A DNA stretch of 64,000 nt from Acetobacter aceti NBRC 14818. GTDB taxonomy: Bacteria; Pseudomonadota; Alphaproteobacteria; Acetobacterales; Acetobacteraceae. The stretch lies in contig NZ_AP023410.1 of assembly GCF_000193495.2 (NCBI RefSeq), positions 868,001 to 932,000 on the forward strand, written 5' to 3'. Positions 1-64,000 of the stretch are shown here, piece after piece. The notes under the pieces are model-generated. The model worked only from the letters and a program-made list of their open reading frames with translations, was not told where the DNA came from and made no database searches. The translations under genes and the position numbers were made by a program. Position 1 is the stretch's first letter; each line of letters starts with the position of its first letter.

Positions 1-1
1 C

Positions 2-1606
2 ATCGAAGAATTTGCCATCCGGGACGGCCATCTGCGTCTGCGTGACCAGAAGCTGCGGGCGGATATGACCTCACAACTGCATACGACGCCGCCGACCTCC
101 GCCACGGATCGCGGTACGATCGTCATGGACACGACCGGGCGATATGCTGGCCAGCCTATTATCAGTCATTTCGTCGGTGGAGCGCTTCTGTCCCTGCAGA
201 ACGTCAAGACACCTTATCCCATCAATCTGGAGGTGAAAAACGGCGGCACCCGCGTGACTCTCAAGGGCACCGTGAACAATCCGCTGGCCTTTGAGGGAAC
301 GCAGCTCGTCCTGCATCTGTCCGGACCGGACATGTCCCTGCTCTATCCTCTGACGGGCGTGCCTATTCCGCAGACGCCGTCCTATGATATTCGCGGCAAG
401 CTGGATTACGACCAGCAGCATATCGCTTTCAAAAGCTTTACCGGCCACATGGGATCCAGCGACCTGAGCGGCACCATCACGGTCGATCCGCACCAGACTG
501 TGCCGTTTGTCGAGGCGTCGCTCCGCTCACGACGTGTGGATATTCAGGATCTTGGTGGCTTTATCGGCGCAAAGCCGGAAGAAAAGACCGCTTCCGAGAA
601 AAAGGTTGACGCCAGGGACCCGAATGTCCTGCCGGATACACCGATCAACGTGCCAAAGCTCCGCTCCATCAACGCCCATGTCACCTATAAGGGTGAGCAC
701 ATCCAGAACAAGCAGCTTCCTCTGGACGATATCGACGCCGAATTCTCGGTTCAGGACGGCGCTATTGACGTGAAGAAGCTGAACTTCGGCGTCGGCACAG
801 GCACACTGGCCAGCAGCGCGACATTGAAGCCGGTGAATGACAAGAACTTTGCCGTCAACGCGAAGGTGGACTTCTCCCGCATTGATCTGGCGCATATCAT
901 GCGCACCGCGACAGGGACCACCGCGCAGGGTGGTGTCATCGGCGGCCGCTTCAGCCTGAATTCCACCGGCAACTCGATTGCGTCTCTCATGGCGAACGGC
1001 AATGGCGGTCTTACCCTCGTTCTTGTGAAAGGCGGCGAAATCTCGGCGCTCATTCCGGCAGCACTCGGGCTGGAGCTGGGTGACGCCGTGCTGTCGGCGC
1101 TTGGTCTGCCGTCCCACTCTCAGGTGGAGTGCTTCGTGACCGACATGCCGCTGAACAACGGTGTCGCCAGCACCCGCTCCATGCTGCTCCGCACAAACGA
1201 CACCCGCACACTTGGTCGCGGCGACATCAACTTCCGCACCAATAAAATCGACTACTCTCTGACGACCCGTTCGACCGGCTTCACCATCCTGTCCTTCCCG
1301 GGTGCGTTCAACATCACAGGTCCGCTGAAGTCCCCAACCGTGCTGCCGGGTGCGGAAATTCTGGGTCGCGCCGCCGCAGCAGCCGGGCTTGGCTTCGTGT
1401 TCCCGCCGCTCGCTCTTCTGCCGACAATCCAGTTCGGCGTGGGTAAAGGTTCCCTCTGTGAGAAGGCCCTGCAGGAAGTGAACAGCAATCCAGCCTCGGG
1501 CAAGGCGCCGGGTGGGGTGGAAGAGAACGCCGCCCCCAAGGGCAGTGATAAAAAAATGAGCCCGACGGAAGTGAGGGCAGCCTGGAAGAAAAAGCTGAAA
1601 CATTAA
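2..1606 (+). CDS. AsmA family protein, C-terminal part (5' end outside window)
   Basis: The reading frame is open from base 2 to the TAA at 1604-1606, and the residues before the first ATG (position 65) continue the same kind of sequence, so the gene starts upstream of the window. The visible 534 residues look like the C-terminal half of a large AsmA/YhjG-type protein: alternating beta-strand repeats, the pattern DGHLRLRD near the left edge, and a late segment with GRGDINFRTNKIDYSL and TGPLKSPTV that is typical of AsmA C-terminal domains. The tail is Lys-rich. AsmA-like proteins are inner-membrane-anchored periplasmic proteins now linked to phospholipid transport and envelope homeostasis. No partner gene follows; the next gene is an unrelated transporter. 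The family is fairly sure; the specific role is unknown. Confidence 0.8.
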   Translation: MEEFAIRDGHLRLRDQKLRADMTSQLHTTPPTSATDRGTIVMDTTGRYAGQPIISHFVGGALLSLQNVKTPYPINLEVKNGGTRVTLKGTVNNPLAFEGTQLVLHLSGPDMSLLYPLTGVPIPQTPSYDIRGKLDYDQQHIAFKSFTGHMGSSDLSGTITVDPHQTVPFVEASLRSRRVDIQDLGGFIGAKPEEKTASEKKVDARDPNVLPDTPINVPKLRSINAHVTYKGEHIQNKQLPLDDIDAEFSVQDGAIDVKKLNFGVGTGTLASSATLKPVNDKNFAVNAKVDFSRIDLAHIMRTATGTTAQGGVIGGRFSLNSTGNSIASLMANGNGGLTLVLVKGGEISALIPAALGLELGDAVLSALGLPSHSQVECFVTDMPLNNGVASTRSMLLRTNDTRTLGRGDINFRTNKIDYSLTTRSTGFTILSFPGAFNITGPLKSPTVLPGAEILGRAAAAAGLGFVFPPLALLPTIQFGVGKGSLCEKALQEVNSNPASGKAPGGVEENAAPKGSDKKMSPTEVRAAWKKKLKH

Positions 1607-1696
1607 GAGTGTATTGACTTGTCAGAGGGCTCGCACGAAAGGTTATCCACAGACACTTAATAAGTCTGCTGCGTCACAAGAGGTCAGAACACCCAG

Positions 1697-3103
1697 ATGC
1701 CTTCCTCCATTTCGACATCCGCCCAGCGGGATGCTTCGGCGCGCGTGCGCCGCACTACTTTCTTTCTCGCCTTGGCCGCCGGTCTTGCGGGCCTCATGTT
1801 CGGGCTGGACACCGGAGTGATCGCAGGCGCTCTCGGATTTATCCGCGAGGAATTCCAGACCAACGACCGCACGACGGAATGGATTGTCTCCTCCCTCATG
1901 CTGGCTGCGGCGTTCGGGTCTGTGCTGGCCGTATTCGTCGCAGACAAATGGGGCCGCAAGGGCACCCTGCTTGTGGCCGGCGGCCTGTTTTTAAGCGGAA
2001 CAGCCCTTTGTTCACTGGCCACCAGCGTCAGCATGATGATTGTCGGTCGCGCCTGTCTGGGGCTGGGCGTGGGACTGGCGGCCTTTGCCGCGCCTCTCTA
2101 CATCGCCGAAATCGCGTCTCAGGACCGGCGCGGCGCGATGATCTCTTCTTACCAGCTGATGATCACCATCGGGATTCTGCTGGCCTTCACCTCCGACAGC
2201 CTGCTCACGCCGGGCGGACACTGGCGTATCATGTTCGGCGTTCTCAGTGTGCCAACGGTGCTGTTCCTTCTCACCACCCTGCTCCTGCCCTACTCCCCAC
2301 GCTGGCTTCTGACCAAGGGACGTCGTCAGGAAGCGCGCGACGTTCTGCTGCGTGTGAGGGAGACGGCGGAAGAAGCCGACGCGGAACTCTCACGTATCGA
2401 CCGGCAACTTGGACGCGAGGAATCTGCAGGAGCCGCCCTGCTGATTTCAAACCCCAATTTCCGGCGCACTTTCGCGCTCGGGATCGCCCTGCAGGTGCTG
2501 CAGCAGTTCTCCGGCATCAACGTGCTGATGTATTATGCTCCCACCGTGCTGAATCACATGGGCTTCAATGCGTCGAGTTCCGTGTGGTGCACAACGGCCA
2601 TTGGCGTGGTGAACACACTCGCGACGCTGGCCGCGGTTGCTCTTATGGACCGATGGGGAAGACGCCTTCTTCTGAGCATCAGCACGTTCTTCGCAGCCAT
2701 CGCCATGCTCGGGTTCGGCACGCTGCTCTGGACCGGCGCGACCTCCATGACCGCCAGCATGATTGCAATGGGCTTTCTGTTTCTGTTCATCGCAGCCTTT
2801 GCCGTCGGTCAGGGACCGCTGCCGTGGATCATCGGCTCCGAGGTTCAGCCTCTGCGGGGACGTACATTCGCCGTGTCGTGCTCCACACTGGCAAGCTGGA
2901 TCGCCAACTGGCTGATCAGCAATATCTTCCTCTCCAGCATGAGCGTGATTGGTGACTATGGCGTCTTCTGGTGCCTCGCTGGCTTCAATGCCCTGTTCTT
3001 TGTCGTAGGGCTGATGTTTGTGCCTGAAACCAAGGGCTGTTCGCTGGAAGATATTGAGGACCGCATCAACTCGGGCGTTCGCCTGCGTGATGCCGGACAG
3101 TAA
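1697..3103 (+). CDS. MFS sugar porter (GalP/XylE type)
   Basis: A 468-residue, 12-helix major facilitator of the sugar porter family, probably a proton-coupled monosaccharide importer in the inner membrane. Family signatures are visible in order: GLDTGVIAGAL in helix 1, DKWGRKGTLL in the loop between helices 2 and 3, GRACLGLGVG followed by PLYIAEIA, SPRWLLTKGRR after helix 6, QQFSGINVLMYYAPTVL in helix 7, MDRWGRRLLL in loop 8-9, and VPETKG after helix 12. Length is normal for the family. The sugar cannot be read from the sequence; galactose, xylose, arabinose and glucose porters all share these motifs. The gene stands alone, with about 90 bp after the AsmA gene and the next gene on the opposite strand. 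Confidence 0.9.
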   Translation: MPSSISTSAQRDASARVRRTTFFLALAAGLAGLMFGLDTGVIAGALGFIREEFQTNDRTTEWIVSSLMLAAAFGSVLAVFVADKWGRKGTLLVAGGLFLSGTALCSLATSVSMMIVGRACLGLGVGLAAFAAPLYIAEIASQDRRGAMISSYQLMITIGILLAFTSDSLLTPGGHWRIMFGVLSVPTVLFLLTTLLLPYSPRWLLTKGRRQEARDVLLRVRETAEEADAELSRIDRQLGREESAGAALLISNPNFRRTFALGIALQVLQQFSGINVLMYYAPTVLNHMGFNASSSVWCTTAIGVVNTLATLAAVALMDRWGRRLLLSISTFFAAIAMLGFGTLLWTGATSMTASMIAMGFLFLFIAAFAVGQGPLPWIIGSEVQPLRGRTFAVSCSTLASWIANWLISNIFLSSMSVIGDYGVFWCLAGFNALFFVVGLMFVPETKGCSLEDIEDRINSGVRLRDAGQ

Positions 3104-3210
3104 TCAGCAGCACGTTTGTAATATCACCGGCCTGACAGCAGAAAAAGGATAGTGGGTGCTTTTCTGAACAAGCGCCGTTCAGATTTTCCTGTTGATGATC
3201 GGAGAAACGT

Positions 3211-3540
3211 TCAGTGGGCGGAGTTTTTTGAAAACAGGTTGATCACCAGAACGCCTGCAAGAATCAGCCCCATTCCAATCAGGCCTGCCGCGTCCAGCTT
3301 TTGACCCTGCACAAGCCAGGCAATGAGCGTGACCAGCACCACGCCTACACCGGACCATATGGCATAGGTCGTTCCGGTGGGGATCGTCTGGAGGGCGAGC
3401 GACAGAAAATAGAAGGCCACGCCATATCCGATCAGCGTCACCAGAGAGGGTATAGGCCGACTGAATCCCTCAGCCGCCTTCAAACAGGAGGTGGCGAGCA
3501 CTTCGGCACAGATCGCAATGATCAGCTGAAAATATGGCAT
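3211..3540 (-). CDS. SMR family small multidrug/quaternary cation exporter
   Basis: A 109-residue protein with four hydrophobic helices, the normal size for EmrE-type small multidrug resistance proteins, which act as dimers exchanging protons for cationic compounds. The essential membrane-embedded glutamate is present at residue 13 (ICAEVLAT), and the family segments YAIWSGVG and [14 protein letters not shown] are seen. Some members of this family (Gdx type) export guanidinium rather than drugs; no guanidine riboswitch is evident upstream, so the substrate is open. The gene is convergent with the MFS gene and reads from a start about 150 bp upstream of the divergent rarA operon. Confidence 0.88.
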
Positions 3541-3689
3541 GGACCATCCTGTTCAATGATTTGGCTCTGTAACGATCATGCCTGCTGGCGAGACACTCGA
3601 CCAGCCCTGCCCGTCTCAACAGCAAACCGAGGTCGCATCACAGCGCCAGCCGCGCTATGAACGAAGGATGAACGACAGGGAGACCAGTC

Positions 3690-5078
3690 ATGACAGCGCG
3701 GCGTGAGACCCCACCCGCATCGGGCGGTGATCTGTTCGGCGGCAGCGTCACGGAGCCCACCGGATCAGAAAGCACTCATTCGGGCCGCGGACATACCCCC
3801 ACGCAGCCCCTTGCCGACAGGTTGCGCCCGACCACGCTGGACGATGTTGTCGGACAGCAGCAGCTGCTTGGCCCGACCGGTGCGCTCACGCTGATGCTGG
3901 AACGCGGCACGCTCGCCAGCCTCATTCTCTGGGGCGGTCCCGGCGTCGGCAAAACCACGATCGCCCGCCTGCTCGCCAAAGCCGCCAATCTACGTTTCGT
4001 ACAGCTTTCCGCCGTCTTTTCCGGTGTCGCCGACCTGAAGAAAGCCTTTGACGAGGCCCGACGTTTTGCCGAAGCAGGACGCGGCACGCTGCTGTTCGTG
4101 GATGAGATCCATCGCTTCAATCGCGCCCAGCAGGATGGCTTCCTGCCCGTGGTGGAGAACGGCACCGTTGTGCTGGTTGGTGCGACCACGGAAAACCCCT
4201 CCTTCGCCCTGAACTCGGCGCTGCTGTCGCGCTGTCAGGTTATGGTGCTGCGTCGTCTGGACGATCCTGCATTGGAGGCCCTGCTGGTTCGGGCTGAGGA
4301 AGAGACCAAACGCACCCTGCCGCTCACCGAATCCGCCCGCGCCACCCTGCGCGCCATGGCGGATGGCGATGGTCGTTACCTGCTGAACATGGTCGAGCAG
4401 ATCCTCAGCCTGAAGACGGAAAAGCCGCTCGACTCACAGGAACTGGCGCGCATTCTGGCCAAACGTGCGGTGCTGTACGACAAGGATCGGGAAGAGCACT
4501 ACAACCTCATCTCCGCGCTGCATAAGTCCCTGCGCGGGTCCGATCCGGACGCGGCGCTTTACTGGTTCGCCCGGATGCTGGAGGGCGGTGAAGACCCGCG
4601 CTATATCGCCCGTCGCCTGACACGCTTCGCCGCCGAGGATGTCGGCATGGCCGATCCCTCCGCCCTACCTCTTGCCATTGCGGCATGGGAGACGTACGAG
4701 CGACTGGGCTCGCCGGAAGGAGAGCTGGCCTTGGCGCAGCTGGTCGTCCATCTGGGCACGGCTCCGAAATCGAACGCTGTCTATAAAGCCTATGGTGCGG
4801 CCCGGCGGGCGGCGAAAGCGACCGGCAGTCTGATGCCTCCGGCTCATATTCTCAATGCGCCGACCAAGCTCATGAAAGAGATCGGCTACGGAGATGGTTA
4901 TCAGTACGACCATGACACGGAAGAAAGTTTCTCCGGCCAGAACTACTTCCCGGACGGCATGAAACGGCAGAATTTCTACAACCCGAAAGGGCTCGGCTTT
5001 GAACGGGAAGTGCGTCGCAGGCTGGACACATGGGCCGGAATAAGGGCAAGCCGCGCAAAACAGGGCAAGCAATCGTGA
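3690..5078 (+). CDS. rarA: Replication-associated recombination protein A (AAA+ ATPase)
   Basis: A 462-residue AAA+ ATPase of the RarA/MgsA (WRNIP1) family, which acts at stalled replication forks and on single-stranded DNA ends. An N-terminal variable stretch of about 40 residues is followed by PLADRLRPTTLDDVVGQ, Walker A GGPGVGKTT at 82-90, Walker B LLFVDEIHRFN near 134-144, sensor 1 GATTENPSF near 164, and the C-terminal tetramerisation part with AAEDVGMADPSAL and GYGDGYQYDHDTEESFSGQ. A GGGAGA-type ribosome site precedes the ATG. It appears to lead an operon with the pseudouridine synthase (13-nt gap), AsmA and ATP12 genes. This is a clear family match. Confidence 0.95.
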   Translation: MTARRETPPASGGDLFGGSVTEPTGSESTHSGRGHTPTQPLADRLRPTTLDDVVGQQQLLGPTGALTLMLERGTLASLILWGGPGVGKTTIARLLAKAANLRFVQLSAVFSGVADLKKAFDEARRFAEAGRGTLLFVDEIHRFNRAQQDGFLPVVENGTVVLVGATTENPSFALNSALLSRCQVMVLRRLDDPALEALLVRAEEETKRTLPLTESARATLRAMADGDGRYLLNMVEQILSLKTEKPLDSQELARILAKRAVLYDKDREEHYNLISALHKSLRGSDPDAALYWFARMLEGGEDPRYIARRLTRFAAEDVGMADPSALPLAIAAWETYERLGSPEGELALAQLVVHLGTAPKSNAVYKAYGAARRAAKATGSLMPPAHILNAPTKLMKEIGYGDGYQYDHDTEESFSGQNYFPDGMKRQNFYNPKGLGFEREVRRRLDTWAGIRASRAKQGKQS

Positions 5079-5091
5079 GGCGCGGAAGAGT

Positions 5092-6066
5092 ATGAGTGTG
5101 ACCCAACTGACGGTCAGTGAGGATGAAGCGGATATTCGCCTCGACCGATATTTCCGTCGCCATTACCCCCATCTGACGCAGGGTGCGTTGCAGAAGCTCT
5201 GCCGCACGGGACAGATCCGCGTGGATGGCAAGCGGGTGGAAGCCAACACGCGACTGGTGCCGGGGCAATCCGTGCGCGTGCCGCCCATCCCCATGGCCGC
5301 CAAGCCGTCCCGCGATGTTCCGAAAGCGCTGAACCCTAAACTGGCCAGTGAAATCCGGAAGATGGTGATCTACTCGGACCCACAGATCATCGTGCTGAAC
5401 AAGCCGTCCGGTCTGGCGACGCAGGGCGGCCCCGGCATCACACAGCATGTGGACATGATGCTGGACGGGCTGCGTGAGGGTGATGACCCGCGTCCCCGCC
5501 TCGTCCACCGCATCGACCGCGACACGTCCGGCCTGCTGCTGCTGGCCCGCACTCCGGGTGTCGCAGCAAAACTGGCGGCGGCTTTCCGTGGACGTGACGT
5601 GAAAAAGACCTACTGGGCAGTCGTTGTCGGACGCCCCGATCCGATGTCGGGCGAAATCGACCAGCCGCTGGCCCGCCTTGGTGCTGGACCGGGATCGATC
5701 ACCATCGCCGCCGACCGTAATGACGAAGATGCGCAGTCAGCCCGCACCGATTACGAGGTGCTGGACTCTGCGGCGCGCAAGTTCTCATGGCTGGGGCTTT
5801 CACCACTGACCGGACGCACGCATCAGCTGCGCGTTCATTGTGAATCGCTTGGCACGCCGATCCTTGGCGACCCAAAATATGGTGGCGACAAGGCGCATGT
5901 CGATGGTTTTGCCGACCGTCTGCATCTGCATGCCCGCAGTCTTGTGCTGCCGCATCCGGCGGGAGGATGGCTGGAAGTCAGCGCCGAACTACCGCCGCAC
6001 ATGAAAGAAACCTTCAGAACGCTCGGCTTTACAGCCGGCTCAACCCCGGCTCCCCGCAGGAAATGA
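5092..6066 (+). CDS. RluA family 23S rRNA pseudouridine synthase (RluC-like)
   Basis: A 324-residue enzyme that converts uridine to pseudouridine in RNA. An S4 RNA-binding domain covers about residues 14-65 (RLDRYFRRHYP, then GQIRVDGKRV). The catalytic domain carries the RluA signature HRIDRDTSG, with the catalytic aspartate at residue 142, and the later motif PLTGRTHQLRVH. The layout of an N-terminal S4 plus RluA domain is that of RluC/RluD; RluC (23S sites near 955/2504/2580) is the better guess, but the target sites cannot be read here. The stop overlaps a possible ATG of the next gene, so the two are probably translated together. Confidence 0.9.
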   Translation: MSVTQLTVSEDEADIRLDRYFRRHYPHLTQGALQKLCRTGQIRVDGKRVEANTRLVPGQSVRVPPIPMAAKPSRDVPKALNPKLASEIRKMVIYSDPQIIVLNKPSGLATQGGPGITQHVDMMLDGLREGDDPRPRLVHRIDRDTSGLLLLARTPGVAAKLAAAFRGRDVKKTYWAVVVGRPDPMSGEIDQPLARLGAGPGSITIAADRNDEDAQSARTDYEVLDSAARKFSWLGLSPLTGRTHQLRVHCESLGTPILGDPKYGGDKAHVDGFADRLHLHARSLVLPHPAGGWLEVSAELPPHMKETFRTLGFTAGSTPAPRRK

Positions 6067-6068
6067 GC

Positions 6069-8237
6069 ATGAAATTCAAGACGAAGCTTGGCCTTGGTGT
6101 TGGCGGTATTGCTGTGCTGCTGGGCGGCACGGTGCTGGCCTCCGCGTTCATGGACGCCGACTGGATGCGGACACGCCTTGTCGAGGCTGTCGAGCACCAG
6201 ACAGGCCGGACGCTTCGTATTGATTCGCTGCATGTCTGGCTTCTGCCGTATCCGTGGATCAGCGCGCAGGGTGTTGGACTGTCCAACACGCCCGGTAGTG
6301 CGAACAAAGAGATGTTCACGGCCAAAGAAGTGCGGGCGCGGCTGGCGATCTCACCCCTGTTCCATCATCGGGTCGTGCTGGATGATGTCAGCCTGTCTGA
6401 TCCGCATCTGACGCTTGAACGGACACCAGACGGAACGGCCAACTGGATTCTGACGCCACCCGCCTCTTCCGGCGGCGCTGGCGATGGTGCCGCTTCAGGC
6501 GGGCACCAGCACTGGAATCTCGCTGTCGCAGCACTCCATCTGCGGGATGGAGCAGCCTCATGGAACGATGAGCGGAACCATATCACTGGCACAGCAGATC
6601 TCGATCGTGTCGACCTGACCGGTCTTGACGGCACAATGGCCAAGATCGACCTGCGTGGCCACCACGGCAACGGCATTTTCACTGTCAGCGGAACAACCGG
6701 TCCCCTGCCCCCAATTGATGGACAGCCCTGGCCGCTCAACCTGACCGCTACCCTATCAGCAGACAAACGGAAGGCCGGACAGATTCAGGTCGGCGGCGTG
6801 GTCGCTGATCCTTTGCATGATGCGGGTTACGATATCCAGATCAACGGCACGATCGATCAATTGCGTGATCTGCAAACAATTTTTCCCAATGCAGGCCTTC
6901 CGGATGTAACGTCGGTTTCCCTACAGGCAGGCGTGACTGGCAGCGGGCGTACGCCTTCCTTGCGAATGCTGCATCTGCGCACAGGACCAGCCAGCCTTGA
7001 TCGTCTGATGACCGGTCTCAAAGCCAGCGCCATCACCCTTGATGCAGACGATAATGACCAGCGCGTCGCCATCTCCATGAATGGTCAGTTGGATACACAG
7101 CCGGTCACGGTGCATGGAACCCTTGGCACACTGACCCAGACCACTCAGGCGCTGCGTGCCCCTGACACCGCGCCCATGCCTGTGACGTTGTCACTCGGGG
7201 AAGGAGGTTCGTCCATCACCGTGGATGGCGTGGCGGGTGGCGGCAAGACCTCGCTCGACGTTCATGGCGCCCTCCCCACCATGACCTTTGGCCCGGGCAA
7301 ACCGAGCTTTCAGGGCCTCAAGGTCGATGGTCACATGACCAGCTCCGCTCCCCTGAGTGTGCTGGAGAAAGCTGATCCGGCGTCTCTGCTCAAAACGTCC
7401 GAGGCAACGCTGGATGTCGGGGCACAGAGAATGAGCTGGCAATCCGTCGCATGGGAGGCCCTCACCGCGCATGTGGTGGTCAGCGGCCAAAAACTGACTG
7501 TCGATCCGCTGCATGGCAATGGCACGGGTAACACCAAGGGAATCGCCCAGTCCGGGCAGATTGTTTACGATGCCTCCGGCCCAGTGCCGCATCTGACCAT
7601 CACTGCCGCGCCCTTTGTTCTGCCGACCCAGATGATGCAAAGCTCGACCGGCATGCCTCCTCTCGTAAACGGCTCCATGCAGGTTGTGGGCACCGTCACA
7701 GCCGATGGTTCACGGTTTGATGAGTGGGAGCAGACCGCCACGGGACATGTCGGTCTGTCGATGGTTGGCGGGCGCGTGGACGGCAAGGCTCTGGAAGCCA
7801 TTCTGGGCCGCAATATCCCCATGCGGGGCACGCTCGCCCTTCGGTGCTTCGGTGCTCACATGCAACTCACTGATGGGCTGGCCACGATCGGACGATTGGG
7901 GCTGGAATCCGATCTGCTGTCTCTGACGGGTCATGGTACCGTCAAACTCACCAATGGGGCGCTTGATCTCCATCTTTCACCACGGATCGGCGTAGGAGGT
8001 GCGGCCGCTTCCTCCCCTGTCGCGGTGACCGGCACAGTGGATACACCTCAGCCACGCCTTGAACCCGGAGCAGATGGTCGTTTCGCGATTTCAATCGGTG
8101 GTGCCAATGACCCAGGCGATCAATGCCCCGATCTGCTGGCTACGGCGCGGGAGGGCACTCCCGGTCCGGCTGCTGCGCCGCCACCGGCCAACAAGGCTGG
8201 CGGCATCATGAACATGCTGAAAGGCCTCCTGCGATGA
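6069..8237 (+). CDS. AsmA family protein
   Basis: A 722-residue envelope protein. It begins with a Lys-rich N-terminus and one hydrophobic segment (LGLGVGGIAVLLGGTVLAS), then AsmA N-terminal features: VEHQTGRTLRIDSLHVWLLPYP and the pattern ARLAISPLFHHRVVLDDVSL. A long beta-rich periplasmic region follows and ends in GGIMNMLKGLLR. The ATG at 6069 is chosen because AGGA lies seven bases upstream; an ATG at 6063 overlapping the rluC stop would put the same AGGA too close. The gene ends in an ATGA overlap with the ATP12 gene. The family is thought to move or organise lipids between membranes; the exact role of this copy is unknown. Confidence 0.85.
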   Translation: MKFKTKLGLGVGGIAVLLGGTVLASAFMDADWMRTRLVEAVEHQTGRTLRIDSLHVWLLPYPWISAQGVGLSNTPGSANKEMFTAKEVRARLAISPLFHHRVVLDDVSLSDPHLTLERTPDGTANWILTPPASSGGAGDGAASGGHQHWNLAVAALHLRDGAASWNDERNHITGTADLDRVDLTGLDGTMAKIDLRGHHGNGIFTVSGTTGPLPPIDGQPWPLNLTATLSADKRKAGQIQVGGVVADPLHDAGYDIQINGTIDQLRDLQTIFPNAGLPDVTSVSLQAGVTGSGRTPSLRMLHLRTGPASLDRLMTGLKASAITLDADDNDQRVAISMNGQLDTQPVTVHGTLGTLTQTTQALRAPDTAPMPVTLSLGEGGSSITVDGVAGGGKTSLDVHGALPTMTFGPGKPSFQGLKVDGHMTSSAPLSVLEKADPASLLKTSEATLDVGAQRMSWQSVAWEALTAHVVVSGQKLTVDPLHGNGTGNTKGIAQSGQIVYDASGPVPHLTITAAPFVLPTQMMQSSTGMPPLVNGSMQVVGTVTADGSRFDEWEQTATGHVGLSMVGGRVDGKALEAILGRNIPMRGTLALRCFGAHMQLTDGLATIGRLGLESDLLSLTGHGTVKLTNGALDLHLSPRIGVGGAAASSPVAVTGTVDTPQPRLEPGADGRFAISIGGANDPGDQCPDLLATAREGTPGPAAAPPPANKAGGIMNMLKGLLR

Positions 8238-8989
8238 GCGAGAAGAAGAAGTTCTCGGCAGACGGTCCTGCCCCACGTAAACGCTTCTGGACGCAGGCAA
8301 GCGTAGAGCCCTCGGATAATGGCTTTGCTGTCCTGCTGGATGGGAAACCAGTGCGACTTCCGGGACGGGAGATCCTGCAAGTGCAGTCTCGCGCACTGGC
8401 TGAAGCTCTGGCCGCTGAATGGCAGGCTGCGGGCATGGATGATCCGCAAAAGCGCTTTGCAGCAGACGATCTTCCTCTGACCCGTATTGCGGGCACCATG
8501 ATTGAGCGCGTCACACCTGACCGCCAGCATTCGGTCGATACGCTGGCTGGTTACGGTGAGCATGATCTACTCTGCTATCGCGCCGAGGCTGCTGATCCTC
8601 TGAGCGCCAGACAGCAAGAATTGTGGCAGCCCTGGCTCGACTGGCTGCATGAGACATATGGTGTCACACTAACCGTGACGCATGGGCTGATGCCTGTTCC
8701 GCAACCGTCAGCCTCTCTGGAAAAACTGAAGCAGGTTCTGTCAGAGCGCAGTGATGCCATTCTGGCCGCGCTTGGTGTCTGCGTTCCCGCACTTGGTAGT
8801 CTGACACTGGGACTTGCCGTGATTGATGGTCGTCTGGATACCGAGCGAGCCGTCAATATCGCCACACTGGACGAACGTGCGCAGATGGAGCGCTGGGGCG
8901 AAGATGTCGCGCATCTGGACCGTATTGCGACAATGAGCGCCGATGTGACGGATGCTGCCCGGTTTGTTTCTCTCACCGAGAACAAATGA
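8234..8989 (+). CDS. ATP12 family F1-ATPase assembly chaperone
   Basis: A 251-residue protein matching the ATP12 family, which binds the F1 alpha subunit during ATP synthase assembly in mitochondria and alphaproteobacteria. Family landmarks include RKRFWTQASVEPSDNGFAVL near the N-terminus, LDGKPVRLPGR, LAEALAAEWQAAG, LTRIAGTMIERV, and DLLCYRAEAADPLSARQQELW. The start is the ATG of an ATGA overlap with the preceding AsmA gene. The frame stays open upstream, but that part has no family character. Finding this family supports an alphaproteobacterial origin for the window. It is the last gene of the rarA operon. Confidence 0.88.
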   Translation: MSEKKKFSADGPAPRKRFWTQASVEPSDNGFAVLLDGKPVRLPGREILQVQSRALAEALAAEWQAAGMDDPQKRFAADDLPLTRIAGTMIERVTPDRQHSVDTLAGYGEHDLLCYRAEAADPLSARQQELWQPWLDWLHETYGVTLTVTHGLMPVPQPSASLEKLKQVLSERSDAILAALGVCVPALGSLTLGLAVIDGRLDTERAVNIATLDERAQMERWGEDVAHLDRIATMSADVTDAARFVSLTENK

Positions 8990-9230
8990 CTTCGCTGCGG
9001 GCAAAGCTGTTTCTGTAAAAGACGTTTATTTTCTTAGTGATATCGGGATGAAATCATTCCTGACTTTGTCCCGTTCAGGCCAAAACCTCTAAAAGCTGAT
9101 CTGTTCATACCAGACTGCTTCCATCAAACCGCATACGAACATCTCTTTTTGATAGCGCGAACATCTTGGGACACAGCATATTCTTTCTGGGTCCGCTGGC
9201 ATGTGTTTGCGTTCAAAAAGGATTTCATAA

Positions 9231-9440
9231 GTGAATAAAGAAAAACCAAACGAATTAAAGTTTATGAACATTAGCAATACCTGCAAGATTTATGGAATTG
9301 GCCGCACATATTGCTACAAACTTCTCGCCGAAGGTCATATCAAAGCCAAAAAACTCGGAGGAAGAACTCTAGTCTCCACTGAATCTGCCAACAAATATTT
9401 CAGCAAGCTGCCAGATTATAAATCACAGGCATCTGTCTGA
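9231..9440 (+). CDS. Small helix-turn-helix (excisionase/AlpA-like) DNA-binding protein
   Basis: A 69-residue protein with a GTG start preceded by AAGGA. The sequence has the winged-helix MerR/excisionase pattern: ISNTCKIYGIGRTYCYKLLAEG as helix-turn-helix, then IKAKKLGGRTLVSTESANKYF as wing and following helix. Such proteins are common as phage or integrative-element excisionases and AlpA regulators. It is visibly more AT-rich than neighbouring chromosomal genes and sits 13 bp before the tail-fibre-like gene, so it may be a relic control gene of a phage-derived unit. No integrase is nearby. The fold is moderately sure; the function is not known. Confidence 0.65.
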   Translation: MNKEKPNELKFMNISNTCKIYGIGRTYCYKLLAEGHIKAKKLGGRTLVSTESANKYFSKLPDYKSQASV

Positions 9441-9453
9441 GGAGGAGACACAC

Positions 9454-10875
9454 ATGGATCGTGTGATCGTTTATCCTGCTCAGGTTATCGCTGATACTGA
9501 TACCCTGATTGCGCAGCGCAACACTGAACGCGCCATTGGCCAGGCTGTTGCAATGTCCATGGGCGGACCCGGCCCGTTTGCGAGCGGCCTCGCCGCAACC
9601 TGTTCCGGGTCAGACATGGTGGTTAATGTCGGCAGTGGTCAGATCAATGAGGGAGCTACAGCGGATTCATCTGCTTACGGCACTCTCGCTGCCGACAGCT
9701 CTATCATCATGCGCCAATATACGGCGGTAGCAACCAGCTTCACCCTGACGGCAGCCACGACAGCCCTGACCTATTATATCTACGCCACGGTCGGCCTGAA
9801 CGATACAGGCTCGACAATGCTGCGTTATCTGGACGCTGCCGACAACACCAAAACACTCTCAGGTGAAGACGACACAGGAACCGCACAACCGACACAGCGG
9901 GCAGCGGTAGCTACAGTGACCATCTCAACCACGACGCCTCCGGCGAACGCTATCGCACTGTGGCGGATTGATCTCCCTGCGAATGCAACAAGCGTTACGC
10001 AGTCGATGATTTCTCTTGATAATGACAGTCTTTTTTATCCCAAGATCCCGGCGCTCGCCCCAAAAGATTCACCAACTTTTACCGGCACGCCGACAGCTCC
10101 CACTCCGGCCGCTGGCGATTCATCAAATCTTCTTGCAACAACAGCATTCATCACAAACTGGTCGGCAGGAAACCTTCTTCAGAGCGATATCTATTTCGGA
10201 CCGACCGCCAGTGCTGGCGGCTATAATGTCCTGCAGATTTCTGTCGAATCCCGAACAAAGTTTCTGATTGTCGAACTGAGCGGTGGCGGTGGTGGTGGTG
10301 GTGGCGCCCCAACATGCTCCTCCACTCAGGGTGGAACCGGTGGCGGTGGCGGCGCGGGGGGATATTGCCGCTTCCTAGTGGACGTCTCGAAAATCCAATG
10401 GCCCGTTACCGCCACACTGGGAGCCGGTGGCCGGGGAGGACAGTCTTCCTCAACCGGCATGACCGGCAATGCAGGCGGCTCGGCGGCGTTCGGCAGCATG
10501 GTGGTTGTGACCGGTGGGTTCGGCGGCCTTGTCGCACAGGGCGGCGGTGTCGCCATCATCGGTGGCGCAGGTGCTGGTGGTTCTGTGCAGGTCACGACGG
10601 CTACCGGCATCACGGTTCTGAACAGCGCAACAGGTCAGAGCGGATTTTCGGGACACGTCTCCGGAGTCTCGGAAAATTACTTCTTCGGATACGGCGGCGC
10701 GGGCGGGGCCCGTGCGCCCTATTACGCAGGCGGGTGGGAATCAGGTTCGGGCGAGACCGGTAAACCCGGCGACCCCGGCGGCGGGGGCTCCGGCTCCTGT
10801 GTAGCCCCCAGTGGCACTTACAAAAACGGTGGTGATGGCGGCCCTTCCTGGCTGACCGTCACACAATATGGATAA
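9454..10875 (+). CDS. Phage tail-fibre-like protein with glycine-rich domain
   Basis: A 473-residue protein. Residues 1-200 form a Ser/Thr/Ala-rich region. Then comes the widespread prophage tail-fibre motif with DSPTFTGTPTAPTP and LLATTAFI around 205-235, followed by a C-terminal domain (about 275-470) packed with glycine runs such as GGGGGGGG and GGTGGGGGAGGY. Glycine-rich C-terminal domains of this type occur in phage tail-tip adhesins and receptor-binding proteins. A good ribosome site GAGGAGG lies just upstream. It overlaps the next gene by 8 bp. No other tail, capsid or lysis genes are present, so this is an isolated module and not a prophage. Confidence 0.75.
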   Translation: MDRVIVYPAQVIADTDTLIAQRNTERAIGQAVAMSMGGPGPFASGLAATCSGSDMVVNVGSGQINEGATADSSAYGTLAADSSIIMRQYTAVATSFTLTAATTALTYYIYATVGLNDTGSTMLRYLDAADNTKTLSGEDDTGTAQPTQRAAVATVTISTTTPPANAIALWRIDLPANATSVTQSMISLDNDSLFYPKIPALAPKDSPTFTGTPTAPTPAAGDSSNLLATTAFITNWSAGNLLQSDIYFGPTASAGGYNVLQISVESRTKFLIVELSGGGGGGGGAPTCSSTQGGTGGGGGAGGYCRFLVDVSKIQWPVTATLGAGGRGGQSSSTGMTGNAGGSAAFGSMVVVTGGFGGLVAQGGGVAIIGGAGAGGSVQVTTATGITVLNSATGQSGFSGHVSGVSENYFFGYGGAGGARAPYYAGGWESGSGETGKPGDPGGGGSGSCVAPSGTYKNGGDGGPSWLTVTQYG

Positions 10876-11296
10876 GGCATTATATATGAATTATTTTTTC
10901 GAAGGCTGGGCAGGTCTTATGCTTCCCGGATGGACCGAACTGACTCTGGCCGGTTACGACCGGGTTCCTGTGAATTTCATGGCGCTCGGCGGTGGCAGTG
11001 AAACACGCCCGGAAGTCGATCTTGTCTTTCCAGCACCGCAGGCGACCTATCCTGTCTGCGCCGGGATCGGACTGTTCACATCAGACAGCGGTAATGACGG
11101 ACCGATTGTTTATTGGGAATTTTCCCACTGGGACAACACGGGCAAGAATGCCTCTATCCTGCTTCCTGTTCCCGAAGTCACTCTTCTGCTTGATCGCACA
11201 CAGACCTGGCAGGATGGAGCCGCCATCGGACGTACTGCTGCAGGCGGTACAGTCTTTGTCGGTCAGGACGTAACGCTGGTTGACGGTCGCTACTGA
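10868..11296 (+). CDS. Hypothetical protein linked to the tail-fibre-like gene
   Basis: A 142-residue protein I do not recognise. It has no signal peptide and no membrane helix, is rich in aromatic and small residues (WAGLMLPGWTELTL, FPAPQATYPVCAGIGLF), and ends in VFVGQDVTLVDGRY. It overlaps the tail-fibre-like gene by 8 bp and is followed directly by a strong terminator, so the two are one transcription unit. A second in-frame ATG at 10886 is possible. By position it could be a tail-fibre assembly chaperone or an accessory tip protein; this is inference from context only. Confidence 0.55.
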   Translation: MDKALYMNYFFEGWAGLMLPGWTELTLAGYDRVPVNFMALGGGSETRPEVDLVFPAPQATYPVCAGIGLFTSDSGNDGPIVYWEFSHWDNTGKNASILLPVPEVTLLLDRTQTWQDGAAIGRTAAGGTVFVGQDVTLVDGRY

Positions 11297-11304
11297 TCTT
11301 ACAC

Positions 11305-11335
11305 CCATGCGGCGGGAGAACTTCCCGCCGCATGG
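11305..11335 (+). terminator. Rho-independent terminator after the tail-fibre unit
   Basis: A perfect 13-bp stem, CCATGCGGCGGGA with its complement, encloses a 5-base loop and is followed by ATATTTTTCT. It lies 8 bp after the stop of the last gene in the tail-fibre unit. Confidence 0.88.
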
Positions 11336-11411
11336 ATATTTTTCTATCCCATTTCTATTTTGGAACATTCCTGTCCAGAAAAGCGACTATCCGTAGTCCT
11401 TCCCTGCTGGA

Positions 11412-12707
11412 TCAGACTGTTTCCTTGCTCGCTCTGGCCGCTTCCCGTGCAGCCTGTTTCTCTTCCTCGGTCCAGATCTTGCGCTCGCGCACTTTCTGCG
11501 GCTTGACCTGCTTGACCGGACCACCACCAAGCACAGGGGGACGCATGGTTGAATTCTGCGCCTCGTCCGAATGCCATTCGTGGTCAGTGTGAACGGTCAG
11601 GGCCCGCCCGATTTCCCGCTCCACATTATGCAACCAGGCACGCTGCTCGGCATCGCACAGCGTAATGGCGTAACCACTGCGTCCAGCACGACCAGTCCGG
11701 CCTATGCGATGTACGTAGCTTTCCGGCAGGCTCGGCAGATCATGGTTGAAAACATGCGTGACAGTATCAACATCGATACCGCGTGCTGCAATATCCGTTG
11801 CGACGAGAACCTGAACATCACCGGCACGAAAAGCCTCCAGCGCCCGCTCACGCTGCCCCTGCGATTTGTTGCCGTGAAGCGCCTCAGCAGTGATACCCGC
11901 CTCGGTAAGAAAAGCGCAAACTTCGTTTGCGATGTTTTTCTGTAGGGTGAAAACAACCGCTTGCCCCATATCAGGCGTCTGCTGCAATTGCGCCAGCAGA
12001 GCGGTCTTCTTGTGCGCAGCATCCATGAACATGACCGACTGCTCTATCCGGTCGACCGTCGTTGAAGGAGGCGCGATTTCCACCTTCGCCGGGTCATTCA
12101 GGAGACTGTCCACCAGAGCTGCAATGGACTTCGGCATCGTAGCCGAGAAAAGCACTGTATGCCGATCCTTCGGTAACGTCGCGACAATACGCTCGATCGG
12201 CTTGGCGAACCCCATATCCAGCATCTGATCGGCTTCATCCAGTACAACCGCCTCAAGCTCTGACAGATCGCAAAGTCCCTGCTCGATCAGATCCAGCAAC
12301 CGTCCCGGCGCAGCGACAATGACATCCACACCTTCCTTGAGCGCATTGACCTGATGGAACTGGCTGACGCCGCCGAAGATCGTTGTGACCCGAAAATCCA
12401 GATGACGGCCAAAGCTCTCGAAGCCGTCAGCAATCTGGGAGACCAGTTCACGTGTCGGCGCGAGAACCAGAACGCGGGCACCGCCCTTGGGTGCCGGACG
12501 AGGCGTCTCGGCAAGCCGATGAAGCAGCGGCAGCACAAAGGAGGCCGTCTTGCCGGTTCCGGTCTGCGCCATTCCCAGAAGATCGCGGCCTTCAAGCAGC
12601 AGGGGAATGGACTGAGCCTGAATTGGGGTTGGCTTGACATAGCCTTCTTCACCCAGAGCGCGCAGCAGGGCCGGTGAGAGGGCAAGATCTTCAAAAGTGA
12701 TGGACAT
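11412..12707 (-). CDS. DEAD-box ATP-dependent RNA helicase (RhlE-like)
   Basis: A 431-residue RNA helicase with all core motifs: Q motif near the N-terminus (TPIQAQSIP), motif I AQTGTGKT, Ia PTRELVSQ, GG-type Ib, motif II VLDEADQMLDMGF, motif III FSATMP, motif V ATDIAARGID and motif VI HRIGRTGRAG. The C-terminal tail is basic (VKQVKPQKVRERK), which often gives extra RNA binding. Such helicases act in ribosome assembly, RNA decay or cold adaptation. The gene is monocistronic and faces the tail-fibre unit. Confidence 0.92.
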   Translation of the reverse strand: MSITFEDLALSPALLRALGEEGYVKPTPIQAQSIPLLLEGRDLLGMAQTGTGKTASFVLPLLHRLAETPRPAPKGGARVLVLAPTRELVSQIADGFESFGRHLDFRVTTIFGGVSQFHQVNALKEGVDVIVAAPGRLLDLIEQGLCDLSELEAVVLDEADQMLDMGFAKPIERIVATLPKDRHTVLFSATMPKSIAALVDSLLNDPAKVEIAPPSTTVDRIEQSVMFMDAAHKKTALLAQLQQTPDMGQAVVFTLQKNIANEVCAFLTEAGITAEALHGNKSQGQRERALEAFRAGDVQVLVATDIAARGIDVDTVTHVFNHDLPSLPESYVHRIGRTGRAGRSGYAITLCDAEQRAWLHNVEREIGRALTVHTDHEWHSDEAQNSTMRPPVLGGGPVKQVKPQKVRERKIWTEEEKQAAREAARASKETV

Positions 12708-13226
12708 GCAAGCGGCGCCTCCGGCGCTCAGTAAGGTTGCGCCTAATCGGGCTTCGCTAGGTCAGAAAGCGGGCTTTTACGGGGGATGGGGTGCGGCGTC
12801 AACGTAAAGAAAGAGCGTAATCGATGGTTCTTATCCACCTCATGAACAGTTACGCCTGATGCACTCAATGTGCATCTCACTGCTTTCATTGACGGCTTAC
12901 ATTTTTGATGCCGCTTTAAGGATTATGAACGACCGCACATTCCATAAATACATCTACCAAATCCGGATTTCAGAACCAGAAAACCCATTATCATTTTAGA
13001 AGCTCATTGAATCCCGAGACCAATATCGAACAGGTCAATTATATTGATGAAGAATTTTATATATTAAATACAAAACGATATATATGATTTAAATTTAACT
13101 TATTTGAAATTGATATAAATAAAAACAATCCCCATTAATACCCTGTATACTTTCCATATCAAAAATGATTTCCAACAGAAAATTGCCCATCCCTATGCCA
13201 TCGCATACGGGCTCCACTGGAGTCAT
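12708..13226. other. Gene-free AT-rich interval
   Basis: About 520 bp without a convincing gene on either strand. The part next to the helicase start is GC-normal and should hold its promoter. From about 12900 to 13200 the sequence is strongly AT-rich, with runs such as TATATATTAAATAC, unlike the chromosome around it. I see no RNA gene or repeat array. Confidence 0.6.
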
Positions 13227-13742
13227 ATGATGTATATTGACCTCTCAAGCGACTTAGTCTCTACCAGATTTTCGGCTGCACTTGGCCTGATCACACCGAC
13301 TGCTGCAACGTCATCAATGACGAACGAGGCGATCACATCGTTCAACGCAAGTGGTGCGGCAACCATACTCGATGTGTCATCAACCTCGTCGTCGGCTGTC
13401 TACGACTATGACGGACCTATCGTTCTGATACCTGAGGGTGACCGGTATGTTCCTGACAATCCCGGTGACGTGATCGACGGACGGCCTGCTTCCAAGGTTC
13501 CTGGCGCGATAACGGTCAACGGCACTCTTGAGACCGATCTGAGTTCGTCCTCGTCAACGATCACACTTTATACAGCATCCGGCACAGCAGCCCTTAGCAG
13601 CCAGAGCACATCCTCACTAGCTATGCTGTCCGACACGAATACGGAGAATAGCGAGGAAGTACTGATAGCAAAGCTGTTTTCAACCCCAATGGATAATACC
13701 GTGAAAGATCGTACGGATCTTGGGGTTAAGGATCAGACCTGA
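13227..13742 (+). CDS. Hypothetical Ser/Thr-rich protein
   Basis: A 171-residue protein that I do not recognise. A GGAG lies just upstream of two adjacent ATGs (13227 and 13230). It is rich in Ser, Thr and Ala with patches such as STSSSAVYDYDGP, TDLSSSSSTITLYTASGTAALSSQ and a PEGDRYVPDNPGDVIDG segment. It has no signal peptide and no membrane helix. The composition recalls phage structural or secreted low-complexity proteins, and it sits downstream of an AT-rich gap near the tail-fibre island, so it may be part of the same acquired stretch. The coding status is supported by length and start context only. Confidence 0.5.
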   Translation: MMYIDLSSDLVSTRFSAALGLITPTAATSSMTNEAITSFNASGAATILDVSSTSSSAVYDYDGPIVLIPEGDRYVPDNPGDVIDGRPASKVPGAITVNGTLETDLSSSSSTITLYTASGTAALSSQSTSSLAMLSDTNTENSEEVLIAKLFSTPMDNTVKDRTDLGVKDQT

Positions 13743-13810
13743 ATAAACAGGATTATCCGGATGTGCAGGAAAACTGATTTTCCCGCCTAGCGGGTACACT
13801 CATGGAATCC

Positions 13811-14209
13811 CTACTCCGTCGCCCAGCGCTCGATCTCAACCCCAACTGAATCAAGGTCAGAAAAGATATCGAGTTTTTCAACGCTGATACGAACAACCCT
13901 CACCCGGCGGTCCTTCATTACCTCAATAGCGATACGCTCAGCCAACGTCTCCACAAGCTGCGTGTGGGTCTCCGTCGCCAGACGACGGATCGTCAGAACA
14001 GCCGTCTCGTAGGAAACCGTCCGGCTGAGGTCGTCCACACCTTCCGTCAGGTCACGACTGTCATCCACACCAAACGAGACATTGATGCGAACACGCTGTG
14101 TCACACCCTGCTCATGTGGAAAAACGCCGATATAGGCGTCAACAATCATATCCTTGAGAAAGAGCCGTCTTACAGCCAGATCAGCAGGCCAAGGCGCCAG
14201 AATTGTCAT
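13811..14209 (-). CDS. folB: Dihydroneopterin aldolase
   Basis: A 132-residue protein of the FolB family, which cleaves 7,8-dihydroneopterin to 6-hydroxymethyl-dihydropterin in folate synthesis. Visible landmarks are FLKDMIVDAYIGVFPHEQGVTQRVRINV (only part needed: the IGVFPHEQ turn with its conserved Glu), the middle DLSRTVSYETAV, and TQLVETLAERIAIEV. Length is normal. It lies 4 bp after an SDR gene with pteridine-reductase features, and both follow recR on the same strand, so folate-related genes sit at the end of the dnaX operon. Confidence 0.88.
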   Translation of the reverse strand: MTILAPWPADLAVRRLFLKDMIVDAYIGVFPHEQGVTQRVRINVSFGVDDSRDLTEGVDDLSRTVSYETAVLTIRRLATETHTQLVETLAERIAIEVMKDRRVRVVRISVEKLDIFSDLDSVGVEIERWATE

Positions 14210-14213
14210 TGCG

Positions 14214-15029
14214 CTACTCTTCCATCACATGCGTGGAGACCAAAGGAGAATAATACCACTGGAGATGTTGCGCCCCATCGAGCGCCAGCATCTGACCCGT
14301 CACTGAAGGCAGCACCAGAAACGCCAGCAGGGCACGCGACACTTCTTCGGGCGAAGTTCCACGCCCTAGCGGCACAGACGCACATTGCGCCTGAAACTGT
14401 TCCTGTGTCTGACGTGTGCTCGGCAGCGCAGGCCCCGGACCAATGGCGTTGACCCGGATTTTCTTTGGAGCCAGCGCCAGCGCCATGGTCTGCGTCAGCG
14501 TCCAAAGCGCCGATTTCGAAACTGTGTAGCTGACAAAATGAGGCGTCAGGGACCAAACACGCTCGTCGAGCATGTTCAGCACCATCCCTTCCCGATCAGC
14601 AGGAAGCTGCTTCGCAAACTCCTGCGTCAACACATAAGGCGCGCGCAGATTGGGCTCCATATGTGCGTCCCAGCTTTCGCGGGTGACCGTATTCCACTCA
14701 TCCCTGTCGAAAGTGGAAGCGTTATTCACAAGAACCCCGATAGGCCCACCCAGTGCGGCAACGGCTTTCGCGATGAGACCTGTGACTTCTTTTTCCTCAG
14801 CAAGATCGGCACGCAGCAGGCAACATTGCCGCCCCATGGCTTCAATTTCCCGTTTCAGGGAATGAGCGTCATCCTCCCCGGAACGATAATGCACCGCCAC
14901 GGAAAAACCCGCTCCCGCCAATGCCAGCGCCATGGCGCGTCCCAGCCGTTGAGCACCACCGGTAATGAATGCAATGCGGGGAATGTCCGGGGCAATCAAT
15001 GTTCCGGCGAGGGAGGCTTCAGCGGTCAT
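14214..15029 (-). CDS. SDR oxidoreductase, pteridine-reductase-like
   Basis: A short-chain dehydrogenase of about 271 residues. It has the NAD(P) motif TGGAQRLG, an Arg-Ser pair after strand 2 (HYRSG) that suits NADPH, NNAS, and the active-site pair Tyr-x3-Lys in SYTVSKSAL. The position 13 residues before the Tyr, normally Ser, is Asp (NMLDERVW). This is the arrangement seen in pteridine reductase PTR1 (Asp-Tyr-Lys). Together with the adjacent folB this suggests reduction of dihydrofolate, dihydrobiopterin or dihydromonapterin. The ATG at 15029 is preferred because GAGAG lies upstream; ATG 15041 or GTG 15044 are alternatives. Activity is inferred. Confidence 0.8.
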   Translation of the reverse strand: MTAEASLAGTLIAPDIPRIAFITGGAQRLGRAMALALAGAGFSVAVHYRSGEDDAHSLKREIEAMGRQCCLLRADLAEEKEVTGLIAKAVAALGGPIGVLVNNASTFDRDEWNTVTRESWDAHMEPNLRAPYVLTQEFAKQLPADREGMVLNMLDERVWSLTPHFVSYTVSKSALWTLTQTMALALAPKKIRVNAIGPGPALPSTRQTQEQFQAQCASVPLGRGTSPEEVSRALLAFLVLPSVTGQMLALDGAQHLQWYYSPLVSTHVMEE

Positions 15030-15057
15030 ACCGTCTCTCATCACTCTGTCAGGCGTT

Positions 15058-15651
15058 TTATATCAGTCGTCTGGCGCTCACCGCCGCCGCCAGCGTGCCG
15101 TCATCCAGCACATCGAGCGCACCACCCATCGGCACACCTTGCGCCACCCGGCTGACCACCACGTCGTAAGGCGCAATCTTTTCCTGCAGCCAGTACATGG
15201 TCGTTGCTCCCTCCACGGTCGAACCAAGCGCCAGAATGACTTCCCTTATGGAGCCATCCCTCAATCGTTCGAACAGGGAACCAACGTTCAGATCTTCCGG
15301 ACCAATACCCTTGAGCGCCGACAGCACACCGCCGAGCACCTGATAGACACCACGATGAGCACCGGCCCTCTCCAACGCCCACAGGTCGCTGACGGTTTCA
15401 ACAACGCACACAATATCATGCGGCCGGTCGGGGTCGACACAGATCCGGCAGGGATCGGTCACGTCGAGATTACCGCAGACGGAGCAGGTCTTCACCGACA
15501 TTGCGGCGCTTTCCATTGCACGCGCCAACGGAAGCATCCGGCGCTGCGGATCACGCAACAACGCCAGCGCCACCCGTCGCGCCGACCGGGGACCAAGCCC
15601 CGGCAGGCGGGCGATCAGACCAATGAGATGGTCAATATCGGCAACAGCCAT
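15058..15651 (-). CDS. recR: Recombination mediator RecR
   Basis: A 197-residue RecR, which with RecF and RecO loads RecA at single-stranded gaps. It shows the helix-hairpin-helix LIARLPGLGPRSARRVAL, the four-cysteine zinc site CSVCGNLDVTDPCRIC, and a Toprim domain with VVETVSDLWALERAG and YQVLGGVLSALKGIGPE. It lies 24 bp after ybaB, in the conserved order dnaX-ybaB-recR. Confidence 0.95.
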   Translation of the reverse strand: MAVADIDHLIGLIARLPGLGPRSARRVALALLRDPQRRMLPLARAMESAAMSVKTCSVCGNLDVTDPCRICVDPDRPHDIVCVVETVSDLWALERAGAHRGVYQVLGGVLSALKGIGPEDLNVGSLFERLRDGSIREVILALGSTVEGATTMYWLQEKIAPYDVVVSRVAQGVPMGGALDVLDDGTLAAAVSARRLI

Positions 15652-15675
15652 CCGTTAAGACCGGACTACCGTGGC

Positions 15676-16005
15676 TCAGAACGGCAGCTTCAGTCCCGGC
15701 GGCAGGTTCAGGCCACCCGTGACCTTCTGCATTTCTTCAGAAGCCGTCTTATCGAGACGCGCCTTCGCATCCGCACAGGCGGCGACGATCAGGTCCTGCA
15801 GCATTTCCATCTCGGTCGGGTCTGCCAGCTTCGGGTCGATCGTGATTGCTTTCAGATCGCCCTTTCCGCTTAGCGTCACGGTCACCATGCCCGCACCGGC
15901 GCTACCCTGAATCTCGATTTTCTCAAGACTCGCCTGCATTTCTTCCATCTTCGACTGCATCTGCGAAGCCTGCTTCATCAGTCCGGCAAGATTTTTCATA
16001 TTCAA
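15676..16005 (-). CDS. YbaB/EbfC family nucleoid-associated protein
   Basis: A 109-residue small DNA-binding protein with the family start [18 protein letters not shown], the central [21 protein letters not shown] and a C-terminal helical part. It forms tweezer-like dimers that coat DNA. Its place between dnaX and recR is highly conserved across bacteria. It starts 59 bp after the dnaX stop. Confidence 0.93.
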
Positions 16006-16064
16006 TCATCCCTGCATACACGATGACTGGCGGCCACGAGCGTGACCCGACCAGCATCAAACTG

Positions 16065-18077
16065 TCAGTCCTGTTCTTCGGGGGCGTCCAGTTCCGGGTC
16101 AAGCCCTATTGCCAGCGGCCCAGCATCCAGCGATCCGAAATCTTCGGGAGGCAACCCGTAATGGTCGTCGAGCGTGTGGTCCCGCACATCGCCCAGTTCA
16201 GCATCCGGAAACACACCAAGAATCGCCTGTACCAGCGGGTGGTTCGACGAGCGGCGGTTATGAAGCTGAATGATCTCGGCGCTCTGCTCAGCCAGCGTCG
16301 GCTCGCCCTGCGCCTCGGCGGTTCGCACCACCCACTCGCTCCCAAAGCTTGCTCGGAGCATTTCCTGCAACCGTTTTACAAGGTCCGGAGGAGCCGGGCT
16401 GTCGATACGCACCTCAACCAGCGGCGGAGAAAACGTCACCAGATGCGTGGAGTGACACAGGTGGCCGTGCAGGGTCGCCTCGCGGTTATCCTTCACAAAG
16501 GCCACCAGTTCACGCCAACTGCGTGGCGGCTGCGGGCCTGACGGAGCAGAGGCTCTCGCCAACGGGATCGGCTCGGAGCTCCCTTCTCCAACGTCGCCCC
16601 ACCGTTCATTGGCGACTCTCTGACGCCTGCTTCCGCCGTCCTCGGGCGGTGACATCATGGCGCGGGGAGCATCCCGTCCGTCATCCGCCACCCGATTGAC
16701 GGGGGCGACAACCGGTGCGACTTCGCCAGAGCGCAGTTTTTTCAGCAACTCTTCCGGTGGTGGCATCGTCGCAGCATGACAGAGACGGATCAGCACCATC
16801 TCTGCCGCCTCACGACGCAACGGCGCGTCATCGACTTCCGAAATTCCCTTCAGAAGCATCTGCCAGAGACGAGACAGTGTGGAGAGCGACAGGGAACCGG
16901 CGAAAGCAGCGCCTCTTGTCCGCTCCATTTCCGGCAGTTCAAGCGTATCTTCCAGACCGCGAACGGTTTTCAGACGCGTGACCGTGTGCGTCAACTCGGC
17001 CAGATCACGCAGCATCAGCCCCGGATCATTGCCCCGGTCATACATATTGTCGGAAAGCCGGATCGCTTCCGTCACATTGCCGCGCATCAGGCAATCGAAC
17101 AGATCAAAGATCGCCGCACGGTCGGACAGACCCAGCATTGCCGCGACGCCAGCTTCCGTGACGCTGCCGTCGCTCGCTCCTTGCGTGCCGGCACCCTGCG
17201 CAATCGCCTGATCCAGCAGGGACAGACCATCACGCACAGAACCATCAGCGGCCCGGGCGATGAGTTTCAGCGCTTCCTGTTCAGCAGAGACATGCTCCTT
17301 TTCGACAATGCCCGTGAAAAAGGAGAGCAACTCCGACTGAGAGACACGACGAAGATCGAATCGCTGGCAACGGGACAGCACCGTGATCGGCACCTTCCGC
17401 AGTTCGGTCGTGGCAAAGATGAATGTGACCTGCGGAGGTGGCTCTTCCAGCGTTTTCAGCAGCGCATTGAAAGCGTTGCGGGACAGCATGTGCACTTCAT
17501 CGATGATGAAGACTTTCATACGCCCCTGAATCGGGCGAAAATGACAGGCCTCGATAATCTCGCGGACATCATCAACACCGGTGCGGGACGCGGCGTCCAT
17601 TTCCAGCACGTCGGGGTGCCGGTCAGCCAGAATGGCGACGCAGTTCGGGCACACACCGCAGGGGTCCGCTGTCGGACCACCTTTACCGTCCACACCGATG
17701 CAGTTGAGGCCACGGGCAATGATTCGGGCGGTGGTGGTCTTGCCCACTCCGCGAACGCCGGTGAGCATGAAGGCATGCGCGACGCGCCCCACCGCAAAGG
17801 CGTTTCTGAGCGTGCGGACAAGCGCGTCCTGCCCGATCAGCTGATCGAGGGTCGCGGGGCGATATTTACGTGCGAGAACGCGATAGGCCGCAGCGGGCTT
17901 CGGAGGATCTTCCGGAGAAGGTTTTGCGGGCAATGCTGCTGGCTGAGCAGCCACAGCGTCCTGAGAGGAAACACTGGCCGGGTCTAACGCTTCCGGCGCT
18001 TCGCCGAAAAAGAGTCCCATGCCCTCACTTGGTGGCAATGGCAGATCGTCGTCTGCCTCTCTATCACTGTCAGGCAT
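16065..18077 (-). CDS. dnaX: DNA polymerase III subunit gamma/tau
   Basis: A 670-residue clamp-loader subunit. An acidic N-terminal extension of about 55 residues precedes the AAA+ core: YRPATLDQLIGQDALVRTL, Walker A GVRGVGKTTTARI, the zinc site CGVCPNC with surrounding Cys, Walker B FIIDEVHMLS, and sensor ATTELRKVP. The C-terminal tau part has a Pro-rich linker, then the region RSWRELVAFVKDN that binds polymerase. The ATG at 18077 is chosen over an upstream in-frame TTG (18089). The N-terminal extension is longer than in enterobacteria but is usual in alphaproteobacteria. It begins the dnaX-ybaB-recR-SDR-folB series, with the SRP RNA gene just upstream on the same strand. Confidence 0.95.
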   Translation of the reverse strand: MPDSDREADDDLPLPPSEGMGLFFGEAPEALDPASVSSQDAVAAQPAALPAKPSPEDPPKPAAAYRVLARKYRPATLDQLIGQDALVRTLRNAFAVGRVAHAFMLTGVRGVGKTTTARIIARGLNCIGVDGKGGPTADPCGVCPNCVAILADRHPDVLEMDAASRTGVDDVREIIEACHFRPIQGRMKVFIIDEVHMLSRNAFNALLKTLEEPPPQVTFIFATTELRKVPITVLSRCQRFDLRRVSQSELLSFFTGIVEKEHVSAEQEALKLIARAADGSVRDGLSLLDQAIAQGAGTQGASDGSVTEAGVAAMLGLSDRAAIFDLFDCLMRGNVTEAIRLSDNMYDRGNDPGLMLRDLAELTHTVTRLKTVRGLEDTLELPEMERTRGAAFAGSLSLSTLSRLWQMLLKGISEVDDAPLRREAAEMVLIRLCHAATMPPPEELLKKLRSGEVAPVVAPVNRVADDGRDAPRAMMSPPEDGGSRRQRVANERWGDVGEGSSEPIPLARASAPSGPQPPRSWRELVAFVKDNREATLHGHLCHSTHLVTFSPPLVEVRIDSPAPPDLVKRLQEMLRASFGSEWVVRTAEAQGEPTLAEQSAEIIQLHNRRSSNHPLVQAILGVFPDAELGDVRDHTLDDHYGLPPEDFGSLDAGPLAIGLDPELDAPEEQD

Positions 18078-18168
18078 GGTTCCAGCCAATCCGCTTTCAG
18101 CCCGCGCAGGCTTGCAGCCGGGCTTAACAGCCTCTCTAGCGGATCTGATTTCCTGTTCAAAGGAAGGT

Positions 18169-18262
18169 GAGAGACCTGCAACAACCCGAGCAAAACTTAC
18201 TGCGGCTGCTTCCTTCCGGATCTGACCGGGTTGGCAAGGCGCCCGTCCGTCACAGATCTCCC
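18169..18262 (-). ncRNA. ffs: Small signal recognition particle RNA (4.5S)
   Basis: The minus strand contains the invariant SRP domain IV sequence GGTCAGATCCGGAAGGAAGC (E. coli has GGTCAGGTCCGGAAGGAAGC). It is set in a hairpin closed by CAACCCG and CGGGTTG. Outer arms GGGAGATC (5') and GGTCTCTC (3') pair with G-U wobbles and define about 94 nt. The RNA binds Ffh and FtsY to target membrane proteins. Its location upstream of dnaX is common. The ends are set from the pairing and may be off by a few bases. Confidence 0.9.
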
Positions 18263-18565
18263 GTCAAATTGAATAACACACGCCCCTGCCCCACGCAAAG
18301 CCATTCAGACACAAATTTTATTGCATCCATTCACACCTCTCTGCACTCTCCTCTTCCTAACAGCTTATAAACCTCATTGTTTCAGGATCAGGAGATAAGC
18401 GTTTTCCTCGGATTTCTCTCGAGCAAGTGACAGGGTCATGAAATTTTTTCCGCAGAGGCCCGTCTTATGGCTGGCATTTCTTTCGGAACAGCCCAAATAT
18501 GGTGACAGGGTCACGTTCAGGCAGCGTGGCCTTATACGCCAGACGGCGAAAGGAGTGTCTTGATC
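18263..18565. promoter_or_regulatory. clpA upstream region with repeated GTGACAGGGTCA
   Basis: This 300-bp gap holds the promoters of ffs (minus) and clpA (plus) and no gene. Two identical 12-mers GTGACAGGGTCA lie at 18427-18438 and 18502-18513, 75 bp apart. The second extends to the palindrome GTGAC-AGG-GTCAC. They may be operator half-sites for clpA control. AGGAG at 18551-18555 is the clpA ribosome site. No clpS is present in front of clpA, although that is its usual place. Confidence 0.45.
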
Positions 18566-20923
18566 ATGCTGTCACGCAATCTCGAACAGACGTTGCACCG
18601 GGCACTGACGCTGGCGGGTGAGCGGCATCATGAATACGCAACGCTTGAGCATCTTCTGATAGCTCTGATTGATGATCCGGATGCGGTAACCGTTTTCCGG
18701 GCCTGTGGCGTTGATCTGGATAAACTCCGGGGGGATCTGACCGAGTTTCTCGACAAGGATCTGGCAGGTCTGACTGCCGAACGCACGACGGAGCCGAAGC
18801 CGACCGCAGCATTTCAGCGTGTCATTCAGCGTGCCGCCATTCATGTGCAGTCTACCGGTCGCGACGAAGTCACGGGAGCCAATGTGCTGGTTGCCCTCTT
18901 TGCCGAGCGCGAGAGCCATGCTGTCTACTTCCTGCAATTGCAGGACATGACGCGCCTTGACGCGGTCAACTTCATCTCGCACGGAATCGCCAAGGCGCCG
19001 GATCGCTCAGTACGACGGAGCTCGAATGGGGCACCGACAGGCTCGGCTGAAAAAGACGAGACCGGCGGCGAAGAAAAAGGCCGGGGTTCCGCGTCCAAGA
19101 CGGGCGAAGCTCTGGCAACCTACTGCGTCGACCTCAACAAGAAGGCAGCCGAGGGCAAGATCGATTCCCTGATCGGCCGTGAGTCGGAAGTCGAGCGCAC
19201 CATTCAGATTCTATGCCGCCGCACAAAGAACAACCCGCTCTATGTGGGTGATCCGGGTGTGGGCAAGACGGCCATCGCCGAAGGTCTGGCCAAGCGAATC
19301 GTGGAAGGAGACGTTCCCGAAGTTCTGCTGAACGCCACCATCTATTCGCTCGACATGGGCACCCTGCTTGCAGGCACGCGCTACCGTGGCGACTTCGAGG
19401 AGCGTCTCAAGGCAGTCGTGCATGACCTTGAGCAGAATCCCGGCGGGATCCTGTTCATTGATGAAATCCACACTGTCATCGGTGCGGGTGCGACTTCCGG
19501 CGGTGCGATGGATGCTTCCAACCTGCTCAAGCCTGCGCTGGCTGCCGGAACGCTGCGTTGTATCGGCTCGACGACCTACAAGGAATTCCGTCAGCACTTC
19601 GAGAAAGACCGCGCCCTCGTCCGTCGCTTCCAGAAGATCGACGTCGAGGAACCGAACCTCGATGACGCCGTGAAAATCCTTCGTGGCCTGAAGACGAACT
19701 ACGAGAAACACCACAAGGTCCGCTACACGGATGACGCCATCCGTGCGGCCGTGGAACTGTCGGTCAAATATATCCACGACCGGAAGCTGCCGGACAAAGC
19801 CATCGACATCATTGACGAGGCCGGTGCGTCCCGGATGCTTCTGCCTGAAAGCAAGCGTCGGAAGACCATCACGCTCAAGGACGTGGAAGACACGATCGCC
19901 AAGATCGCCCGTATCCCCGCCAAGACCGTCTCCGCTGACGACAAGGAAGTGCTGCGGGCTCTGGAGCGTGACCTGAAGAACATGGTGTTCGGTCAGGACA
20001 AGGCCATCCAGACACTGTCGGACGCCATCAAGCTGGCGCGTGCTGGCCTGCGTGAACCCGAGAAGCCGATCGGCAACTATCTGTTCTCCGGCCCGACCGG
20101 CGTCGGCAAGACCGAAGTCGCTCGCCAGCTGGCCAGCACTCTCGGTATTGAGCTGATCCGGTTCGACATGTCCGAATACATGGAGCGCCACTCCGTCTCC
20201 CGACTGCTTGGCGCGCCTCCGGGCTATGTCGGTTTTGATCAGGGTGGTCTGCTGACGGACGCTGTGGATCAGCATCCGCACGCTGTTCTGCTTCTCGATG
20301 AAATCGAGAAGGCGCATCCGGACCTCTATAACGTGCTTCTGCAGGTTATGGATCACGGACAGCTGACTGACCACAACGGCAAGACTGTCGATTTCCGCAA
20401 CGTCATTCTCATCATGACGACCAATGCTGGTGCGGCTGATCTGAGCAAGGAGGCCATCGGTTTCGGGCGCGACACCCGTGAAGGCGAAGATCAGGAAGCG
20501 ATCAAGCGTCTGTTCACGCCGGAATTCCGTAACCGTCTTGATGCGATCATCCCGTTCGGCAATCTCCAGCCGGAAACGGTCGGTCGTGTGGTCGAAAAGT
20601 TCGTGCTTCAGCTCGAAGCGCAGCTTGCGGATCGGAACGTCACGATCGAGATGTCGTCCGCCGCCAAGGAGTGGCTGGCGGAACGCGGCTACGATCGCCT
20701 GTATGGCGCACGCCCTCTGGGCCGGGTCATTCAGGACTCGATCAAGAAGCCTCTGTCCGAAGAGCTGCTTTTCGGACGGCTGACAAAAGGTGGCGCGGTC
20801 AAGATCTCCGTCAAGGATGGCGAACTTTCGTTCGAATATCTCGAGAACGCCACGTCTTCCCCGGCTGCCGAGGCTCCGGAAGAAGGCGAGGAAAAGCAGG
20901 ATACGAACGGCCTCTCATCCTGA
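18566..20923 (+). CDS. clpA: ATP-dependent Clp protease ATP-binding subunit ClpA
   Basis: A 785-residue Hsp100 unfoldase that feeds substrates to ClpP. An N-terminal adaptor-binding domain (about 1-145) is followed by a charged linker, first AAA+ module with Walker [14 protein letters not shown] and Walker [10 protein letters not shown], and second module with [13 protein letters not shown] and [12 protein letters not shown]. An IGF-type ClpP-binding loop (AIGFGRD) is present and the ClpB-type middle coiled coil is absent, which separates it from ClpB. ATG 18566 fits the AGGAG ten bases upstream; a TTG at 18560 is also in frame. An inverted repeat follows the stop. Confidence 0.95.
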
Positions 20924-20931
20924 ATACAAGA

Positions 20932-20959
20932 GTGGTCCTGTTCTCAAGAGCAGGACCAC
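20932..20959 (+). terminator. Probable terminator after clpA
   Basis: GTGGTCCTG and CAGGACCAC form a 9-bp stem around a 10-base loop, 9 bp after the clpA stop. The following sequence CTTCCCTT is only weakly T-rich, so efficiency is uncertain. Confidence 0.6.
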
Positions 20960-21026
20960 CTTCCCTTGCACCGATGTGCCATAAGCGGCATTGTCCGCCC
21001 ACAACAGGCTAAGAACGAGGGAGAGG

Positions 21027-21830
21027 ATGGAGGGTAAATCAGCACGCAACGGTATTGTCCTGCACACTGAGGCAGACTTTCAGGGTCTGCGCGCCGCAGG
21101 AAAACTGGCTGCCGAAACGCTGGATATGATCACCGAGCATGTGCGTCCTGGTGTGACGACAGGTGAACTCGACACCATCATCCACGAATTCACACTCAAG
21201 AATAACGCGACACCGGCGACACTCGGCTATCGCGGCTATCCGAAATCCTCCTGCATCTCGATCAACCATGTCGTATGTCACGGCATTCCGGGCGATCGTA
21301 AACTGCTGGACGGAGACATTCTGAACATCGACGTCACCTGTATTCTTGATGGGTGGTACGGTGACACCAGCCGCATGTATATTGCAGGCAAAGCCCCCAA
21401 GAAGGCCGAAAAGCTGATTGATGTAACCTATGACTGCATGATGGCCGGCATCGAACAGGTGCGACCGGGCGCAACTCTGGGTGACATCGGCCATGCAATC
21501 CAGGTTCTCGCTGAAAAGCATCGCTATTCGGTTGTTGAGGATTTCTGTGGTCACGGTATCGGCCGCACGTTCCACAGCGCCCCGAATGTTCTCCACTATG
21601 GTGAACCGGGGACTGGTCTGGAACTGAAGGCGGGCATGGTTTTCACCATTGAGCCGATGATCAATATCGGCAAGCCGGAAGTGAAAATCCTTGAAGATGG
21701 CTGGACAGCCGTCACCCGTGATCGCTCCCTGACAGCGCAGTTCGAGCATATGCTGGGTGTCACGGAAAACGGGTATGAGATTTTTACACTCTCTCCCAAA
21801 GGCTATAAGCGGCCGCCCTACGGCGCGTGA
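21027..21830 (+). CDS. map: Methionine aminopeptidase, type I
   Basis: A 267-residue metalloprotease that removes the initiator Met from new proteins. The five metal ligands are in their expected contexts: LNIDVTCILDGWYGDTSRMY (both Asp), FCGHGIGRTFH (His), FTIEPMI (Glu) and TAQFEHM (Glu). The substrate His sits in SINHVVCHGIP. ATG 21027 is directly preceded by GAGGGAGAG, a good ribosome site; the open frame upstream has no family character. Length is standard for type Ia. Confidence 0.95.
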   Translation: MEGKSARNGIVLHTEADFQGLRAAGKLAAETLDMITEHVRPGVTTGELDTIIHEFTLKNNATPATLGYRGYPKSSCISINHVVCHGIPGDRKLLDGDILNIDVTCILDGWYGDTSRMYIAGKAPKKAEKLIDVTYDCMMAGIEQVRPGATLGDIGHAIQVLAEKHRYSVVEDFCGHGIGRTFHSAPNVLHYGEPGTGLELKAGMVFTIEPMINIGKPEVKILEDGWTAVTRDRSLTAQFEHMLGVTENGYEIFTLSPKGYKRPPYGA

Positions 21831-22095
21831 TCGGCTTTTCAGAAGCTGAAACTGTCAGCTGATATAAAGAATTTCTGGCGGTTGTCTTTGTTGGAAGCAA
21901 AACAATCGTCAGAAGCCTTTACGCATAGCGACGGCCAATAAAACAGATGCAACCACTGTTTTTCAAAAAGCAGCTCCCAAAGCCTGCTTGAAAACGCTTC
22001 ACCAGAAACCCTTCATGATTTAAAAGAGCGTGCTTCAGACGACTTTTGAAAGTCTTCTGACCTCTCCTCATTTTTCATTGAAGCAGGATCGTGCC

Positions 22096-23958
22096 GTGTT
22101 GCCTTCCGCCGTAGTCCGTATCCTCTCACGGAAGAAATACGCGCAGCCTTTCGTCTTCACGACAGGTCTCATCGCCTGTCTCAGTTTCTCCACCAATGGC
22201 TGGGCGCAGGCCTCTGCCCTCCCCGCTGGTGTGCCTGATCCACTGGCCTATACAGCATCCGTGCAATCACCTGCGTCCGACAAGCCCGTGCTGGGCCGCC
22301 ATGGAATGGTGGTCTCCGCGCAGCATCTCGCGTCCGACGTTGGTGCAAAAATACTGACGCAGGGCGGAAACGCCGCCGATGCCGCAGTGGCCGTGGGTTA
22401 CGCGCTCGCCGTGGTTTACCCGGCCGCAGGCAATATTGGTGGTGGCGGCTTCATGGTTCTGAAACCACGTCAGGGACAGGCAGTTTTCATCGATTTCCGT
22501 GAAAAAGCGCCACTCGCATCCACGCCGAACATGTTTCAGGATGCTAATGGACAGGTTATTCCCGGCCTCTCGACGGCTGGGTGGAAAGCTGTGGCCGTTC
22601 CGGGAACCGTGGCTGGTCTCGAATATGTAAGGCAACGCTGGGGCCATCTCTCCCGCGCCAAACTCATGGAACCCGCCATTCGTCTGGCACGGGAGGGCTT
22701 TGTTCTGGAGGAAGGCGACGTCGCCCTGCTTCGTCCCTTTGAAAAGGAATTCCGCGCTGATCCTGTTGTCAGCAGGATCTTTCTGCGACCGGACGGTCAG
22801 TCCTTCCGTCCCGGCGATCGTCTCGTGCAGACCGATCTCGCCAACTCCCTTTCAGAAATCGCCCGTCACGGTGAGAATATCTTTTACAAAGGCAGCATCG
22901 CCCGTCGGGTAGTCGACGCCAGCAAGCGCAATGGCGGCATTCTGGAAATGGCAGATTTCGGTCGTTACAAACCTCGCGTTATGCCGCCGCTGACCTGCTC
23001 TTATCGCGGCTATCACATCGACACGGCACCCCCGCCGAGCGGCGGTGGTATCGCTCTGTGTGAAATGCTGACGATCCTATCCGGTTATGATCTCGGCGCA
23101 GAAGGACTGCACAGCACCCCAGCGCTCCGCCAGCAGATCGAAGCCATGCGTCACGCCTATTCAGACCGGCGCGATCTGGGTGATCCGGCTTTTGTCGCCA
23201 ATCCCGTCGATCATCTTCTGGACCCGGCCTATGCCGTGCAGATCCGTGGGGGCCTGCCGCAGTCCGGTGCCGTAAAATCAGAGACCCTGACAGCAGGTTC
23301 TCCTGTTCCTGCCACGTCCACAGCGCCCTCCTCGCCTTCTGTCGACAGGGAAAAACACGAAACCACGCAATTCTCGGTCATGGATTCTTCCGGACTGGCT
23401 GTTTCCACCACTTACACACTCAACGGATGGTTTGGAGCACGGGTCATCGCGCCGGGAACGGGTTTTTTCCTGAACGACGAGATGGATGATTTCTCCGCCA
23501 AACCCGGTGCGCCTAACATGTTCGGCATTGTCGGCAGTCAGGCGAACGCCATTCAGCCCGGCAAAACCCCCCTCTCTTCCATGACGCCAACCATCGTTTC
23601 CAAGGACGGAAAGACGGTCATGGTCATCGGCAGCCCCGGCGGTTCGCGCATCCCCACCATCGTGCTGTCTGTCATTACCGGCGTGATCGACTATCACCTG
23701 AACATCCAGCAGGCCATTGATCTGCCGCGCTTTCATGAACAGTGGGAACCTTCAACCATTGAAGTCGAAAAGGGCGCGGTCGATACCGCTGTCGCAAAGG
23801 CTCTGAACGAACAGGGGTATGTTTTTCGTGATCATGCGGCATGGGGCATGCCGGAAGGTATTGTCACGGGCGCTCTCGCTGCCAACCGCAACGAACAGAC
23901 GCTCCTGTCCGGGGGTGCGGACCATCGTCATCCGGGAGGTGCTGCGGTCGGCGAGTGA
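22096..23958 (+). CDS. ggt: Gamma-glutamyltransferase (periplasmic)
   Basis: A precursor of about 620 residues that hydrolyses or transfers the gamma-glutamyl group of glutathione after self-cleavage into two subunits. The GTG at 22096 has CAGGA seven bases upstream and gives a neat signal peptide: basic RKK, the hydrophobic stretch FVFTTGLIACLSFS, and an AQA cleavage site. A GTG at 22030 would make an unusually long N-terminus. The autocatalytic nucleophile is Thr about 423, in TTQFSV. Further motifs are GGNAADAAVAVGYAL, GGGGFMVL, FREKAP, NDEMDDF and PLSSMTPTIV. The gene is monocistronic. Confidence 0.92.
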   Translation: MLPSAVVRILSRKKYAQPFVFTTGLIACLSFSTNGWAQASALPAGVPDPLAYTASVQSPASDKPVLGRHGMVVSAQHLASDVGAKILTQGGNAADAAVAVGYALAVVYPAAGNIGGGGFMVLKPRQGQAVFIDFREKAPLASTPNMFQDANGQVIPGLSTAGWKAVAVPGTVAGLEYVRQRWGHLSRAKLMEPAIRLAREGFVLEEGDVALLRPFEKEFRADPVVSRIFLRPDGQSFRPGDRLVQTDLANSLSEIARHGENIFYKGSIARRVVDASKRNGGILEMADFGRYKPRVMPPLTCSYRGYHIDTAPPPSGGGIALCEMLTILSGYDLGAEGLHSTPALRQQIEAMRHAYSDRRDLGDPAFVANPVDHLLDPAYAVQIRGGLPQSGAVKSETLTAGSPVPATSTAPSSPSVDREKHETTQFSVMDSSGLAVSTTYTLNGWFGARVIAPGTGFFLNDEMDDFSAKPGAPNMFGIVGSQANAIQPGKTPLSSMTPTIVSKDGKTVMVIGSPGGSRIPTIVLSVITGVIDYHLNIQQAIDLPRFHEQWEPSTIEVEKGAVDTAVAKALNEQGYVFRDHAAWGMPEGIVTGALAANRNEQTLLSGGADHRHPGGAAVGE

Positions 23959-24106
23959 AAACATTCGCCCCGAATTAAGGTAGCTCTCCTCGCCTTGGGA
24001 CTAGTGCAACGTCGGCGCGGATGCTACTGACGCCCCAAAGAGAGCGGTGAACAAGGGTTTGCCGCTTTTCCATTCCGACCACCGCAGAAACCCGGAGAGA
24101 ATGCGC

Positions 24107-25348
24107 ATGGCCCCGGCCGAAGGCACCCGACAGATCAAGAAGGTCGTTCTGGCCTATTCAGGCGGCCTCGATACTTCAGTCATCCTGCGGTGGCTCCAGA
24201 CCACTTACGGCTGCGAAGTCGTAACCTTCACGGCCGACCTCGGTCAGGGTGAAGAGCTGGAACCGGCCCGCAAGAAGGCCGAAATGTTCGGCGTGAAGGA
24301 AATCTTCGTCGAGGATCTGCGCGAGACCTTCGTGAAGGACTTCGTGTTCCCGATGTTCCGGGCGAATGCGCTGTATGAAGGCCAGTATCTTCTCGGCACT
24401 TCCATCGCCCGTCCGCTGATCGCCCAGCGTCAGATCGAGATTGCCGAGCAGGTCGGTGCTGACGCCGTGGCGCATGGCGCAACCGGCAAGGGTAACGATC
24501 AGGTCCGCTTCGAGTTGGCCTATTATGCGCTGAAGCCCGACATCACCGTGATTGCGCCGTGGCGTGAGTGGGATCTGACATCCCGCACCCGTCTGCTGGC
24601 GTTCGCGGAAGAGCATCAGATTCCCGTGACCCGCGACAAGCGTGGCGAAGCCCCGTTCTCGGTGGATGCAAACCTTCTGCACTCCTCTTCCGAAGGCAAG
24701 ATCCTCGAAGATCCCGCCGTCGGGCCGGAAGAGATTGTCTTCCAGCGCACCATCTCGCCGGAAGCCGCTCCGGATGTCGCGACCGAAATCACCATCGATT
24801 TCGTTTCGGGTGACCCGGTTGCGATCAATGGCGTGGCCATGTCTCCGGCCACCCTGCTGACCAAGCTGAACGAACTCGGCAAGGCCAACGGTATCGGTCG
24901 TCTGGATCTGGTCGAAAACCGTTTTGTCGGCATGAAGTCACGCGGCATCTATGAGACGCCGGGCGGCACAATCCTGCTGACGGCTCACCGCAGCATCGAA
25001 TCCATCACGCTCGACCGCGAGGCCATGCACCTCAAGGACAGCCTGATGCCGAAATATGCCGAGATCATCTATAACGGCTTCTGGTTCTCGCCGGAGCGCC
25101 GCATGTTGCAGGCTCTGATCGACACGTCCCAGCATTCCGTAACGGGTCGCGTGCGTCTGAAACTCTACAAGGGCAACGTGATCTGCGTGGGCCGTGAAAG
25201 CCCGAACAGCCTGTATGACACCCGCGTCGTCACCTTTGAGGATGACGAGGGCGCTTACAACCAGCAGGATGCTCAGGGCTTCATCAAGCTCAATGCCCTG
25301 CGCCTGCGTCTGGGTGGTCAGATCGGTCGACGAGGGGGCGCGCTCTAA
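24107..25348 (+). CDS. argG: Argininosuccinate synthase
   Basis: A 413-residue enzyme joining citrulline and aspartate with ATP in arginine synthesis. The ATP-binding motif [14 protein letters not shown] is at residues 13-26. [13 protein letters not shown] and [14 protein letters not shown] are family signatures. The start at 24107 is chosen because GGAGAG lies about seven bases upstream; ATG 24101 would be too close. Arginine made by this pathway is one source of agmatine, relevant to the ureohydrolase at 42.2 kb, although no agmatine-forming enzyme is in the window. Confidence 0.95.
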
Positions 25349-25403
25349 GGCGCGTCTCTGCGATCTGAATGACAATCCTGACACTAGTTTCGAGGGAATA
25401 GCT

Positions 25404-25901
25404 GTGCGTTCTTCACTGACTTCAATCCGTCTCCGTACCCTGCTTCTGGGCGGACTGCTCTGCCTGCCGATCGTGGGATGCAGTCATGAGGATCAGGAAC
25501 TGACGCCTGAGCAGATCATGCAGAAGGAGATTTCCCAGCCGGGCGTAAAGGTTCTTCCGGACGGACTGGCTTACAAGGTTCTGGCATCCGGGCCGAAAGA
25601 TGGTCCTTCCCCCGTCAAGGGCGACAGCATGATGCTGATCTATGAAGGCCGCCTGCCGGACGGATCGATCTTCGACAGCTCCGACCAGCACGGTCAGGGC
25701 GCTTATATGCGCATGCCTCTGGACGGTCTGGTGCAGGGATGGATGGAAGCGCTTCCCATGATGCATGTGGGTGATACCTGGATGCTCTATGTCCCGGCCA
25801 AGCTGGGCTACGGCAAGCGTGAGATGGGTATCATCCCTTCAAACAGCCCGCTGATCTTCAAGATCCAGCTGCTTGGCGTCGAACACGGCGGACAGCAGTA
25901 A
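25404..25901 (+). CDS. FKBP-type peptidyl-prolyl isomerase lipoprotein
   Basis: A 165-residue protein folding factor. A GTG start follows GAGGGA with good spacing. The N-terminus is a lipoprotein signal ending in the lipobox PIVGC, so the mature protein is membrane-anchored. A short helical linker (ELTPEQIMQKEI) precedes one FKBP domain with VKGDSMMLIYEGRLPDGSIFDSS, PLDGLVQGWMEALPMM and a YVPAKLGYG segment, and ending in FKIQLLGV. It starts 55 bp after argG and is followed by a strong terminator. Confidence 0.88.
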   Translation: MRSSLTSIRLRTLLLGGLLCLPIVGCSHEDQELTPEQIMQKEISQPGVKVLPDGLAYKVLASGPKDGPSPVKGDSMMLIYEGRLPDGSIFDSSDQHGQGAYMRMPLDGLVQGWMEALPMMHVGDTWMLYVPAKLGYGKREMGIIPSNSPLIFKIQLLGVEHGGQQ

Positions 25902-25905
25902 ACCG

Positions 25906-25932
25906 AAAGGCCGGGTCTCTGACCCGGCCTTT
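25906..25932. terminator. Bidirectional terminator
   Basis: A perfect 12-bp stem AAAGGCCGGGTC around a 3-base loop separates two convergent genes. The A and T ends of the stem let it act on both strands. Confidence 0.88.
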
Positions 25933-25945
25933 CTCGTTCTGGCAC

Positions 25946-26221
25946 TCAGCTCTTTTTGCTGGCGGATTTCTTTCCGGATTTCTTCTCAGGAAACATTGCC
26001 TTGCAGGCTGGGCTGAGCTTATCGCGTTTAGATTGCAGGCAGGCCGCGATCTTTTTCTCATTGGGGATCGAAAGCATGCAGAACTTCAGGGCATCCCCCT
26101 TGCAGGCTGCTGTCTGCTCTTCCCGCGTTGCAGCAAATACGGTTGTCGGCGAGACCGCTGACACCAGAAGTCCGCAAGTCGCCACGAAAAAAAGGTGCCT
26201 GTAGGATGTAATAGGATTCAC
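25946..26221 (-). CDS. Small secreted cysteine-rich repeat protein
   Basis: A 91-residue protein with a clear signal peptide ending in VFAA. The mature part has four cysteines in the pattern AACKGDALKFC, IAACLQSKRDKLSPAC, which resembles one Golgi-glycoprotein/FGFR Cys-rich repeat as found in short alphaproteobacterial secreted proteins. The C-terminus is a Lys/Ser-rich tail (KKSGKKSASKKS). The role is unknown. It is convergent with the FKBP gene and divergent from the cytochrome gene. Confidence 0.7.
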   Translation of the reverse strand: MNPITSYRHLFFVATCGLLVSAVSPTTVFAATREEQTAACKGDALKFCMLSIPNEKKIAACLQSKRDKLSPACKAMFPEKKSGKKSASKKS

Positions 26222-26298
26222 TCAGAATTCCTTTCATGCTCCAGAGTGGCGCAGCATGTCCCCTGAAACCAGAACCTCCGGATATTCAAGCAAGTTTC

Positions 26299-26781
26299 AT
26301 GCGTTTGTTCTTCCATACCATCTCTGCACGAAAAAAGCTGGTTTTCCTTCTGGCGCTTCTCGTGCTTCCCGGCGGATGCTCCCGGCACAAAAGCCCCCGC
26401 TATCTGTATGGTTCCAACTGCGGCATCTGCCATCACGGTGGAGAAGGCATGGCTGGCTCTGTACCGCCCCTGAGCGGAAGAATTGACCGCATCGCAGCGA
26501 CCCCCGAAGGGCGTGTCTATCTGGCTTCTGTTCTCATGAACGGGGTCAGTGGTCCGATCAGGGCCGCAGGCGTGCCTTACAGGGCAGAAATGCCGCTCTT
26601 CCGGTATCTTTCAGATGAGGAAGCAGCCACCATCCTGTCATGGCTCTCACAGCAGGGTGAGACAAAACCGGCTCCCACAATCACACGGGAAGACATCGCC
26701 GCAGCCCGGGCGCACCGGATTTCGGCGGGAGACGTTGCAGATATGCGGGCGAAACTCGACCTGAAACATCCTCTGCCGTAA
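26299..26781 (+). CDS. c-type cytochrome lipoprotein
   Basis: A 160-residue protein with a lipoprotein signal (ARKKLVFLLALLVLPGGC) and a haem-binding CGICH at mature residue about 12. An axial Met is plausible in AEMPLFRYLSDEEAATILSWL, the usual C-terminal class I cytochrome c helix. Such membrane-anchored monohaem proteins carry electrons in the periplasm, for example for dehydrogenases of acetic acid bacteria. The ATG at 26299 is chosen because it gives a normal signal peptide; an upstream start at 26236 would add 21 odd residues. The partner enzyme is not in the window. Confidence 0.8.
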   Translation: MRLFFHTISARKKLVFLLALLVLPGGCSRHKSPRYLYGSNCGICHHGGEGMAGSVPPLSGRIDRIAATPEGRVYLASVLMNGVSGPIRAAGVPYRAEMPLFRYLSDEEAATILSWLSQQGETKPAPTITREDIAAARAHRISAGDVADMRAKLDLKHPLP

Positions 26782-26824
26782 GACAGGGGCAGACTGTCGC
26801 GACCTAGGGATCTGAGCAGCAAGA

Positions 26825-27820
26825 ATGACACGTGTATTTTCCGGCATCCAGCCGACCGGTATTCCTCACCTCGGCAACTATCTCGGTGCGATCCAGAACT
26901 GGGTTGCGTTGCAGGCAGACCATGAATGCATCTTCTGCCTGGTTGATCTTCATGCACTGACAGTCTGGCAAAACCCTGCTGATCTGATCGTGCAGACCCG
27001 TCAGCAAACCGCCGTGCTGCTCGCCTCCGGGATCGACGCCGAAAAACACATCCTGTTCAACCAGTCCGCTGTCAGCGCCCATACCCGGCTGGGATGGATC
27101 TTCAACTGTGTGGCCCGTCTTGGCTGGCTCAACCGGATGACCCAGTTCAAGGACAAGGCAGGCAAGGACCGGGAGAACCATTCCGCCGGTCTGTATGTCT
27201 ATCCCAACCTGATGGCCGCCGACATTCTGGCCTACAAGGCCGTGAAGGTTCCCGTGGGCGATGACCAGCGCCAGCACCTCGAACTGGCCAACGACATCGT
27301 CAAGAAGTTCAATCACGACTACGAAATCGATTTCTTTCAGGAGATCGAAGCTCTCATTCCGCCGCAGGCCGCGCGCGTGATGAGCCTGCGGGATGGCTCC
27401 AAAAAAATGTCCAAATCCGATCCATCGGCACAGAGCCGTATCGATCTGACAGACGACGCGGATACGATTGCCCTCAAGATCCGCCGCGCCAAAACCGATC
27501 CGGAGCCCCTGCCCTCCTCCATCGAAGGACTGGTGGACCGGCCCGAAGCCCGCAATCTTGTCGGCCTGTATGCAGCCTTGAGCAATCTGACGCCGGAGCA
27601 GGTTCTTTCCCAGCATGGCGGCGAAGGCTTCGGTCCTTTCAAGAAAGCGCTGGCCGATGTCATGATCGCCCGTATTGAACCGATTGCGAAAGAGACCACC
27701 CGTCTGCTCGAAGATACCGACCATCTCGATCATGTGCTCCGCACCGGAGCCGCACGGGCTGCGGCCATCGCCAATCCGATCGTGGATGAGGTGGAGCGGA
27801 TTGTCGGTCTGCTGAAATAA
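26825..27820 (+). CDS. trpS: Tryptophanyl-tRNA synthetase
   Basis: A 331-residue class I aminoacyl-tRNA synthetase. It shows the HIGH-like PTGIPHLGNYLGAI at residues 10-23, the tryptophan-site region LVDLHALT, YVYPNLMAADILAYKA, VPVGDDQRQHLELA and KMSKSDPSA. Length matches bacterial TrpRS. It is followed after 17 bp by pncC, likely co-transcribed. Confidence 0.96.
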   Translation: MTRVFSGIQPTGIPHLGNYLGAIQNWVALQADHECIFCLVDLHALTVWQNPADLIVQTRQQTAVLLASGIDAEKHILFNQSAVSAHTRLGWIFNCVARLGWLNRMTQFKDKAGKDRENHSAGLYVYPNLMAADILAYKAVKVPVGDDQRQHLELANDIVKKFNHDYEIDFFQEIEALIPPQAARVMSLRDGSKKMSKSDPSAQSRIDLTDDADTIALKIRRAKTDPEPLPSSIEGLVDRPEARNLVGLYAALSNLTPEQVLSQHGGEGFGPFKKALADVMIARIEPIAKETTRLLEDTDHLDHVLRTGAARAAAIANPIVDEVERIVGLLK

Positions 27821-27837
27821 CATCCGGAGCAACAGCC

Positions 27838-28335
27838 ATGACAGCCATCCTGCCTGCTGAAGTGCTTGAAAAGTCCGCCACGGTTCTTGAGCAACTGAAA
27901 GCGGCAGGGTTGATGGTCGTCACGGCCGAAAGCTGCACCGGCGGTCTGGTGGCGGGAGCGCTTACGGCTCACGCTGGTTCATCTGCGGCGGTAGCCGGTG
28001 GATTTGTGACCTACTCGAATGCGATGAAGCAGGCGGCGCTCGGCGTGCCGGAGGACATGCTCGCTCAGAGGGGTGCCGTCAGCGAACAGGTGGCGCGGTC
28101 AATGGCAGAAGGTGCTCTTGCCCATGCACCGGGAGCAGACATTGCCGTCTCCCTGACAGGCGTCGCCGGGCCGGATGGCGGCAGTGAGGCGAAGCCGGTC
28201 GGGCTTGTCTGGTTCGGCCTGAAACGCGCTGGCAAGCCGCCCCTTACGCAGAAGCAGATCTTTGGTGGAAACCGAACGGAAGTCCGTGCGCAGGCCGTTC
28301 TGCACGCCTTGCAAATGATACAGGACAGTCTCTGA
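27838..28335 (+). CDS. pncC: CinA C-terminal family nicotinamide-nucleotide amidohydrolase
   Basis: A 165-residue stand-alone CinA C-terminal domain. PncC deamidates nicotinamide mononucleotide to nicotinate mononucleotide in NAD recycling. Signatures are VVTAESCTGGLVAGALTAH, GGFVTYSNAMKQAALGV, GAVSEQVARSMAEGAL and the run ending SLTGVAGPDGG. GGAG lies upstream of the ATG. The N-terminal CinA domain is absent, as in E. coli YgaD. Confidence 0.9.
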   Translation: MTAILPAEVLEKSATVLEQLKAAGLMVVTAESCTGGLVAGALTAHAGSSAAVAGGFVTYSNAMKQAALGVPEDMLAQRGAVSEQVARSMAEGALAHAPGADIAVSLTGVAGPDGGSEAKPVGLVWFGLKRAGKPPLTQKQIFGGNRTEVRAQAVLHALQMIQDSL

Positions 28336-28384
28336 ATTTTCTGTCTGGCGTCTCGCGCACCAACGACTGCCCTTCCAAACAAAC

Positions 28385-28412
28385 AGGCCGCCCGAAGAGT
28401 TTCGGACGGCCT
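28385..28412. terminator. Bidirectional terminator between pncC and mscS
   Basis: A 12-bp stem with one mismatch (AGGCCGCCCGAA with TTCGGACGGCCT) and a 4-base loop lies between the two convergent genes. It is followed by GACTTTGTTATT on the plus strand. Confidence 0.78.
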
Positions 28413-28441
28413 GACTTTGTTATTGAAGACTGATCAGGATC

Positions 28442-29254
28442 TCACGCGCTGGCGCGTGCGCTGATCCCCAGATGGTAGCCTTCCTTGTTGAGGATCTTGA
28501 TCGCTGCCTCGGCATATTTCGCGGTCAGAGCCGATGCGTTGCCGGGAGTGCAGTGAAAACTCAGGGAAACGGCGATATTCGCCGATTGCGGCAGGAAGGA
28601 CACGGAGGGCGCCGGTGTGGCCAGAACCTGTTCGTCACCCTGCAACAGGCTGAGCAGAAGAGCACGCGCCTTGTCGAGATCATCGCGGTAATCGATCAGC
28701 AGGCCAACCGTCGCCACGACACTCTCGGCCTGCGAACTGTTGATCACGACATTGTTCGAAAGTGCACCGTTGGGCACGTAGATGAATTCATTGTTCGCAT
28801 CCCGCATGACGGTGCGGAACATTTCGATTGAAACCACAGTGCCCGAGCTGCCACCGGCCGTGATGGAATCTCCGACCTCAAAGGGACGGAACAGCAGGAT
28901 CAGAACGCCGCCTGCGAAATTGGCGAGACTGCCCTGAAGCGCCATGCCGACAGCCAGTCCAGCCGCACCGAGCACGGCGACAAACGAGGTCGTGGCAATA
29001 CCGACCATCGACGCCACGCTGATGAGCAGAAGCGCTTTCAGCAGAAGCCCGACCACACTGAGAAGAAAGCCCCGGAGCGTCGGCTCGACATGACTGGCGG
29101 CCATCATCCGTCCCATGGCGCGGGTCACCATGTTGATGACGGTCCAGCCGACCAGAAGCACGACGAGAGCAAGAACAAACTGCCCGACATAGCCCAGTAT
29201 GACCGGCATCAAGTTGTTGACCTGCGTCCAGAGCGAAGTAACCTGCTTTTCCAT
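28442..29254 (-). CDS. Small-conductance mechanosensitive channel (MscS family)
   Basis: A 270-residue inner-membrane protein that opens under membrane tension to release solutes after osmotic downshift. It has three N-terminal membrane helices, a Gly/Ala-rich pore helix (LGAAGLAVGMALQGSLANFAGG), the beta-domain pattern PFEVGDSIT and VFIPNG-like YVPNGALSNNVVINSS, and a C-terminal alpha/beta domain. The ATG at 29254 follows GAGGA with good spacing. Size is close to that of E. coli MscS. Confidence 0.92.
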   Translation of the reverse strand: MEKQVTSLWTQVNNLMPVILGYVGQFVLALVVLLVGWTVINMVTRAMGRMMAASHVEPTLRGFLLSVVGLLLKALLLISVASMVGIATTSFVAVLGAAGLAVGMALQGSLANFAGGVLILLFRPFEVGDSITAGGSSGTVVSIEMFRTVMRDANNEFIYVPNGALSNNVVINSSQAESVVATVGLLIDYRDDLDKARALLLSLLQGDEQVLATPAPSVSFLPQSANIAVSLSFHCTPGNASALTAKYAEAAIKILNKEGYHLGISARASA

Positions 29255-29605
29255 CAGTATCCTCAATCGTTTGATAGAGCTTTGTCCGGTGCTTACCGTC
29301 TAAATGTGAGTGGATCATGACAGGCCCTTGCGCACAGGGCACTGCTGGAATGTCATCAGATCACCCTCCCCACATGCGGAGCGGCAACAGATATTATCGT
29401 CACTGACCTGTTCAGGAGAAAATCCATCTCCTTTTATGGCCATAGCAGCATCCCTCATCCACTACAGACGCCATCACAAACGCTCGGGGTCCCAAACAGG
29501 GCGTCCTTTCTGTCCTCGTCCCATTTCCATCGTTCACCACTCTCCCCCTTATTCCGAGCCCTTTCCCTCTTGAGATTGCCTCCGGAAGGACTATCTCTGT
29601 GAGCC
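29255..29605. other. Divergent intergenic region, mscS / hslV
   Basis: About 350 bp with no convincing gene. A possible heat-shock (RpoH-type) promoter, CTTGAG at 29569-29574, a 16-bp spacer, and CTATCT at 29591-29596, lies just before hslV. It fits the alphaproteobacterial RpoH pattern roughly. However, it would leave only a few bases before the ATG at 29606, so either the message is nearly leaderless or the match is chance. Confidence 0.35.
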
Positions 29606-30196
29606 ATGAACACACATCAGTCTTCTCCCCACGATCCTGTCGGCTGGCATGGCACCACCATCATCTGCGTACGCCGGGATGGAGAGGTCGCCATGGCCGG
29701 AGATGGTCAGGTTTCCCTCGGCTCCACGGTGGTCAAGGGCAATGCCCGCAAGGTTCGACGCATCGGCTCGAACCAGCAGGTACTCGCCGGTTTCGCCGGA
29801 GCGACCGCCGATGCGTTCACGCTTCTGGAGCGACTGGAAGCCAAGCTGGACCGTTTCCCCAACCAGCTTGAGCGCGCCTGCGTGGAACTGGCGAAAGACT
29901 GGCGCACAGACCGCTATCTGCGTCGTCTGGAAGCCATGCTGATTGTCGCGGACCGGCAGGGTTCGTACACGGTGACGGGCAATGGCGATGTGCTTTCGCC
30001 CGAGGACGGCATCATCGCCATAGGATCAGGCGGCAATTACGCCCTGTCCGCAGCGCGTGCGTTGCTGCCGATAGAAGGACTGACGGCCAGAGAGGTTGCA
30101 CAGCGGGCGATGAAGATTGCCGGCGACATCTGCGTCTACACCAACCATTCCGTGACGATTGAAACCCTGCACTCAGATGATGAGAAGGCGGCGTAA
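29606..30196 (+). CDS. hslV: ATP-dependent protease HslUV, peptidase subunit HslV
   Basis: A 196-residue proteasome-beta-like peptidase. The catalytic N-terminal Thr is residue 17 within [12 protein letters not shown], so a propeptide of about 16 residues must be removed; E. coli HslV loses only its Met. The active-site Lys lies in [12 protein letters not shown], and [19 protein letters not shown] is a family signature. It is 2 bp from hslU. Longer HslV propeptides are normal in alphaproteobacteria. Confidence 0.95.
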
Positions 30197-30198
30197 TC

Positions 30199-31512
30199 AT
30201 GACCATCAATCATTTTTCCCCCGCCGAGACCGTCACTGAACTCGACCGCTACATCATCGGCCAGAATGACGCGAAGCGCGCTGTCGCCATTGCCCTGCGC
30301 AACCGCTGGCGTCGGGCACAGCTTCCCGAGGGTCTGCGCGAGGAAGTTGTTCCCAAGAACATTCTGATGATCGGCCCGACCGGCTGCGGCAAGACCGAGA
30401 TCGCCCGCCGTCTGGCCAAGCTGGCGCAGGCTCCCTTCATCAAGATCGAGGCGACCAAATTCACAGAGGTCGGCTATGTCGGCCGCGATGTGGAAAGCAT
30501 CATCCGCGACCTCGTGGAAAACGCCATCGTCATGCTGCGTGAACAGCGCCGCAAGGATGTGCGCCCGCGCGCCGAGGAAGCCGCCGAAGAGCGTCTGGTC
30601 ACCATTCTTGCTGGCGAAGCCTCCTCTGCCGACACACGCTCGCATTTCCGCAAGCTCCTGCGCAGCGGCACGCTGGACGACAAGGAAATCGAGATCGCCA
30701 TCACCCCCGATCCGACAACCCAGAGCGGCGGCGATGTCCCCGGCATGATGCCCGGCGGTCCGATGAATTTCGGCGACATGATGAAGAACATCATGGGCCG
30801 TGCGCCACAGACCCGTCGCCTCACCGTTGCCGCTGCCCGCGAACAGATCGTGCGTGAGGAAGCCGACAAGCTGCTGGACAATGACGCGCTCAACCGCGAC
30901 GCGGTGCAGCATGTGCAGGATAACGGCATCGTCTTCCTCGACGAGATCGACAAGGTCTGCGCACGCTCGTCCGAAGGTTTCCGGGGTGCAGATGTGTCGC
31001 GTGAAGGCGTGCAGCGAGATCTGCTGCCGCTGATCGAGGGCACGACCGTCTCGACGAAATATGGTTTTGTGAAAACGGACCATATCCTCTTCATCGCGTC
31101 CGGTGCGTTCCATCTGGCCAAGCCGTCCGATCTGCTGCCGGAGCTTCAGGGCCGTCTCCCCATTCGTGTCGAACTCCAGCCGCTGAACCGTGACGACCTC
31201 CGTCGCATCCTGACCGAACCGGAACATTCGCTATGCAAGCAGTATGTTTCCCTGATCGGCACGGAAGGCGTGACTCTCACCTTCACGGATGGTGCAGTCG
31301 ATGCTCTGGCCGAACTGGCCGCCGACGTGAATGAGCGTGTCGAGAATATCGGCGCCCGTCGTCTTGCTACGGTCATGGAGAAACTGCTAGAGGATGTGTC
31401 TTTCACAGCCTCTGAGCATCAGGGCGAAACCATCACGATTGATGCGGACCTCGTTCGTGAGCGTGTGGCTCCCCTTGCCCAGCAGGGCGACCTCAGCCGG
31501 TTCATCCTCTGA
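30199..31512 (+). CDS. hslU: ATP-dependent protease HslUV, ATPase subunit HslU
   Basis: A 437-residue AAA+ unfoldase partner of HslV. It shows [17 protein letters not shown] at the start, Walker [15 protein letters not shown] near 59-72, the pore motif [14 protein letters not shown], Walker [11 protein letters not shown], the sensor and arginine finger region [13 protein letters not shown], and a C-terminal SRFIL tail of the type that inserts into HslV. It overlaps the next gene by one base. Confidence 0.96.
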
Positions 31513-31973
31513 TGCTGGGCGAGGCTTTTGTCCGTCCGGAGGACGATACCGCTGTGGACGCCATCGAAGCGATTGGCGACGAACTGGCGCTCTTTGATGA
31601 CTGGATGGACCGCTACCAGTACATCATCGAACTTGGGCGCAAGCTGCCTCCCTTCCCCAAGGAATGGACAGATGACGCGCATCGCGTTCCCGGCTGTCAG
31701 AGTCAGGTCTGGCTTGAAGCTCAGATGGATGACGGGACAATGTACTTTGCAGGCGCATCAGACGCCGCCATCGTGATGGGGCTCGTAGCCCTGCTGCTGC
31801 GGGTCTATTCCGGCCGGACGCCTGAGGAAATTCTGGAGACAGAACCGTCCTTCCTGAGTGATCTGGGACTGGTGCAGGCTCTTTCCACCAACCGGGGAAA
31901 CGGCGTGGAAGCGATGGCGCGGGCCATTCGCTCGGCAGCTGCTCAGGAAAACGATCGCTCATCCGAGGAGTGA
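31512..31973 (+). CDS. SufE family sulfur acceptor
   Basis: A 153-residue SufE-like protein that accepts persulfide sulfur from a cysteine desulfurase for Fe-S cluster assembly. The active cysteine is residue 62 in HRVPGCQSQVWL, preceded by LFDDWMDRYQYIIELG. No suf genes are nearby; it is coupled to hslU by a TGATG overlap, so expression follows the protease operon. Confidence 0.9.
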   Translation: MLGEAFVRPEDDTAVDAIEAIGDELALFDDWMDRYQYIIELGRKLPPFPKEWTDDAHRVPGCQSQVWLEAQMDDGTMYFAGASDAAIVMGLVALLLRVYSGRTPEEILETEPSFLSDLGLVQALSTNRGNGVEAMARAIRSAAAQENDRSSEE

Positions 31974-32165
31974 CTGTTTTCCTGTCTTGCTCTTCCGGAA
32001 AAATATAACCACTGAAAGAGCATTGGGATCTTCACATAACGGAAGACTGTTTACGCCTTCATCCTGTTATATTCGCGGGCGGAGCCCAAGGAAAACGGGC
32101 GCAGACCTTTCAGACTGACACCCGGAACTGACACCCGGAAGATCGTCAAAACCGATGGGAACCGT

Positions 32166-33518
32166 TCAGCTGACCACAAGCACCGAACGGGGTCCCCCCA
32201 CCTTCTGGCCATCCTTGTCGAAAAGCTGAAACAATAGCACGGCGCGTTTTTCAGGCGCCGTGAATTCCAGCGGAATGCTGCGCACCGGACCGCCGTCATA
32301 ATCCAGCCGCACCTGCTCTGGCGCATCCTTTTGAGTCTTATCAAAAACACGGATCAATTCGACGACGAGATGGATGCTGCTCACTGTTTCGGTGGCCACA
32401 ACAGCAACAATGAAACGCTCACCGGGAGAGACAGACTCCTTGACTGGCTGGAGCGAGAAGGTAACGGCCTCGGCGCTATTCACCGCAAAAAGTCGTCCAC
32501 CTGGCAGGTCTGGACGCAGCACGGCCCGCAGCATGGCCATTGCCTCGCTGTCGAAGCAGACATCAAGATGCGCGGCGGCGACGTAGCGAACGGGCAGACC
32601 CGGTGGCGCAGCGCTCCAGAGCGGCACCGTGCCGTCGCCGGAGTTCTCCTCGTCCACTGCTGTGATCCCTTTCGGCAGATCGTAGTTGGCGACGACTGTC
32701 TTCTGGGCATTGCCGGCAATAGCGAGATACGGGCACGGTGACCGGAAGCCTGGCCCGATAAACGGAAGCGCGCCTGCAAACGCTTCTGCTGCTGCGACGG
32801 CGCCGGGAACCAGCTTCAGCTTCTCATAAACAGCCTTATCGAACAGATTTAGAATATTGAACCCCGTATCCGGGTCGGGCGCCAGCAGTACTGGCACGCC
32901 GGGACGCGGCAACAGTTGGTAGGCTGAAGGAAAAGCCGGGTTCGCCAGCGCGGCGCGGCACTGCTTGGCCGAAAGGAATATTTCGGGACGAAGGCCCAGC
33001 ACATTTTGCATCGCCACCGGCGCACCGAGATGCGGTGTCGCGAGCAGCGCAAGAAGCCGGAGGTTGAGTCCCGCGGGAATACCTATCTTCTCCAGAGCAT
33101 AGCGAGCCAGCAATCCGCCCATTGAATGCGCGACGATTGCCACCCGCTTGCCTTTCAAGTCCGGCTGGGAGAGACGCGTGTGCAACGTCTTCGCGCTCTC
33201 CCGGATGTCTTGTCGCCAGTCATAGGGAAATGGAACGAGACTGCCACGCTTCTCGCTATAACCCATCTGTTCCAGCGATTTGAGAGCCTGCCCGTAGCCT
33301 GAAAAGTGGTAAATAGTCTGTCCAAACAGCTTGAGCGGAACACTGCGCAGGACATCCGTCGCCCGGATCGTCGTGCTTGTCGCCAGAATATTCACCAGCC
33401 GATCCGGATAGGATTTGAACAGGACCTGATCAGGCGTTCCAGGCCAGATCGTCTCTTCACCATCGACGAGAACGCTGCCGCAAATTCCGGGCACGAAGAC
33501 AATCGTATCAATCGGCAT
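32166..33518 (-). CDS. LCAT-like alpha/beta hydrolase (lipase/acyltransferase)
   Basis: A 450-residue protein with lecithin:cholesterol acyltransferase features: FVPGICGSVL at the start, PFPYDWRQD near 97-104, the nucleophile elbow VAHSMGG with Ser132, catalytic Asp295 in GDGTVPLWSA and His317 in AAHLDV. Residues about 350-450 form an extra beta-rich domain of unknown role. There is no signal peptide, so it is probably cytoplasmic, unlike secreted lipases. It is divergent from a cytoplasmic subtilase gene across an 83-bp AT-rich gap. Substrate unknown. Confidence 0.8.
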   Translation of the reverse strand: MPIDTIVFVPGICGSVLVDGEETIWPGTPDQVLFKSYPDRLVNILATSTTIRATDVLRSVPLKLFGQTIYHFSGYGQALKSLEQMGYSEKRGSLVPFPYDWRQDIRESAKTLHTRLSQPDLKGKRVAIVAHSMGGLLARYALEKIGIPAGLNLRLLALLATPHLGAPVAMQNVLGLRPEIFLSAKQCRAALANPAFPSAYQLLPRPGVPVLLAPDPDTGFNILNLFDKAVYEKLKLVPGAVAAAEAFAGALPFIGPGFRSPCPYLAIAGNAQKTVVANYDLPKGITAVDEENSGDGTVPLWSAAPPGLPVRYVAAAHLDVCFDSEAMAMLRAVLRPDLPGGRLFAVNSAEAVTFSLQPVKESVSPGERFIVAVVATETVSSIHLVVELIRVFDKTQKDAPEQVRLDYDGGPVRSIPLEFTAPEKRAVLLFQLFDKDGQKVGGPRSVLVVS

Positions 33519-33601
33519 CGCACATTCGTCCTGTAAATTTATTATTTATTATGATATTAGTTATTCTATAATAAAATAAATTAGCCAGCAATGGTGGTAT
33601 T
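33519..33601. promoter_or_regulatory. AT-rich divergent promoter region
   Basis: The 83 bp between the hydrolase and subtilase genes are almost purely A/T in the middle (ATTTATTATTTATTATGATA and following). It is the only place for promoters of both genes, so they may share control. I could not fix -35 and -10 boxes. Confidence 0.4.
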
Positions 33602-34915
33602 ATGGATGATGCCGAATATGTGATCTTTGAGAGTTCACCGCCTCCCGTTAATTGGGCGCTCAATGGTTTTCGGCTTGGGTCTGCGCCGATCGCTTCTGAC
33701 ATTGCCGAAACTCTGCAGACCGTCACTTCCGTTGATGACGATTCCGGGTTTCGTCGCAAAAACGCGCGGCCCGATCTCACCAAAAAACTACGGGACAGAT
33801 CCGCACCTGCGAAGATCCACATCCTTAATAGCCCGGAAGCAGCGGCTATAGCCCGCGTTGGCGGTCAGGATGTGATGCGTGTGCCCTTTATGCCGATTCG
33901 GCTCATTCCGCAGTTCGATCAGCAGGCAAGTTCCCAGGACGGAAGTGCGTGGGGCATTGAAGCCATGCAGGCCCATCACCTGCCGAATGACCAGCAGGGA
34001 CAAGGCGTAACCGTCGCCATCCTCGATACCGGGATCGACAAGAACCATCCAGCATTCAAGGGTCTGATCACAGAGGAAAACTACAAGGACTTTACCGGTA
34101 ACGGTTTGACCGACAACGTGGGGCACGGAACACATTGCGCAGGCATCATTTTCGGTCGACCGGTAAACGGTCAGCGGATCGGCATCGCTCCGGGTGTCAG
34201 CAGGATACTCGTTGGCAAGATTGCCGACAATAATTTCGTGACAACGACAAAGGAACTGCGTGAAGCACTGACGTGGGCAGTTAGTGAAGGTGCCGACATC
34301 ATTTCACTTTCGGTAGGACTGGACTTTCTTGGGCATAAGAAAGCATTGGAAGATCGCGGCTTTTCCGAACGGGTAGCAATGGCGCAGGCTTTAAACGACT
34401 ACAGGGATTATACCCGCTTTTTCGATGCGCTGATGCGGACAGTCGTAACGCCGGGTGTGGCAGAAAAATCCGCCCTGGTGATCGCAGCCTGCGGGAATGA
34501 TAGCGATCCATCAGACAGAAGGAGGGTGCCCGCCACGCTGCCTGCAGTAGCGGACAGCGTCATTGCCGTATCAGCTCTCTGTCGGGCAGGGGACGGCAGT
34601 TTTTCGGTTGCGCCATTCTGTAACGCACAGGCCAATATTTGTGGGCCAGGTGTCGGCATCCTTTCGGCTGCACCGAAAAGAGAACTGACGACAATGAGCG
34701 GCACAAGTCAGGCAGCGCCGCATGTAGCAGGGGTCGCCGCACTCTGGTGGCAGCATCTGTCACTCAAAAAAGGTCAGCCACCCACTCCATCCGAAGTTCG
34801 CGACGAACTCTTCAGTAACGCAAACAGCACTCTTATAACGGGTGAAAGTGGGTCCGATAACATCGGTCGAGGCCTCGCACTCGCTCCACCGCCCTATCTG
34901 CCTGCTGAGCCTTAG
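33602..34915 (+). CDS. S8 family subtilisin-like serine protease
   Basis: A 437-residue subtilase with an intact triad: Asp142 (VAILDTGID), His175 (GHGTHCAG) and Ser369 (MSGTSQAAPHVAG), and oxyanion Asn299 (ACGND). The first 110 residues are not a signal peptide. They may act as an inhibitory prodomain or as a binding region; the part KIHILNSPEAAAIA resembles an I9-like propeptide loosely. The enzyme is probably intracellular. The pairing with an LCAT-like hydrolase is unusual and unexplained. Confidence 0.88.
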   Translation: MDDAEYVIFESSPPPVNWALNGFRLGSAPIASDIAETLQTVTSVDDDSGFRRKNARPDLTKKLRDRSAPAKIHILNSPEAAAIARVGGQDVMRVPFMPIRLIPQFDQQASSQDGSAWGIEAMQAHHLPNDQQGQGVTVAILDTGIDKNHPAFKGLITEENYKDFTGNGLTDNVGHGTHCAGIIFGRPVNGQRIGIAPGVSRILVGKIADNNFVTTTKELREALTWAVSEGADIISLSVGLDFLGHKKALEDRGFSERVAMAQALNDYRDYTRFFDALMRTVVTPGVAEKSALVIAACGNDSDPSDRRRVPATLPAVADSVIAVSALCRAGDGSFSVAPFCNAQANICGPGVGILSAAPKRELTTMSGTSQAAPHVAGVAALWWQHLSLKKGQPPTPSEVRDELFSNANSTLITGESGSDNIGRGLALAPPPYLPAEP

Positions 34916-35024
34916 CTGCCTTCAGGCTCAAATGGATCTCCTGCTTGTTCCAATAACTCGAAAACAGCATCTCTCCTTGCTGATTCAAGACTGGCATCCC
35001 CCCCTGTATTTCATCCCTACTTCC

Positions 35025-36971
35025 CTACTTCGCAGGAATAAGATCCTCTACCCCGGACAACAGGGCCTCGCGTGTAAAAGGCTTGGCCAGCACGCGGGCA
35101 TCGGGGGGCAGGATGGCGCGATCAGCAAACCCTGTGACGAAAATCACCGCCAGATCAGGACGCAGGACCGCAATCCGACGCGCGCATTCATCGCCGTTCA
35201 TCTCGGGCATCAGAAGATCCATGACGACCAGGCCAATATCCGGGCGGGAACGAACCAGATCGAGTGCTTTCGCCCCACTGTGGCATTCCAGGACCCTGAA
35301 ACCCGCTTTTGCAAGAAAGCCGACTGTCACAGCCGCCACGGCAGGATCATCGTCCACCACAAGGATACTACGCTGATTGTTGTGACTGTGATGCGTTTCC
35401 GTTGGTCCAGGCTGTGTAGCTCCCTGACTGCCGTCCTTGCTGATTGCCGGCAGCCAGAGTTCAATGGAGGTTCCGACACCGGGATTGCTGGAAACCCTGA
35501 CATCGCCGCCATTACGCTGCACGAAGCCGTACACCATCGGCAGTCCGTGCCCGATCCCTGAGCCGACTGATTTTGTCGTGAAAAACGGCTCAAAAATACG
35601 GGCCTGTGTTTCCGGTGTCATGCCGACACCACGATCGGCCACAGAAACAACAACGTAATGCCCCGGAGGCAGGGGCCGCCCGGATCGTCCGACCACCATG
35701 TTTTCCCGCTGATCTTCCAGACTCAACCTCATGGCTTCAGCAGAAATGATGATCTCGCCACCTTTCGGCTGGGCATCGCGGGCATTGAGGCACAGATTGA
35801 CCAGAGCGACTTCCAGCAACGACGGATCGGTGGACGCCTGCGGCAGATTTTCATCGGGAAGTCTGAGCCTGACTGGAACAGCGCGAGAACCACCGCCGCC
35901 AACACTCTGCGCCAGCAAACCCTGCATCTGTCCCAGCAGTTTCGGCACATCGACGGGACGACGGGCAAGGTCACGCGGGCGGCTGAAATCGAGCAGTTTC
36001 TGCGTCAGCACTGCTCCCCGGCGCGCCGCATCCATCGCATTGGTGAAAAGGCGGCTGATATTGGGGTCGGTTGGAGGCTGCATATCCTGAACAAGTTCAA
36101 GAGAGCCCAGGATGGCGGTCAGAAGATTGTTGAAATCATGGGCAATGCCGCCGGCCAGTGTGCCGATGGCCTGCATCTTGTCAGCCTGACGCGCCCGTTT
36201 TTCCATTTCGATCAGATCAGTGACATTCTGGTCGATCAGCACCGAGACGGGATGAACGGCAGATGTCTCCGACGGCAAAGCCAGTTCAACCCGTGAAATC
36301 CGATGCCAGCTTTCACGACCATCGGGACCGACCCGTCGTACGCCCGGAAATTCATCAACTGTCCTGAGATTATCGGCGCTTCTTGTTTCAACAGGCACAT
36401 CGCCCAGCAGAGCGGTCTCCGCCTGTCCGATGCACTCCTTCAATGGCCGCCCAAAGGCCTCCGCCGCCAGCGCATTCAGCCGCGTGATACGCCCTGCCGT
36501 ATCGGTAATCGCAAGCCCCAGTGGGAGATTGTCGAACAGGCTCCTCAGCAGGGCGCGTTCCGTATTCAGTTCACAGCGTGTGCGATATCCGGCAGCCGCT
36601 TCCCGCACCATGGCCAGCAGGCTGCCTGCCTCCCACGGTTTTGCGGCGTAAAAGGAAATCGCACCGCGATTGAGCGCGGAAACCACCGTATCGAGGTCCG
36701 CATAACCGGTAAGGAGAATTGTCCCCGCATCCGAGATTTTACGGGCTTCGGTGAGGAACACGTCACCGGTCATGTCGCGCATGCGCTGGTCAGAAATGAT
36801 GACTGAAATATCTGGATGATTGCCAAGAAGACTCAAAGCTTCCTGTGCGCAGGAAGCCTGAATGATCACAAATTCGTCATCCAGTAGATCAGTGAGAGCA
36901 ATCAGGATTTCAGGCTCGTCATCAACGATCAGAATCTTATCCTGATGAATACCTCCAAGTATCGTGTTCAT
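35025..36971 (-). CDS. Hybrid sensor histidine kinase (REC-PAS-HK-REC)
   Basis: A 648-residue soluble kinase. An N-terminal receiver (about 11-130) has an intact acidic pocket (VDD at 16-18, Asp61, Lys in AAKPWE). A PAS-like domain (about 145-255) follows, then HisKA with phospho-His278 in GGIAHDFNNLL, an ATPase with VNLCLNARDA (Asn392 and Asn396) and DRGVGM, and a second receiver with Asp585 (VVMDLLMPEM). It has no membrane helices. The ATG is an ATGA overlap with the upstream kinase gene, so all three signalling genes are one operon. The input signal is unknown. Confidence 0.88.
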   Translation of the reverse strand: MNTILGGIHQDKILIVDDEPEILIALTDLLDDEFVIIQASCAQEALSLLGNHPDISVIISDQRMRDMTGDVFLTEARKISDAGTILLTGYADLDTVVSALNRGAISFYAAKPWEAGSLLAMVREAAAGYRTRCELNTERALLRSLFDNLPLGLAITDTAGRITRLNALAAEAFGRPLKECIGQAETALLGDVPVETRSADNLRTVDEFPGVRRVGPDGRESWHRISRVELALPSETSAVHPVSVLIDQNVTDLIEMEKRARQADKMQAIGTLAGGIAHDFNNLLTAILGSLELVQDMQPPTDPNISRLFTNAMDAARRGAVLTQKLLDFSRPRDLARRPVDVPKLLGQMQGLLAQSVGGGGSRAVPVRLRLPDENLPQASTDPSLLEVALVNLCLNARDAQPKGGEIIISAEAMRLSLEDQRENMVVGRSGRPLPPGHYVVVSVADRGVGMTPETQARIFEPFFTTKSVGSGIGHGLPMVYGFVQRNGGDVRVSSNPGVGTSIELWLPAISKDGSQGATQPGPTETHHSHNNQRSILVVDDDPAVAAVTVGFLAKAGFRVLECHSGAKALDLVRSRPDIGLVVMDLLMPEMNGDECARRIAVLRPDLAVIFVTGFADRAILPPDARVLAKPFTREALLSGVEDLIPAK

Positions 36972-38761
36972 GGCAACTGTTCCACAAGAAAAGCCGTTCC
37001 TTCTGCTGTCTCCGGGGGCAGACAAGGGATTGCTACAGTGAAACAGGCCCCACCCATGGAAGATTTGGAAACCTCAATCGTTCCTCCATGAGCCTGCACG
37101 ATGCCGTATGCCGTGGCAAGGCCAAGGCCGGTTCCTTCACCGACAGGCTTTGTTGTGAAGAAAGGTTCAAAAACGCGTTCCCGCATGAAAGGGGAAATAC
37201 CTGGTCCATTATCGCATATGGAAATCAGATAATGGCCTGCCGTCCCATTCTCTGCGTCGCCAAGATCAGTGCTGATACTGATCTGGGGAATTCTCTGGTC
37301 GCCTTCCGGCAGGGAAAGCAGGGCATCGGCTGCATTACTGATGATGTTCATGACGACCTGATGCACCAGCGCGACCTGACACCGGAGAACGGGTGGTGCA
37401 TTGAATACGAGATCCACCTTGATATTTTCAGAGAGTTTTGGAGACAGCAGTGCGAGCACGGTGGTGATCGCTTCCGGAAGATTCACGTCTTCAAAAGCGC
37501 CCTGATCCAGTCTGGAAAAACGTCTCAGACTGGAGACCAGATCCCGCATGCGTCCAAGCCCGATTGAAGTCGCCCCGAGGCGATCCTGCCCTTTCTCCAG
37601 CAGCGCCCGGACACTTGCTACATCTCCTTTATCCAGCGCCGACAAGGCCCCTTCCAGAGTACGGGAAACCGTCGTTTCATGCGCAATCACAAAAGCGAGG
37701 GGATTATTGAATTCATGTGCAATACCGGCAACCAGTTCACCGAGAGACGCCATCTTTGCTGACTGCACAAGCCGCGTCTGCGCCTCAATGAGCTTACGGT
37801 TGGCCGCACCGAGTTCGTCGTTGGCCTGTTCCAGCGCATCCGCCAGAACCGTCTTGGCCCGTGCGCCCTCCATGGCAGCATCCCGTGCAGCGCGTTCAGC
37901 CTCGCTTCGCCGCCTCTCGTCGAGAATAGCCTTGCGATAGAGCAGGCTGCGGACATGAAGAAGCAGGATCTCGACACTGACTGAAGACCCGACGCAGTCA
38001 TCAACTCCAGCTTGATAGGCTGCAACGACGTCAGCTTCTTCATCTCTTCCAAATCCAAGCAGACGCGGTGGCGTCAGCGTGGTGACGAACGATGTATAGC
38101 GCTGCCTGTCGAGCAGACGGCAGAAAGCCAGTCCATCGAACGCACGGGACGACAGGTCCACAACCACACAATCAACGGCGGGCAGCCAGAAATCAGGCGC
38201 CCCAGAAAGAGCGGAAGGATCAAGCAGGATCGTGTCCACACCTTCCCCTTTAAGAAGATCCACAACGGGCGGCGTGGTCTCTCCCTGATCGGACTGTGCA
38301 GGCCAGTATCGCAGGCAGCCATCGCCCATCGTGGCGATGGCCACGGTTGGGCGCCTGAACCGCTCCTGCATCATGGCCTGAGCGGTAATTTTCAGGCCAC
38401 GCAACAGCGTTTCGATCCGCAAGGCGAGAAAGGCTGGGGTCACATTACGAGAAACACAAACATCAATACCAGCCCTGAAGGCTTCGCACATCATGGCTTC
38501 ATTATCAGTCAGCATGATGATGGGCAGCGAGCGTGTGAGCCTGTTGAGACGAAGCTGGCGTGTCATCTTGCATCCCGTCATACCGGGCAAGGAAAATTCA
38601 GTAATCAGAATGGCCGGAGGCCGCTGATCGAGACTGTCAAGCGCCGCCTCTGCGTCTGCGACAACATTGACCTCATAGCCGTGCCCGGTCAGTCCTGCGG
38701 AAAACCGGTCCGTTGTCTCAGACTGTCCAACCAGAAGAACGAGGGGCTTGTGATTGCTCAT
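36968..38761 (-). CDS. Histidine kinase with two N-terminal receiver-like domains
   Basis: A 597-residue soluble protein. Receiver-like domain 1 (about 5-120) has lost the acidic pocket, and the phospho-Asp position is Glu55 ([10 protein letters not shown]), so it probably cannot be phosphorylated. Domain 2 (about 175-275) keeps Asp202 ([12 protein letters not shown]). A predicted coiled coil (280-335, Arg/Glu/Ala-rich) leads to HisKA with His349 in [13 protein letters not shown] and an ATPase with [16 protein letters not shown] and GEGTGLGLA. It starts 2 bp after the CheB-like gene and overlaps the next kinase by 4 bp. Confidence 0.85.
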
Positions 38762-38763
38762 AC

Positions 38764-39885
38764 CTATGCACCGGACACTGCCTGTTGCGCGCTGAGACCA
38801 TCCAGCAACGTCACGAGATGGCTGACATTCGCGTATGTATCCGCAGCCCCGATCCTGACTGCGGTAAAAGAACTGCGGGCAAACGGGCACAATGCGGGCA
38901 ATTCCACAAAGGCGCGCCCCCCTGCCCGCTTCAGAAGGGAAAGACCAGCAACCCCTGAGGAGTGAAGCCCTCCCAGCATAACCGCGACCATCTCTTTTGC
39001 CGCCACTTCAGCCGCCGAGGCGAGCAGCACATCAAAACCGTTTTCTCCCGATGGGGTCAGAGGCGCAGCCCACGGACCATCTGGCAGTCCGGCAAGAATG
39101 ACGCCTTTGTCGTCTGAAGCCACCACCCGTGGCAGGGCGGAAGCCGCCACAACATTCAACGACCCGGCCTTCAGAGGCTGCCCGGTAGCGAGGTCCGCCA
39201 GCTTCGCACCGTTTTCAAGCGTTTCATCCAGCCAGCGCACAAACTCTGGCAGCAGAGATGGCGCAAGCGCTGTCACCAGAACAACCGGTATGGAAGCAGC
39301 GAGATCGCAGTCCTGATAGACACGCAGAGCCGATCCAAGAGCTCCTGTCCCCGCCATCAGAAAAAGAGCCCGAACCGGAAAGGCTGAAGCATCCGTCTGC
39401 ACTTCCGGCGCATCCTGACATGACTGCAGTTCCTTCACCTGACGCGCAAGGCTCACAACCCGGGCAACGGTCTCTGACGAGGAAAGTGCTGCTTCTGTCC
39501 TCATGACAATATCAAGAGCACCGGAGCGAAGACATTCAAACGCCCGATCAAAATCCTCTTCCCCAGCATCAGCCATGATGATGATCGGAACCGGGCGCCT
39601 GACCATGATGGATCGCGTGACCTGCAATCCATTCATCCCGGCAAGGGCTGACCGGAGTAGGATCACATCCGGAGACGAAGTCTCAAGCGTGGTGAAAACA
39701 TCCTCAGCATCTTCCGCCTCGAGGCAGTCGGAACAGTCTGGGCTGGCGGCAAACACACGACGGACAAGCGCACGGATTTCGGGATCATTGTCGGCCACCA
39801 GTACACGCACCGGCAGTCCCTCGGGAGTAGCCTGACGTATAACCGCTGTCGGCTGTGAAAAGACCTGATCCGCTGTCGTCACCAT
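38764..39885 (-). CDS. Receiver plus CheB-like protein, both domains lacking catalytic residues
   Basis: A 373-residue protein with the layout of the chemotaxis methylesterase CheB. In the receiver the phospho-Asp position is Arg78 (VILLRSALAGMNG). In the CheB-like domain (about 170-360) the Ser nucleophile position of GASTGG is Gly179 (MAGTGALG), the His position is Ala206 (VVLVTALAPS), and the Asp of GMGxDG is Ser309 or Ser310 (GGLHSSGVAGL). The frame is open and intact. No che genes are nearby. It is probably a non-enzymatic signalling or scaffold protein for the two downstream kinases. ATG 39885 follows GGGAG. Confidence 0.7.
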   Translation of the reverse strand: MVTTADQVFSQPTAVIRQATPEGLPVRVLVADNDPEIRALVRRVFAASPDCSDCLEAEDAEDVFTTLETSSPDVILLRSALAGMNGLQVTRSIMVRRPVPIIIMADAGEEDFDRAFECLRSGALDIVMRTEAALSSSETVARVVSLARQVKELQSCQDAPEVQTDASAFPVRALFLMAGTGALGSALRVYQDCDLAASIPVVLVTALAPSLLPEFVRWLDETLENGAKLADLATGQPLKAGSLNVVAASALPRVVASDDKGVILAGLPDGPWAAPLTPSGENGFDVLLASAAEVAAKEMVAVMLGGLHSSGVAGLSLLKRAGGRAFVELPALCPFARSSFTAVRIGAADTYANVSHLVTLLDGLSAQQAVSGA

Positions 39886-40163
39886 TCGACTCCCGTGAAG
39901 GCGCGCTATTGCATGCCTGCAACTCCATCTCACCGCGACACAAAAAACGGGCCCTGAAACAGTCTGTTCTGGGCAGAAAGCGGACCATGCCTGCACACGA
40001 CATAAACAGAGCGTGAAGCATACCGCTTTTCATCGCACCTGACTGATCGCAAGTGCGTGTACTATCTGGCCCTTTTCAGGCACAACCCAATCCGGACAAG
40101 AGCGCCATATTGCGTGGCGTCAGGTCGTTAACGGGAGTAGACAATATCTGCCACAGCGGCTTT

Positions 40164-41654
40164 TCAGACAGAAGGCACTTCATCCACACGGGATTCGAGA
40201 CCCATGATTTGCCCCAGTCGGGTCAGGCGGCGACGCACGGAGTCTCCACGCACAGCCACACGCGCCGATGTGAGATACAGGCACAGACCGTCCTTTTCCC
40301 GCTCCAGCCTTGTGCCGCTGAGCAGCGTTTCGGTGCCGCCACATAGGGAATAGGCCAGTCTCAGCGAAAGCCCGAGCGTAAAACCCCATGTGAAGGTATC
40401 AGCATCGAGCAAGGCGCGGGCCGGAGCCAGCCAGCCGGCATCGACCTCACCTTCGTACCGCACGGCGAGGGCAAGCGCGAGCGCAGCCCTTGCCTGATGA
40501 TCGATCCCCCCGCTCTGCATCCACAGAATACGCAGAAACGTCTGTTCAGCCCGATATTCCGGGTGGTCGTGACTGCCAACGTCAGACAGCCAGCAAGCCA
40601 CTTTTCTCAACCGTTTCTGACGCTCTGATTCCTCGGGGAAAATCACGGAGATCCAGTCGAACAGCGCCTCAGGCAGGGTGGTGCTACGGCCAAAACGCTC
40701 ACACATCTGCCGCGCCATGGCTTCAAGCGGGTCTTCCTGCTGAAGGCCCGGCGCAACGTTCAGCACATACCAGCCTTCCCGCAGACCATCGACGCAGAAC
40801 ACGATGCGATCGGGAGAAACCCGCTTGACCAGACGACGCAGAACGGTTGCCGCGAAAGGAACATCATCCAGTCGCTTTCTCGGCGCTCCCGGCAGGCGCT
40901 CGAGAACTTTCCGGTTGCTCTGGATCAGCCAGCCCGTCATCTCGCGCGCCATCTGGGGCGTCAACGTATAATAATGAAGGATATTCAGCGGGTAGCTGGT
41001 ACGGGCCATCTGCAAACGCGCAAGAGCACGGAAAGCGCCACCGACAAGATAGAGCGTCCGGCCTTTCATGCTCTCCAGCCACTCGACTCCGGCAAGCTCC
41101 GCATCGGCTATGGCTTTGGCCGCAGCCAGATCACCATTGGCCCGATCGCTAAGACGAATAACGCCCAGCGGCAGGGTGTTGGCGTCATGACGCCCTTCCG
41201 AATCAATCCTGATCAGTTCCAGCGATCCACCGCCGATGTCAGCCACAAGACCGTTTGCTTCCGGGATGCCACACAGAACACCGAGCGCCGCGTGGTCAGC
41301 CTCTTCTATCCCCGACAGGATGCGGATGGGCACATCCGGCATGATCTCCCGAAGAGAAGCGACAAATTCGGGACCATTCGCAGCGTCACGCACGGCGGCA
41401 GTCGCCAGAATCTCGAAGGGATCGGCATTCATGCCGCGGGCGATGGCGTGAAAACGGCGCAGTACATCCACGGCGAGCGCTACACCTTCTTCATTCAGCC
41501 GTCCCGTATGGGTCAGGCCCCGTCCAAGACGAAGGACGGCTTTTTCATTGAAGATGGAGACCGGATTTCGTGAAATCCCGTCAAAGACGACCATGCGGAC
41601 GGAATTGGAGCCAAGGTCGACAACGGCGGAACGCGCCGGAATGTCAGCCTGCAT
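40164..41654 (-). CDS. Ppx/GppA family exopolyphosphatase
   Basis: A 496-residue protein of the ASKHA fold that hydrolyses polyphosphate and/or pppGpp. The phosphate motifs are VVDLGSNSVRMVVFDG near residue 10, the catalytic Glu in SGIEEADHAALGV, and VADIGGGSLELI. A C-terminal HD-like helical domain (DVGSHDHPEYRAEQ) completes the normal length. GGAGA lies upstream of the ATG. Whether it prefers polyphosphate or pppGpp cannot be told from sequence. It lies apart from neighbours. Confidence 0.9.
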   Translation of the reverse strand: MQADIPARSAVVDLGSNSVRMVVFDGISRNPVSIFNEKAVLRLGRGLTHTGRLNEEGVALAVDVLRRFHAIARGMNADPFEILATAAVRDAANGPEFVASLREIMPDVPIRILSGIEEADHAALGVLCGIPEANGLVADIGGGSLELIRIDSEGRHDANTLPLGVIRLSDRANGDLAAAKAIADAELAGVEWLESMKGRTLYLVGGAFRALARLQMARTSYPLNILHYYTLTPQMAREMTGWLIQSNRKVLERLPGAPRKRLDDVPFAATVLRRLVKRVSPDRIVFCVDGLREGWYVLNVAPGLQQEDPLEAMARQMCERFGRSTTLPEALFDWISVIFPEESERQKRLRKVACWLSDVGSHDHPEYRAEQTFLRILWMQSGGIDHQARAALALALAVRYEGEVDAGWLAPARALLDADTFTWGFTLGLSLRLAYSLCGGTETLLSGTRLEREKDGLCLYLTSARVAVRGDSVRRRLTRLGQIMGLESRVDEVPSV

Positions 41655-42202
41655 GCATGGTTCTCCCCTGAAACGGCAAAGGGATCAGTTCCATGAACAG
41701 TCTCCCGAACGCACCGCGCCGCGCAGTGTCTGTCAAACGATACCCAACGCCCTATAACCGATGAAAGCCGTGAAACCCAACAGAGAACCTTTCCCACCCG
41801 AGGTTTCAAAGCTCAGGAACAAGTTAAAACACTGATATTTATTAATATTTTTTTCGATTTATGCTTTCTCCAGAGGAGACAAACCCCTTAAATCTTCCGG
41901 GAAAAGCCTTGGCTGAAACTTTTCTTAACAAAGCTGGCAAACTGGAATGCTGTCGGAAACTGAAGGACAGGAACCATCATTCCGTCCGGCACCATCATTT
42001 TGACGGTCAAGTCTGGCTGTTACGAACGCGCCCGGACCGCGTGATCACTCAACGACCGGCATTTTCTGCTGACTGTATAAGGTCGGTCGGCTTGCCCAGT
42101 CCGACCACCGGAACATGACGCCATCTCTACAAAAACAAAGCGCCGATATTTCCGATAAATATCCCCCTGCGACACAAGCCGTAGGGGGGATTTCTCTCCG
42201 CA
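41655..42202. other. Gene-poor interval, ppx / ureohydrolase
   Basis: About 550 bp. A short AT-rich block near 41830-41860 (TTTATTAATATTTTTTTCG) looks like a promoter or UP region. An 85-codon frame at 41861-42118 is preceded by no clear ribosome site and has no recognisable features, so it is not called. The ureohydrolase terminator lies at its right end. Confidence 0.5.
42163..42188 (-). terminator. Probable terminator after the ureohydrolase gene
   Basis: On the minus strand CCCCCT and AGGGGG form a 6-bp stem with a partly paired 14-base loop, followed by ATATTTATC. It lies 15 bp after the ureohydrolase stop. Confidence 0.55.
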
Positions 42203-43246
42203 TTAGCGGGCGGCGATTTTTCCCGCGATCAGGCTGAAGATCTCGAACAGAATCTGGGCCCCAGCCTGCGCCGTGTTGGTGGTCGCATCATATTGCGGCG
42301 CGACTTCAACAACATCGCCACCAACAATATCGAGACCGTCGAGACCGCGCAGCAGTTCCAGCGCCTCGCGGGTGGTCAGACCACCTATTTCTGGCGTGCC
42401 AGTGCCGGGTGCGAAAGCGGGGTCGAGGCAGTCCACGTCAAAGCTGACATAGACAGGACCGGTCCCGACGACCTTGCGCACGGTTTCCAGAATGGCGTCG
42501 GTTCCCAGCTTCGGCACTTCTTCGCCATGAATGACGGTCATGCCAGAATCCTTCGAGAACTCCCAGAGATACTCGGAGGAGCCGCGAATGCCGATCTGCA
42601 CGCAGCGTTCCGGGTCCAGAACACCGTCCAGAACAGCGAGACGGAACGGACCGCCGTGATGGAACTTGGCGCCCTCATACTCGCCGCTAGTGTCGCAATG
42701 CGCATCGAAATGCACCATGCCGACGGGTTGCTTCGCCCCGACCGCCTTGAGGATCGAGTAGCTGATGGAATGGTCGCCGCCAACAGACAGCGGAATCACA
42801 CCGGCATTCACCAGACGACCATAAAATTCCTGAATATCCTCATGGGATTTTTCAAGACTGAACCGGCTGCGAAAACCGACATCGCCAATATCGGCCGCCT
42901 TGCACATGCTGGAAGGCACACGCTTCAGAACATGCTCGTAAGGACCGATCCGCTCGATGTCACGTACGGCGCGGGGCCCGAAGCGCGAACCGGAACGGTT
43001 CGTTACACCCAGATCCATCGGCACGCCGACAACAGCCACATCCAGACCGCCAAAGTCGTCAGATGACGCGGCATCCGGACGATAGGGCAACGACAGGAAG
43101 GTCTGCACACCAGAATAGGGCTTGCTGCGCCGATCGCCATCAGAAAACTGCGTCGCGGCAACAGCCTGGAATTCCGGGTCGAACATGTCACTGCCCGAAG
43201 CAGCGCCATATTTCTTACGCAGGGCTTCCAGTTTTGTCGTGTCCAT
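42203..43246 (-). CDS. Ureohydrolase (agmatinase / guanidino-acid hydrolase type)
   Basis: A 347-residue enzyme of the arginase/agmatinase superfamily that releases urea from a guanidino compound. Metal-binding motifs are all present: GGDHS, FDAHCDT and SFDVDCLDPAFAPGTG. The N-terminal region (GVQTFLSLPYRP, MDLGVTNRSGSRFGPRAVR) and length favour the agmatinase, guanidinobutyrase and guanidinopropionase group over arginase. ATG 43246 is preceded by GAGAAG. It is divergent from the urease operon, which would consume its urea; this supports a guanidino-nitrogen scavenging role. Substrate not determined. Confidence 0.85.
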   Translation of the reverse strand: MDTTKLEALRKKYGAASGSDMFDPEFQAVAATQFSDGDRRSKPYSGVQTFLSLPYRPDAASSDDFGGLDVAVVGVPMDLGVTNRSGSRFGPRAVRDIERIGPYEHVLKRVPSSMCKAADIGDVGFRSRFSLEKSHEDIQEFYGRLVNAGVIPLSVGGDHSISYSILKAVGAKQPVGMVHFDAHCDTSGEYEGAKFHHGGPFRLAVLDGVLDPERCVQIGIRGSSEYLWEFSKDSGMTVIHGEEVPKLGTDAILETVRKVVGTGPVYVSFDVDCLDPAFAPGTGTPEIGGLTTREALELLRGLDGLDIVGGDVVEVAPQYDATTNTAQAGAQILFEIFSLIAGKIAAR

Positions 43247-43535
43247 TGGTCTCTTCTCTCCCTGCACCATGATCCTGCAGTAGACTGGAACACATTCGTA
43301 ACGGGAAAACCATTGGATCGAAACGAAGTTCAGTTTGATCAATCATGAAGCAAGACGCTCAGGACTGTATATCCGGGTCTAATATGCTCCGGATTTTCCA
43401 CATCCATCCGCCCCCCTACGCATTTTCCCCCATTGCGACATTGGCAGAAGGCGTATTTCTGTGCTGCATGGAGGTCATGCACCATTACACCGCTGAACCG
43501 TTCTCTGCTCCAGCGTCCATCATGACCGGCATGAA

Positions 43536-44366
43536 ATGAGTCACCCTGTTCTTCTTGAACGGGCCGTCGGCGCTTATGGGCTGGATGTCCGCCTCTCCGG
43601 AGACGCCACACGGGTTGCCGGACTGAAACAGCAGGGCTGTTGCCGCATCCTGATGCCGCGTCGACCAATGGGCACACCGGAAGCCGTGCTGGTCAATGTC
43701 TCCGGCGGCATTGCGGCAGGAGACCAGATCACCGGAGAGATTGTCTGTCGCACAGGAAGTTGCCTGACCGTTACGACACAGGCGGCGGAACGGATTTACA
43801 AGGCGCGCGAGCAGGATGCCCCCGCCCGCATCGAAGCGCGCTGCCGGGTCGAAGCCGGAGCGCGTCTTGACTGGCTGCCACTGGAGACGATCTTTTTCGA
43901 CCGGAGCGCGACATCTCGCCTTCTGGAAATCGAAATGGCCGGAGACGCGATCTTTCTTGGCTGCGAGACACGGGTTTTCGGACGTTCCGGCTCTGACGAA
44001 ACGGTCGAGCATATCCGCCTACGGGACCGCCTGCGGGTCAAACGGGGCGATGAACTGCTCTGGGTAGAGTCGCTGATTGCGGAAGGGCCACTAGCGAGGC
44101 TTCTGGAACAGAAAGCCGTCGCCTCCGGACGGACGGTGATGCTGACATTGTGGCTGGTCGCGCCGGACGCAGAGACATGGCTGCTCCCCATCCGGGAAGC
44201 GCTCGACACGCAGGAGAAAGATGTGGAAGCCGCGGCCTCCGCTTGGAATGGCATGCTGGCGGTTCGTGCGCTTGGAACCAGCAGCCTCGCCATCTCACGG
44301 CTCTCCCGGCGTCTGCTGTCCATTCTTCGGGAAGGGCGAGGCGATCCGGTGACGTGGCGCACATGA
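43536..44366 (+). CDS. ureD: Urease accessory protein UreD
   Basis: A 276-residue scaffold protein that, with UreF and UreG, delivers nickel to urease. Landmarks are LKQQGCCRILMPR, NVSGGIAAGDQI, and TVTTQAAERIYKA, then LDWLPLETIFFDRS. It is the first gene of the operon. The start lacks a clear ribosome site and overlaps (ATGA) the stop of a 64-codon frame beginning at 43345, so coupling from a leader ORF is possible. A 67-bp gap separates it from ureA. Confidence 0.93.
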   Translation: MSHPVLLERAVGAYGLDVRLSGDATRVAGLKQQGCCRILMPRRPMGTPEAVLVNVSGGIAAGDQITGEIVCRTGSCLTVTTQAAERIYKAREQDAPARIEARCRVEAGARLDWLPLETIFFDRSATSRLLEIEMAGDAIFLGCETRVFGRSGSDETVEHIRLRDRLRVKRGDELLWVESLIAEGPLARLLEQKAVASGRTVMLTLWLVAPDAETWLLPIREALDTQEKDVEAAASAWNGMLAVRALGTSSLAISRLSRRLLSILREGRGDPVTWRT

Positions 44367-44433
44367 TGAGGCAGGATCGCATGAAAGAATGCTGGCGGAC
44401 GCGCTGTAGGCTGGACAAAGGAGCACTCGGGTC

Positions 44434-44736
44434 ATGAAACTGACGCCTCGGGAAAAAGACAAACTGCTGGTGGCCATGGCGGCCATCGTCGCCCGAAAGC
44501 GGCTGAAGCGTGGGGTCAAGCTGAATTACCCGGAAGCGATCGCGCTGATCACGGATTTCGTGGTCGAAGGCGCACGCGATGGCGCGAGCGTGGCCGATCT
44601 GATGGAACGCGGCGCGCATGTCATCACCCGCGATCAGGTGATGCAGGGCGTGGCCGAGATGATCCACGATGTTCAGGTCGAAGCGACCTTTCCCGATGGC
44701 ACAAAACTGGTGACGGTTCATGACCCGATACGCTGA
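44434..44736 (+). CDS. ureA: Urease subunit gamma
   Basis: A 100-residue urease gamma subunit with [20 protein letters not shown] at the start (only its [10 protein letters not shown] core is needed), the [10 protein letters not shown] segment and [18 protein letters not shown] at the end. Size is exactly that of bacterial UreA. It overlaps ureB by 17 bp. Confidence 0.96.
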
Positions 44737-45061
44737 TCCCCTCCCCCCCGGCGCCGTCCCCGGCGAGATCCTGCCCAAAGCAGGCGACATCAAACTGAAC
44801 GAGGGCGCGAAGCGCGTCACGTTGCTGGTCACGAACACGGGTGATCGTCCGATTCAGGTCGGCAGCCACTATCATTTTGCTGAAACAAATCCGGCGCTGA
44901 AGTTCGACCGCGACAAGGCGCTCGGCTGGCGTCTGGACGTGCCGTCCGGTGGCGCACTGCGTTTCGAGCCGGGACAGGAACGCGAAGTCACACTCGTACC
45001 ATTCCGGGGCGCACGACGCGCGATTGGTTTCCGGGGCGACGTCATGGGGGAGATCGACTGA
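44720..45061 (+). CDS. ureB: Urease subunit beta
   Basis: A 113-residue beta subunit. Typical features are [35 protein letters not shown] and [18 protein letters not shown]. It overlaps ureA by 17 bp and ureC by one base, so the three structural subunits are translated as a coupled set. Confidence 0.96.
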
Positions 45062-46767
45062 TGGCAAGACTGAGCCGCTTTGACTACGCCATGACGTATG
45101 GGCCGACGACGGGCGACCGTCTGCGACTGGCCGACACGGCGCTGGTGGTCGAGATTGAAAAAGACTTCACCATCTACGGTGAGGAAGTGAAATTCGGTGG
45201 TGGCAAGACCATCCGCGACGGCATGGGTCAGTCCCAGCGCACGAACGCCGAAGGGGCTGTGGATACCGTCATCACCAATGCGGTGATCCTCGATCACTGG
45301 GGCATCGTGAAGGCCGATGTCGGGCTTGTTGGCGGGCGCATCCACGCCATCGGCAAGGCGGGCAATCCGGACGTGCAGCCCGGCGTGGACATCATCGTCG
45401 GTCCCGGCACGGAAGTCATTGCCGGTGAAGGCAAGATCCTGACGGCGGGCGGTATCGACAGTCACATCCATTACATCTGTCCGCAGCAGATTGAGGAGGC
45501 GCTGTCGTCCGGCATCACCACCATGCTCGGTGGCGGTACTGGTCCCGCAACCGGCACGGCGGCGACCACCTGCACGCCCGGTCCGTGGCACATGGCGCGG
45601 ATGCTTCAGGCGGCGGAAGGGCTTCCCGTCAATCTGGCCTTCGCGGGCAAGGGCAACGCCTCCCGCCCCGAGGCGCTGGAAGAAATGGTGCGTGCCGGGG
45701 CAAGCTGCCTGAAGCTGCATGAGGACTGGGGCTCTACTCCTGCCGCGATCGACTGTTGCCTGTCGGTCGCCGACCGCATGGACGTGCAGGTGATGATCCA
45801 CACCGACACGCTCAATGAAAGTGGTTTTGTCGAAGACACCATCGCCGCCTTCAAGGGGCGCACGATCCATGCCTTCCACACCGAGGGCGCGGGCGGTGGT
45901 CATGCCCCCGACATCATCCGCGTGGCGGGGCTGCCGAACGTCCTCCCCTCCTCCACCAATCCGACGCGGCCTTACACGATCAACACGCTGGACGAGCATC
46001 TCGACATGCTCATGGTGTGCCATCACCTGAATCCGAGCCTGCCGGAAGATATCGCCTTCGCGGAAAGCCGCATCCGTAGGGAAACCATTGCTGCCGAAGA
46101 CATCTTTCACGACATGGGCGTGTTGTCGATGATGTCCTCGGATAGTCAGGCGATGGGTCGTGTGGGGGAAGTTTCCATCCGCACATGGCAGACGGCGCAC
46201 AAGATGAAGCTCCAGCGCGGCGCGTTGCCGGGCGATGGCGATGCGGACAACAACCGCGCTAAACGCTACATCGCGAAATACACGATCAATCCGGCCATCT
46301 CGCATGGTCTGGCGCATGAGGTCGGTTCGGTCGAAGTCGGCAAACTGGCTGATCTCGTCCTGTGGGATCCGGCTTTCTTTGGCGTGAAACCTGATCTTGT
46401 CGTCAAGGGTGGTGCTATCGTCTACGCAATGATGGGTGACCCGAATGCCTCCATTCCCACCCCGCAGCCGGTGCATGGACGGATGATGTTCGGTGGGTTC
46501 GGCGGTTCTCTTGCTGCGACCTGCATGACCTTTGTGTCTCAGGCTGCGCTGGAAGATGACATCGGCCATAAGCTCGGTCTCAGACGACATCTGTCGGCTG
46601 TGTCGAACACCCGTGGCGGCATCGGCAAGCGGAGCATGATCCACAACGACGCAACCCCGGTGATCGAGGTTGATCCTGAAACCTATGAAGTGCGTGCCGA
46701 CGGTGTGCTTCTGACATGTGAACCTGCGGAGATCCTTCCCATGGCCCAGCGTTATTTTCTGTTCTGA
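45061..46767 (+). CDS. ureC: Urease subunit alpha (catalytic)
   Basis: A 568-residue catalytic subunit hydrolysing urea to ammonia and carbamate in the cytoplasm. The nickel ligands are in place: HIHYICPQQ, the carbamylated Lys in [12 protein letters not shown], His in [11 protein letters not shown] and [13 protein letters not shown], and the flap His in [13 protein letters not shown]. The Asp ligand lies in [14 protein letters not shown]. It starts one base into the ureB stop and ends one base before ureE. The gene is intact and of normal length. Confidence 0.97.
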
Positions 46768-46768
46768 C

Positions 46769-47278
46769 ATGAGATGTTCTGAAATCCTGCCAGCAGGAAG
46801 CTGGGACCGTTCGCGTGAGTGCGATGTCTTTTCCGCTGATTACGAAGGCCGTCATCGCCGTCGTATGATGCTTGATCTGCGTTCGGGCGAGCGGATGCTG
46901 CTCGATCTGGAGCATGCCCGCCTGCTCCGCGCAGGCGATGGACTGCTGCTGGAAGACGGTCGTGTCGTGAGGGTCGAAGCACAGGAGGAAGACCTGCTGG
47001 AAGTGACCGGTCATGATACGCTGCATCTGCTGCGTATGGCGTGGCATCTGGGCAACCGGCACCTGCCTGCCATGATCGAGGAAAAGCGTATTCTCATCCG
47101 CAATGATCATGTGATTGCCGACATGGTGCGCGGTTTGGGTGGTCACATCCACACCGTGCGCGCACCGTTTGATCCAGAAACAGGCGCCTATTCCTCCGGA
47201 CACGGGCATTCCCACAGTCACGGAGAGACGCACGCGCAAGGTCATGAGCATGGCGACGGGCATCATCACCATCACTGA
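46769..47278 (+). CDS. ureE: Urease nickel metallochaperone UreE
   Basis: A 169-residue protein with the UreE N-terminal beta domain and the C-terminal metal domain (GNRHLPAMIEEKRILIRNDH). The tail has 12 histidines in its last 27 residues and ends in five consecutive His, a nickel-storage tail as in Klebsiella UreE. The ATG at 46769 is one base after the ureC stop. The open frame upstream lies inside ureC and is not used. Confidence 0.93.
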   Translation: MRCSEILPAGSWDRSRECDVFSADYEGRHRRRMMLDLRSGERMLLDLEHARLLRAGDGLLLEDGRVVRVEAQEEDLLEVTGHDTLHLLRMAWHLGNRHLPAMIEEKRILIRNDHVIADMVRGLGGHIHTVRAPFDPETGAYSSGHGHSHSHGETHAQGHEHGDGHHHHH

Positions 47279-47293
47279 TCCCCTGCGAGACGC

Positions 47294-47959
47294 ATGATGG
47301 ACGCCCTGCAACTCACCAGACTTCTCTCGTGGCTGTCACCGGCTTTTCCAACCGGCGGATTTGCTTACAGCCATGGTCTGGAATGGGCCATTGAGTGCGG
47401 CGATGTCACGGATGTGCCGTCTCTCGTCGAGTGGATCGGCAGCCTTCTGGCTCATGGCAGTCTGCACACCGACATGATCCTGCTGCGGGCGGCTTGGCGA
47501 GCGGACACGCTGGATGAAATGCGTGTCGTGGCTCAGGAAGGATGTGCTCTGGCGTCCTCGCGTGAGCGGTTTGAAGAAACCGTCAAACAGGGAAATGCTT
47601 TTTTACGGGCTGTGAAAATCTGGGACTGTCTTCCTCCCGCCGTCACGACGTTGACCGCCCAATGGCCCCTGCCGGTGATGTATGGCGTTGCACTGAAAGC
47701 CGCAGGATTTGACGAGGACGTGGCGGCTTTAGGGTGTGCACACGTCGCGGTTTCCGCCCTTGTCTCGGCGGCTGTGCGCCTGATCCCGCTTGGTCAGACA
47801 GACGGATTGCGGGCTCTTGCGGCGCTGGAAAAGCGCATGGCGGCGGCTGTTGCCACAACAAAATCCCTTACGCTGGAAGATGCTGGCGGACTCTGCTTCC
47901 GTTCCGATCTTGCCGCGATGCATCATGAAACTCAGGAAACGAGGTTGTTCAGAACATGA
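47294..47959 (+). CDS. ureF: Urease accessory protein UreF
   Basis: A 221-residue all-helical accessory protein, a GTPase-regulating partner of UreG. The family start [21 protein letters not shown] is clear (core [13 protein letters not shown]). Two ATGs are adjacent (47294, 47297). It overlaps ureG by 4 bp. Confidence 0.94.
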
Positions 47960-48591
47960 CAGAGAAACATCACGGACCCTTGCGCGTCGGTATCGGCGGT
48001 CCTGTCGGCACAGGCAAGACGGCGCTCATGGATGCGCTCTGCCGCCGCTTTCGCGATGAGTTCGATATCGCGGCGCTGACCAATGACATCTACACGCGCG
48101 AAGACGCGGAGTTTCTCACGCGCGCTGGGTCGCTGCCGCCGGAGCGTATCATGGGGATCGAGACGGGTGGTTGCCCGCACACGGCTATTCGTGAGGACGC
48201 CAGCATCAATCTTTCCGGTATTGACGAACTGAACGACAAGTTTCCAAATTTGGATATCGTGCTTGTCGAAAGTGGCGGCGACAATCTGGCCGCAACCTTC
48301 AGCCCAGAACTGGCAGACCTGACGATCTATGTGATCGACGTCTCAGCCGGGGACAAAATCCCCCGCAAAGGCGGCCCCGGCATCACGAAAAGCGATCTTC
48401 TGGTCATCAACAAGATTGATCTCGCCCCTTATGTCGGGGCGGACCTCTCTGTCATGGATCGGGACAGTAAGCGCATGCGTGGTGAAAGACCTTTTGTTTT
48501 CACGAATATTCGCAAGGGCGATGGGGTTGAAGAGATCGCCCGGTTCATTTGCGATAAAGGAGGCCTGTCTTCATCCAAAAAGAAATCATAA
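47956..48591 (+). CDS. ureG: Urease accessory GTPase UreG
   Basis: A 211-residue SIMIBI-class GTPase that powers nickel insertion. It has the P-loop [16 protein letters not shown], the nickel-binding CPH motif in [32 protein letters not shown] and the guanine motif NKIDLAP. It is the last gene of the urease operon. A palindromic stretch follows. Confidence 0.96.
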
Positions 48592-48613
48592 CGAACATTC
48601 GGAAGATACCGGG

Positions 48614-48747
48614 AGTGCCGCATATAGCGGCACTATTACGCATACGGATGTGTTGGATTTTCTAGGCTTTGCCCCAGACTCATCAAAGGGACATAGTCCC
48701 TTTGACCCTTATTTGTTAAAAAAGTCAGATGAGGGGGGTTTGACCCC
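48614..48747. repeat. Cluster of palindromes after ureG
   Basis: Three inverted repeats follow one another: AGTGCCGC-ATATA-GCGGCACT (48614-48634), TCAAAGGGAC-ATA-GTCCCTTTGA (48683-48705, a perfect 10-bp stem), and AGGGG-N7-CCCCT (48731-48747). The middle one, next to GCTTTGCCCCAGACTCA, resembles dispersed REP-like elements that I recall from Acetobacteraceae genomes. The first hairpin may end urease transcription, although no T-run follows. Confidence 0.6.
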
Positions 48748-48865
48748 TTGCGGTTACGAGATGATGTCCTGTGCTGCCTTATGTTCGCAAAATACCTTGT
48801 GCGCCTTAGAAGAGAGACACTCAGAAACTTTTTAGCATGAATCAGGGTTCGTTTAAAAAGCTTCT

Positions 48866-49306
48866 TTAAGGGGCCACTCGCATCTGATCGTCTTTCAAAC
48901 GAGTCTGCGTTGACAGAGGCATTGTCATTGTCGGACAGACCTTCTGTACTTCCTGCCGTTTGATCGCAGCCTGTTTTTTTGTCTGTTTCTCGATGGCTGC
49001 ATCGGAAACTTCATCGCCGAGAGGTTTCCCCTCTGGTGATAAAGTTACGCCATTCATAATTCCAATTCCCTGAATGGGATCGAATTTTACAAAAAAACCA
49101 TCATCCGCAGTATCTTTACCACTCGACACAGCATCTGACTGTTTCTGCCGCAGCAAGGTAATCTGATCGGAAACACGCACATCTTCTGCGAAGAGGTGAC
49201 GGCAATCCATTGCCTCATAGGCCGGAGCTGCTACCGCAAAATCTCTCCCGACACAGGAAAGAATTATAAAAGTCCCAAGCTGGACTGTTCGTTTCAAGGT
49301 CATCAT
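48866..49306 (-). CDS. Hypothetical secreted protein
   Basis: A 146-residue protein with an N-terminal signal peptide (LGTFIILSCVGRDFAVAA) and no recognised domain. The mature part has two cysteines (MDCRHLF and VQKVCPTM) and a Lys/Gln-rich helical stretch (AIEKQTKKQAAIKRQEVQ). It lies just downstream of the porin gene on the same strand with a 67-bp gap, so it may be co-transcribed with it. Function unknown. Confidence 0.65.
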   Translation of the reverse strand: MMTLKRTVQLGTFIILSCVGRDFAVAAPAYEAMDCRHLFAEDVRVSDQITLLRQKQSDAVSSGKDTADDGFFVKFDPIQGIGIMNGVTLSPEGKPLGDEVSDAAIEKQTKKQAAIKRQEVQKVCPTMTMPLSTQTRLKDDQMRVAP

Positions 49307-49373
49307 ACCACTCTCCCCCAGTTTCTGCGTTCGTCAGCACGTCTGCTCAATCATGCCATCCTCTCATTCGACC

Positions 49374-50576
49374 TCAGTACTGGAACTGCATGCCCAGAAG
49401 AAAAGCATTTGAGGTGCGGGTATTGGCAGGATGGTAACGCACATAATCGAACGTGAAACGAAGGTTATGACCATCCATCACGTAGTTGGCTCCAGCATCA
49501 AACTGGGTGGTTTTCGGATGCCCCGGACCATAAAGATCTCTTTTGAAACGGAACTGTTGGTAACGGACCAATGGCTGAAGACGACCCCACCCCAGTTTGT
49601 AGGGAATCAGATACGCCGTGCTGGCAAGAAAAGCAGTGCCATTATTGACGCCGCCGACATTTCCATATTCCGGCGCCCGCTGACCATATCCCGCAGCGAT
49701 ATCCTTCACGCCATCAGTATAATACTGGTAATACGCGCCTTCCAGAGTATAGACACCTGACTCAGCGTTCTTTCCGATCTTCTTTTCAAAAAGACCGTCA
49801 ATATTCCAGGCTTTGTAATCACCCTTCTGCTCAGCGCTACCGACACCATCGACTTCATACTGTCCGGCCAGACCGATTGCGAGAATATCAGCCTTACCGT
49901 AGTAGGTGCTGGCGGTGTAATAGGCCGGAGATGGCTCTGGATCGAGAAAATTGTATTCCATACGACCAGCAAACATAGGATGTTCACCGTAGTTCGATCC
50001 ACCATGTACCCAGTTATGCCCTCGATAAATACCAAGAGTATAACGGAACCGGTCTTTCAGGGTTTTCCCCCAGACCGTAACACCGTCATCACGGCCCGAC
50101 CAGGCCCCTGGATACTGGGAAACAATCGGGTAGGCATATGTGCTCAGGAAGTAAGGACCATCAAGGTTGGAACGGTCACTTCCCGGCAGCATACGACCAA
50201 ACCAGACATTGAATTCTTTCCACGGCTCCACCTGAAGGATACCATCGAGCACGTTCCAGTTGCCATCTCTCAGCCGTTCAAGATTGAGGGTCGTCTTGAC
50301 GTATTTATGGAACTGCGCACCCATGTAAATACGCAGATCGCTTGCGCTCGCGGCACTGGAATTACTTGGTGTCGCTCCGGGGTCCTGGGTAAGATACTGC
50401 GCTCTCACACCAACACCGAATGTAAAGTACTGGTTTTTTCCGAAATTGACTGTCATGGCAGCCTGTGACTGTTCAGGCGCCATCACTCCCAACGCTGCAA
50501 AAGCTGACAAAATGCTTCCACAACGTAGCAATTTCTTTTTTCGGTCCGAAGAAAACCGTGACACTCGCGCAATCAT
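49374..50576 (-). CDS. Outer-membrane porin-like protein
   Basis: A 400-residue protein with a signal peptide (Lys-rich RKKKLL, then a hydrophobic stretch to SQAA) and a mature sequence of amphipathic beta strands rich in Tyr and Gly. It ends in aromatic NAFLLGMQFQY, as outer-membrane barrels do for BAM recognition. Segments such as VWFGRMLPGSDRSNLDGP and MEYNFLDPEPSPAYYT fit phosphate-selective or alphaproteobacterial porins of about 16 strands. The ATG at 50576 is preceded by GAGGGGG. Solute unknown. Confidence 0.8.
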   Translation of the reverse strand: MIARVSRFSSDRKKKLLRCGSILSAFAALGVMAPEQSQAAMTVNFGKNQYFTFGVGVRAQYLTQDPGATPSNSSAASASDLRIYMGAQFHKYVKTTLNLERLRDGNWNVLDGILQVEPWKEFNVWFGRMLPGSDRSNLDGPYFLSTYAYPIVSQYPGAWSGRDDGVTVWGKTLKDRFRYTLGIYRGHNWVHGGSNYGEHPMFAGRMEYNFLDPEPSPAYYTASTYYGKADILAIGLAGQYEVDGVGSAEQKGDYKAWNIDGLFEKKIGKNAESGVYTLEGAYYQYYTDGVKDIAAGYGQRAPEYGNVGGVNNGTAFLASTAYLIPYKLGWGRLQPLVRYQQFRFKRDLYGPGHPKTTQFDAGANYVMDGHNLRFTFDYVRYHPANTRTSNAFLLGMQFQY

Positions 50577-50914
50577 GAACACCCCCTCTTATGGCCACAG
50601 CCATCACCCGGCGACCTGATTACGTTACGGCAACGTATCGTATGAGCGGAATGCGTAAAATTACCTATATGTAAGACCACCGCAAACCGGAGAAACAGTC
50701 GGGAAACACTTCACAGACAATCACGGCAGAACAACACCCTGATTATAAAAAGATATTTTTATAATCAGGGTGTTCAAAAGGATTTTTTATAGACAAAATA
50801 CCGATTGAAAGTTTCGAAGGATTTTTGAGAACCATAATCTCAACAAGAACAATCAACTACGAAAATTCGAAATATCGTTCTTCCTGAAACAGTTTTCAAA
50901 TTCAGAATCAATCC
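50577..50914. other. Porin upstream region
   Basis: About 340 bp without a gene between the stop of the LysR gene and the porin start, both on the minus strand. It should contain the porin promoter. It includes the small inverted repeat ACGTT-ACGGC-AACGT near 50620-50640 and a long perfect palindrome listed separately. The right part (50775-50914) is AT-rich. Confidence 0.5.
50733..50774 (-). terminator. Perfect 19-bp palindrome, probable terminator of the LysR gene
   Basis: AACACCCTGATTATAAAAA is repeated inverted after a 4-base loop with no mismatch. The inner end of the stem is all A and T. It lies 140 bp beyond the stop of the LysR gene and about 160 bp before the porin start, so it could insulate the porin gene. 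It lacks a separate T-run after the stem, so an operator or a transposon scar is an alternative. Confidence 0.5.
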
Positions 50915-51814
50915 TTACCCATCAGAAACAATAAAGACACTTTTCTCCTGGGATATTCTCTCCCTCAACCAGAGAGCTGCTGGACCGTGCACCTTTTTCT
51001 TATGCCATACGATCGACAAGGGAACCTCGTGATGACCGGCATCAAACAACAGTTCAGGCACCACAATGTGCGAAGCCACCGGCGAAGACGCCAGAACATG
51101 ATCTGAAATGAAAGCCCATCCTACCCCGTGTTTGACCATTTCCAGAATGAGCCAGTTACTTTCAACCCACCAGACTTCAGCTGCTATACGCAGGCTTTCC
51201 CTTTTCTGCTTCTTGCCTCGGGACGCCACCAAAATCTGGCGATAACGTTTCAGTTCTTCCCAAGCCACAGGCTGCATTGCCAGTGGATGGTCTCGGCCAC
51301 AGACCAGCCGAAGCGGCACACGTCCTATCGTCCGAAAAGCAAGATCAACCGGAGGTGTCGTCTGCTGCCACATCACGCCGAGATCCGCCGTCCCGGCCAG
51401 CACCATGTGGCCAACATCTTCCATCAGCGGTAACAGCAGTTCCAGTTCGACATGCGGAAAACAGGCTGCAAAATCCTGAAAAATGGAACCAAGCGCATTT
51501 TCCGGATACAGTTCGTCAACAGCAACGACCAGGCGGTTTTCCACACCTTCTTCCAGAGAGCGAGCCACGCCGACCAGATGCTCCCGCCGATCCAGAACGA
51601 CGCGCGTTTCTTCCAGCAGTCTCTGACCTGCCGGTGTCAGAACGGGCACACGCCCTTCACGACTGAACAGTAACACTCCGAGGTCATCTTCCAGATTGCT
51701 GATATGCGTGCTGATCGCTGACTGCGCCTTGCCGGTCCTGCGTGCCGCCGCAGAAAAGGAACCGGCTAATGCGGCTTCCACGAAAGCCTCCAGTTGCTCA
51801 AAAGAGATACTCAT
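50915..51814 (-). CDS. LysR family transcriptional regulator
   Basis: A 299-residue regulator. The winged HTH at the N-terminus shows EQLEAFVEAALAGSFSAAARR and AQSAISTHISNLEDDLGVLLF (parts of the standard LysR fold), followed by a linker helix and a periplasmic-binding-like effector domain. It is divergent from a PACE family exporter with a 66-bp gap; LysR/PACE pairs are known from AceR-AceI of Acinetobacter, where the regulator activates the exporter gene. That is the likely role here; the effector is unknown. Confidence 0.88.
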   Translation of the reverse strand: MSISFEQLEAFVEAALAGSFSAAARRTGKAQSAISTHISNLEDDLGVLLFSREGRVPVLTPAGQRLLEETRVVLDRREHLVGVARSLEEGVENRLVVAVDELYPENALGSIFQDFAACFPHVELELLLPLMEDVGHMVLAGTADLGVMWQQTTPPVDLAFRTIGRVPLRLVCGRDHPLAMQPVAWEELKRYRQILVASRGKKQKRESLRIAAEVWWVESNWLILEMVKHGVGWAFISDHVLASSPVASHIVVPELLFDAGHHEVPLSIVWHKKKVHGPAALWLRERISQEKSVFIVSDG

Positions 51815-51880
51815 TGACCTATCTTTAAAACAGATTGATTCTAACTTTTTCCATCTAAAAATCCGTGTAGATTGCCGCGC

Positions 51881-52363
51881 ATGTCAACCGAATCCACTCA
51901 ATCTTCCCCAGCCATGCGTTCCGGTGCCGATCGCCTCCGTCATATGGTGCTCTTCGAATGTCTTGCGCTGGCTATTGTTATACCGTGCGGCAGCATGCTG
52001 TTTGGCGTGCAGGGTTCAGACATGAGCGCCATCGGCGTCGGCTGCGCTATTACTGCGTCGCTATGGAATTATGGATACAATCTATTTTTCGACCGCATTA
52101 TGCGCCACCTGACAGGCTCGACCCGAAAGAGCATCCCCGTGCGACTGCTGCACACGCTCCTGTTTGAAATAGGATTACAGCTCGTACTGTTGCCCGCAAT
52201 TGCGCTCTATCTCGGTATCTCGCTCATGCAGGCCTTTTCACTCAACATGGCGATTGCGCTCTTTTATCTGGCCTATACGTTTCTGTTCAACATAGCCTAT
52301 GACTCGATCTTTCCGGCGGGAGGCGTTGCCGCGAAATCATCTCCGACCGTCACGGCCGAATAA
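51881..52363 (+). CDS. PACE family efflux protein (AceI-like)
   Basis: A 160-residue inner-membrane protein with four helices in two tandem bacterial transmembrane pair domains. Signatures are DRLRHMVLFECLALAIVIP (helix 1, with the conserved Glu) and LWNYGYNLFFDR between the repeats; the second repeat has RLLHTLLFEIGLQL and AYTFLFNIAYDSIFP. PACE proteins export chlorhexidine, acriflavine and short diamines such as cadaverine and putrescine. A diamine link to the ureohydrolase, which could make putrescine, is possible but only inference. Confidence 0.88.
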   Translation: MSTESTQSSPAMRSGADRLRHMVLFECLALAIVIPCGSMLFGVQGSDMSAIGVGCAITASLWNYGYNLFFDRIMRHLTGSTRKSIPVRLLHTLLFEIGLQLVLLPAIALYLGISLMQAFSLNMAIALFYLAYTFLFNIAYDSIFPAGGVAAKSSPTVTAE

Positions 52364-52380
52364 AAGGGCTGCCTGAAATT

Positions 52381-52413
52381 ATCAGGACAGGCTCGAATGA
52401 GGCCCGTCCTGAT
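52381..52413. terminator. Bidirectional terminator after the PACE gene
   Basis: ATCAGGAC and GTCCTGAT pair around a loop that has further GGC/GCC pairing. It separates two convergent genes and is followed by TGTGTTT. Confidence 0.7.
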
Positions 52414-52419
52414 TGTGTT

Positions 52420-53016
52420 TCACATATGACTGGACGTTTTCTTCGTCTCATCTTCCGCGCTGCCTGTGTCCACAGCCGGAACCAGATCAGAATGATGGAG
52501 AAACCGCGACACAGTCGGCGCTGATCCCCGGACATCAGGGGCAGCACTACCCTGCATGCATCCCGCCTGGCTCCCCGTGTCGGAAACATGCACGACCGGA
52601 GCAGCCTGTCCGTTCTGACTCATCGTGACTGTCTTGGAACAGGCCGCGCCATTCCCGCTCCAGCTCACGCTGGTAATGGACTGGTAAGAAGACCCACCCA
52701 TCATGCCGGCTGCTGGCGCTGCTATAGCTGGCGTATGCTGGGCGACCTCAATCATCCGCTGCTCAGCCTTCTGCATCATCGCCATCTGCTGCGCCATCAT
52801 GCGGTCCATATTCTCAAAGAGAGACTGCATGGGCACGACATTGACAGGCTGAGCAGCAGGCGCACGGATCAGCACACCGATCTGATGACCCTGAGTATCG
52901 ACTACGCGGATCAGTTCCTGCGCCATTGCCTGTGGCGAAAGCGATACTGTCGCCACACCGGCAACCAGAGTAACCGCTGAAAGTTTGCCCAGAAAAGACT
53001 GTCTGAAGAAACGCAT
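52420..53016 (-). CDS. Hypothetical secreted Met/Gln-rich protein
   Basis: A 198-residue protein with a signal peptide ending in AMAQ. The middle contains a Met-rich helix (ENMDRMMAQQMAMMQKAEQRM). After this come AGMMGGSSYQSITSVSWSGNG and two cysteines (AACSKTV, AGCMQG). ATG 53016 is chosen because GGAGGG lies eight bases upstream; the frame is open farther but without secretory character. I recognise no domain. Met-rich periplasmic helices sometimes bind copper or act as coiled-coil chaperones; that is only a suggestion. Confidence 0.6.
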   Translation of the reverse strand: MRFFRQSFLGKLSAVTLVAGVATVSLSPQAMAQELIRVVDTQGHQIGVLIRAPAAQPVNVVPMQSLFENMDRMMAQQMAMMQKAEQRMIEVAQHTPAIAAPAAGMMGGSSYQSITSVSWSGNGAACSKTVTMSQNGQAAPVVHVSDTGSQAGCMQGSAAPDVRGSAPTVSRFLHHSDLVPAVDTGSAEDETKKTSSHM

Positions 53017-53143
53017 CACCAAACCCTCCATCAGGAAAATCTGTCTCTCGTTTCGTGGCCCGAAAACAGTTACCAATCTGTTTACGCGGCCATCAGAAAT
53101 CAAGGGTTTTTGCTTCCAAAAACTGAAACCCTGATCCGCAACC

Positions 53144-53839
53144 TCAGATCGCCACCAGCCCCCGGATCTCCTCAGCTTCCAGTGTCTCGACAGCCCCGTT
53201 GGCAACAACCTTGCCACGGTCAAGAACAACCACATCCTGCGCCAACTCATAGGCGAAATCGAAATACTGCTCGACCAGCAGAATCGCCATATCGCCACGA
53301 TCCCGCAGCATGCCGATCACCGAACCAATATCCTTGATGATGCTCGGCTGAATACCTTCGGTCGGCTCATCCAGCACCAGCAGACGCGGACGAATCACGA
53401 GCGCACGACCGATCGCAAGCTGCTGCTGCTGCCCACCTGAAAGATCGCCGCCACGACGGTCCCGCATCTTCGCCAGAATGGGAAAGAGATCATAGATCTC
53501 GTCCGACACTTTCCGCTGACCACGCGGCAGAAGACCAAAGCCGGTCTCCAGATTTTCCTTCACTGTCAGCAGCGGAAAGATGTCACGTCCCTGCGGCACC
53601 GTAGCGATGCCGCGTCGCGCCCGCTCATAGGCAGGCAGGCGCGTGATATCCTCCCCTTCCCACATGATCTTGCCGGACGAGACGGCGTGCATCCCCGTGA
53701 CCGCGCGCAGAACGCTGGTCTTGCCGACACCATTGCGGCCCAGCAGGCACGTCACGGCACCAGCGCGCGCAGAGAGGGACACGCCGCGCAGGGCAATCGC
53801 CGCGCCGTAATAAAGTTGAATGTCCTGAACGTCGAGCAT
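53144..53839 (-). CDS. urtE: Urea ABC transporter ATP-binding subunit UrtE
   Basis: A 231-residue ABC ATPase of the LivF type: Walker A LLGRNGVGKTSVLRAV, signature LSGGQQQQLAIGRAL, Walker B LLVLDEPTEGIQPS. The phrase DEPTEGIQPSI with Gln is typical of UrtE compared with LivF. It is the last gene of urtABCDE, 12 bp after urtD. Confidence 0.92.
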   Translation of the reverse strand: MLDVQDIQLYYGAAIALRGVSLSARAGAVTCLLGRNGVGKTSVLRAVTGMHAVSSGKIMWEGEDITRLPAYERARRGIATVPQGRDIFPLLTVKENLETGFGLLPRGQRKVSDEIYDLFPILAKMRDRRGGDLSGGQQQQLAIGRALVIRPRLLVLDEPTEGIQPSIIKDIGSVIGMLRDRGDMAILLVEQYFDFAYELAQDVVVLDRGKVVANGAVETLEAEEIRGLVAI

Positions 53840-53851
53840 CTGTCTGTTTCC

Positions 53852-54592
53852 TCAGCGTCCGAGATACACTTCGATCACACGCGGATCGTTGCTCACCTGA
53901 TCCAGCCCGCCCTCCGCGAGAACCGAACCTTCGTGCAGCACGGTGACTTTCACATCCAGCGCCCGCACGAACTCCATGTCATGCTCCACAACAACTACAC
54001 TGCGTGTCTGGTTGATCTCACGGAGAAGATCAGCCGTCTCCATGGTCTCCGCGTCCGTCATACCCGCCACAGGTTCATCGACCAGCAGCAGGTCCGGCTC
54101 CTGACCGAGCAGCATTCCGATTTCCAGCCATTGTTTCTGACCATGACTCAATCCACCAGCCTGCCGGGATGCCTCACGGCCCAGACGGATTGTGCACAGC
54201 AGGCCATCGATCCGGACTTTTTCTTCCGCCGTTTCTTTTGCGAAAAGCAAAGCGAAAGGAGAACGCAATCCTTTCAGCGACAGCAGAAGATTATCGCGAA
54301 CGGTCAGTTCCTCGAACACCGTAGGTTTCTGGAACTTGCGACCAATCCCCATGCGGGCGATGGCCGGTTCATCCAGCTTCGTCAGATCATGCTCGCGGAA
54401 TTTGACCACGCCTGTATCAGGGCGCGTCTTGCCGGTGATGATGTCCATCATCGTGGTCTTGCCAGCACCGTTCGGTCCGATAATGGCCCGCATTTCACCG
54501 GGAGCCAGCGACAGCGAGAGGTCATTGATCGCCCGGAAACCGTCGAACGTGACGGAGACATGGCTCAACTCAAGCAGGGTTCCAGCGCTCAT
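53852..54592 (-). CDS. urtD: Urea ABC transporter ATP-binding subunit UrtD
   Basis: A 246-residue LivG-type ATPase with IIGPNGAGKTTMMDIITG, the variant signature LSHGQKQWLEIGM characteristic of UrtD, and Walker B LLLVDEPVAGMTDAE. It overlaps urtC by 4 bp. Confidence 0.93.
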   Translation of the reverse strand: MSAGTLLELSHVSVTFDGFRAINDLSLSLAPGEMRAIIGPNGAGKTTMMDIITGKTRPDTGVVKFREHDLTKLDEPAIARMGIGRKFQKPTVFEELTVRDNLLLSLKGLRSPFALLFAKETAEEKVRIDGLLCTIRLGREASRQAGGLSHGQKQWLEIGMLLGQEPDLLLVDEPVAGMTDAETMETADLLREINQTRSVVVVEHDMEFVRALDVKVTVLHEGSVLAEGGLDQVSNDPRVIEVYLGR

Positions 54593-55713
54593 GCCTCGCC
54601 TCCTTCCGGATTGGTCACTTCAGGCGTTACTTCGGAAGGCCGTTTTTCTGGCAGGTGACGCATCAGTCCCATCAGTCCCTGCGGGAGAAACAGCGTTGTC
54701 GCCATGAACAATGCGCCAAGACCATAGAGCCACATTTCCGGCAGCCAGGCGGTGAACAGTGTCTTGCCAAGATTGACGAGGATCGCGCCTATGACAGCGC
54801 CGGACAGCGTGCCACGTCCACCAACCGCCACCCAGATCACCGCTTCGATGGAGTTGGCGGGCGCAAACTCGCCGGGATTGATGATGCCGACCTGAATGAC
54901 ATAGAGCGCGCCACCGATCGCCGCGATTACAGCGGAGAACACCCAGACCAGCAGCTTGACCTGCTCGGGACGATAGCCAAGGAACCGCGTGCGACTTTCC
55001 GCATCACGCACGGCAATCAGCAGACTTCCGAACCGGCCTCCAACCACATACCGCGCCGCCAGCAACGCCCCTGCAAGAATGAGGCCGCTGATAAACAGCA
55101 TCCCGGCGCGGGTGTAAGGGCTGTGCAGGTCAAAACCGAGAATGTCCTTGAAATCGGTCAGACCGTTGTTGCCGCCAAACCCGAAGCCATTCTGGAAGAA
55201 AGCCAGCATCAGTGCGTAGGTCAGCGCCTGCGTGATGATCGACAGATACACGCCCGAGACGCGGGAGCGGAACGCCAGCCAGCCGAACAGTCCCGCCAAA
55301 CCGGCAGGCACGACCAGCATCAGCAGCAGCGCCACAGGAAAATGGTCAGAACCCCACCAGTACCAGGGAAGGCTTTTCCATGACAGGAAGACCATGAAAT
55401 CCGGCAGATCGGCATTGCCGTAAACACCGCGCGCACCGATTTCCCGCACGAGATACATGCCCATCGCATAACCGCCGAGCGCGAAGAAGGCTGCATGCCC
55501 AAGCGTGAGGATTCCGGCAAAACCCCAGACCAGATCAACAGCGAGCGCCAGCATGGCATAGGCCAGATACTTGCCGGCGAGCGTCATGATGAACGGTGAC
55601 ACCTGCACCGGGCTGGACGCGGGCAGCAGACTGCCCACTGCCAGCACGCCCGTCAGCAGGACAACGATGACCGCCGTGACGGACGCGCCACGAAATGAGA
55701 GGGATGCGTTCAC
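54589..55713 (-). CDS. urtC: Urea ABC transporter permease UrtC
   Basis: A 374-residue LivM-type permease with about ten helices. Features include YLAYAMLALAVDLVWGFAGILTLGHAAFFALGG (core VWGFAGILTLGHAAFFALGG), MVFLSWKSLPWYWWG, NGLTDFKDILGF and AVIWVAVGGRGTLSGAVIGA. The extra loop after helix 3 with MYLVREIG is typical of UrtC. It overlaps urtB and urtD by 4 bp each. Confidence 0.93.
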   Translation of the reverse strand: MNASLSFRGASVTAVIVVLLTGVLAVGSLLPASSPVQVSPFIMTLAGKYLAYAMLALAVDLVWGFAGILTLGHAAFFALGGYAMGMYLVREIGARGVYGNADLPDFMVFLSWKSLPWYWWGSDHFPVALLLMLVVPAGLAGLFGWLAFRSRVSGVYLSIITQALTYALMLAFFQNGFGFGGNNGLTDFKDILGFDLHSPYTRAGMLFISGLILAGALLAARYVVGGRFGSLLIAVRDAESRTRFLGYRPEQVKLLVWVFSAVIAAIGGALYVIQVGIINPGEFAPANSIEAVIWVAVGGRGTLSGAVIGAILVNLGKTLFTAWLPEMWLYGLGALFMATTLFLPQGLMGLMRHLPEKRPSEVTPEVTNPEGGEA

Positions 55714-57368
55714 GATTCCACTCCCCGGCCCCGCAGCGGGAACATGCCGCGCGGATGACGCTGAATGTAGAGAATGACAAGAACGAGCAGCAGGATCTTG
55801 CCCGACACGGCCCCGACCAGCGGCTCAAGCGCCTTGCCGCCGACACCGAGCGTAGCCGCCGCAGCCAGCGTGCCCCACAGATTGCCCACACCGCCGAACA
55901 CGACGACGAGAAAGCTGTCGATAATATAGCTCTGCCCCAGATTGGGGCTGACATTGTCGATCTGACTGACCGCGACCCCCGCCAGTCCGGCGATACCGGA
56001 GCCAAGGCCGAAGGTCAGCGCATCGACCCGCGCCGTGCGGATGCCCATCAGCGCCGCCATGCGCCGGTTCTGGGTCACGGCCCGCATTTCCAGACCAAGA
56101 GGCGTGCGACGCAGCACCAGCATCAGTCCCGCCATGACCACGCCTGCAAAGATCATGATGGCCAAACGATCAATCGTGACCTCGATGCCGCCGAGATGAA
56201 AGGAGCCGGACAGCCACGGTGGCGTGATGACCGCCACATTCGTCGGGCCAAACAGGGAGCGGATGACCTGCTGGAGAATGAGAGATAGCCCCCACGTCGC
56301 CAGAAGCGTTTCAAGCGGACGACCATACAGGAACCGGATCAGTCCGCGTTCAATGACGATCCCCAGTGCTCCACACACCAGAAAGGCAGCAGGAATAGCA
56401 AGGATCAGACTGAACGACCCCAGAGCAGGCGCAACGGAAAACACGGCTTTCTGGGTCAGCCACGTCGTGTAAGCACCGATCATCATCAGTTCGCCGTGGG
56501 CCATGTTGATCACGCCCATGACGCCGAAGGTGATGGCCAGCCCCATGGCGGCCAGCAGTAGCACGGAACCAAGACTCAGCCCGTAAAACGCATCCTGTCC
56601 GAAACCCCAGAGTTTCAGCTTGAAATCGATGGAAGAGACAGCCGCTTCAGCAGCCTTACGTGTCGTCGGGTCCAGAGTCTCCGAAGTGGATGCCTGAGCC
56701 AGCACGCCGCGTGCATCCAGTCCTCCAGCGGCCTTGAGTTTTGCCACAGCCTGCTGCTGAGCCTGCGCATCGGACGCCGGAGCACCGGGGCTGAGCAGCG
56801 CCGCCGCACGGGCGTTGAGCAACGTGTCTTTCAGGGCGGCGTCATCGGTTTTTGACAACGCCTTGTCGATGGCGGGCAGCATGGCCGGATCGTGGCGCTG
56901 ATAGAATACGTTTGCGGAAGCCTGCCGCTCCGCAGGCGTGCCGGAGACCAGTTCCAGCTCAGCCTCGGCTGCTACAACAGCAAGCCTGACACGGTTATTG
57001 ACCCGGACAGGGCGCAGGTTTTCCTCATCAGGCGTGACGGTCGCACCGGACCGGGCATCCTCCCACCCACTGTCAGTGCGGATGAACAGACCGTCGCCCT
57101 CGCGAGCGGCAAAAAGTTTCCTGTCGGCCAGAGCGCGCAGAACAGGGAGAGCCCGAGGCCCTCCCTGCTGCGCAATCTGATCGACTGATGAAGCGATGGT
57201 ATTGAACTGCGTTGTCGCAAGTCCGGCGAACGCATCTTCATCCGCCCGTGCATGCTGGGGCTGAATGAAAAGCAGACTCAGCAGGACGACGGCGAAGATA
57301 CCCCGCACACCGTTCCGCATTTTCCGGCCTGAAAGGGCTGCCGGACCCGACATCGCAACGTCAGCCAT
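55710..57368 (-). CDS. urtB: Urea ABC transporter permease UrtB
   Basis: A 552-residue protein. A signal-like first helix is followed by a soluble helical region of about 220 residues (with RALADRKLFAAREGDGLF), then a LivH-type permease with LAITFGVMGVINMAHGELMM and TQNRRMAALMGI. The long N-terminal extracytoplasmic domain is normal for UrtB and distinguishes it from branched-chain amino-acid permeases. It starts 8 bp inside the urtA stop end. Confidence 0.93.
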   Translation of the reverse strand: MADVAMSGPAALSGRKMRNGVRGIFAVVLLSLLFIQPQHARADEDAFAGLATTQFNTIASSVDQIAQQGGPRALPVLRALADRKLFAAREGDGLFIRTDSGWEDARSGATVTPDEENLRPVRVNNRVRLAVVAAEAELELVSGTPAERQASANVFYQRHDPAMLPAIDKALSKTDDAALKDTLLNARAAALLSPGAPASDAQAQQQAVAKLKAAGGLDARGVLAQASTSETLDPTTRKAAEAAVSSIDFKLKLWGFGQDAFYGLSLGSVLLLAAMGLAITFGVMGVINMAHGELMMIGAYTTWLTQKAVFSVAPALGSFSLILAIPAAFLVCGALGIVIERGLIRFLYGRPLETLLATWGLSLILQQVIRSLFGPTNVAVITPPWLSGSFHLGGIEVTIDRLAIMIFAGVVMAGLMLVLRRTPLGLEMRAVTQNRRMAALMGIRTARVDALTFGLGSGIAGLAGVAVSQIDNVSPNLGQSYIIDSFLVVVFGGVGNLWGTLAAAATLGVGGKALEPLVGAVSGKILLLVLVILYIQRHPRGMFPLRGRGVES

Positions 57369-58689
57369 GCTTTGCTCCGAGACAGGCCTTTTTGACCGTA
57401 TCGTAATTTCCGCAATTGATGGGCTTGGTCCAGTCGCCGATCAGGTTCTTCGTCTCGGCCACATAAGGCGACCAGGCCATGCCCGGCACTTCCTTGGGTG
57501 TCTGCCAGACGACGTTGAACTGCCCGTCATCCTGAATCTCGCCGATATAGACTGGCTTGGTGATGTGATGGTTCGGAAGAACCTGCGCCGTGCCGCCCGT
57601 CAGATTGGGCTGTTTGAGACCGACCATCGCTTCGATGACCTTGTCATGGTCTGTGGAACCAACCTTCTCGACCGCCTGAACCCACAGATTGAAGCCGATA
57701 TAGGACGCTTCCATCGGATCGTTGGTCGTACGCTTCGGATTCTTCGTGTAGGTATGCCACTCCTTGATGAAGGACTTGTTGGCAGGGCTGTCGATGCTCT
57801 CGAAGTAGTTCCAGGCGGCGAGCTGACCAACGAGCGGCTTGGTGTCCATACCGGCGAGCTCTTCCTCACCGACACTGAAGGCCATGACGGGAATATCTGT
57901 GGCGGAGATGCCCTGCGCGCCCAGTTCCTTGTAGAACGGGACATTGGCGTCACCATTGATGGTGGACACAACAGCCGTTTTCTTGCCTGCTGAACCAAAG
58001 GCCTTGAGCTGCGACACGATGGTCTGCCAGTCGGACTGACCGAACGGCGTGTAGTTCACCATGATGTCGGCGTCTGCGATGCCTTTGGATTTCAGGTAGT
58101 TCTGAAGGATCTGGTTCGTCGTGCGCGGATAGACATAATCCGTGCCGATCAGTGCAAAACGCTTCGCTCCGCCGCCGTCGGCGCTGAGCAGATAATCGAC
58201 CGCCGGGATGGCCTGCTGGTTAGGGGCCGCGCCCGTGTAGAAGACGTTGCGGCTGCACTCCTGTCCCTCATACTGCACGGGATAGAACAGGATGCCGTTG
58301 AGTTCCTCGAACACCGGCAATACGGACTTGCGGGACACGCTGGTCCAGCAACCGAACACGGACGCCACCTTGTCTACGGCGAGAAGCTGACGGGCCTTCT
58401 CGGCGAACAGCGGCCAGTTGGAAGCGGGATCGACCACGACAGCTTCCAGAGGACGCCCCAGCACGCCGCCTTTACGATTCTGCAATTCGACCAGCATCAG
58501 GATGACGTCTTTCAGCGTGGTTTCGCTGATGGCCATGGTGCCCGACAGGGAATGCAGCACACCGATGCGGATCGGCTCGCCTTTGGGCGCTGCTGCGGCA
58601 GCCCCTTTCACACCGGCAAGCATCGCTGCGGATGCGGCGAGACTGAATTTCGTAAAATCACGGCGGGAGAAACGCGGCGACATCGTCAT
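57361..58689 (-). CDS. urtA: Urea ABC transporter substrate-binding protein UrtA
   Basis: A 442-residue periplasmic binding protein with a twin-arginine signal (SRRDFTKFS) and Ala-rich hydrophobic stretch. UrtA hallmarks include IRIGVLHSLSGTMAISET, GRPLEAVVVDPASNWPLFAE, VFGCWTSVSRKSVLPVFEE, LNGILFYPVQYEGQE and NVFYTGAAPNQQ. It leads urtABCDE. ATG 58689 has AAGGAC upstream; the 95-bp gap to the divergent kinase gene holds a palindrome. Confidence 0.95.
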   Translation of the reverse strand: MTMSPRFSRRDFTKFSLAASAAMLAGVKGAAAAAPKGEPIRIGVLHSLSGTMAISETTLKDVILMLVELQNRKGGVLGRPLEAVVVDPASNWPLFAEKARQLLAVDKVASVFGCWTSVSRKSVLPVFEELNGILFYPVQYEGQECSRNVFYTGAAPNQQAIPAVDYLLSADGGGAKRFALIGTDYVYPRTTNQILQNYLKSKGIADADIMVNYTPFGQSDWQTIVSQLKAFGSAGKKTAVVSTINGDANVPFYKELGAQGISATDIPVMAFSVGEEELAGMDTKPLVGQLAAWNYFESIDSPANKSFIKEWHTYTKNPKRTTNDPMEASYIGFNLWVQAVEKVGSTDHDKVIEAMVGLKQPNLTGGTAQVLPNHHITKPVYIGEIQDDGQFNVVWQTPKEVPGMAWSPYVAETKNLIGDWTKPINCGNYDTVKKACLGAKHG

Positions 58690-58744
58690 GGCCTCTGTCC
58701 TTCTGATACTGACATGAGCATCCCCACCGGGGCAGATTTTCCCA

Positions 58745-58760
58745 TACGCAAACTTGCGTA
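58745..58760. promoter_or_regulatory. Palindrome TACGCAA-AC-TTGCGTA, candidate operator
   Basis: A perfect 7-bp inverted repeat with a 2-bp centre lies 55 bp upstream of urtA and 25 bp upstream of the kinase gene. Its size suits a LuxR/NarL-type dimer, and such a regulator is encoded by the second gene of the kinase unit. Binding is inferred. Confidence 0.5.
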
Positions 58761-58784
58761 GTTCATTACGATGTCGCATCTGGC

Positions 58785-61700
58785 ATGAGGGATGCAAAGG
58801 AAAACACAGATGCAGGAGCGGTTGTCCGGGTGCCCAGGCGTGTTGCCATGAGGCCATTGCGCATCGTGCGTATGCGCCGCGACTACAATCGCTGGGCGGC
58901 CGACCAGTCGCTCGAGGATTACGCCCTGCGCTTTACGGCCCGCTCAGCCCGGGCCGCAACGCCTTTGCGAGCGGCACTGACGGCTCTAGGCTCCATTTCC
59001 TTTCTCGCGCTTGAGGCGATCGGCGGCACGCTGACAATGGCTTTCGGTTTCACCAACACGGCCCTTGCCATCGCTTTCGTCAGTGTTGTGATCTTTCTGG
59101 TGAGCCTGCCCATCTGCGCCACGGCTGCCCGCAGCGGTCTCGACATCGACCTGCTCACACGCGGCACGGGGTTCGGCTATATTGGCTCAACCCTGACCTC
59201 GCTGATCTATGCCAGCTTCACCTTTATCTTTTTCGGGATCGAGGCCGCCATTCTGGCCGCGTTGCTGGAGCAAATTCCTGGGATTTCCCACACCATTGCG
59301 TGCTGTCTGGCAGCCCTGCTTGTCATTCCACTGGTCACTGGCGGGTTCCGGTTTATCGCACGATTCCAGATCTTTTCTCTCCCCATCTGGTTCGCGCTCA
59401 ACCTCATTCCCCTGATCGCCATTCTCTACGCTCACCCAAACTGGATCGGCGACTGGGTGCAGTTCAAGGGACTGGCCTCAACCCAGCCCGTAAACATCTT
59501 CGCCATTGGTAGTGCAGCGTCCATCATGTTCGTGCTGATCTGTCAGAGCGCGGAACAGGTGGATTTTCTGAGGTTCATGCCTTCCCTGACACGCACCAAC
59601 CGGGTGAGATGGTGGTGCGCGCTGATTGCCGGAGGACCGGGCTGGATTGTGTTTGATGCGGCCAAGCTTTTCGCTGGATCGTTTCTGGCGTGGGCGGTCC
59701 TGAATGCCGGCTTTTCACCAGACCGTGCCGTGCAGCCCCAGCAGATGTACAGGCTGGCCTACGGCACATTCCTGTCGCCTGCGTTCGCGACACTTGCCAC
59801 TGCGGCTCTGGTCATCGTCGCCCAGTTCAAGATCAACATCACCAACGCCTATGCAGGCTCCCTCGCCTGGTCGAATTTCTTTTCCCGATTGACGCACTCC
59901 CATCCGGGACGGGTGTTCTATGTCCTGTTCACGGTAGCGCTTGCCCTTCTTCTTATGCTCGCCGGTCTGGTCAGCACCATTGAGACGGGCATCGTCCTGT
60001 ATGCTGATCTTGCCGCCGCATGGGTCGGCCCCATCCTCGCGGATATCGTGCTGTGCAAACCTCTCAAGCTCAGTCCACCCTTTGTCGAATTCAAACGCGC
60101 GCTCCTGCCGGACATCAATCCCGTAGGGCTGGGTGCGGCGTTCACAGGCGCTGTGACGGGCATTCTCTGCACTGACGGCTATTTCGGCCCCTATGCCTCG
60201 GCGTTTTCGCCGTTCATCGCGCTGGGACTCTCGTTTCTGGTGACGCCCCTTCTGGCGGCGCTGACAGGCGGGCGAACCTATCTCGCACGACGGGCACCCG
60301 CAGACTGGAACACACGCGGTTCCATGAAATGCGTGATCTGCGAACACACCTTTGAAGCTACCGACATGGCCAGTTGTCCTGCCTATGGCGGAACCATCTG
60401 CTCACTCTGCTGCTCGCTGGACGCCCGCTGCAATGATCGCTGCAAACCTGCTATCACGCATCTAAGGCAACAGTTCAGTCTGCCTTTCGATCTCCTCCCG
60501 CAAAAACTCAAAAGCTTTCTTTTATCGACAAAGGGCCGTTTTCTCCTTTTTTCCGGTCTTGGCACCGCGGCGATGCTGCTGATCGGCGATAGCGCGCTGG
60601 CCCATCATCATGCCTACCTGGTGCTGTTTCTTCTTGTCGTTCTGACATCCTGGCTTGTCGTGCTTGGGCAGGATGGACGACAAGCTGCGGGAGAAGAAAC
60701 ACGCCGACAAACCCTCCTTCTGATGAACGAAATCCGTGCCCACCAGCGGACAGACGCCGCCCTGAAACGGGCACGGGAAAAGGCTGAGGCCGCCAGTCTG
60801 GCAAAAACCCGTTATCTGAGCGGCATCAGTCACGAAATCAGAGCGCCCCTGAACACCATCATGGGTTACACCCAGATTCTCCAGAACGATCATCGTATTC
60901 CCGCAGATCGGCAGGATGTTCTGCGCACCATTCGGGAAAGTGGTGAGCATATGACCGGACTTCTGACCGGACTTCTCGATATTTCCAAAATCGAGGCCGG
61001 TCGGATCGAGCTCTACAGCGACAGGATCGCTCTCGGTCAGTTCCTCAACACCGTTGTGCAGATGGTCCGCCCGCAGGCACGAGCCAAACGACTGGATTTC
61101 CATTATCATCCTGGATACCTGCCGCCCGTCGTGATGGGAGATGAGCACCGCCTCCGTCAGATCCTACTTAACCTGTTGTCCAATGCCGTGAAATTTACTC
61201 CATCCGGCTCAGTGACGTTCACGGCGAACTGGCGCGGCCAGATTGCCGAATTCATCATCGAAGATACCGGACCGGGCATTGCTCTTGCCGATCAGGAACG
61301 GATTTTCGAACCATTCGAAAGAGCGGCCGGAGACGCTGTCCCCGGCACAGGTCTGGGGCTGACAATCACGCGCCTCCTCACTCATATTCTGGGAGGAGAA
61401 CTCACTCTGGCGAGTGAGGTCGGACATGGAACACGCTTCCGGGTGCGCCTGCTCCTGTCCGACCGTGCCGAAAATGCAACCCCCGTCCTTCAGGGACTTC
61501 CCTCGGGCTATGACGGCGCCAGAAAAACCATACTGGTGGTCGACGACAATGCCGCTCATCGACGTATGATGCATGAATTTCTGGGGTCCAGACATTTCAA
61601 TATCCACGATGTCTCTGGCGGTGTTGAATGTCTTGAATTTCTGAAAACAGAACTTCCTGACCTGATCATTCTCGATCTCTCCATGCCGGGCATGGATGGA

Positions 61701-62180
61701 CGGGAACTGGCGCTGCGCATTCGGGAAACCAGTGCAGGCCATCTCCCCCTGCTCTTTCTCACCGGCAACGTGACTGAACTGGCAGCGCGTCGTGTTCCTT
61801 CACTGGATGACTGTACAGTGCTGCCAAAACCCGTCGATTTTCAGGTCCTTCTCGATGAAATCGGGCGACTTCTGGATCTGCAATGGGTGTTTTCATCTGA
61901 CGATGAAGCGCTCCAGACACTAGCTTCAGAGCAGGAGACGACACGAACACCGGACAACATCAAACTCGACCTTTCATCGAATATCTCTTTGACAGAAAAT
62001 GAGAAAACAGACCTTCTCGAACTGATCAACTCCGGAAACGTCCGTCTTTTACGACAAAAACTTGATCTTCTCTGTAACAGTTATCCTCATCTTGTCATGA
62101 CTCTTGACCCCATTAAGCAAGCAGCCCGCACCTATCAACTCGAAACAGTCAGACGTTTGCTGGAGGAACTGCCCGCATGA
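58785..62180 (+). CDS. Hybrid histidine kinase with NCS1 permease-like sensor domain
   Basis: A 1131-residue membrane protein. Residues about 30-500 are a 12-helix NCS1 (purine/cytosine permease)-like domain (RRDYNRWAADQSLEDYALRFT region, GFGYIGSTLTSLIYASFTF, SQVKIN-like AQFKINITNAYAG). A Cys cluster at 516-553 (CVICEHTF, CPAYGG, CSLCCSLDARCNDRC) could bind a metal. Then come two helices, a coiled coil, HisKA with His683 (SHEIRAPLN), an ATPase (NLLSNAVKFT, GTGLGLTI), a receiver with Asp964 (ILDLSMPGMDG) and a C-terminal helical tail. ATG 58785 lacks a clear ribosome site; ATG 58848 is an alternative. Divergent from urtA, so it may sense urea or a related nitrogen compound. It overlaps the regulator gene by 4 bp. 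Confidence 0.85.
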   Translation: MRDAKENTDAGAVVRVPRRVAMRPLRIVRMRRDYNRWAADQSLEDYALRFTARSARAATPLRAALTALGSISFLALEAIGGTLTMAFGFTNTALAIAFVSVVIFLVSLPICATAARSGLDIDLLTRGTGFGYIGSTLTSLIYASFTFIFFGIEAAILAALLEQIPGISHTIACCLAALLVIPLVTGGFRFIARFQIFSLPIWFALNLIPLIAILYAHPNWIGDWVQFKGLASTQPVNIFAIGSAASIMFVLICQSAEQVDFLRFMPSLTRTNRVRWWCALIAGGPGWIVFDAAKLFAGSFLAWAVLNAGFSPDRAVQPQQMYRLAYGTFLSPAFATLATAALVIVAQFKINITNAYAGSLAWSNFFSRLTHSHPGRVFYVLFTVALALLLMLAGLVSTIETGIVLYADLAAAWVGPILADIVLCKPLKLSPPFVEFKRALLPDINPVGLGAAFTGAVTGILCTDGYFGPYASAFSPFIALGLSFLVTPLLAALTGGRTYLARRAPADWNTRGSMKCVICEHTFEATDMASCPAYGGTICSLCCSLDARCNDRCKPAITHLRQQFSLPFDLLPQKLKSFLLSTKGRFLLFSGLGTAAMLLIGDSALAHHHAYLVLFLLVVLTSWLVVLGQDGRQAAGEETRRQTLLLMNEIRAHQRTDAALKRAREKAEAASLAKTRYLSGISHEIRAPLNTIMGYTQILQNDHRIPADRQDVLRTIRESGEHMTGLLTGLLDISKIEAGRIELYSDRIALGQFLNTVVQMVRPQARAKRLDFHYHPGYLPPVVMGDEHRLRQILLNLLSNAVKFTPSGSVTFTANWRGQIAEFIIEDTGPGIALADQERIFEPFERAAGDAVPGTGLGLTITRLLTHILGGELTLASEVGHGTRFRVRLLLSDRAENATPVLQGLPSGYDGARKTILVVDDNAAHRRMMHEFLGSRHFNIHDVSGGVECLEFLKTELPDLIILDLSMPGMDGRELALRIRETSAGHLPLLFLTGNVTELAARRVPSLDDCTVLPKPVDFQVLLDEIGRLLDLQWVFSSDDEALQTLASEQETTRTPDNIKLDLSSNISLTENEKTDLLELINSGNVRLLRQKLDLLCNSYPHLVMTLDPIKQAARTYQLETVRRLLEELPA

Positions 62181-63064
62181 CACGTGAGACACCCTCCCGT
62201 TCCACCCTGCTTGTAATTGATGATGATCCAGCCGCCCTTGGCATGATGGACGAGGCACTGACAAATGCCGGTTACTCGGTTCTGCTGGCGCAATCTGGTG
62301 ACAGCGCCTTTGAAGTCATGAACCGGACCCTGCCTGATCTCGTGCTGGTCGATGCGATCATGCCGGGACTGAGCGGCTGGGATATCTGCCGCAGCATGAA
62401 GGCGGATGCCACGCTCAACGCTCTACCCGTCATCTTCATGACCGGTCTGACGGAAATCGAGCATGTCCTGCGGGCGTTCGAAGCTGGGGCCACAGACTAT
62501 GTGACCAAACCATTCCACTTCGCCGAAGTTCTGGCCCGTATCGAAATTCACCTGATCGCCGCACGTCGTATCCGAACGGCTCATGCAGCCTTGGACAGCG
62601 TCGGCAGACGCTTCTTCGCCCTTGATGACAACGGTGAACTGCTGTGGTCCACTCCAAAAGCCGCCGAGTTTCTGGCGCAACTCCCTTCGCCCGAGCATTT
62701 TTCCAAATTCGTCATGAAAAAATCGGAACCGGGACAGGTCATTTTCACTACCCCTCATCAGAATGGTGTTCTGCGCGTCACTTTTATCGGACGGGACGGC
62801 CCTCAGGAATGGCTGTTCTCCATCGCGTTTCAACTGGATCGTCCCGAACAGATTCTACAGGAAAAATTCGGTCTTAGCGCACGGGAAGCAGAAGTTCTTC
62901 TGTGGATCAGCCGGGGAAAAAGCAGTCGCGATATTGCTGAAATCCTCAGCATCAGTCCGCGCACAATCGATAAGCACACCGAGCAGCTTTATAACAAGGC
63001 CGGTTTCAGCGGGCGTGCGGCCGCAGCGGCGGCGGCTTCACGACTGTTGGGGGATATAGAATAA
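62177..63064 (+). CDS. LuxR-type response regulator
   Basis: A 295-residue regulator. The receiver domain (1-125) has IDDD at the acidic pocket, phospho-Asp59 (LVLVDAIMPG) and Lys in VTKPFHF. A middle PAS-like region of about 100 residues is followed by a LuxR HTH (SAREAEVLLWISRGKSSRDIAEI, with ISPRTIDKHTEQLYNKAGF). It is translationally coupled to the kinase gene by ATGA. The likely target is the urtA/kinase intergenic palindrome, and perhaps urease. Confidence 0.88.
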   Translation: MTRETPSRSTLLVIDDDPAALGMMDEALTNAGYSVLLAQSGDSAFEVMNRTLPDLVLVDAIMPGLSGWDICRSMKADATLNALPVIFMTGLTEIEHVLRAFEAGATDYVTKPFHFAEVLARIEIHLIAARRIRTAHAALDSVGRRFFALDDNGELLWSTPKAAEFLAQLPSPEHFSKFVMKKSEPGQVIFTTPHQNGVLRVTFIGRDGPQEWLFSIAFQLDRPEQILQEKFGLSAREAEVLLWISRGKSSRDIAEILSISPRTIDKHTEQLYNKAGFSGRAAAAAAASRLLGDIE

Positions 63065-63067
63065 CGC

Positions 63068-64000
63068 TCACATAAACGAAATCGGGTCTACATCCACATC
63101 CACGCGCACAGTACTCGTAAACGTCACCTGCCCCAGCCAACGCCGCAGGATCGGCTGCACGGCGATATTCCGATGCGTCCGCAGCAACAGCCGTCGTCGA
63201 TGTCGACCACGCAATACGGCAATCGGCGCGGGAACCGGGCCAAGCACTTCGATCCCGTTGCCATGCGGCGCGGAAACACCAAGCTGTCGAGCCGCATTAT
63301 CCGCAGCATCAGCATTTTCCGAACTGACAATCAACGCCGCCAAGCGTCCAAAAGGCGGCCAGAAACCCGGCTTCCGCTGATCGGCTTCCTCCGCCATGAA
63401 AGCCGCGAAATCGCCCGAAACCAGTGCCTGCATGACGGGATGTTCCGGTGTAAAGCTCTGAAGCAGCACCTCGCCGGGCGCTTCCGCACGTCCCGCACGG
63501 CCGGCGACCTGATGCAGAAGCTGCATCGTGCGCTCCCCTGCCCGCAGGTCAGCCCCTCCCAACCCAAGATCAGCATCCACCACACCCACAAGCGTCAGGT
63601 GCGGAAAATGCCAGCCCTTGGCGACAATCTGCGTGCCAATGATGAGATCCACTTCCCTCCGTGAAATCTTGCCGACAGCCTCCGCCGTTGCCGCCGGACC
63701 GCTGATCGTGTCGCTGGCCATCACCATGATCCGCGCATCAGGAAATTCGCTGCGGGCTTCTTCCGTTATGCGCTCGATCCCCGGACCGATGGCTGTCAGA
63801 CTGTCCTCAGCTCCGCATGTCGGGCAGGCATGAGGAACAGGCTCAGTATGCTCACAGTAATGGCAGGCCAGAACATGCTTTTTCCTGTGTTCAACAAGCC
63901 ATGATGTGCAGTGAGGACATTCCATCCGATGCCCGCAGGTCCGGCACAACGTCAGCGGCGCATAACCGCGACGATTGAGGAACAACATGGCCTGTTCGCC
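63068..64000 (-). CDS. priA: Primosomal replication helicase PriA, C-terminal part (5' end outside window)
   Basis: The frame is open from the right edge to the TGA at 63068-63070; the residues before the first Met ([15 protein letters not shown]) match PriA. The visible 310 residues contain the zinc-binding region [31 protein letters not shown], then helicase motifs [25 protein letters not shown] and [18 protein letters not shown], and the C-terminal domain. PriA restarts stalled forks. It is convergent with the response regulator, 3 bp apart. Confidence 0.95.

Follow-up and report, generated by a model that had tools for sequence, protein, structure and literature searches.

What does a histidine kinase with a permease-like membrane half detect, and which genes does it govern, when it is encoded back to back with a urea importer? 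The question arises from a locus of Acetobacter aceti NBRC 14818, which we analysed within a window of 64,000 nucleotides (positions 868,001 to 932,000 of contig NZ_AP023410.1). On its reverse strand, urtABCDE (53144-58689) encodes a complete UrtABCDE set, all five subunits scoring above their curated NCBIfam cut-offs: the substrate-binding protein UrtA (57361-58689; TIGR03407, 549 bits against a cut-off of 493; start placed from the MTMSPRF motif), the permeases UrtB (55710-57368; TIGR03409, 397 bits over residues 259-548 of 552, the protein having a long N-terminal extension) and UrtC (54589-55713; TIGR03408, 414 bits), and the ATPases UrtD (53852-54592; TIGR03411, 380 bits) and UrtE (53144-53839; TIGR03410, 333 bits). 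UrtA has AmiC and solved urea-binding UrtA proteins among its relatives, and urease genes in the same window provide a context for the presumed transport of urea. On the forward strand, 95 bp from the most likely urtA start (58689), begins the ORF of a hybrid histidine kinase of 1131 residues (HK; 58785-62180), the stop of which overlaps the start of a gene for a LuxR/NarL-type response regulator (RR; 62177-63064). NCBIfam and Pfam domains together with the gene starts thus confirm the divergent arrangement given in a preliminary description of this DNA. The accessible part of one genome paper mentions, beside a urt operon, a two-component pair of LuxR type as well as a hybrid HK, the latter in a figure legend (PMC13296017).

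The domains of HK and RR are those of a hybrid-kinase/NarL-LuxR two-component system. HK contains HisKA (residues 673-739), HATPase_c (785-891) and receiver (916-1026) domains (60801-61862, forward strand; PF00512, PF02518, PF00072), from which we assigned the roles of phosphoacceptor to His683 and of receiver aspartate to Asp964, both invariant in 105 of 105 aligned HKs; RR joins a receiver to a GerE/LuxR helix-turn-helix (PF00072, PF00196). HK residues 1-500 match no Pfam family at E<=10, PF02133 is matched at this threshold neither by the window HK nor by any of 26 relatives, and PDB sequence searches with the domain returned nothing meaningful. Because a PF02133 search of the A. aceti genome missed the domain, we based its classification on fold and profile. 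With an AlphaFold2 model of the domain (pLDDT 75.7, pTM 0.78), Foldseek ranks 1-5 were all Mhp1 or CodB entries (E 2e-9 to 2e-7, the best at 2e-9 to 5e-8), SLC5-type entries (NIS, sialic acid, DUR3) ranking below the NCS1 entries, and hhalign of the domain's profile to that of six NCS1 transporters encoded in this genome (E 1.4e-6, probability 90.5%) lends the assignment moderate support. Residues 31-500 (58875-60284, forward strand) are therefore supported, at the level of a model, as a LeuT-like NCS1 fold, and the permease-like half proposed earlier stands on fold and profile, though without a Pfam match. Since the conserved part begins only at about residue 31, the true HK start may lie further downstream.

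The permease-like domain is followed by a segment, residues 516-554 (60330-60446), that went unmentioned in the preliminary description. It carries eight cysteines (C516, 519, 531, 539, 542, 543, 549 and 553), invariant in 105/105 aligned HKs, and is a putative metal site. Two hydrophobic stretches (residues 586-632; 60540-60680), recognised by hydropathy and modelled as helices, with low confidence there, by AlphaFold2, join the cysteine block to the kinase. The nearest stand-alone relative that we found is a Streptomyces permease (39%), which is not encoded beside urea or amide genes.

A co-occurrence of this kinase type with urt genes no greater than chance had been named beforehand as a finding that would speak against a functional link. 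In a survey of 385 genomes of the class, UrtA scored above its cut-off in 25 of 26 genomes with HK vs 63 of 359 without (Fisher, p 1e-16), an association well beyond chance, and FmdA at >=583 bits, a threshold set in a gap of the scores (next 380), in 16 of 26 vs 4 of 359; the counts that went into both Fisher tests were tallied by hand from the match lists. The 26 genomes, that of the window included, remain from 27 matched after dropping G138 (E 3.5e-6, no kinase relative) and keeping G326 (gene in pieces). Across a wider set of 106 HK-RR loci (108 stretches minus L060, with its kinase in pieces, and L061, with no relative), 22 kinases lie by a true urt set (U-type), 75 by an Urt-like transporter (A-type) and nine by neither; the 80 named loci are the most window-like rather than a random draw, Bradyrhizobium is over-represented, and two of the loci, L064 and L070, are identical and stem from a single contig. 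UrtA proteins of U-type loci are 69-100% identical to that of the window and those of A-type loci 72-100% to that of L107, with 37-44% across types. The A-type transporter is mostly accompanied by formamidase or amidase genes, FmdA occurring at 64 and UreC at none of the 75 A-type loci; at U-type loci FmdA is found in 0/22, and UreC or allophanate hydrolase in 15/22 stretches, the window's own urease left out. The kinase family counts at least 588 confirmed relatives, and 527 plasmid records were found as well; in the records examined, its members go by no more than 'ATP-binding protein', 'hybrid sensor histidine kinase', ArcB-like and similar labels. The A. aceti genome itself has one U-type and one A-type transporter, and a second HK-RR pair that is absent from the preliminary description.

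The gap between the divergent genes contains the inverted repeat TACGCA-AACT-TGCGTA (58745-58760; PWM score 22.2), a predicted RR operator conserved in relatives and the only perfect TACGN8CGTA in the 64 kb. TACG-N8-CGTA is present in 63 of 85 HK-transporter gaps against 0.15 expected (85 of 94 divergent gaps fitted the coordinate rules, and the nine left out all carry a perfect site); the repeat occurs at spacing 8 only, other spacings being seen in 0-1 gaps, and its presence in the HK-urtA gap spans alpha-, beta- and gammaproteobacteria. At PWM>=12, 2.1 Mb of loci gave 123 hits, 100 of them upstream of HK (93/106 loci), 21 near other urea or amide genes and two elsewhere, the zones counted as 'near' making up 4.4% of bases; sites upstream of HK served to train the PWM, which leaves the 23 remaining hits as those independent of it, and loci that are related do not count as independent of one another. 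As true starts are unsure, a hit was called 'near' when it fell between -300 and +350 bp relative to the start of the longest ORF (for four clusters, between -80 and +350), and the 21 hits include a 'UreF' site of L074 that sits inside the preceding ORF and was not counted as a promoter. Thirteen of the 106 loci have no PWM site upstream of HK, and three U-type loci (L039, L040, L049) have none in the whole stretch. In genomes without HK the repeat was missing from 20/20 urt or fmd upstream regions, taken from the tops of the lists for 16 of the 63 HK-less genomes with UrtA above cut-off and for the four with FmdA (one region, L176, ends at a contig end).

The operator also varies together with the regulator. 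Residue 265 in the recognition helix, Asp in the window's RR, is either Asp or Asn and tracks the inner bases of the inverted repeat, with five loci breaking the rule: half-sites reading TC occur in 0/74 with Asp265 vs 55/78 with Asn265, and in the A. aceti genome RR1 (Asp265) goes with TACGCA and RR2 (Asn265) with TACGTC. Independent pairs on the tree gave a mean of 3.6 for the rule, 0 against and 1.4 undecided, for which the sign test is not significant. Because the operator recurs across relatives and covaries with the recognition helix, RR very probably binds it and controls urt, so that the regulatory link suggested in the preliminary description is now well supported. One could still argue that the neighbourhood is incidental and that RR controls other genes, given that three of the six strong operator matches in the A. 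aceti genome lie in unrelated places, namely within an ORF resembling miaB, in front of an integrase-like one and between rpsM- and rpsK-like ORFs (names that we presume). We judged these matches to be background, and with the operator, the covariation and the co-occurrence statistics against it, such a reading is scarcely credible. The pattern read backwards has two matches in the same genome; a window site at 18533 (PWM 13.4), upstream of a gene for a ClpA/ClpB-type ATPase, was likewise put down to background.

Control might extend beyond urt. The window holds a urease cluster, not mentioned in the preliminary description, with ureD (43536-44366; PF01774), ureC for the alpha subunit (45061-46767; TIGR01792, 970 bits), ureF (47294-47959; PF01730) and ureG (47956-48591; TIGR00101, 342 bits), all on the forward strand. 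Urease had been named as a further possible target, for which a motif and PWM scan of the 64 kb found no operator near this cluster; elsewhere, an operator lies upstream of ureAB in Asaia and upstream of allophanate hydrolase at two loci. A porin-like gene on the reverse strand (49374-50582), kin to porins beside urt in relatives (neighbour cluster 9), falls below the NCBIfam porin_ExtI cut-off and has no Pfam match; about 78 bp upstream of its ORF lies a weak operator-like site (50650-50669; PWM 15.3-15.6, below the 17.2 of the lowest perfect site).

What the computations show are the anatomy of the genes, the fold as predicted, the tie to two catabolic gene sets, the operator and its covariation with RR; the ligand, the signal path, activation rather than repression, and a loss of transport are what we infer. 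We think it probable that HK and RR form a two-component system for urea uptake. The NCS1-like membrane domain would bind urea or a close analogue, and the ensuing domain movement would travel by way of the eight-cysteine block and the two additional helices into the kinase core, from where phosphate would pass to the LuxR-type RR. Bound to TACGCA-N4-TGCGTA at 58745-58760, RR would activate urtABCDE and probably, in addition, its own operon and to a weak degree the porin gene. Sister systems whose transporter is of the amide type and which come with formamidase or amidase genes would most likely sense short amides.

PhoR, which reads the Pst transporter, provides a model for a different arrangement, in which HK would read the state of the UrtBCDE importer, or cell nitrogen, without binding urea, and the permease-like domain would be a docking or relay module. 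The close pairing of the genes fits this idea: of the 97 loci with an assigned UrtA, 94 encode HK on one strand and the nearest UrtA on the other (75/75 A-type, 19/22 U-type), and 86 have the two on opposite strands with starts within 700 bp. It is at odds, however, with the strong conservation of the predicted-pocket helix residues among HKs, with Bradyrhizobium L078, where HK is divergent from an amidase gene and a 22 kb stretch has no urt genes, and with three of three same-genus genomes in which HK and the amide operon are on different contigs and the operator is nevertheless kept at the amide operon; we regard it as unlikely. In a fourth unlinked case, G051, HK is about 60 kb from the only listed UrtA above cut-off and neither has a site; among linked gaps, that of G340 (L171) is without and that of G246 (L172) with one. 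Other urtA genes of HK-containing genomes had the site in 0/15 cases (G051 included), with one single-mismatch copy, and some urt operons therefore escape control by this system.

For direct sensing by the NCS1-like domain, the preliminary description had offered urea or a nitrogenous base as ligand. Urea is plausible, and in our view most likely, for the window, but 75 of 106 loci carry an amide-type transporter, and for these sister systems short amides are the most likely ligands. A ligand that precedes urea in purine breakdown, be it a nucleobase, hydantoin or an allantoin-like compound, would agree with a fold closest to Mhp1 and CodB and with the annotation of a Streptomyces relative as 'allantoin permease'. 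The neighbours, however, are urea or amide genes, no purine-breakdown gene having been recognised in 17 recurrent neighbour clusters whose representatives were viewed by eye, and the position of the ligand-stacking Trp117 of Mhp1 (PMC4195764, as far as accessible), mostly Trp across NCS1 according to the accessible part of another study, which also describes a Thr pair in TM8 of CodB (PMC9379551), is Phe or Leu in the HKs. The substitution makes a nitrogenous base the less likely ligand, and we consider this reading distinctly improbable.

Within the HKs, positions 149 and 151 of TM3 are Phe and Ala in 75/75 A-type kinases and differ in 21 of 22 U-type kinases, the exception, L059, keeping the A-type signature; the pair was picked out post hoc, and among 400 random triples of A clades 13 yield one like it. 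Neither a single residue nor a pair that at least 97% of A-type HKs conserve tells all 22 U-type kinases apart from the 75 A-type ones, and no residue pair separates all four U lineages. Position 249, considered as a second ligand-site marker, was dropped, as it varies among A-type HKs too.

HK could also be a true transceptor, importing urea or an amide while signalling. Lys349 (Lys in 104 of 105 HKs, Arg in one) falls at the position of Mhp1 Ser312, which we take to be a Na+-binding residue, when the two sequences are aligned by eye and without gaps, hhalign having aligned TM8 poorly; at this level it argues against Na+ coupling. A dedicated ABC importer adjoins as well, and combined transport and signalling appears to us unlikely, despite the precedent of CbrA, whose SLC5 domain is reported, in the accessible parts of two papers, to transport in addition to the kinase activity of the protein (PMC7096432; PMC13022988).

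Tentatively, a broader picture can be drawn, of which we are less than half convinced. The kinases might constitute a Proteobacteria-wide, apparently undescribed family of NCS1-derived sensors for urea and short amides, in which amide and urea duty switched at least four times, with changes at TM3 149/151, beside the ancestral substrate-stacking residue, in three lineages; the half-site, TACGCA or TACGTC, may be set by the one-residue Asp/Asn code in the RR recognition helix, which would let a single cell, such as that of A. aceti, operate two sister systems in parallel, and the cysteine block may add a second input, metal or redox. With the operator, the RR code and the signature of the ligand site, the vague notion of a 'hybrid kinase near urt' becomes a set of directly testable proposals.

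To our knowledge, neither urea nor formamide has been shown to be sensed by a two-component system on behalf of these uptake operons. In AmiC/AmiR amidase regulation, AmiC itself is the sensor. AmiC is a distant UrtA relative (1pea) and part of an amidase operon, whereas the sensor here is a membrane kinase. The A-type set beside formamidase and amidase has been proposed as an amide carrier in B. japonicum (PMC3098086, accessible part), and neither for this importer nor for UrtABCDE did the accessible literature link the transporter to an NCS1-like kinase. A literature search, with subscription papers mostly outside its reach, found no description of an NCS1-type histidine kinase, and the accessible part of one review has NCS1 only in a reference title (PMC8399564). 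With Mhp1 and CodB the HK domain shares, by predicted structure, the LeuT-like NCS1 fold, but it is fused to a kinase, lacks PF02133 matches (0/26) and has Phe or Leu for Trp117, Glu for Gln121 and, by eye, Lys for Ser312. The HK-RR system is a new family of a known kind, the transporter-domain kinases such as CbrA and CrbS. Like these SLC5/STAC kinases (CbrA, CrbS with CrbR, RpuS), it joins a transporter-like membrane domain at the N-terminus to a histidine kinase, and CrbS, too, is a hybrid kinase, whose LuxR-family partner CrbR acts via an imperfect inverted repeat (PMC5715377; PMC9100948; accessible parts). At the place that the STAC linker takes in those kinases lie an eight-cysteine block and two helices, with no confident Pfam domain. 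It differs from them in a predicted fold that is NCS1-like rather than SLC5-like, and in the TACG-N8-CGTA operator and the urea or amide genes beside it, and the question of how transporters turn into sensors can with it be put to a second fold class, next to SLC5.

The window holds urtE, urtD, urtC, urtB and urtA (53144-58689, minus strand), each over its curated NCBIfam cut-off, and 95 bp from the urtA start an ORF on the plus strand (58785-62180) for a 1131-residue hybrid histidine kinase (HK), in which HisKA, HATPase_c and receiver domains follow a long hydrophobic N-terminus. The next ORF (62177-63064, plus strand) encodes a response regulator (RR) with receiver and LuxR/GerE domains, confirming the divergent arrangement noted in the preliminary description. 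The same window contains ureD (43536-44366), ureC (45061-46767), ureF (47294-47959) and ureG (47956-48591). An ORF of 292 residues (52420-53298, minus strand) overlapping the urtE end has no match in Pfam and NCBIfam searches; further out, a LysR regulator gene (50915-51814, minus strand), whose nearest model is AceR at a score far under the AceR cut-off, diverges from a PACE-type efflux transporter gene (51872-52363, plus strand).

A Pfam search with HK residues 1-500 returned no family, and PF02133 was found in 0 of 26 HK relatives. The best fold matches of the sensor-domain model (AlphaFold2, 26-row alignment, pLDDT 75.7) are nevertheless Mhp1 and CodB, above the SLC5-type transporters, within which the plant urea transporter DUR3 holds rank 11 among all matches; a sensor-domain profile matched six NCS1 transporters encoded by the window's genome with an E-value of 1.4e-6 and a probability of 90.5%. 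In the alignments, HK residues 149 and 153 correspond to Mhp1 Trp117 and Gln121, both described as touching the ligand in Mhp1 (PMC4195764). Position 149 is Phe or Leu, and position 153 is Glu in all 105 aligned HKs, which likewise all keep eight cysteines C-terminal to the permease part, together with His683 and Asp964. The presence of Phe or Leu where Mhp1 has its stacking Trp argues against a nucleobase ligand, and thereby against the nitrogenous base that had been suggested as an alternative to urea. Among the matches listed, the closest named relative is from Acetobacter conturbans, with 83% across its sensor domain. A stand-alone Streptomyces permease (L151:9926-11605), annotated 'allantoin permease' and without a Pfam match, is 39% identical to the sensor domain and possibly represents a surviving transporter relative.

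Of 385 genomes covered by a class-wide search, 26 contain the sensor domain, not counting one spurious match. Scanning named genomes gave at least 588 relatives, the best 80 of which were fetched. Co-occurrence with urt is well above chance: UrtA exceeds the cut-off in 25/26 genomes with the HK versus 63/359 without it (p 1e-16), and FmdA reaches at least 583 bits in 16/26 versus 4/359 (p 3e-18). Across 106 loci, the nearest UrtA is a true urea importer component (U-type) in 22 and an Urt-like A-type protein in 75, with none in reach in nine; U-type proteins are 69-100% identical to that of the window and A-type proteins 72-100% to that of locus L107, with 37-44% between types. Catabolic genes in these loci split along the same divide, with FmdA in 64/75 A-type and 0/22 U-type loci, AmiE/AmiF-type amidases in 29/75 and 1/22, and UreC in 0/75 and 13/22, a count that excludes the window's own urease because the stretch analysed for that locus does not reach it. 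A quick sensor-domain tree requires at least four switches between the two classes.

Several loci deserve separate mention. In Bradyrhizobium (L078) the HK diverges from an amidase gene, and urt genes were not found in the locus stretch. Three genomes of one genus, one of them a Tistrella, have no urt gene in about 20 kb around the HK, an operator-like site upstream of it and a second kinase match a few kb off. Acetobacter estunensis AV380 carries two identical sensor domains on one contig, in opposite orientation and roughly 140 kb apart, reflecting either a recent duplication or an assembly artefact. Klebsiella accounts for 342 of 527 PLSDB records with the HK, which is frequent on plasmids of this genus; in the one stretch examined, a perfect operator copy lies between HK and urtA, and a formamidase is present along with the urt set.

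This predicted operator, the inverted repeat TACG-N8-CGTA, occurs in 63 of 85 usable HK-transporter gaps (A-type 53/74, U-type 10/11), against 0.15 expected from shuffles, while other spacings between the arms gave 0 or 1 match. A perfect copy lies within 700 bp upstream of the conserved HK start in 76/106 loci, and that of the window (58745-58760) is the only one in 64 kb. A weight matrix built from these sites (score at least 12) yielded 123 matches in 2.1 Mb of loci: 100 upstream of the HK, covering 93/106 loci, 21 near other urea/amide genes (fmdA 9, porin 5, allophanate hydrolase 2, ureD 2, and amiF, ureAB and ureF 1 each) and two elsewhere, one of these 243 bp from a urtA start. The zones scored as near comprise 4.4% of the bases. 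Both ureD sites and two porin sites score low (12-16), and the ureF site (L074) falls within another ORF. The window's second-best site (50650-50669, score 15.3), about 78 bp upstream of a porin ORF, is below every perfect site. A third (18533, score 13.4), upstream of a Clp-type ATPase gene, and operator-like palindromes elsewhere in the genome (C1:9666, 1581680 and 1858009) were taken as background, their contexts being unrelated to urea or amides.

Perfect operators were found in 0 of 20 urtA/fmdA upstream regions of genomes lacking the HK, and 15 other urtA genes in genomes possessing it have none, one showing a single-mismatch copy. In four genomes the HK is separated from its likely operon. 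Three of these, from one genus, have HK and amide operon on separate contigs, and the operator is at the operon in 3/3; in the fourth (G051) the operon is without operator. The HK of this genome (L051) has the U-type residues Leu149 and Ser151, yet its stretch contains no urt gene and no operator was found there, so this locus does not fit the scheme.

Among single RR residues, the one that best predicts the inner operator bases is position 265, part of the recognition helix (RT[IV]-D/N-KH): half-sites read TC in 0/74 cases with Asp265 and 55/78 with Asn265, although five loci break the rule. Independent pairs on the tree gave on average 3.6 agreeing, 0 opposed and 1.4 undecided, numbers too small to reach significance. 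Both variants coexist in the window's genome, which carries a second HK-RR pair (C1:2308689) facing an A-type Urt-like transporter and adjoining an AmiF-type formamidase gene (NF009803, 603 bits, cut-off 406), with an operator of the second type repeated 93 bp upstream of amiF. The window RR combines Asp265 with TACGCA, its sister Asn265 with TACGTC, a pairing as would be expected if the regulators bind their operators directly and the two systems are insulated.

Genomic context points to urea as the ligand of U-type members and to short amides as that of the A-type. All 75 A-type HKs have Phe/Ala at residues 149/151, and 21/22 U-type HKs differ there; the change spans three of four U lineages, L059 being the exception, and with this locus left out no other close pair behaves in this way. 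Random triples of A clades yielded such a pair in 13/400 cases and larger triples in 0/200. The pair, picked out post hoc, is a candidate and does not amount to proof. For the window we regard a urea-sensing system activating urt as the probable overall course: urea would bind the permease-like domain, the kinase part would then signal to the RR, and the RR would bind the operator and activate urt. Activation is proposed by analogy with CrbR (PMC5715377). The further suggestion that urease might be controlled too finds no support in the window, where the urease genes have no operator. In Asaia a perfect operator lies 88 bp upstream of ureAB, and at two loci one precedes the allophanate hydrolase gene.

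Our literature search found no description of an NCS1-type HK, its operator or its RR code. Elements of the surrounding system have been noted: the A-type transporter was proposed as an amide carrier for B. japonicum in 2010 (PMC3098086), fmdA was noted with Urt-like genes (PMC13209695), and a LuxR two-component pair with a urt operon (PMC13296017). The nearest described kind to this HK are the SLC5/STAC kinases.
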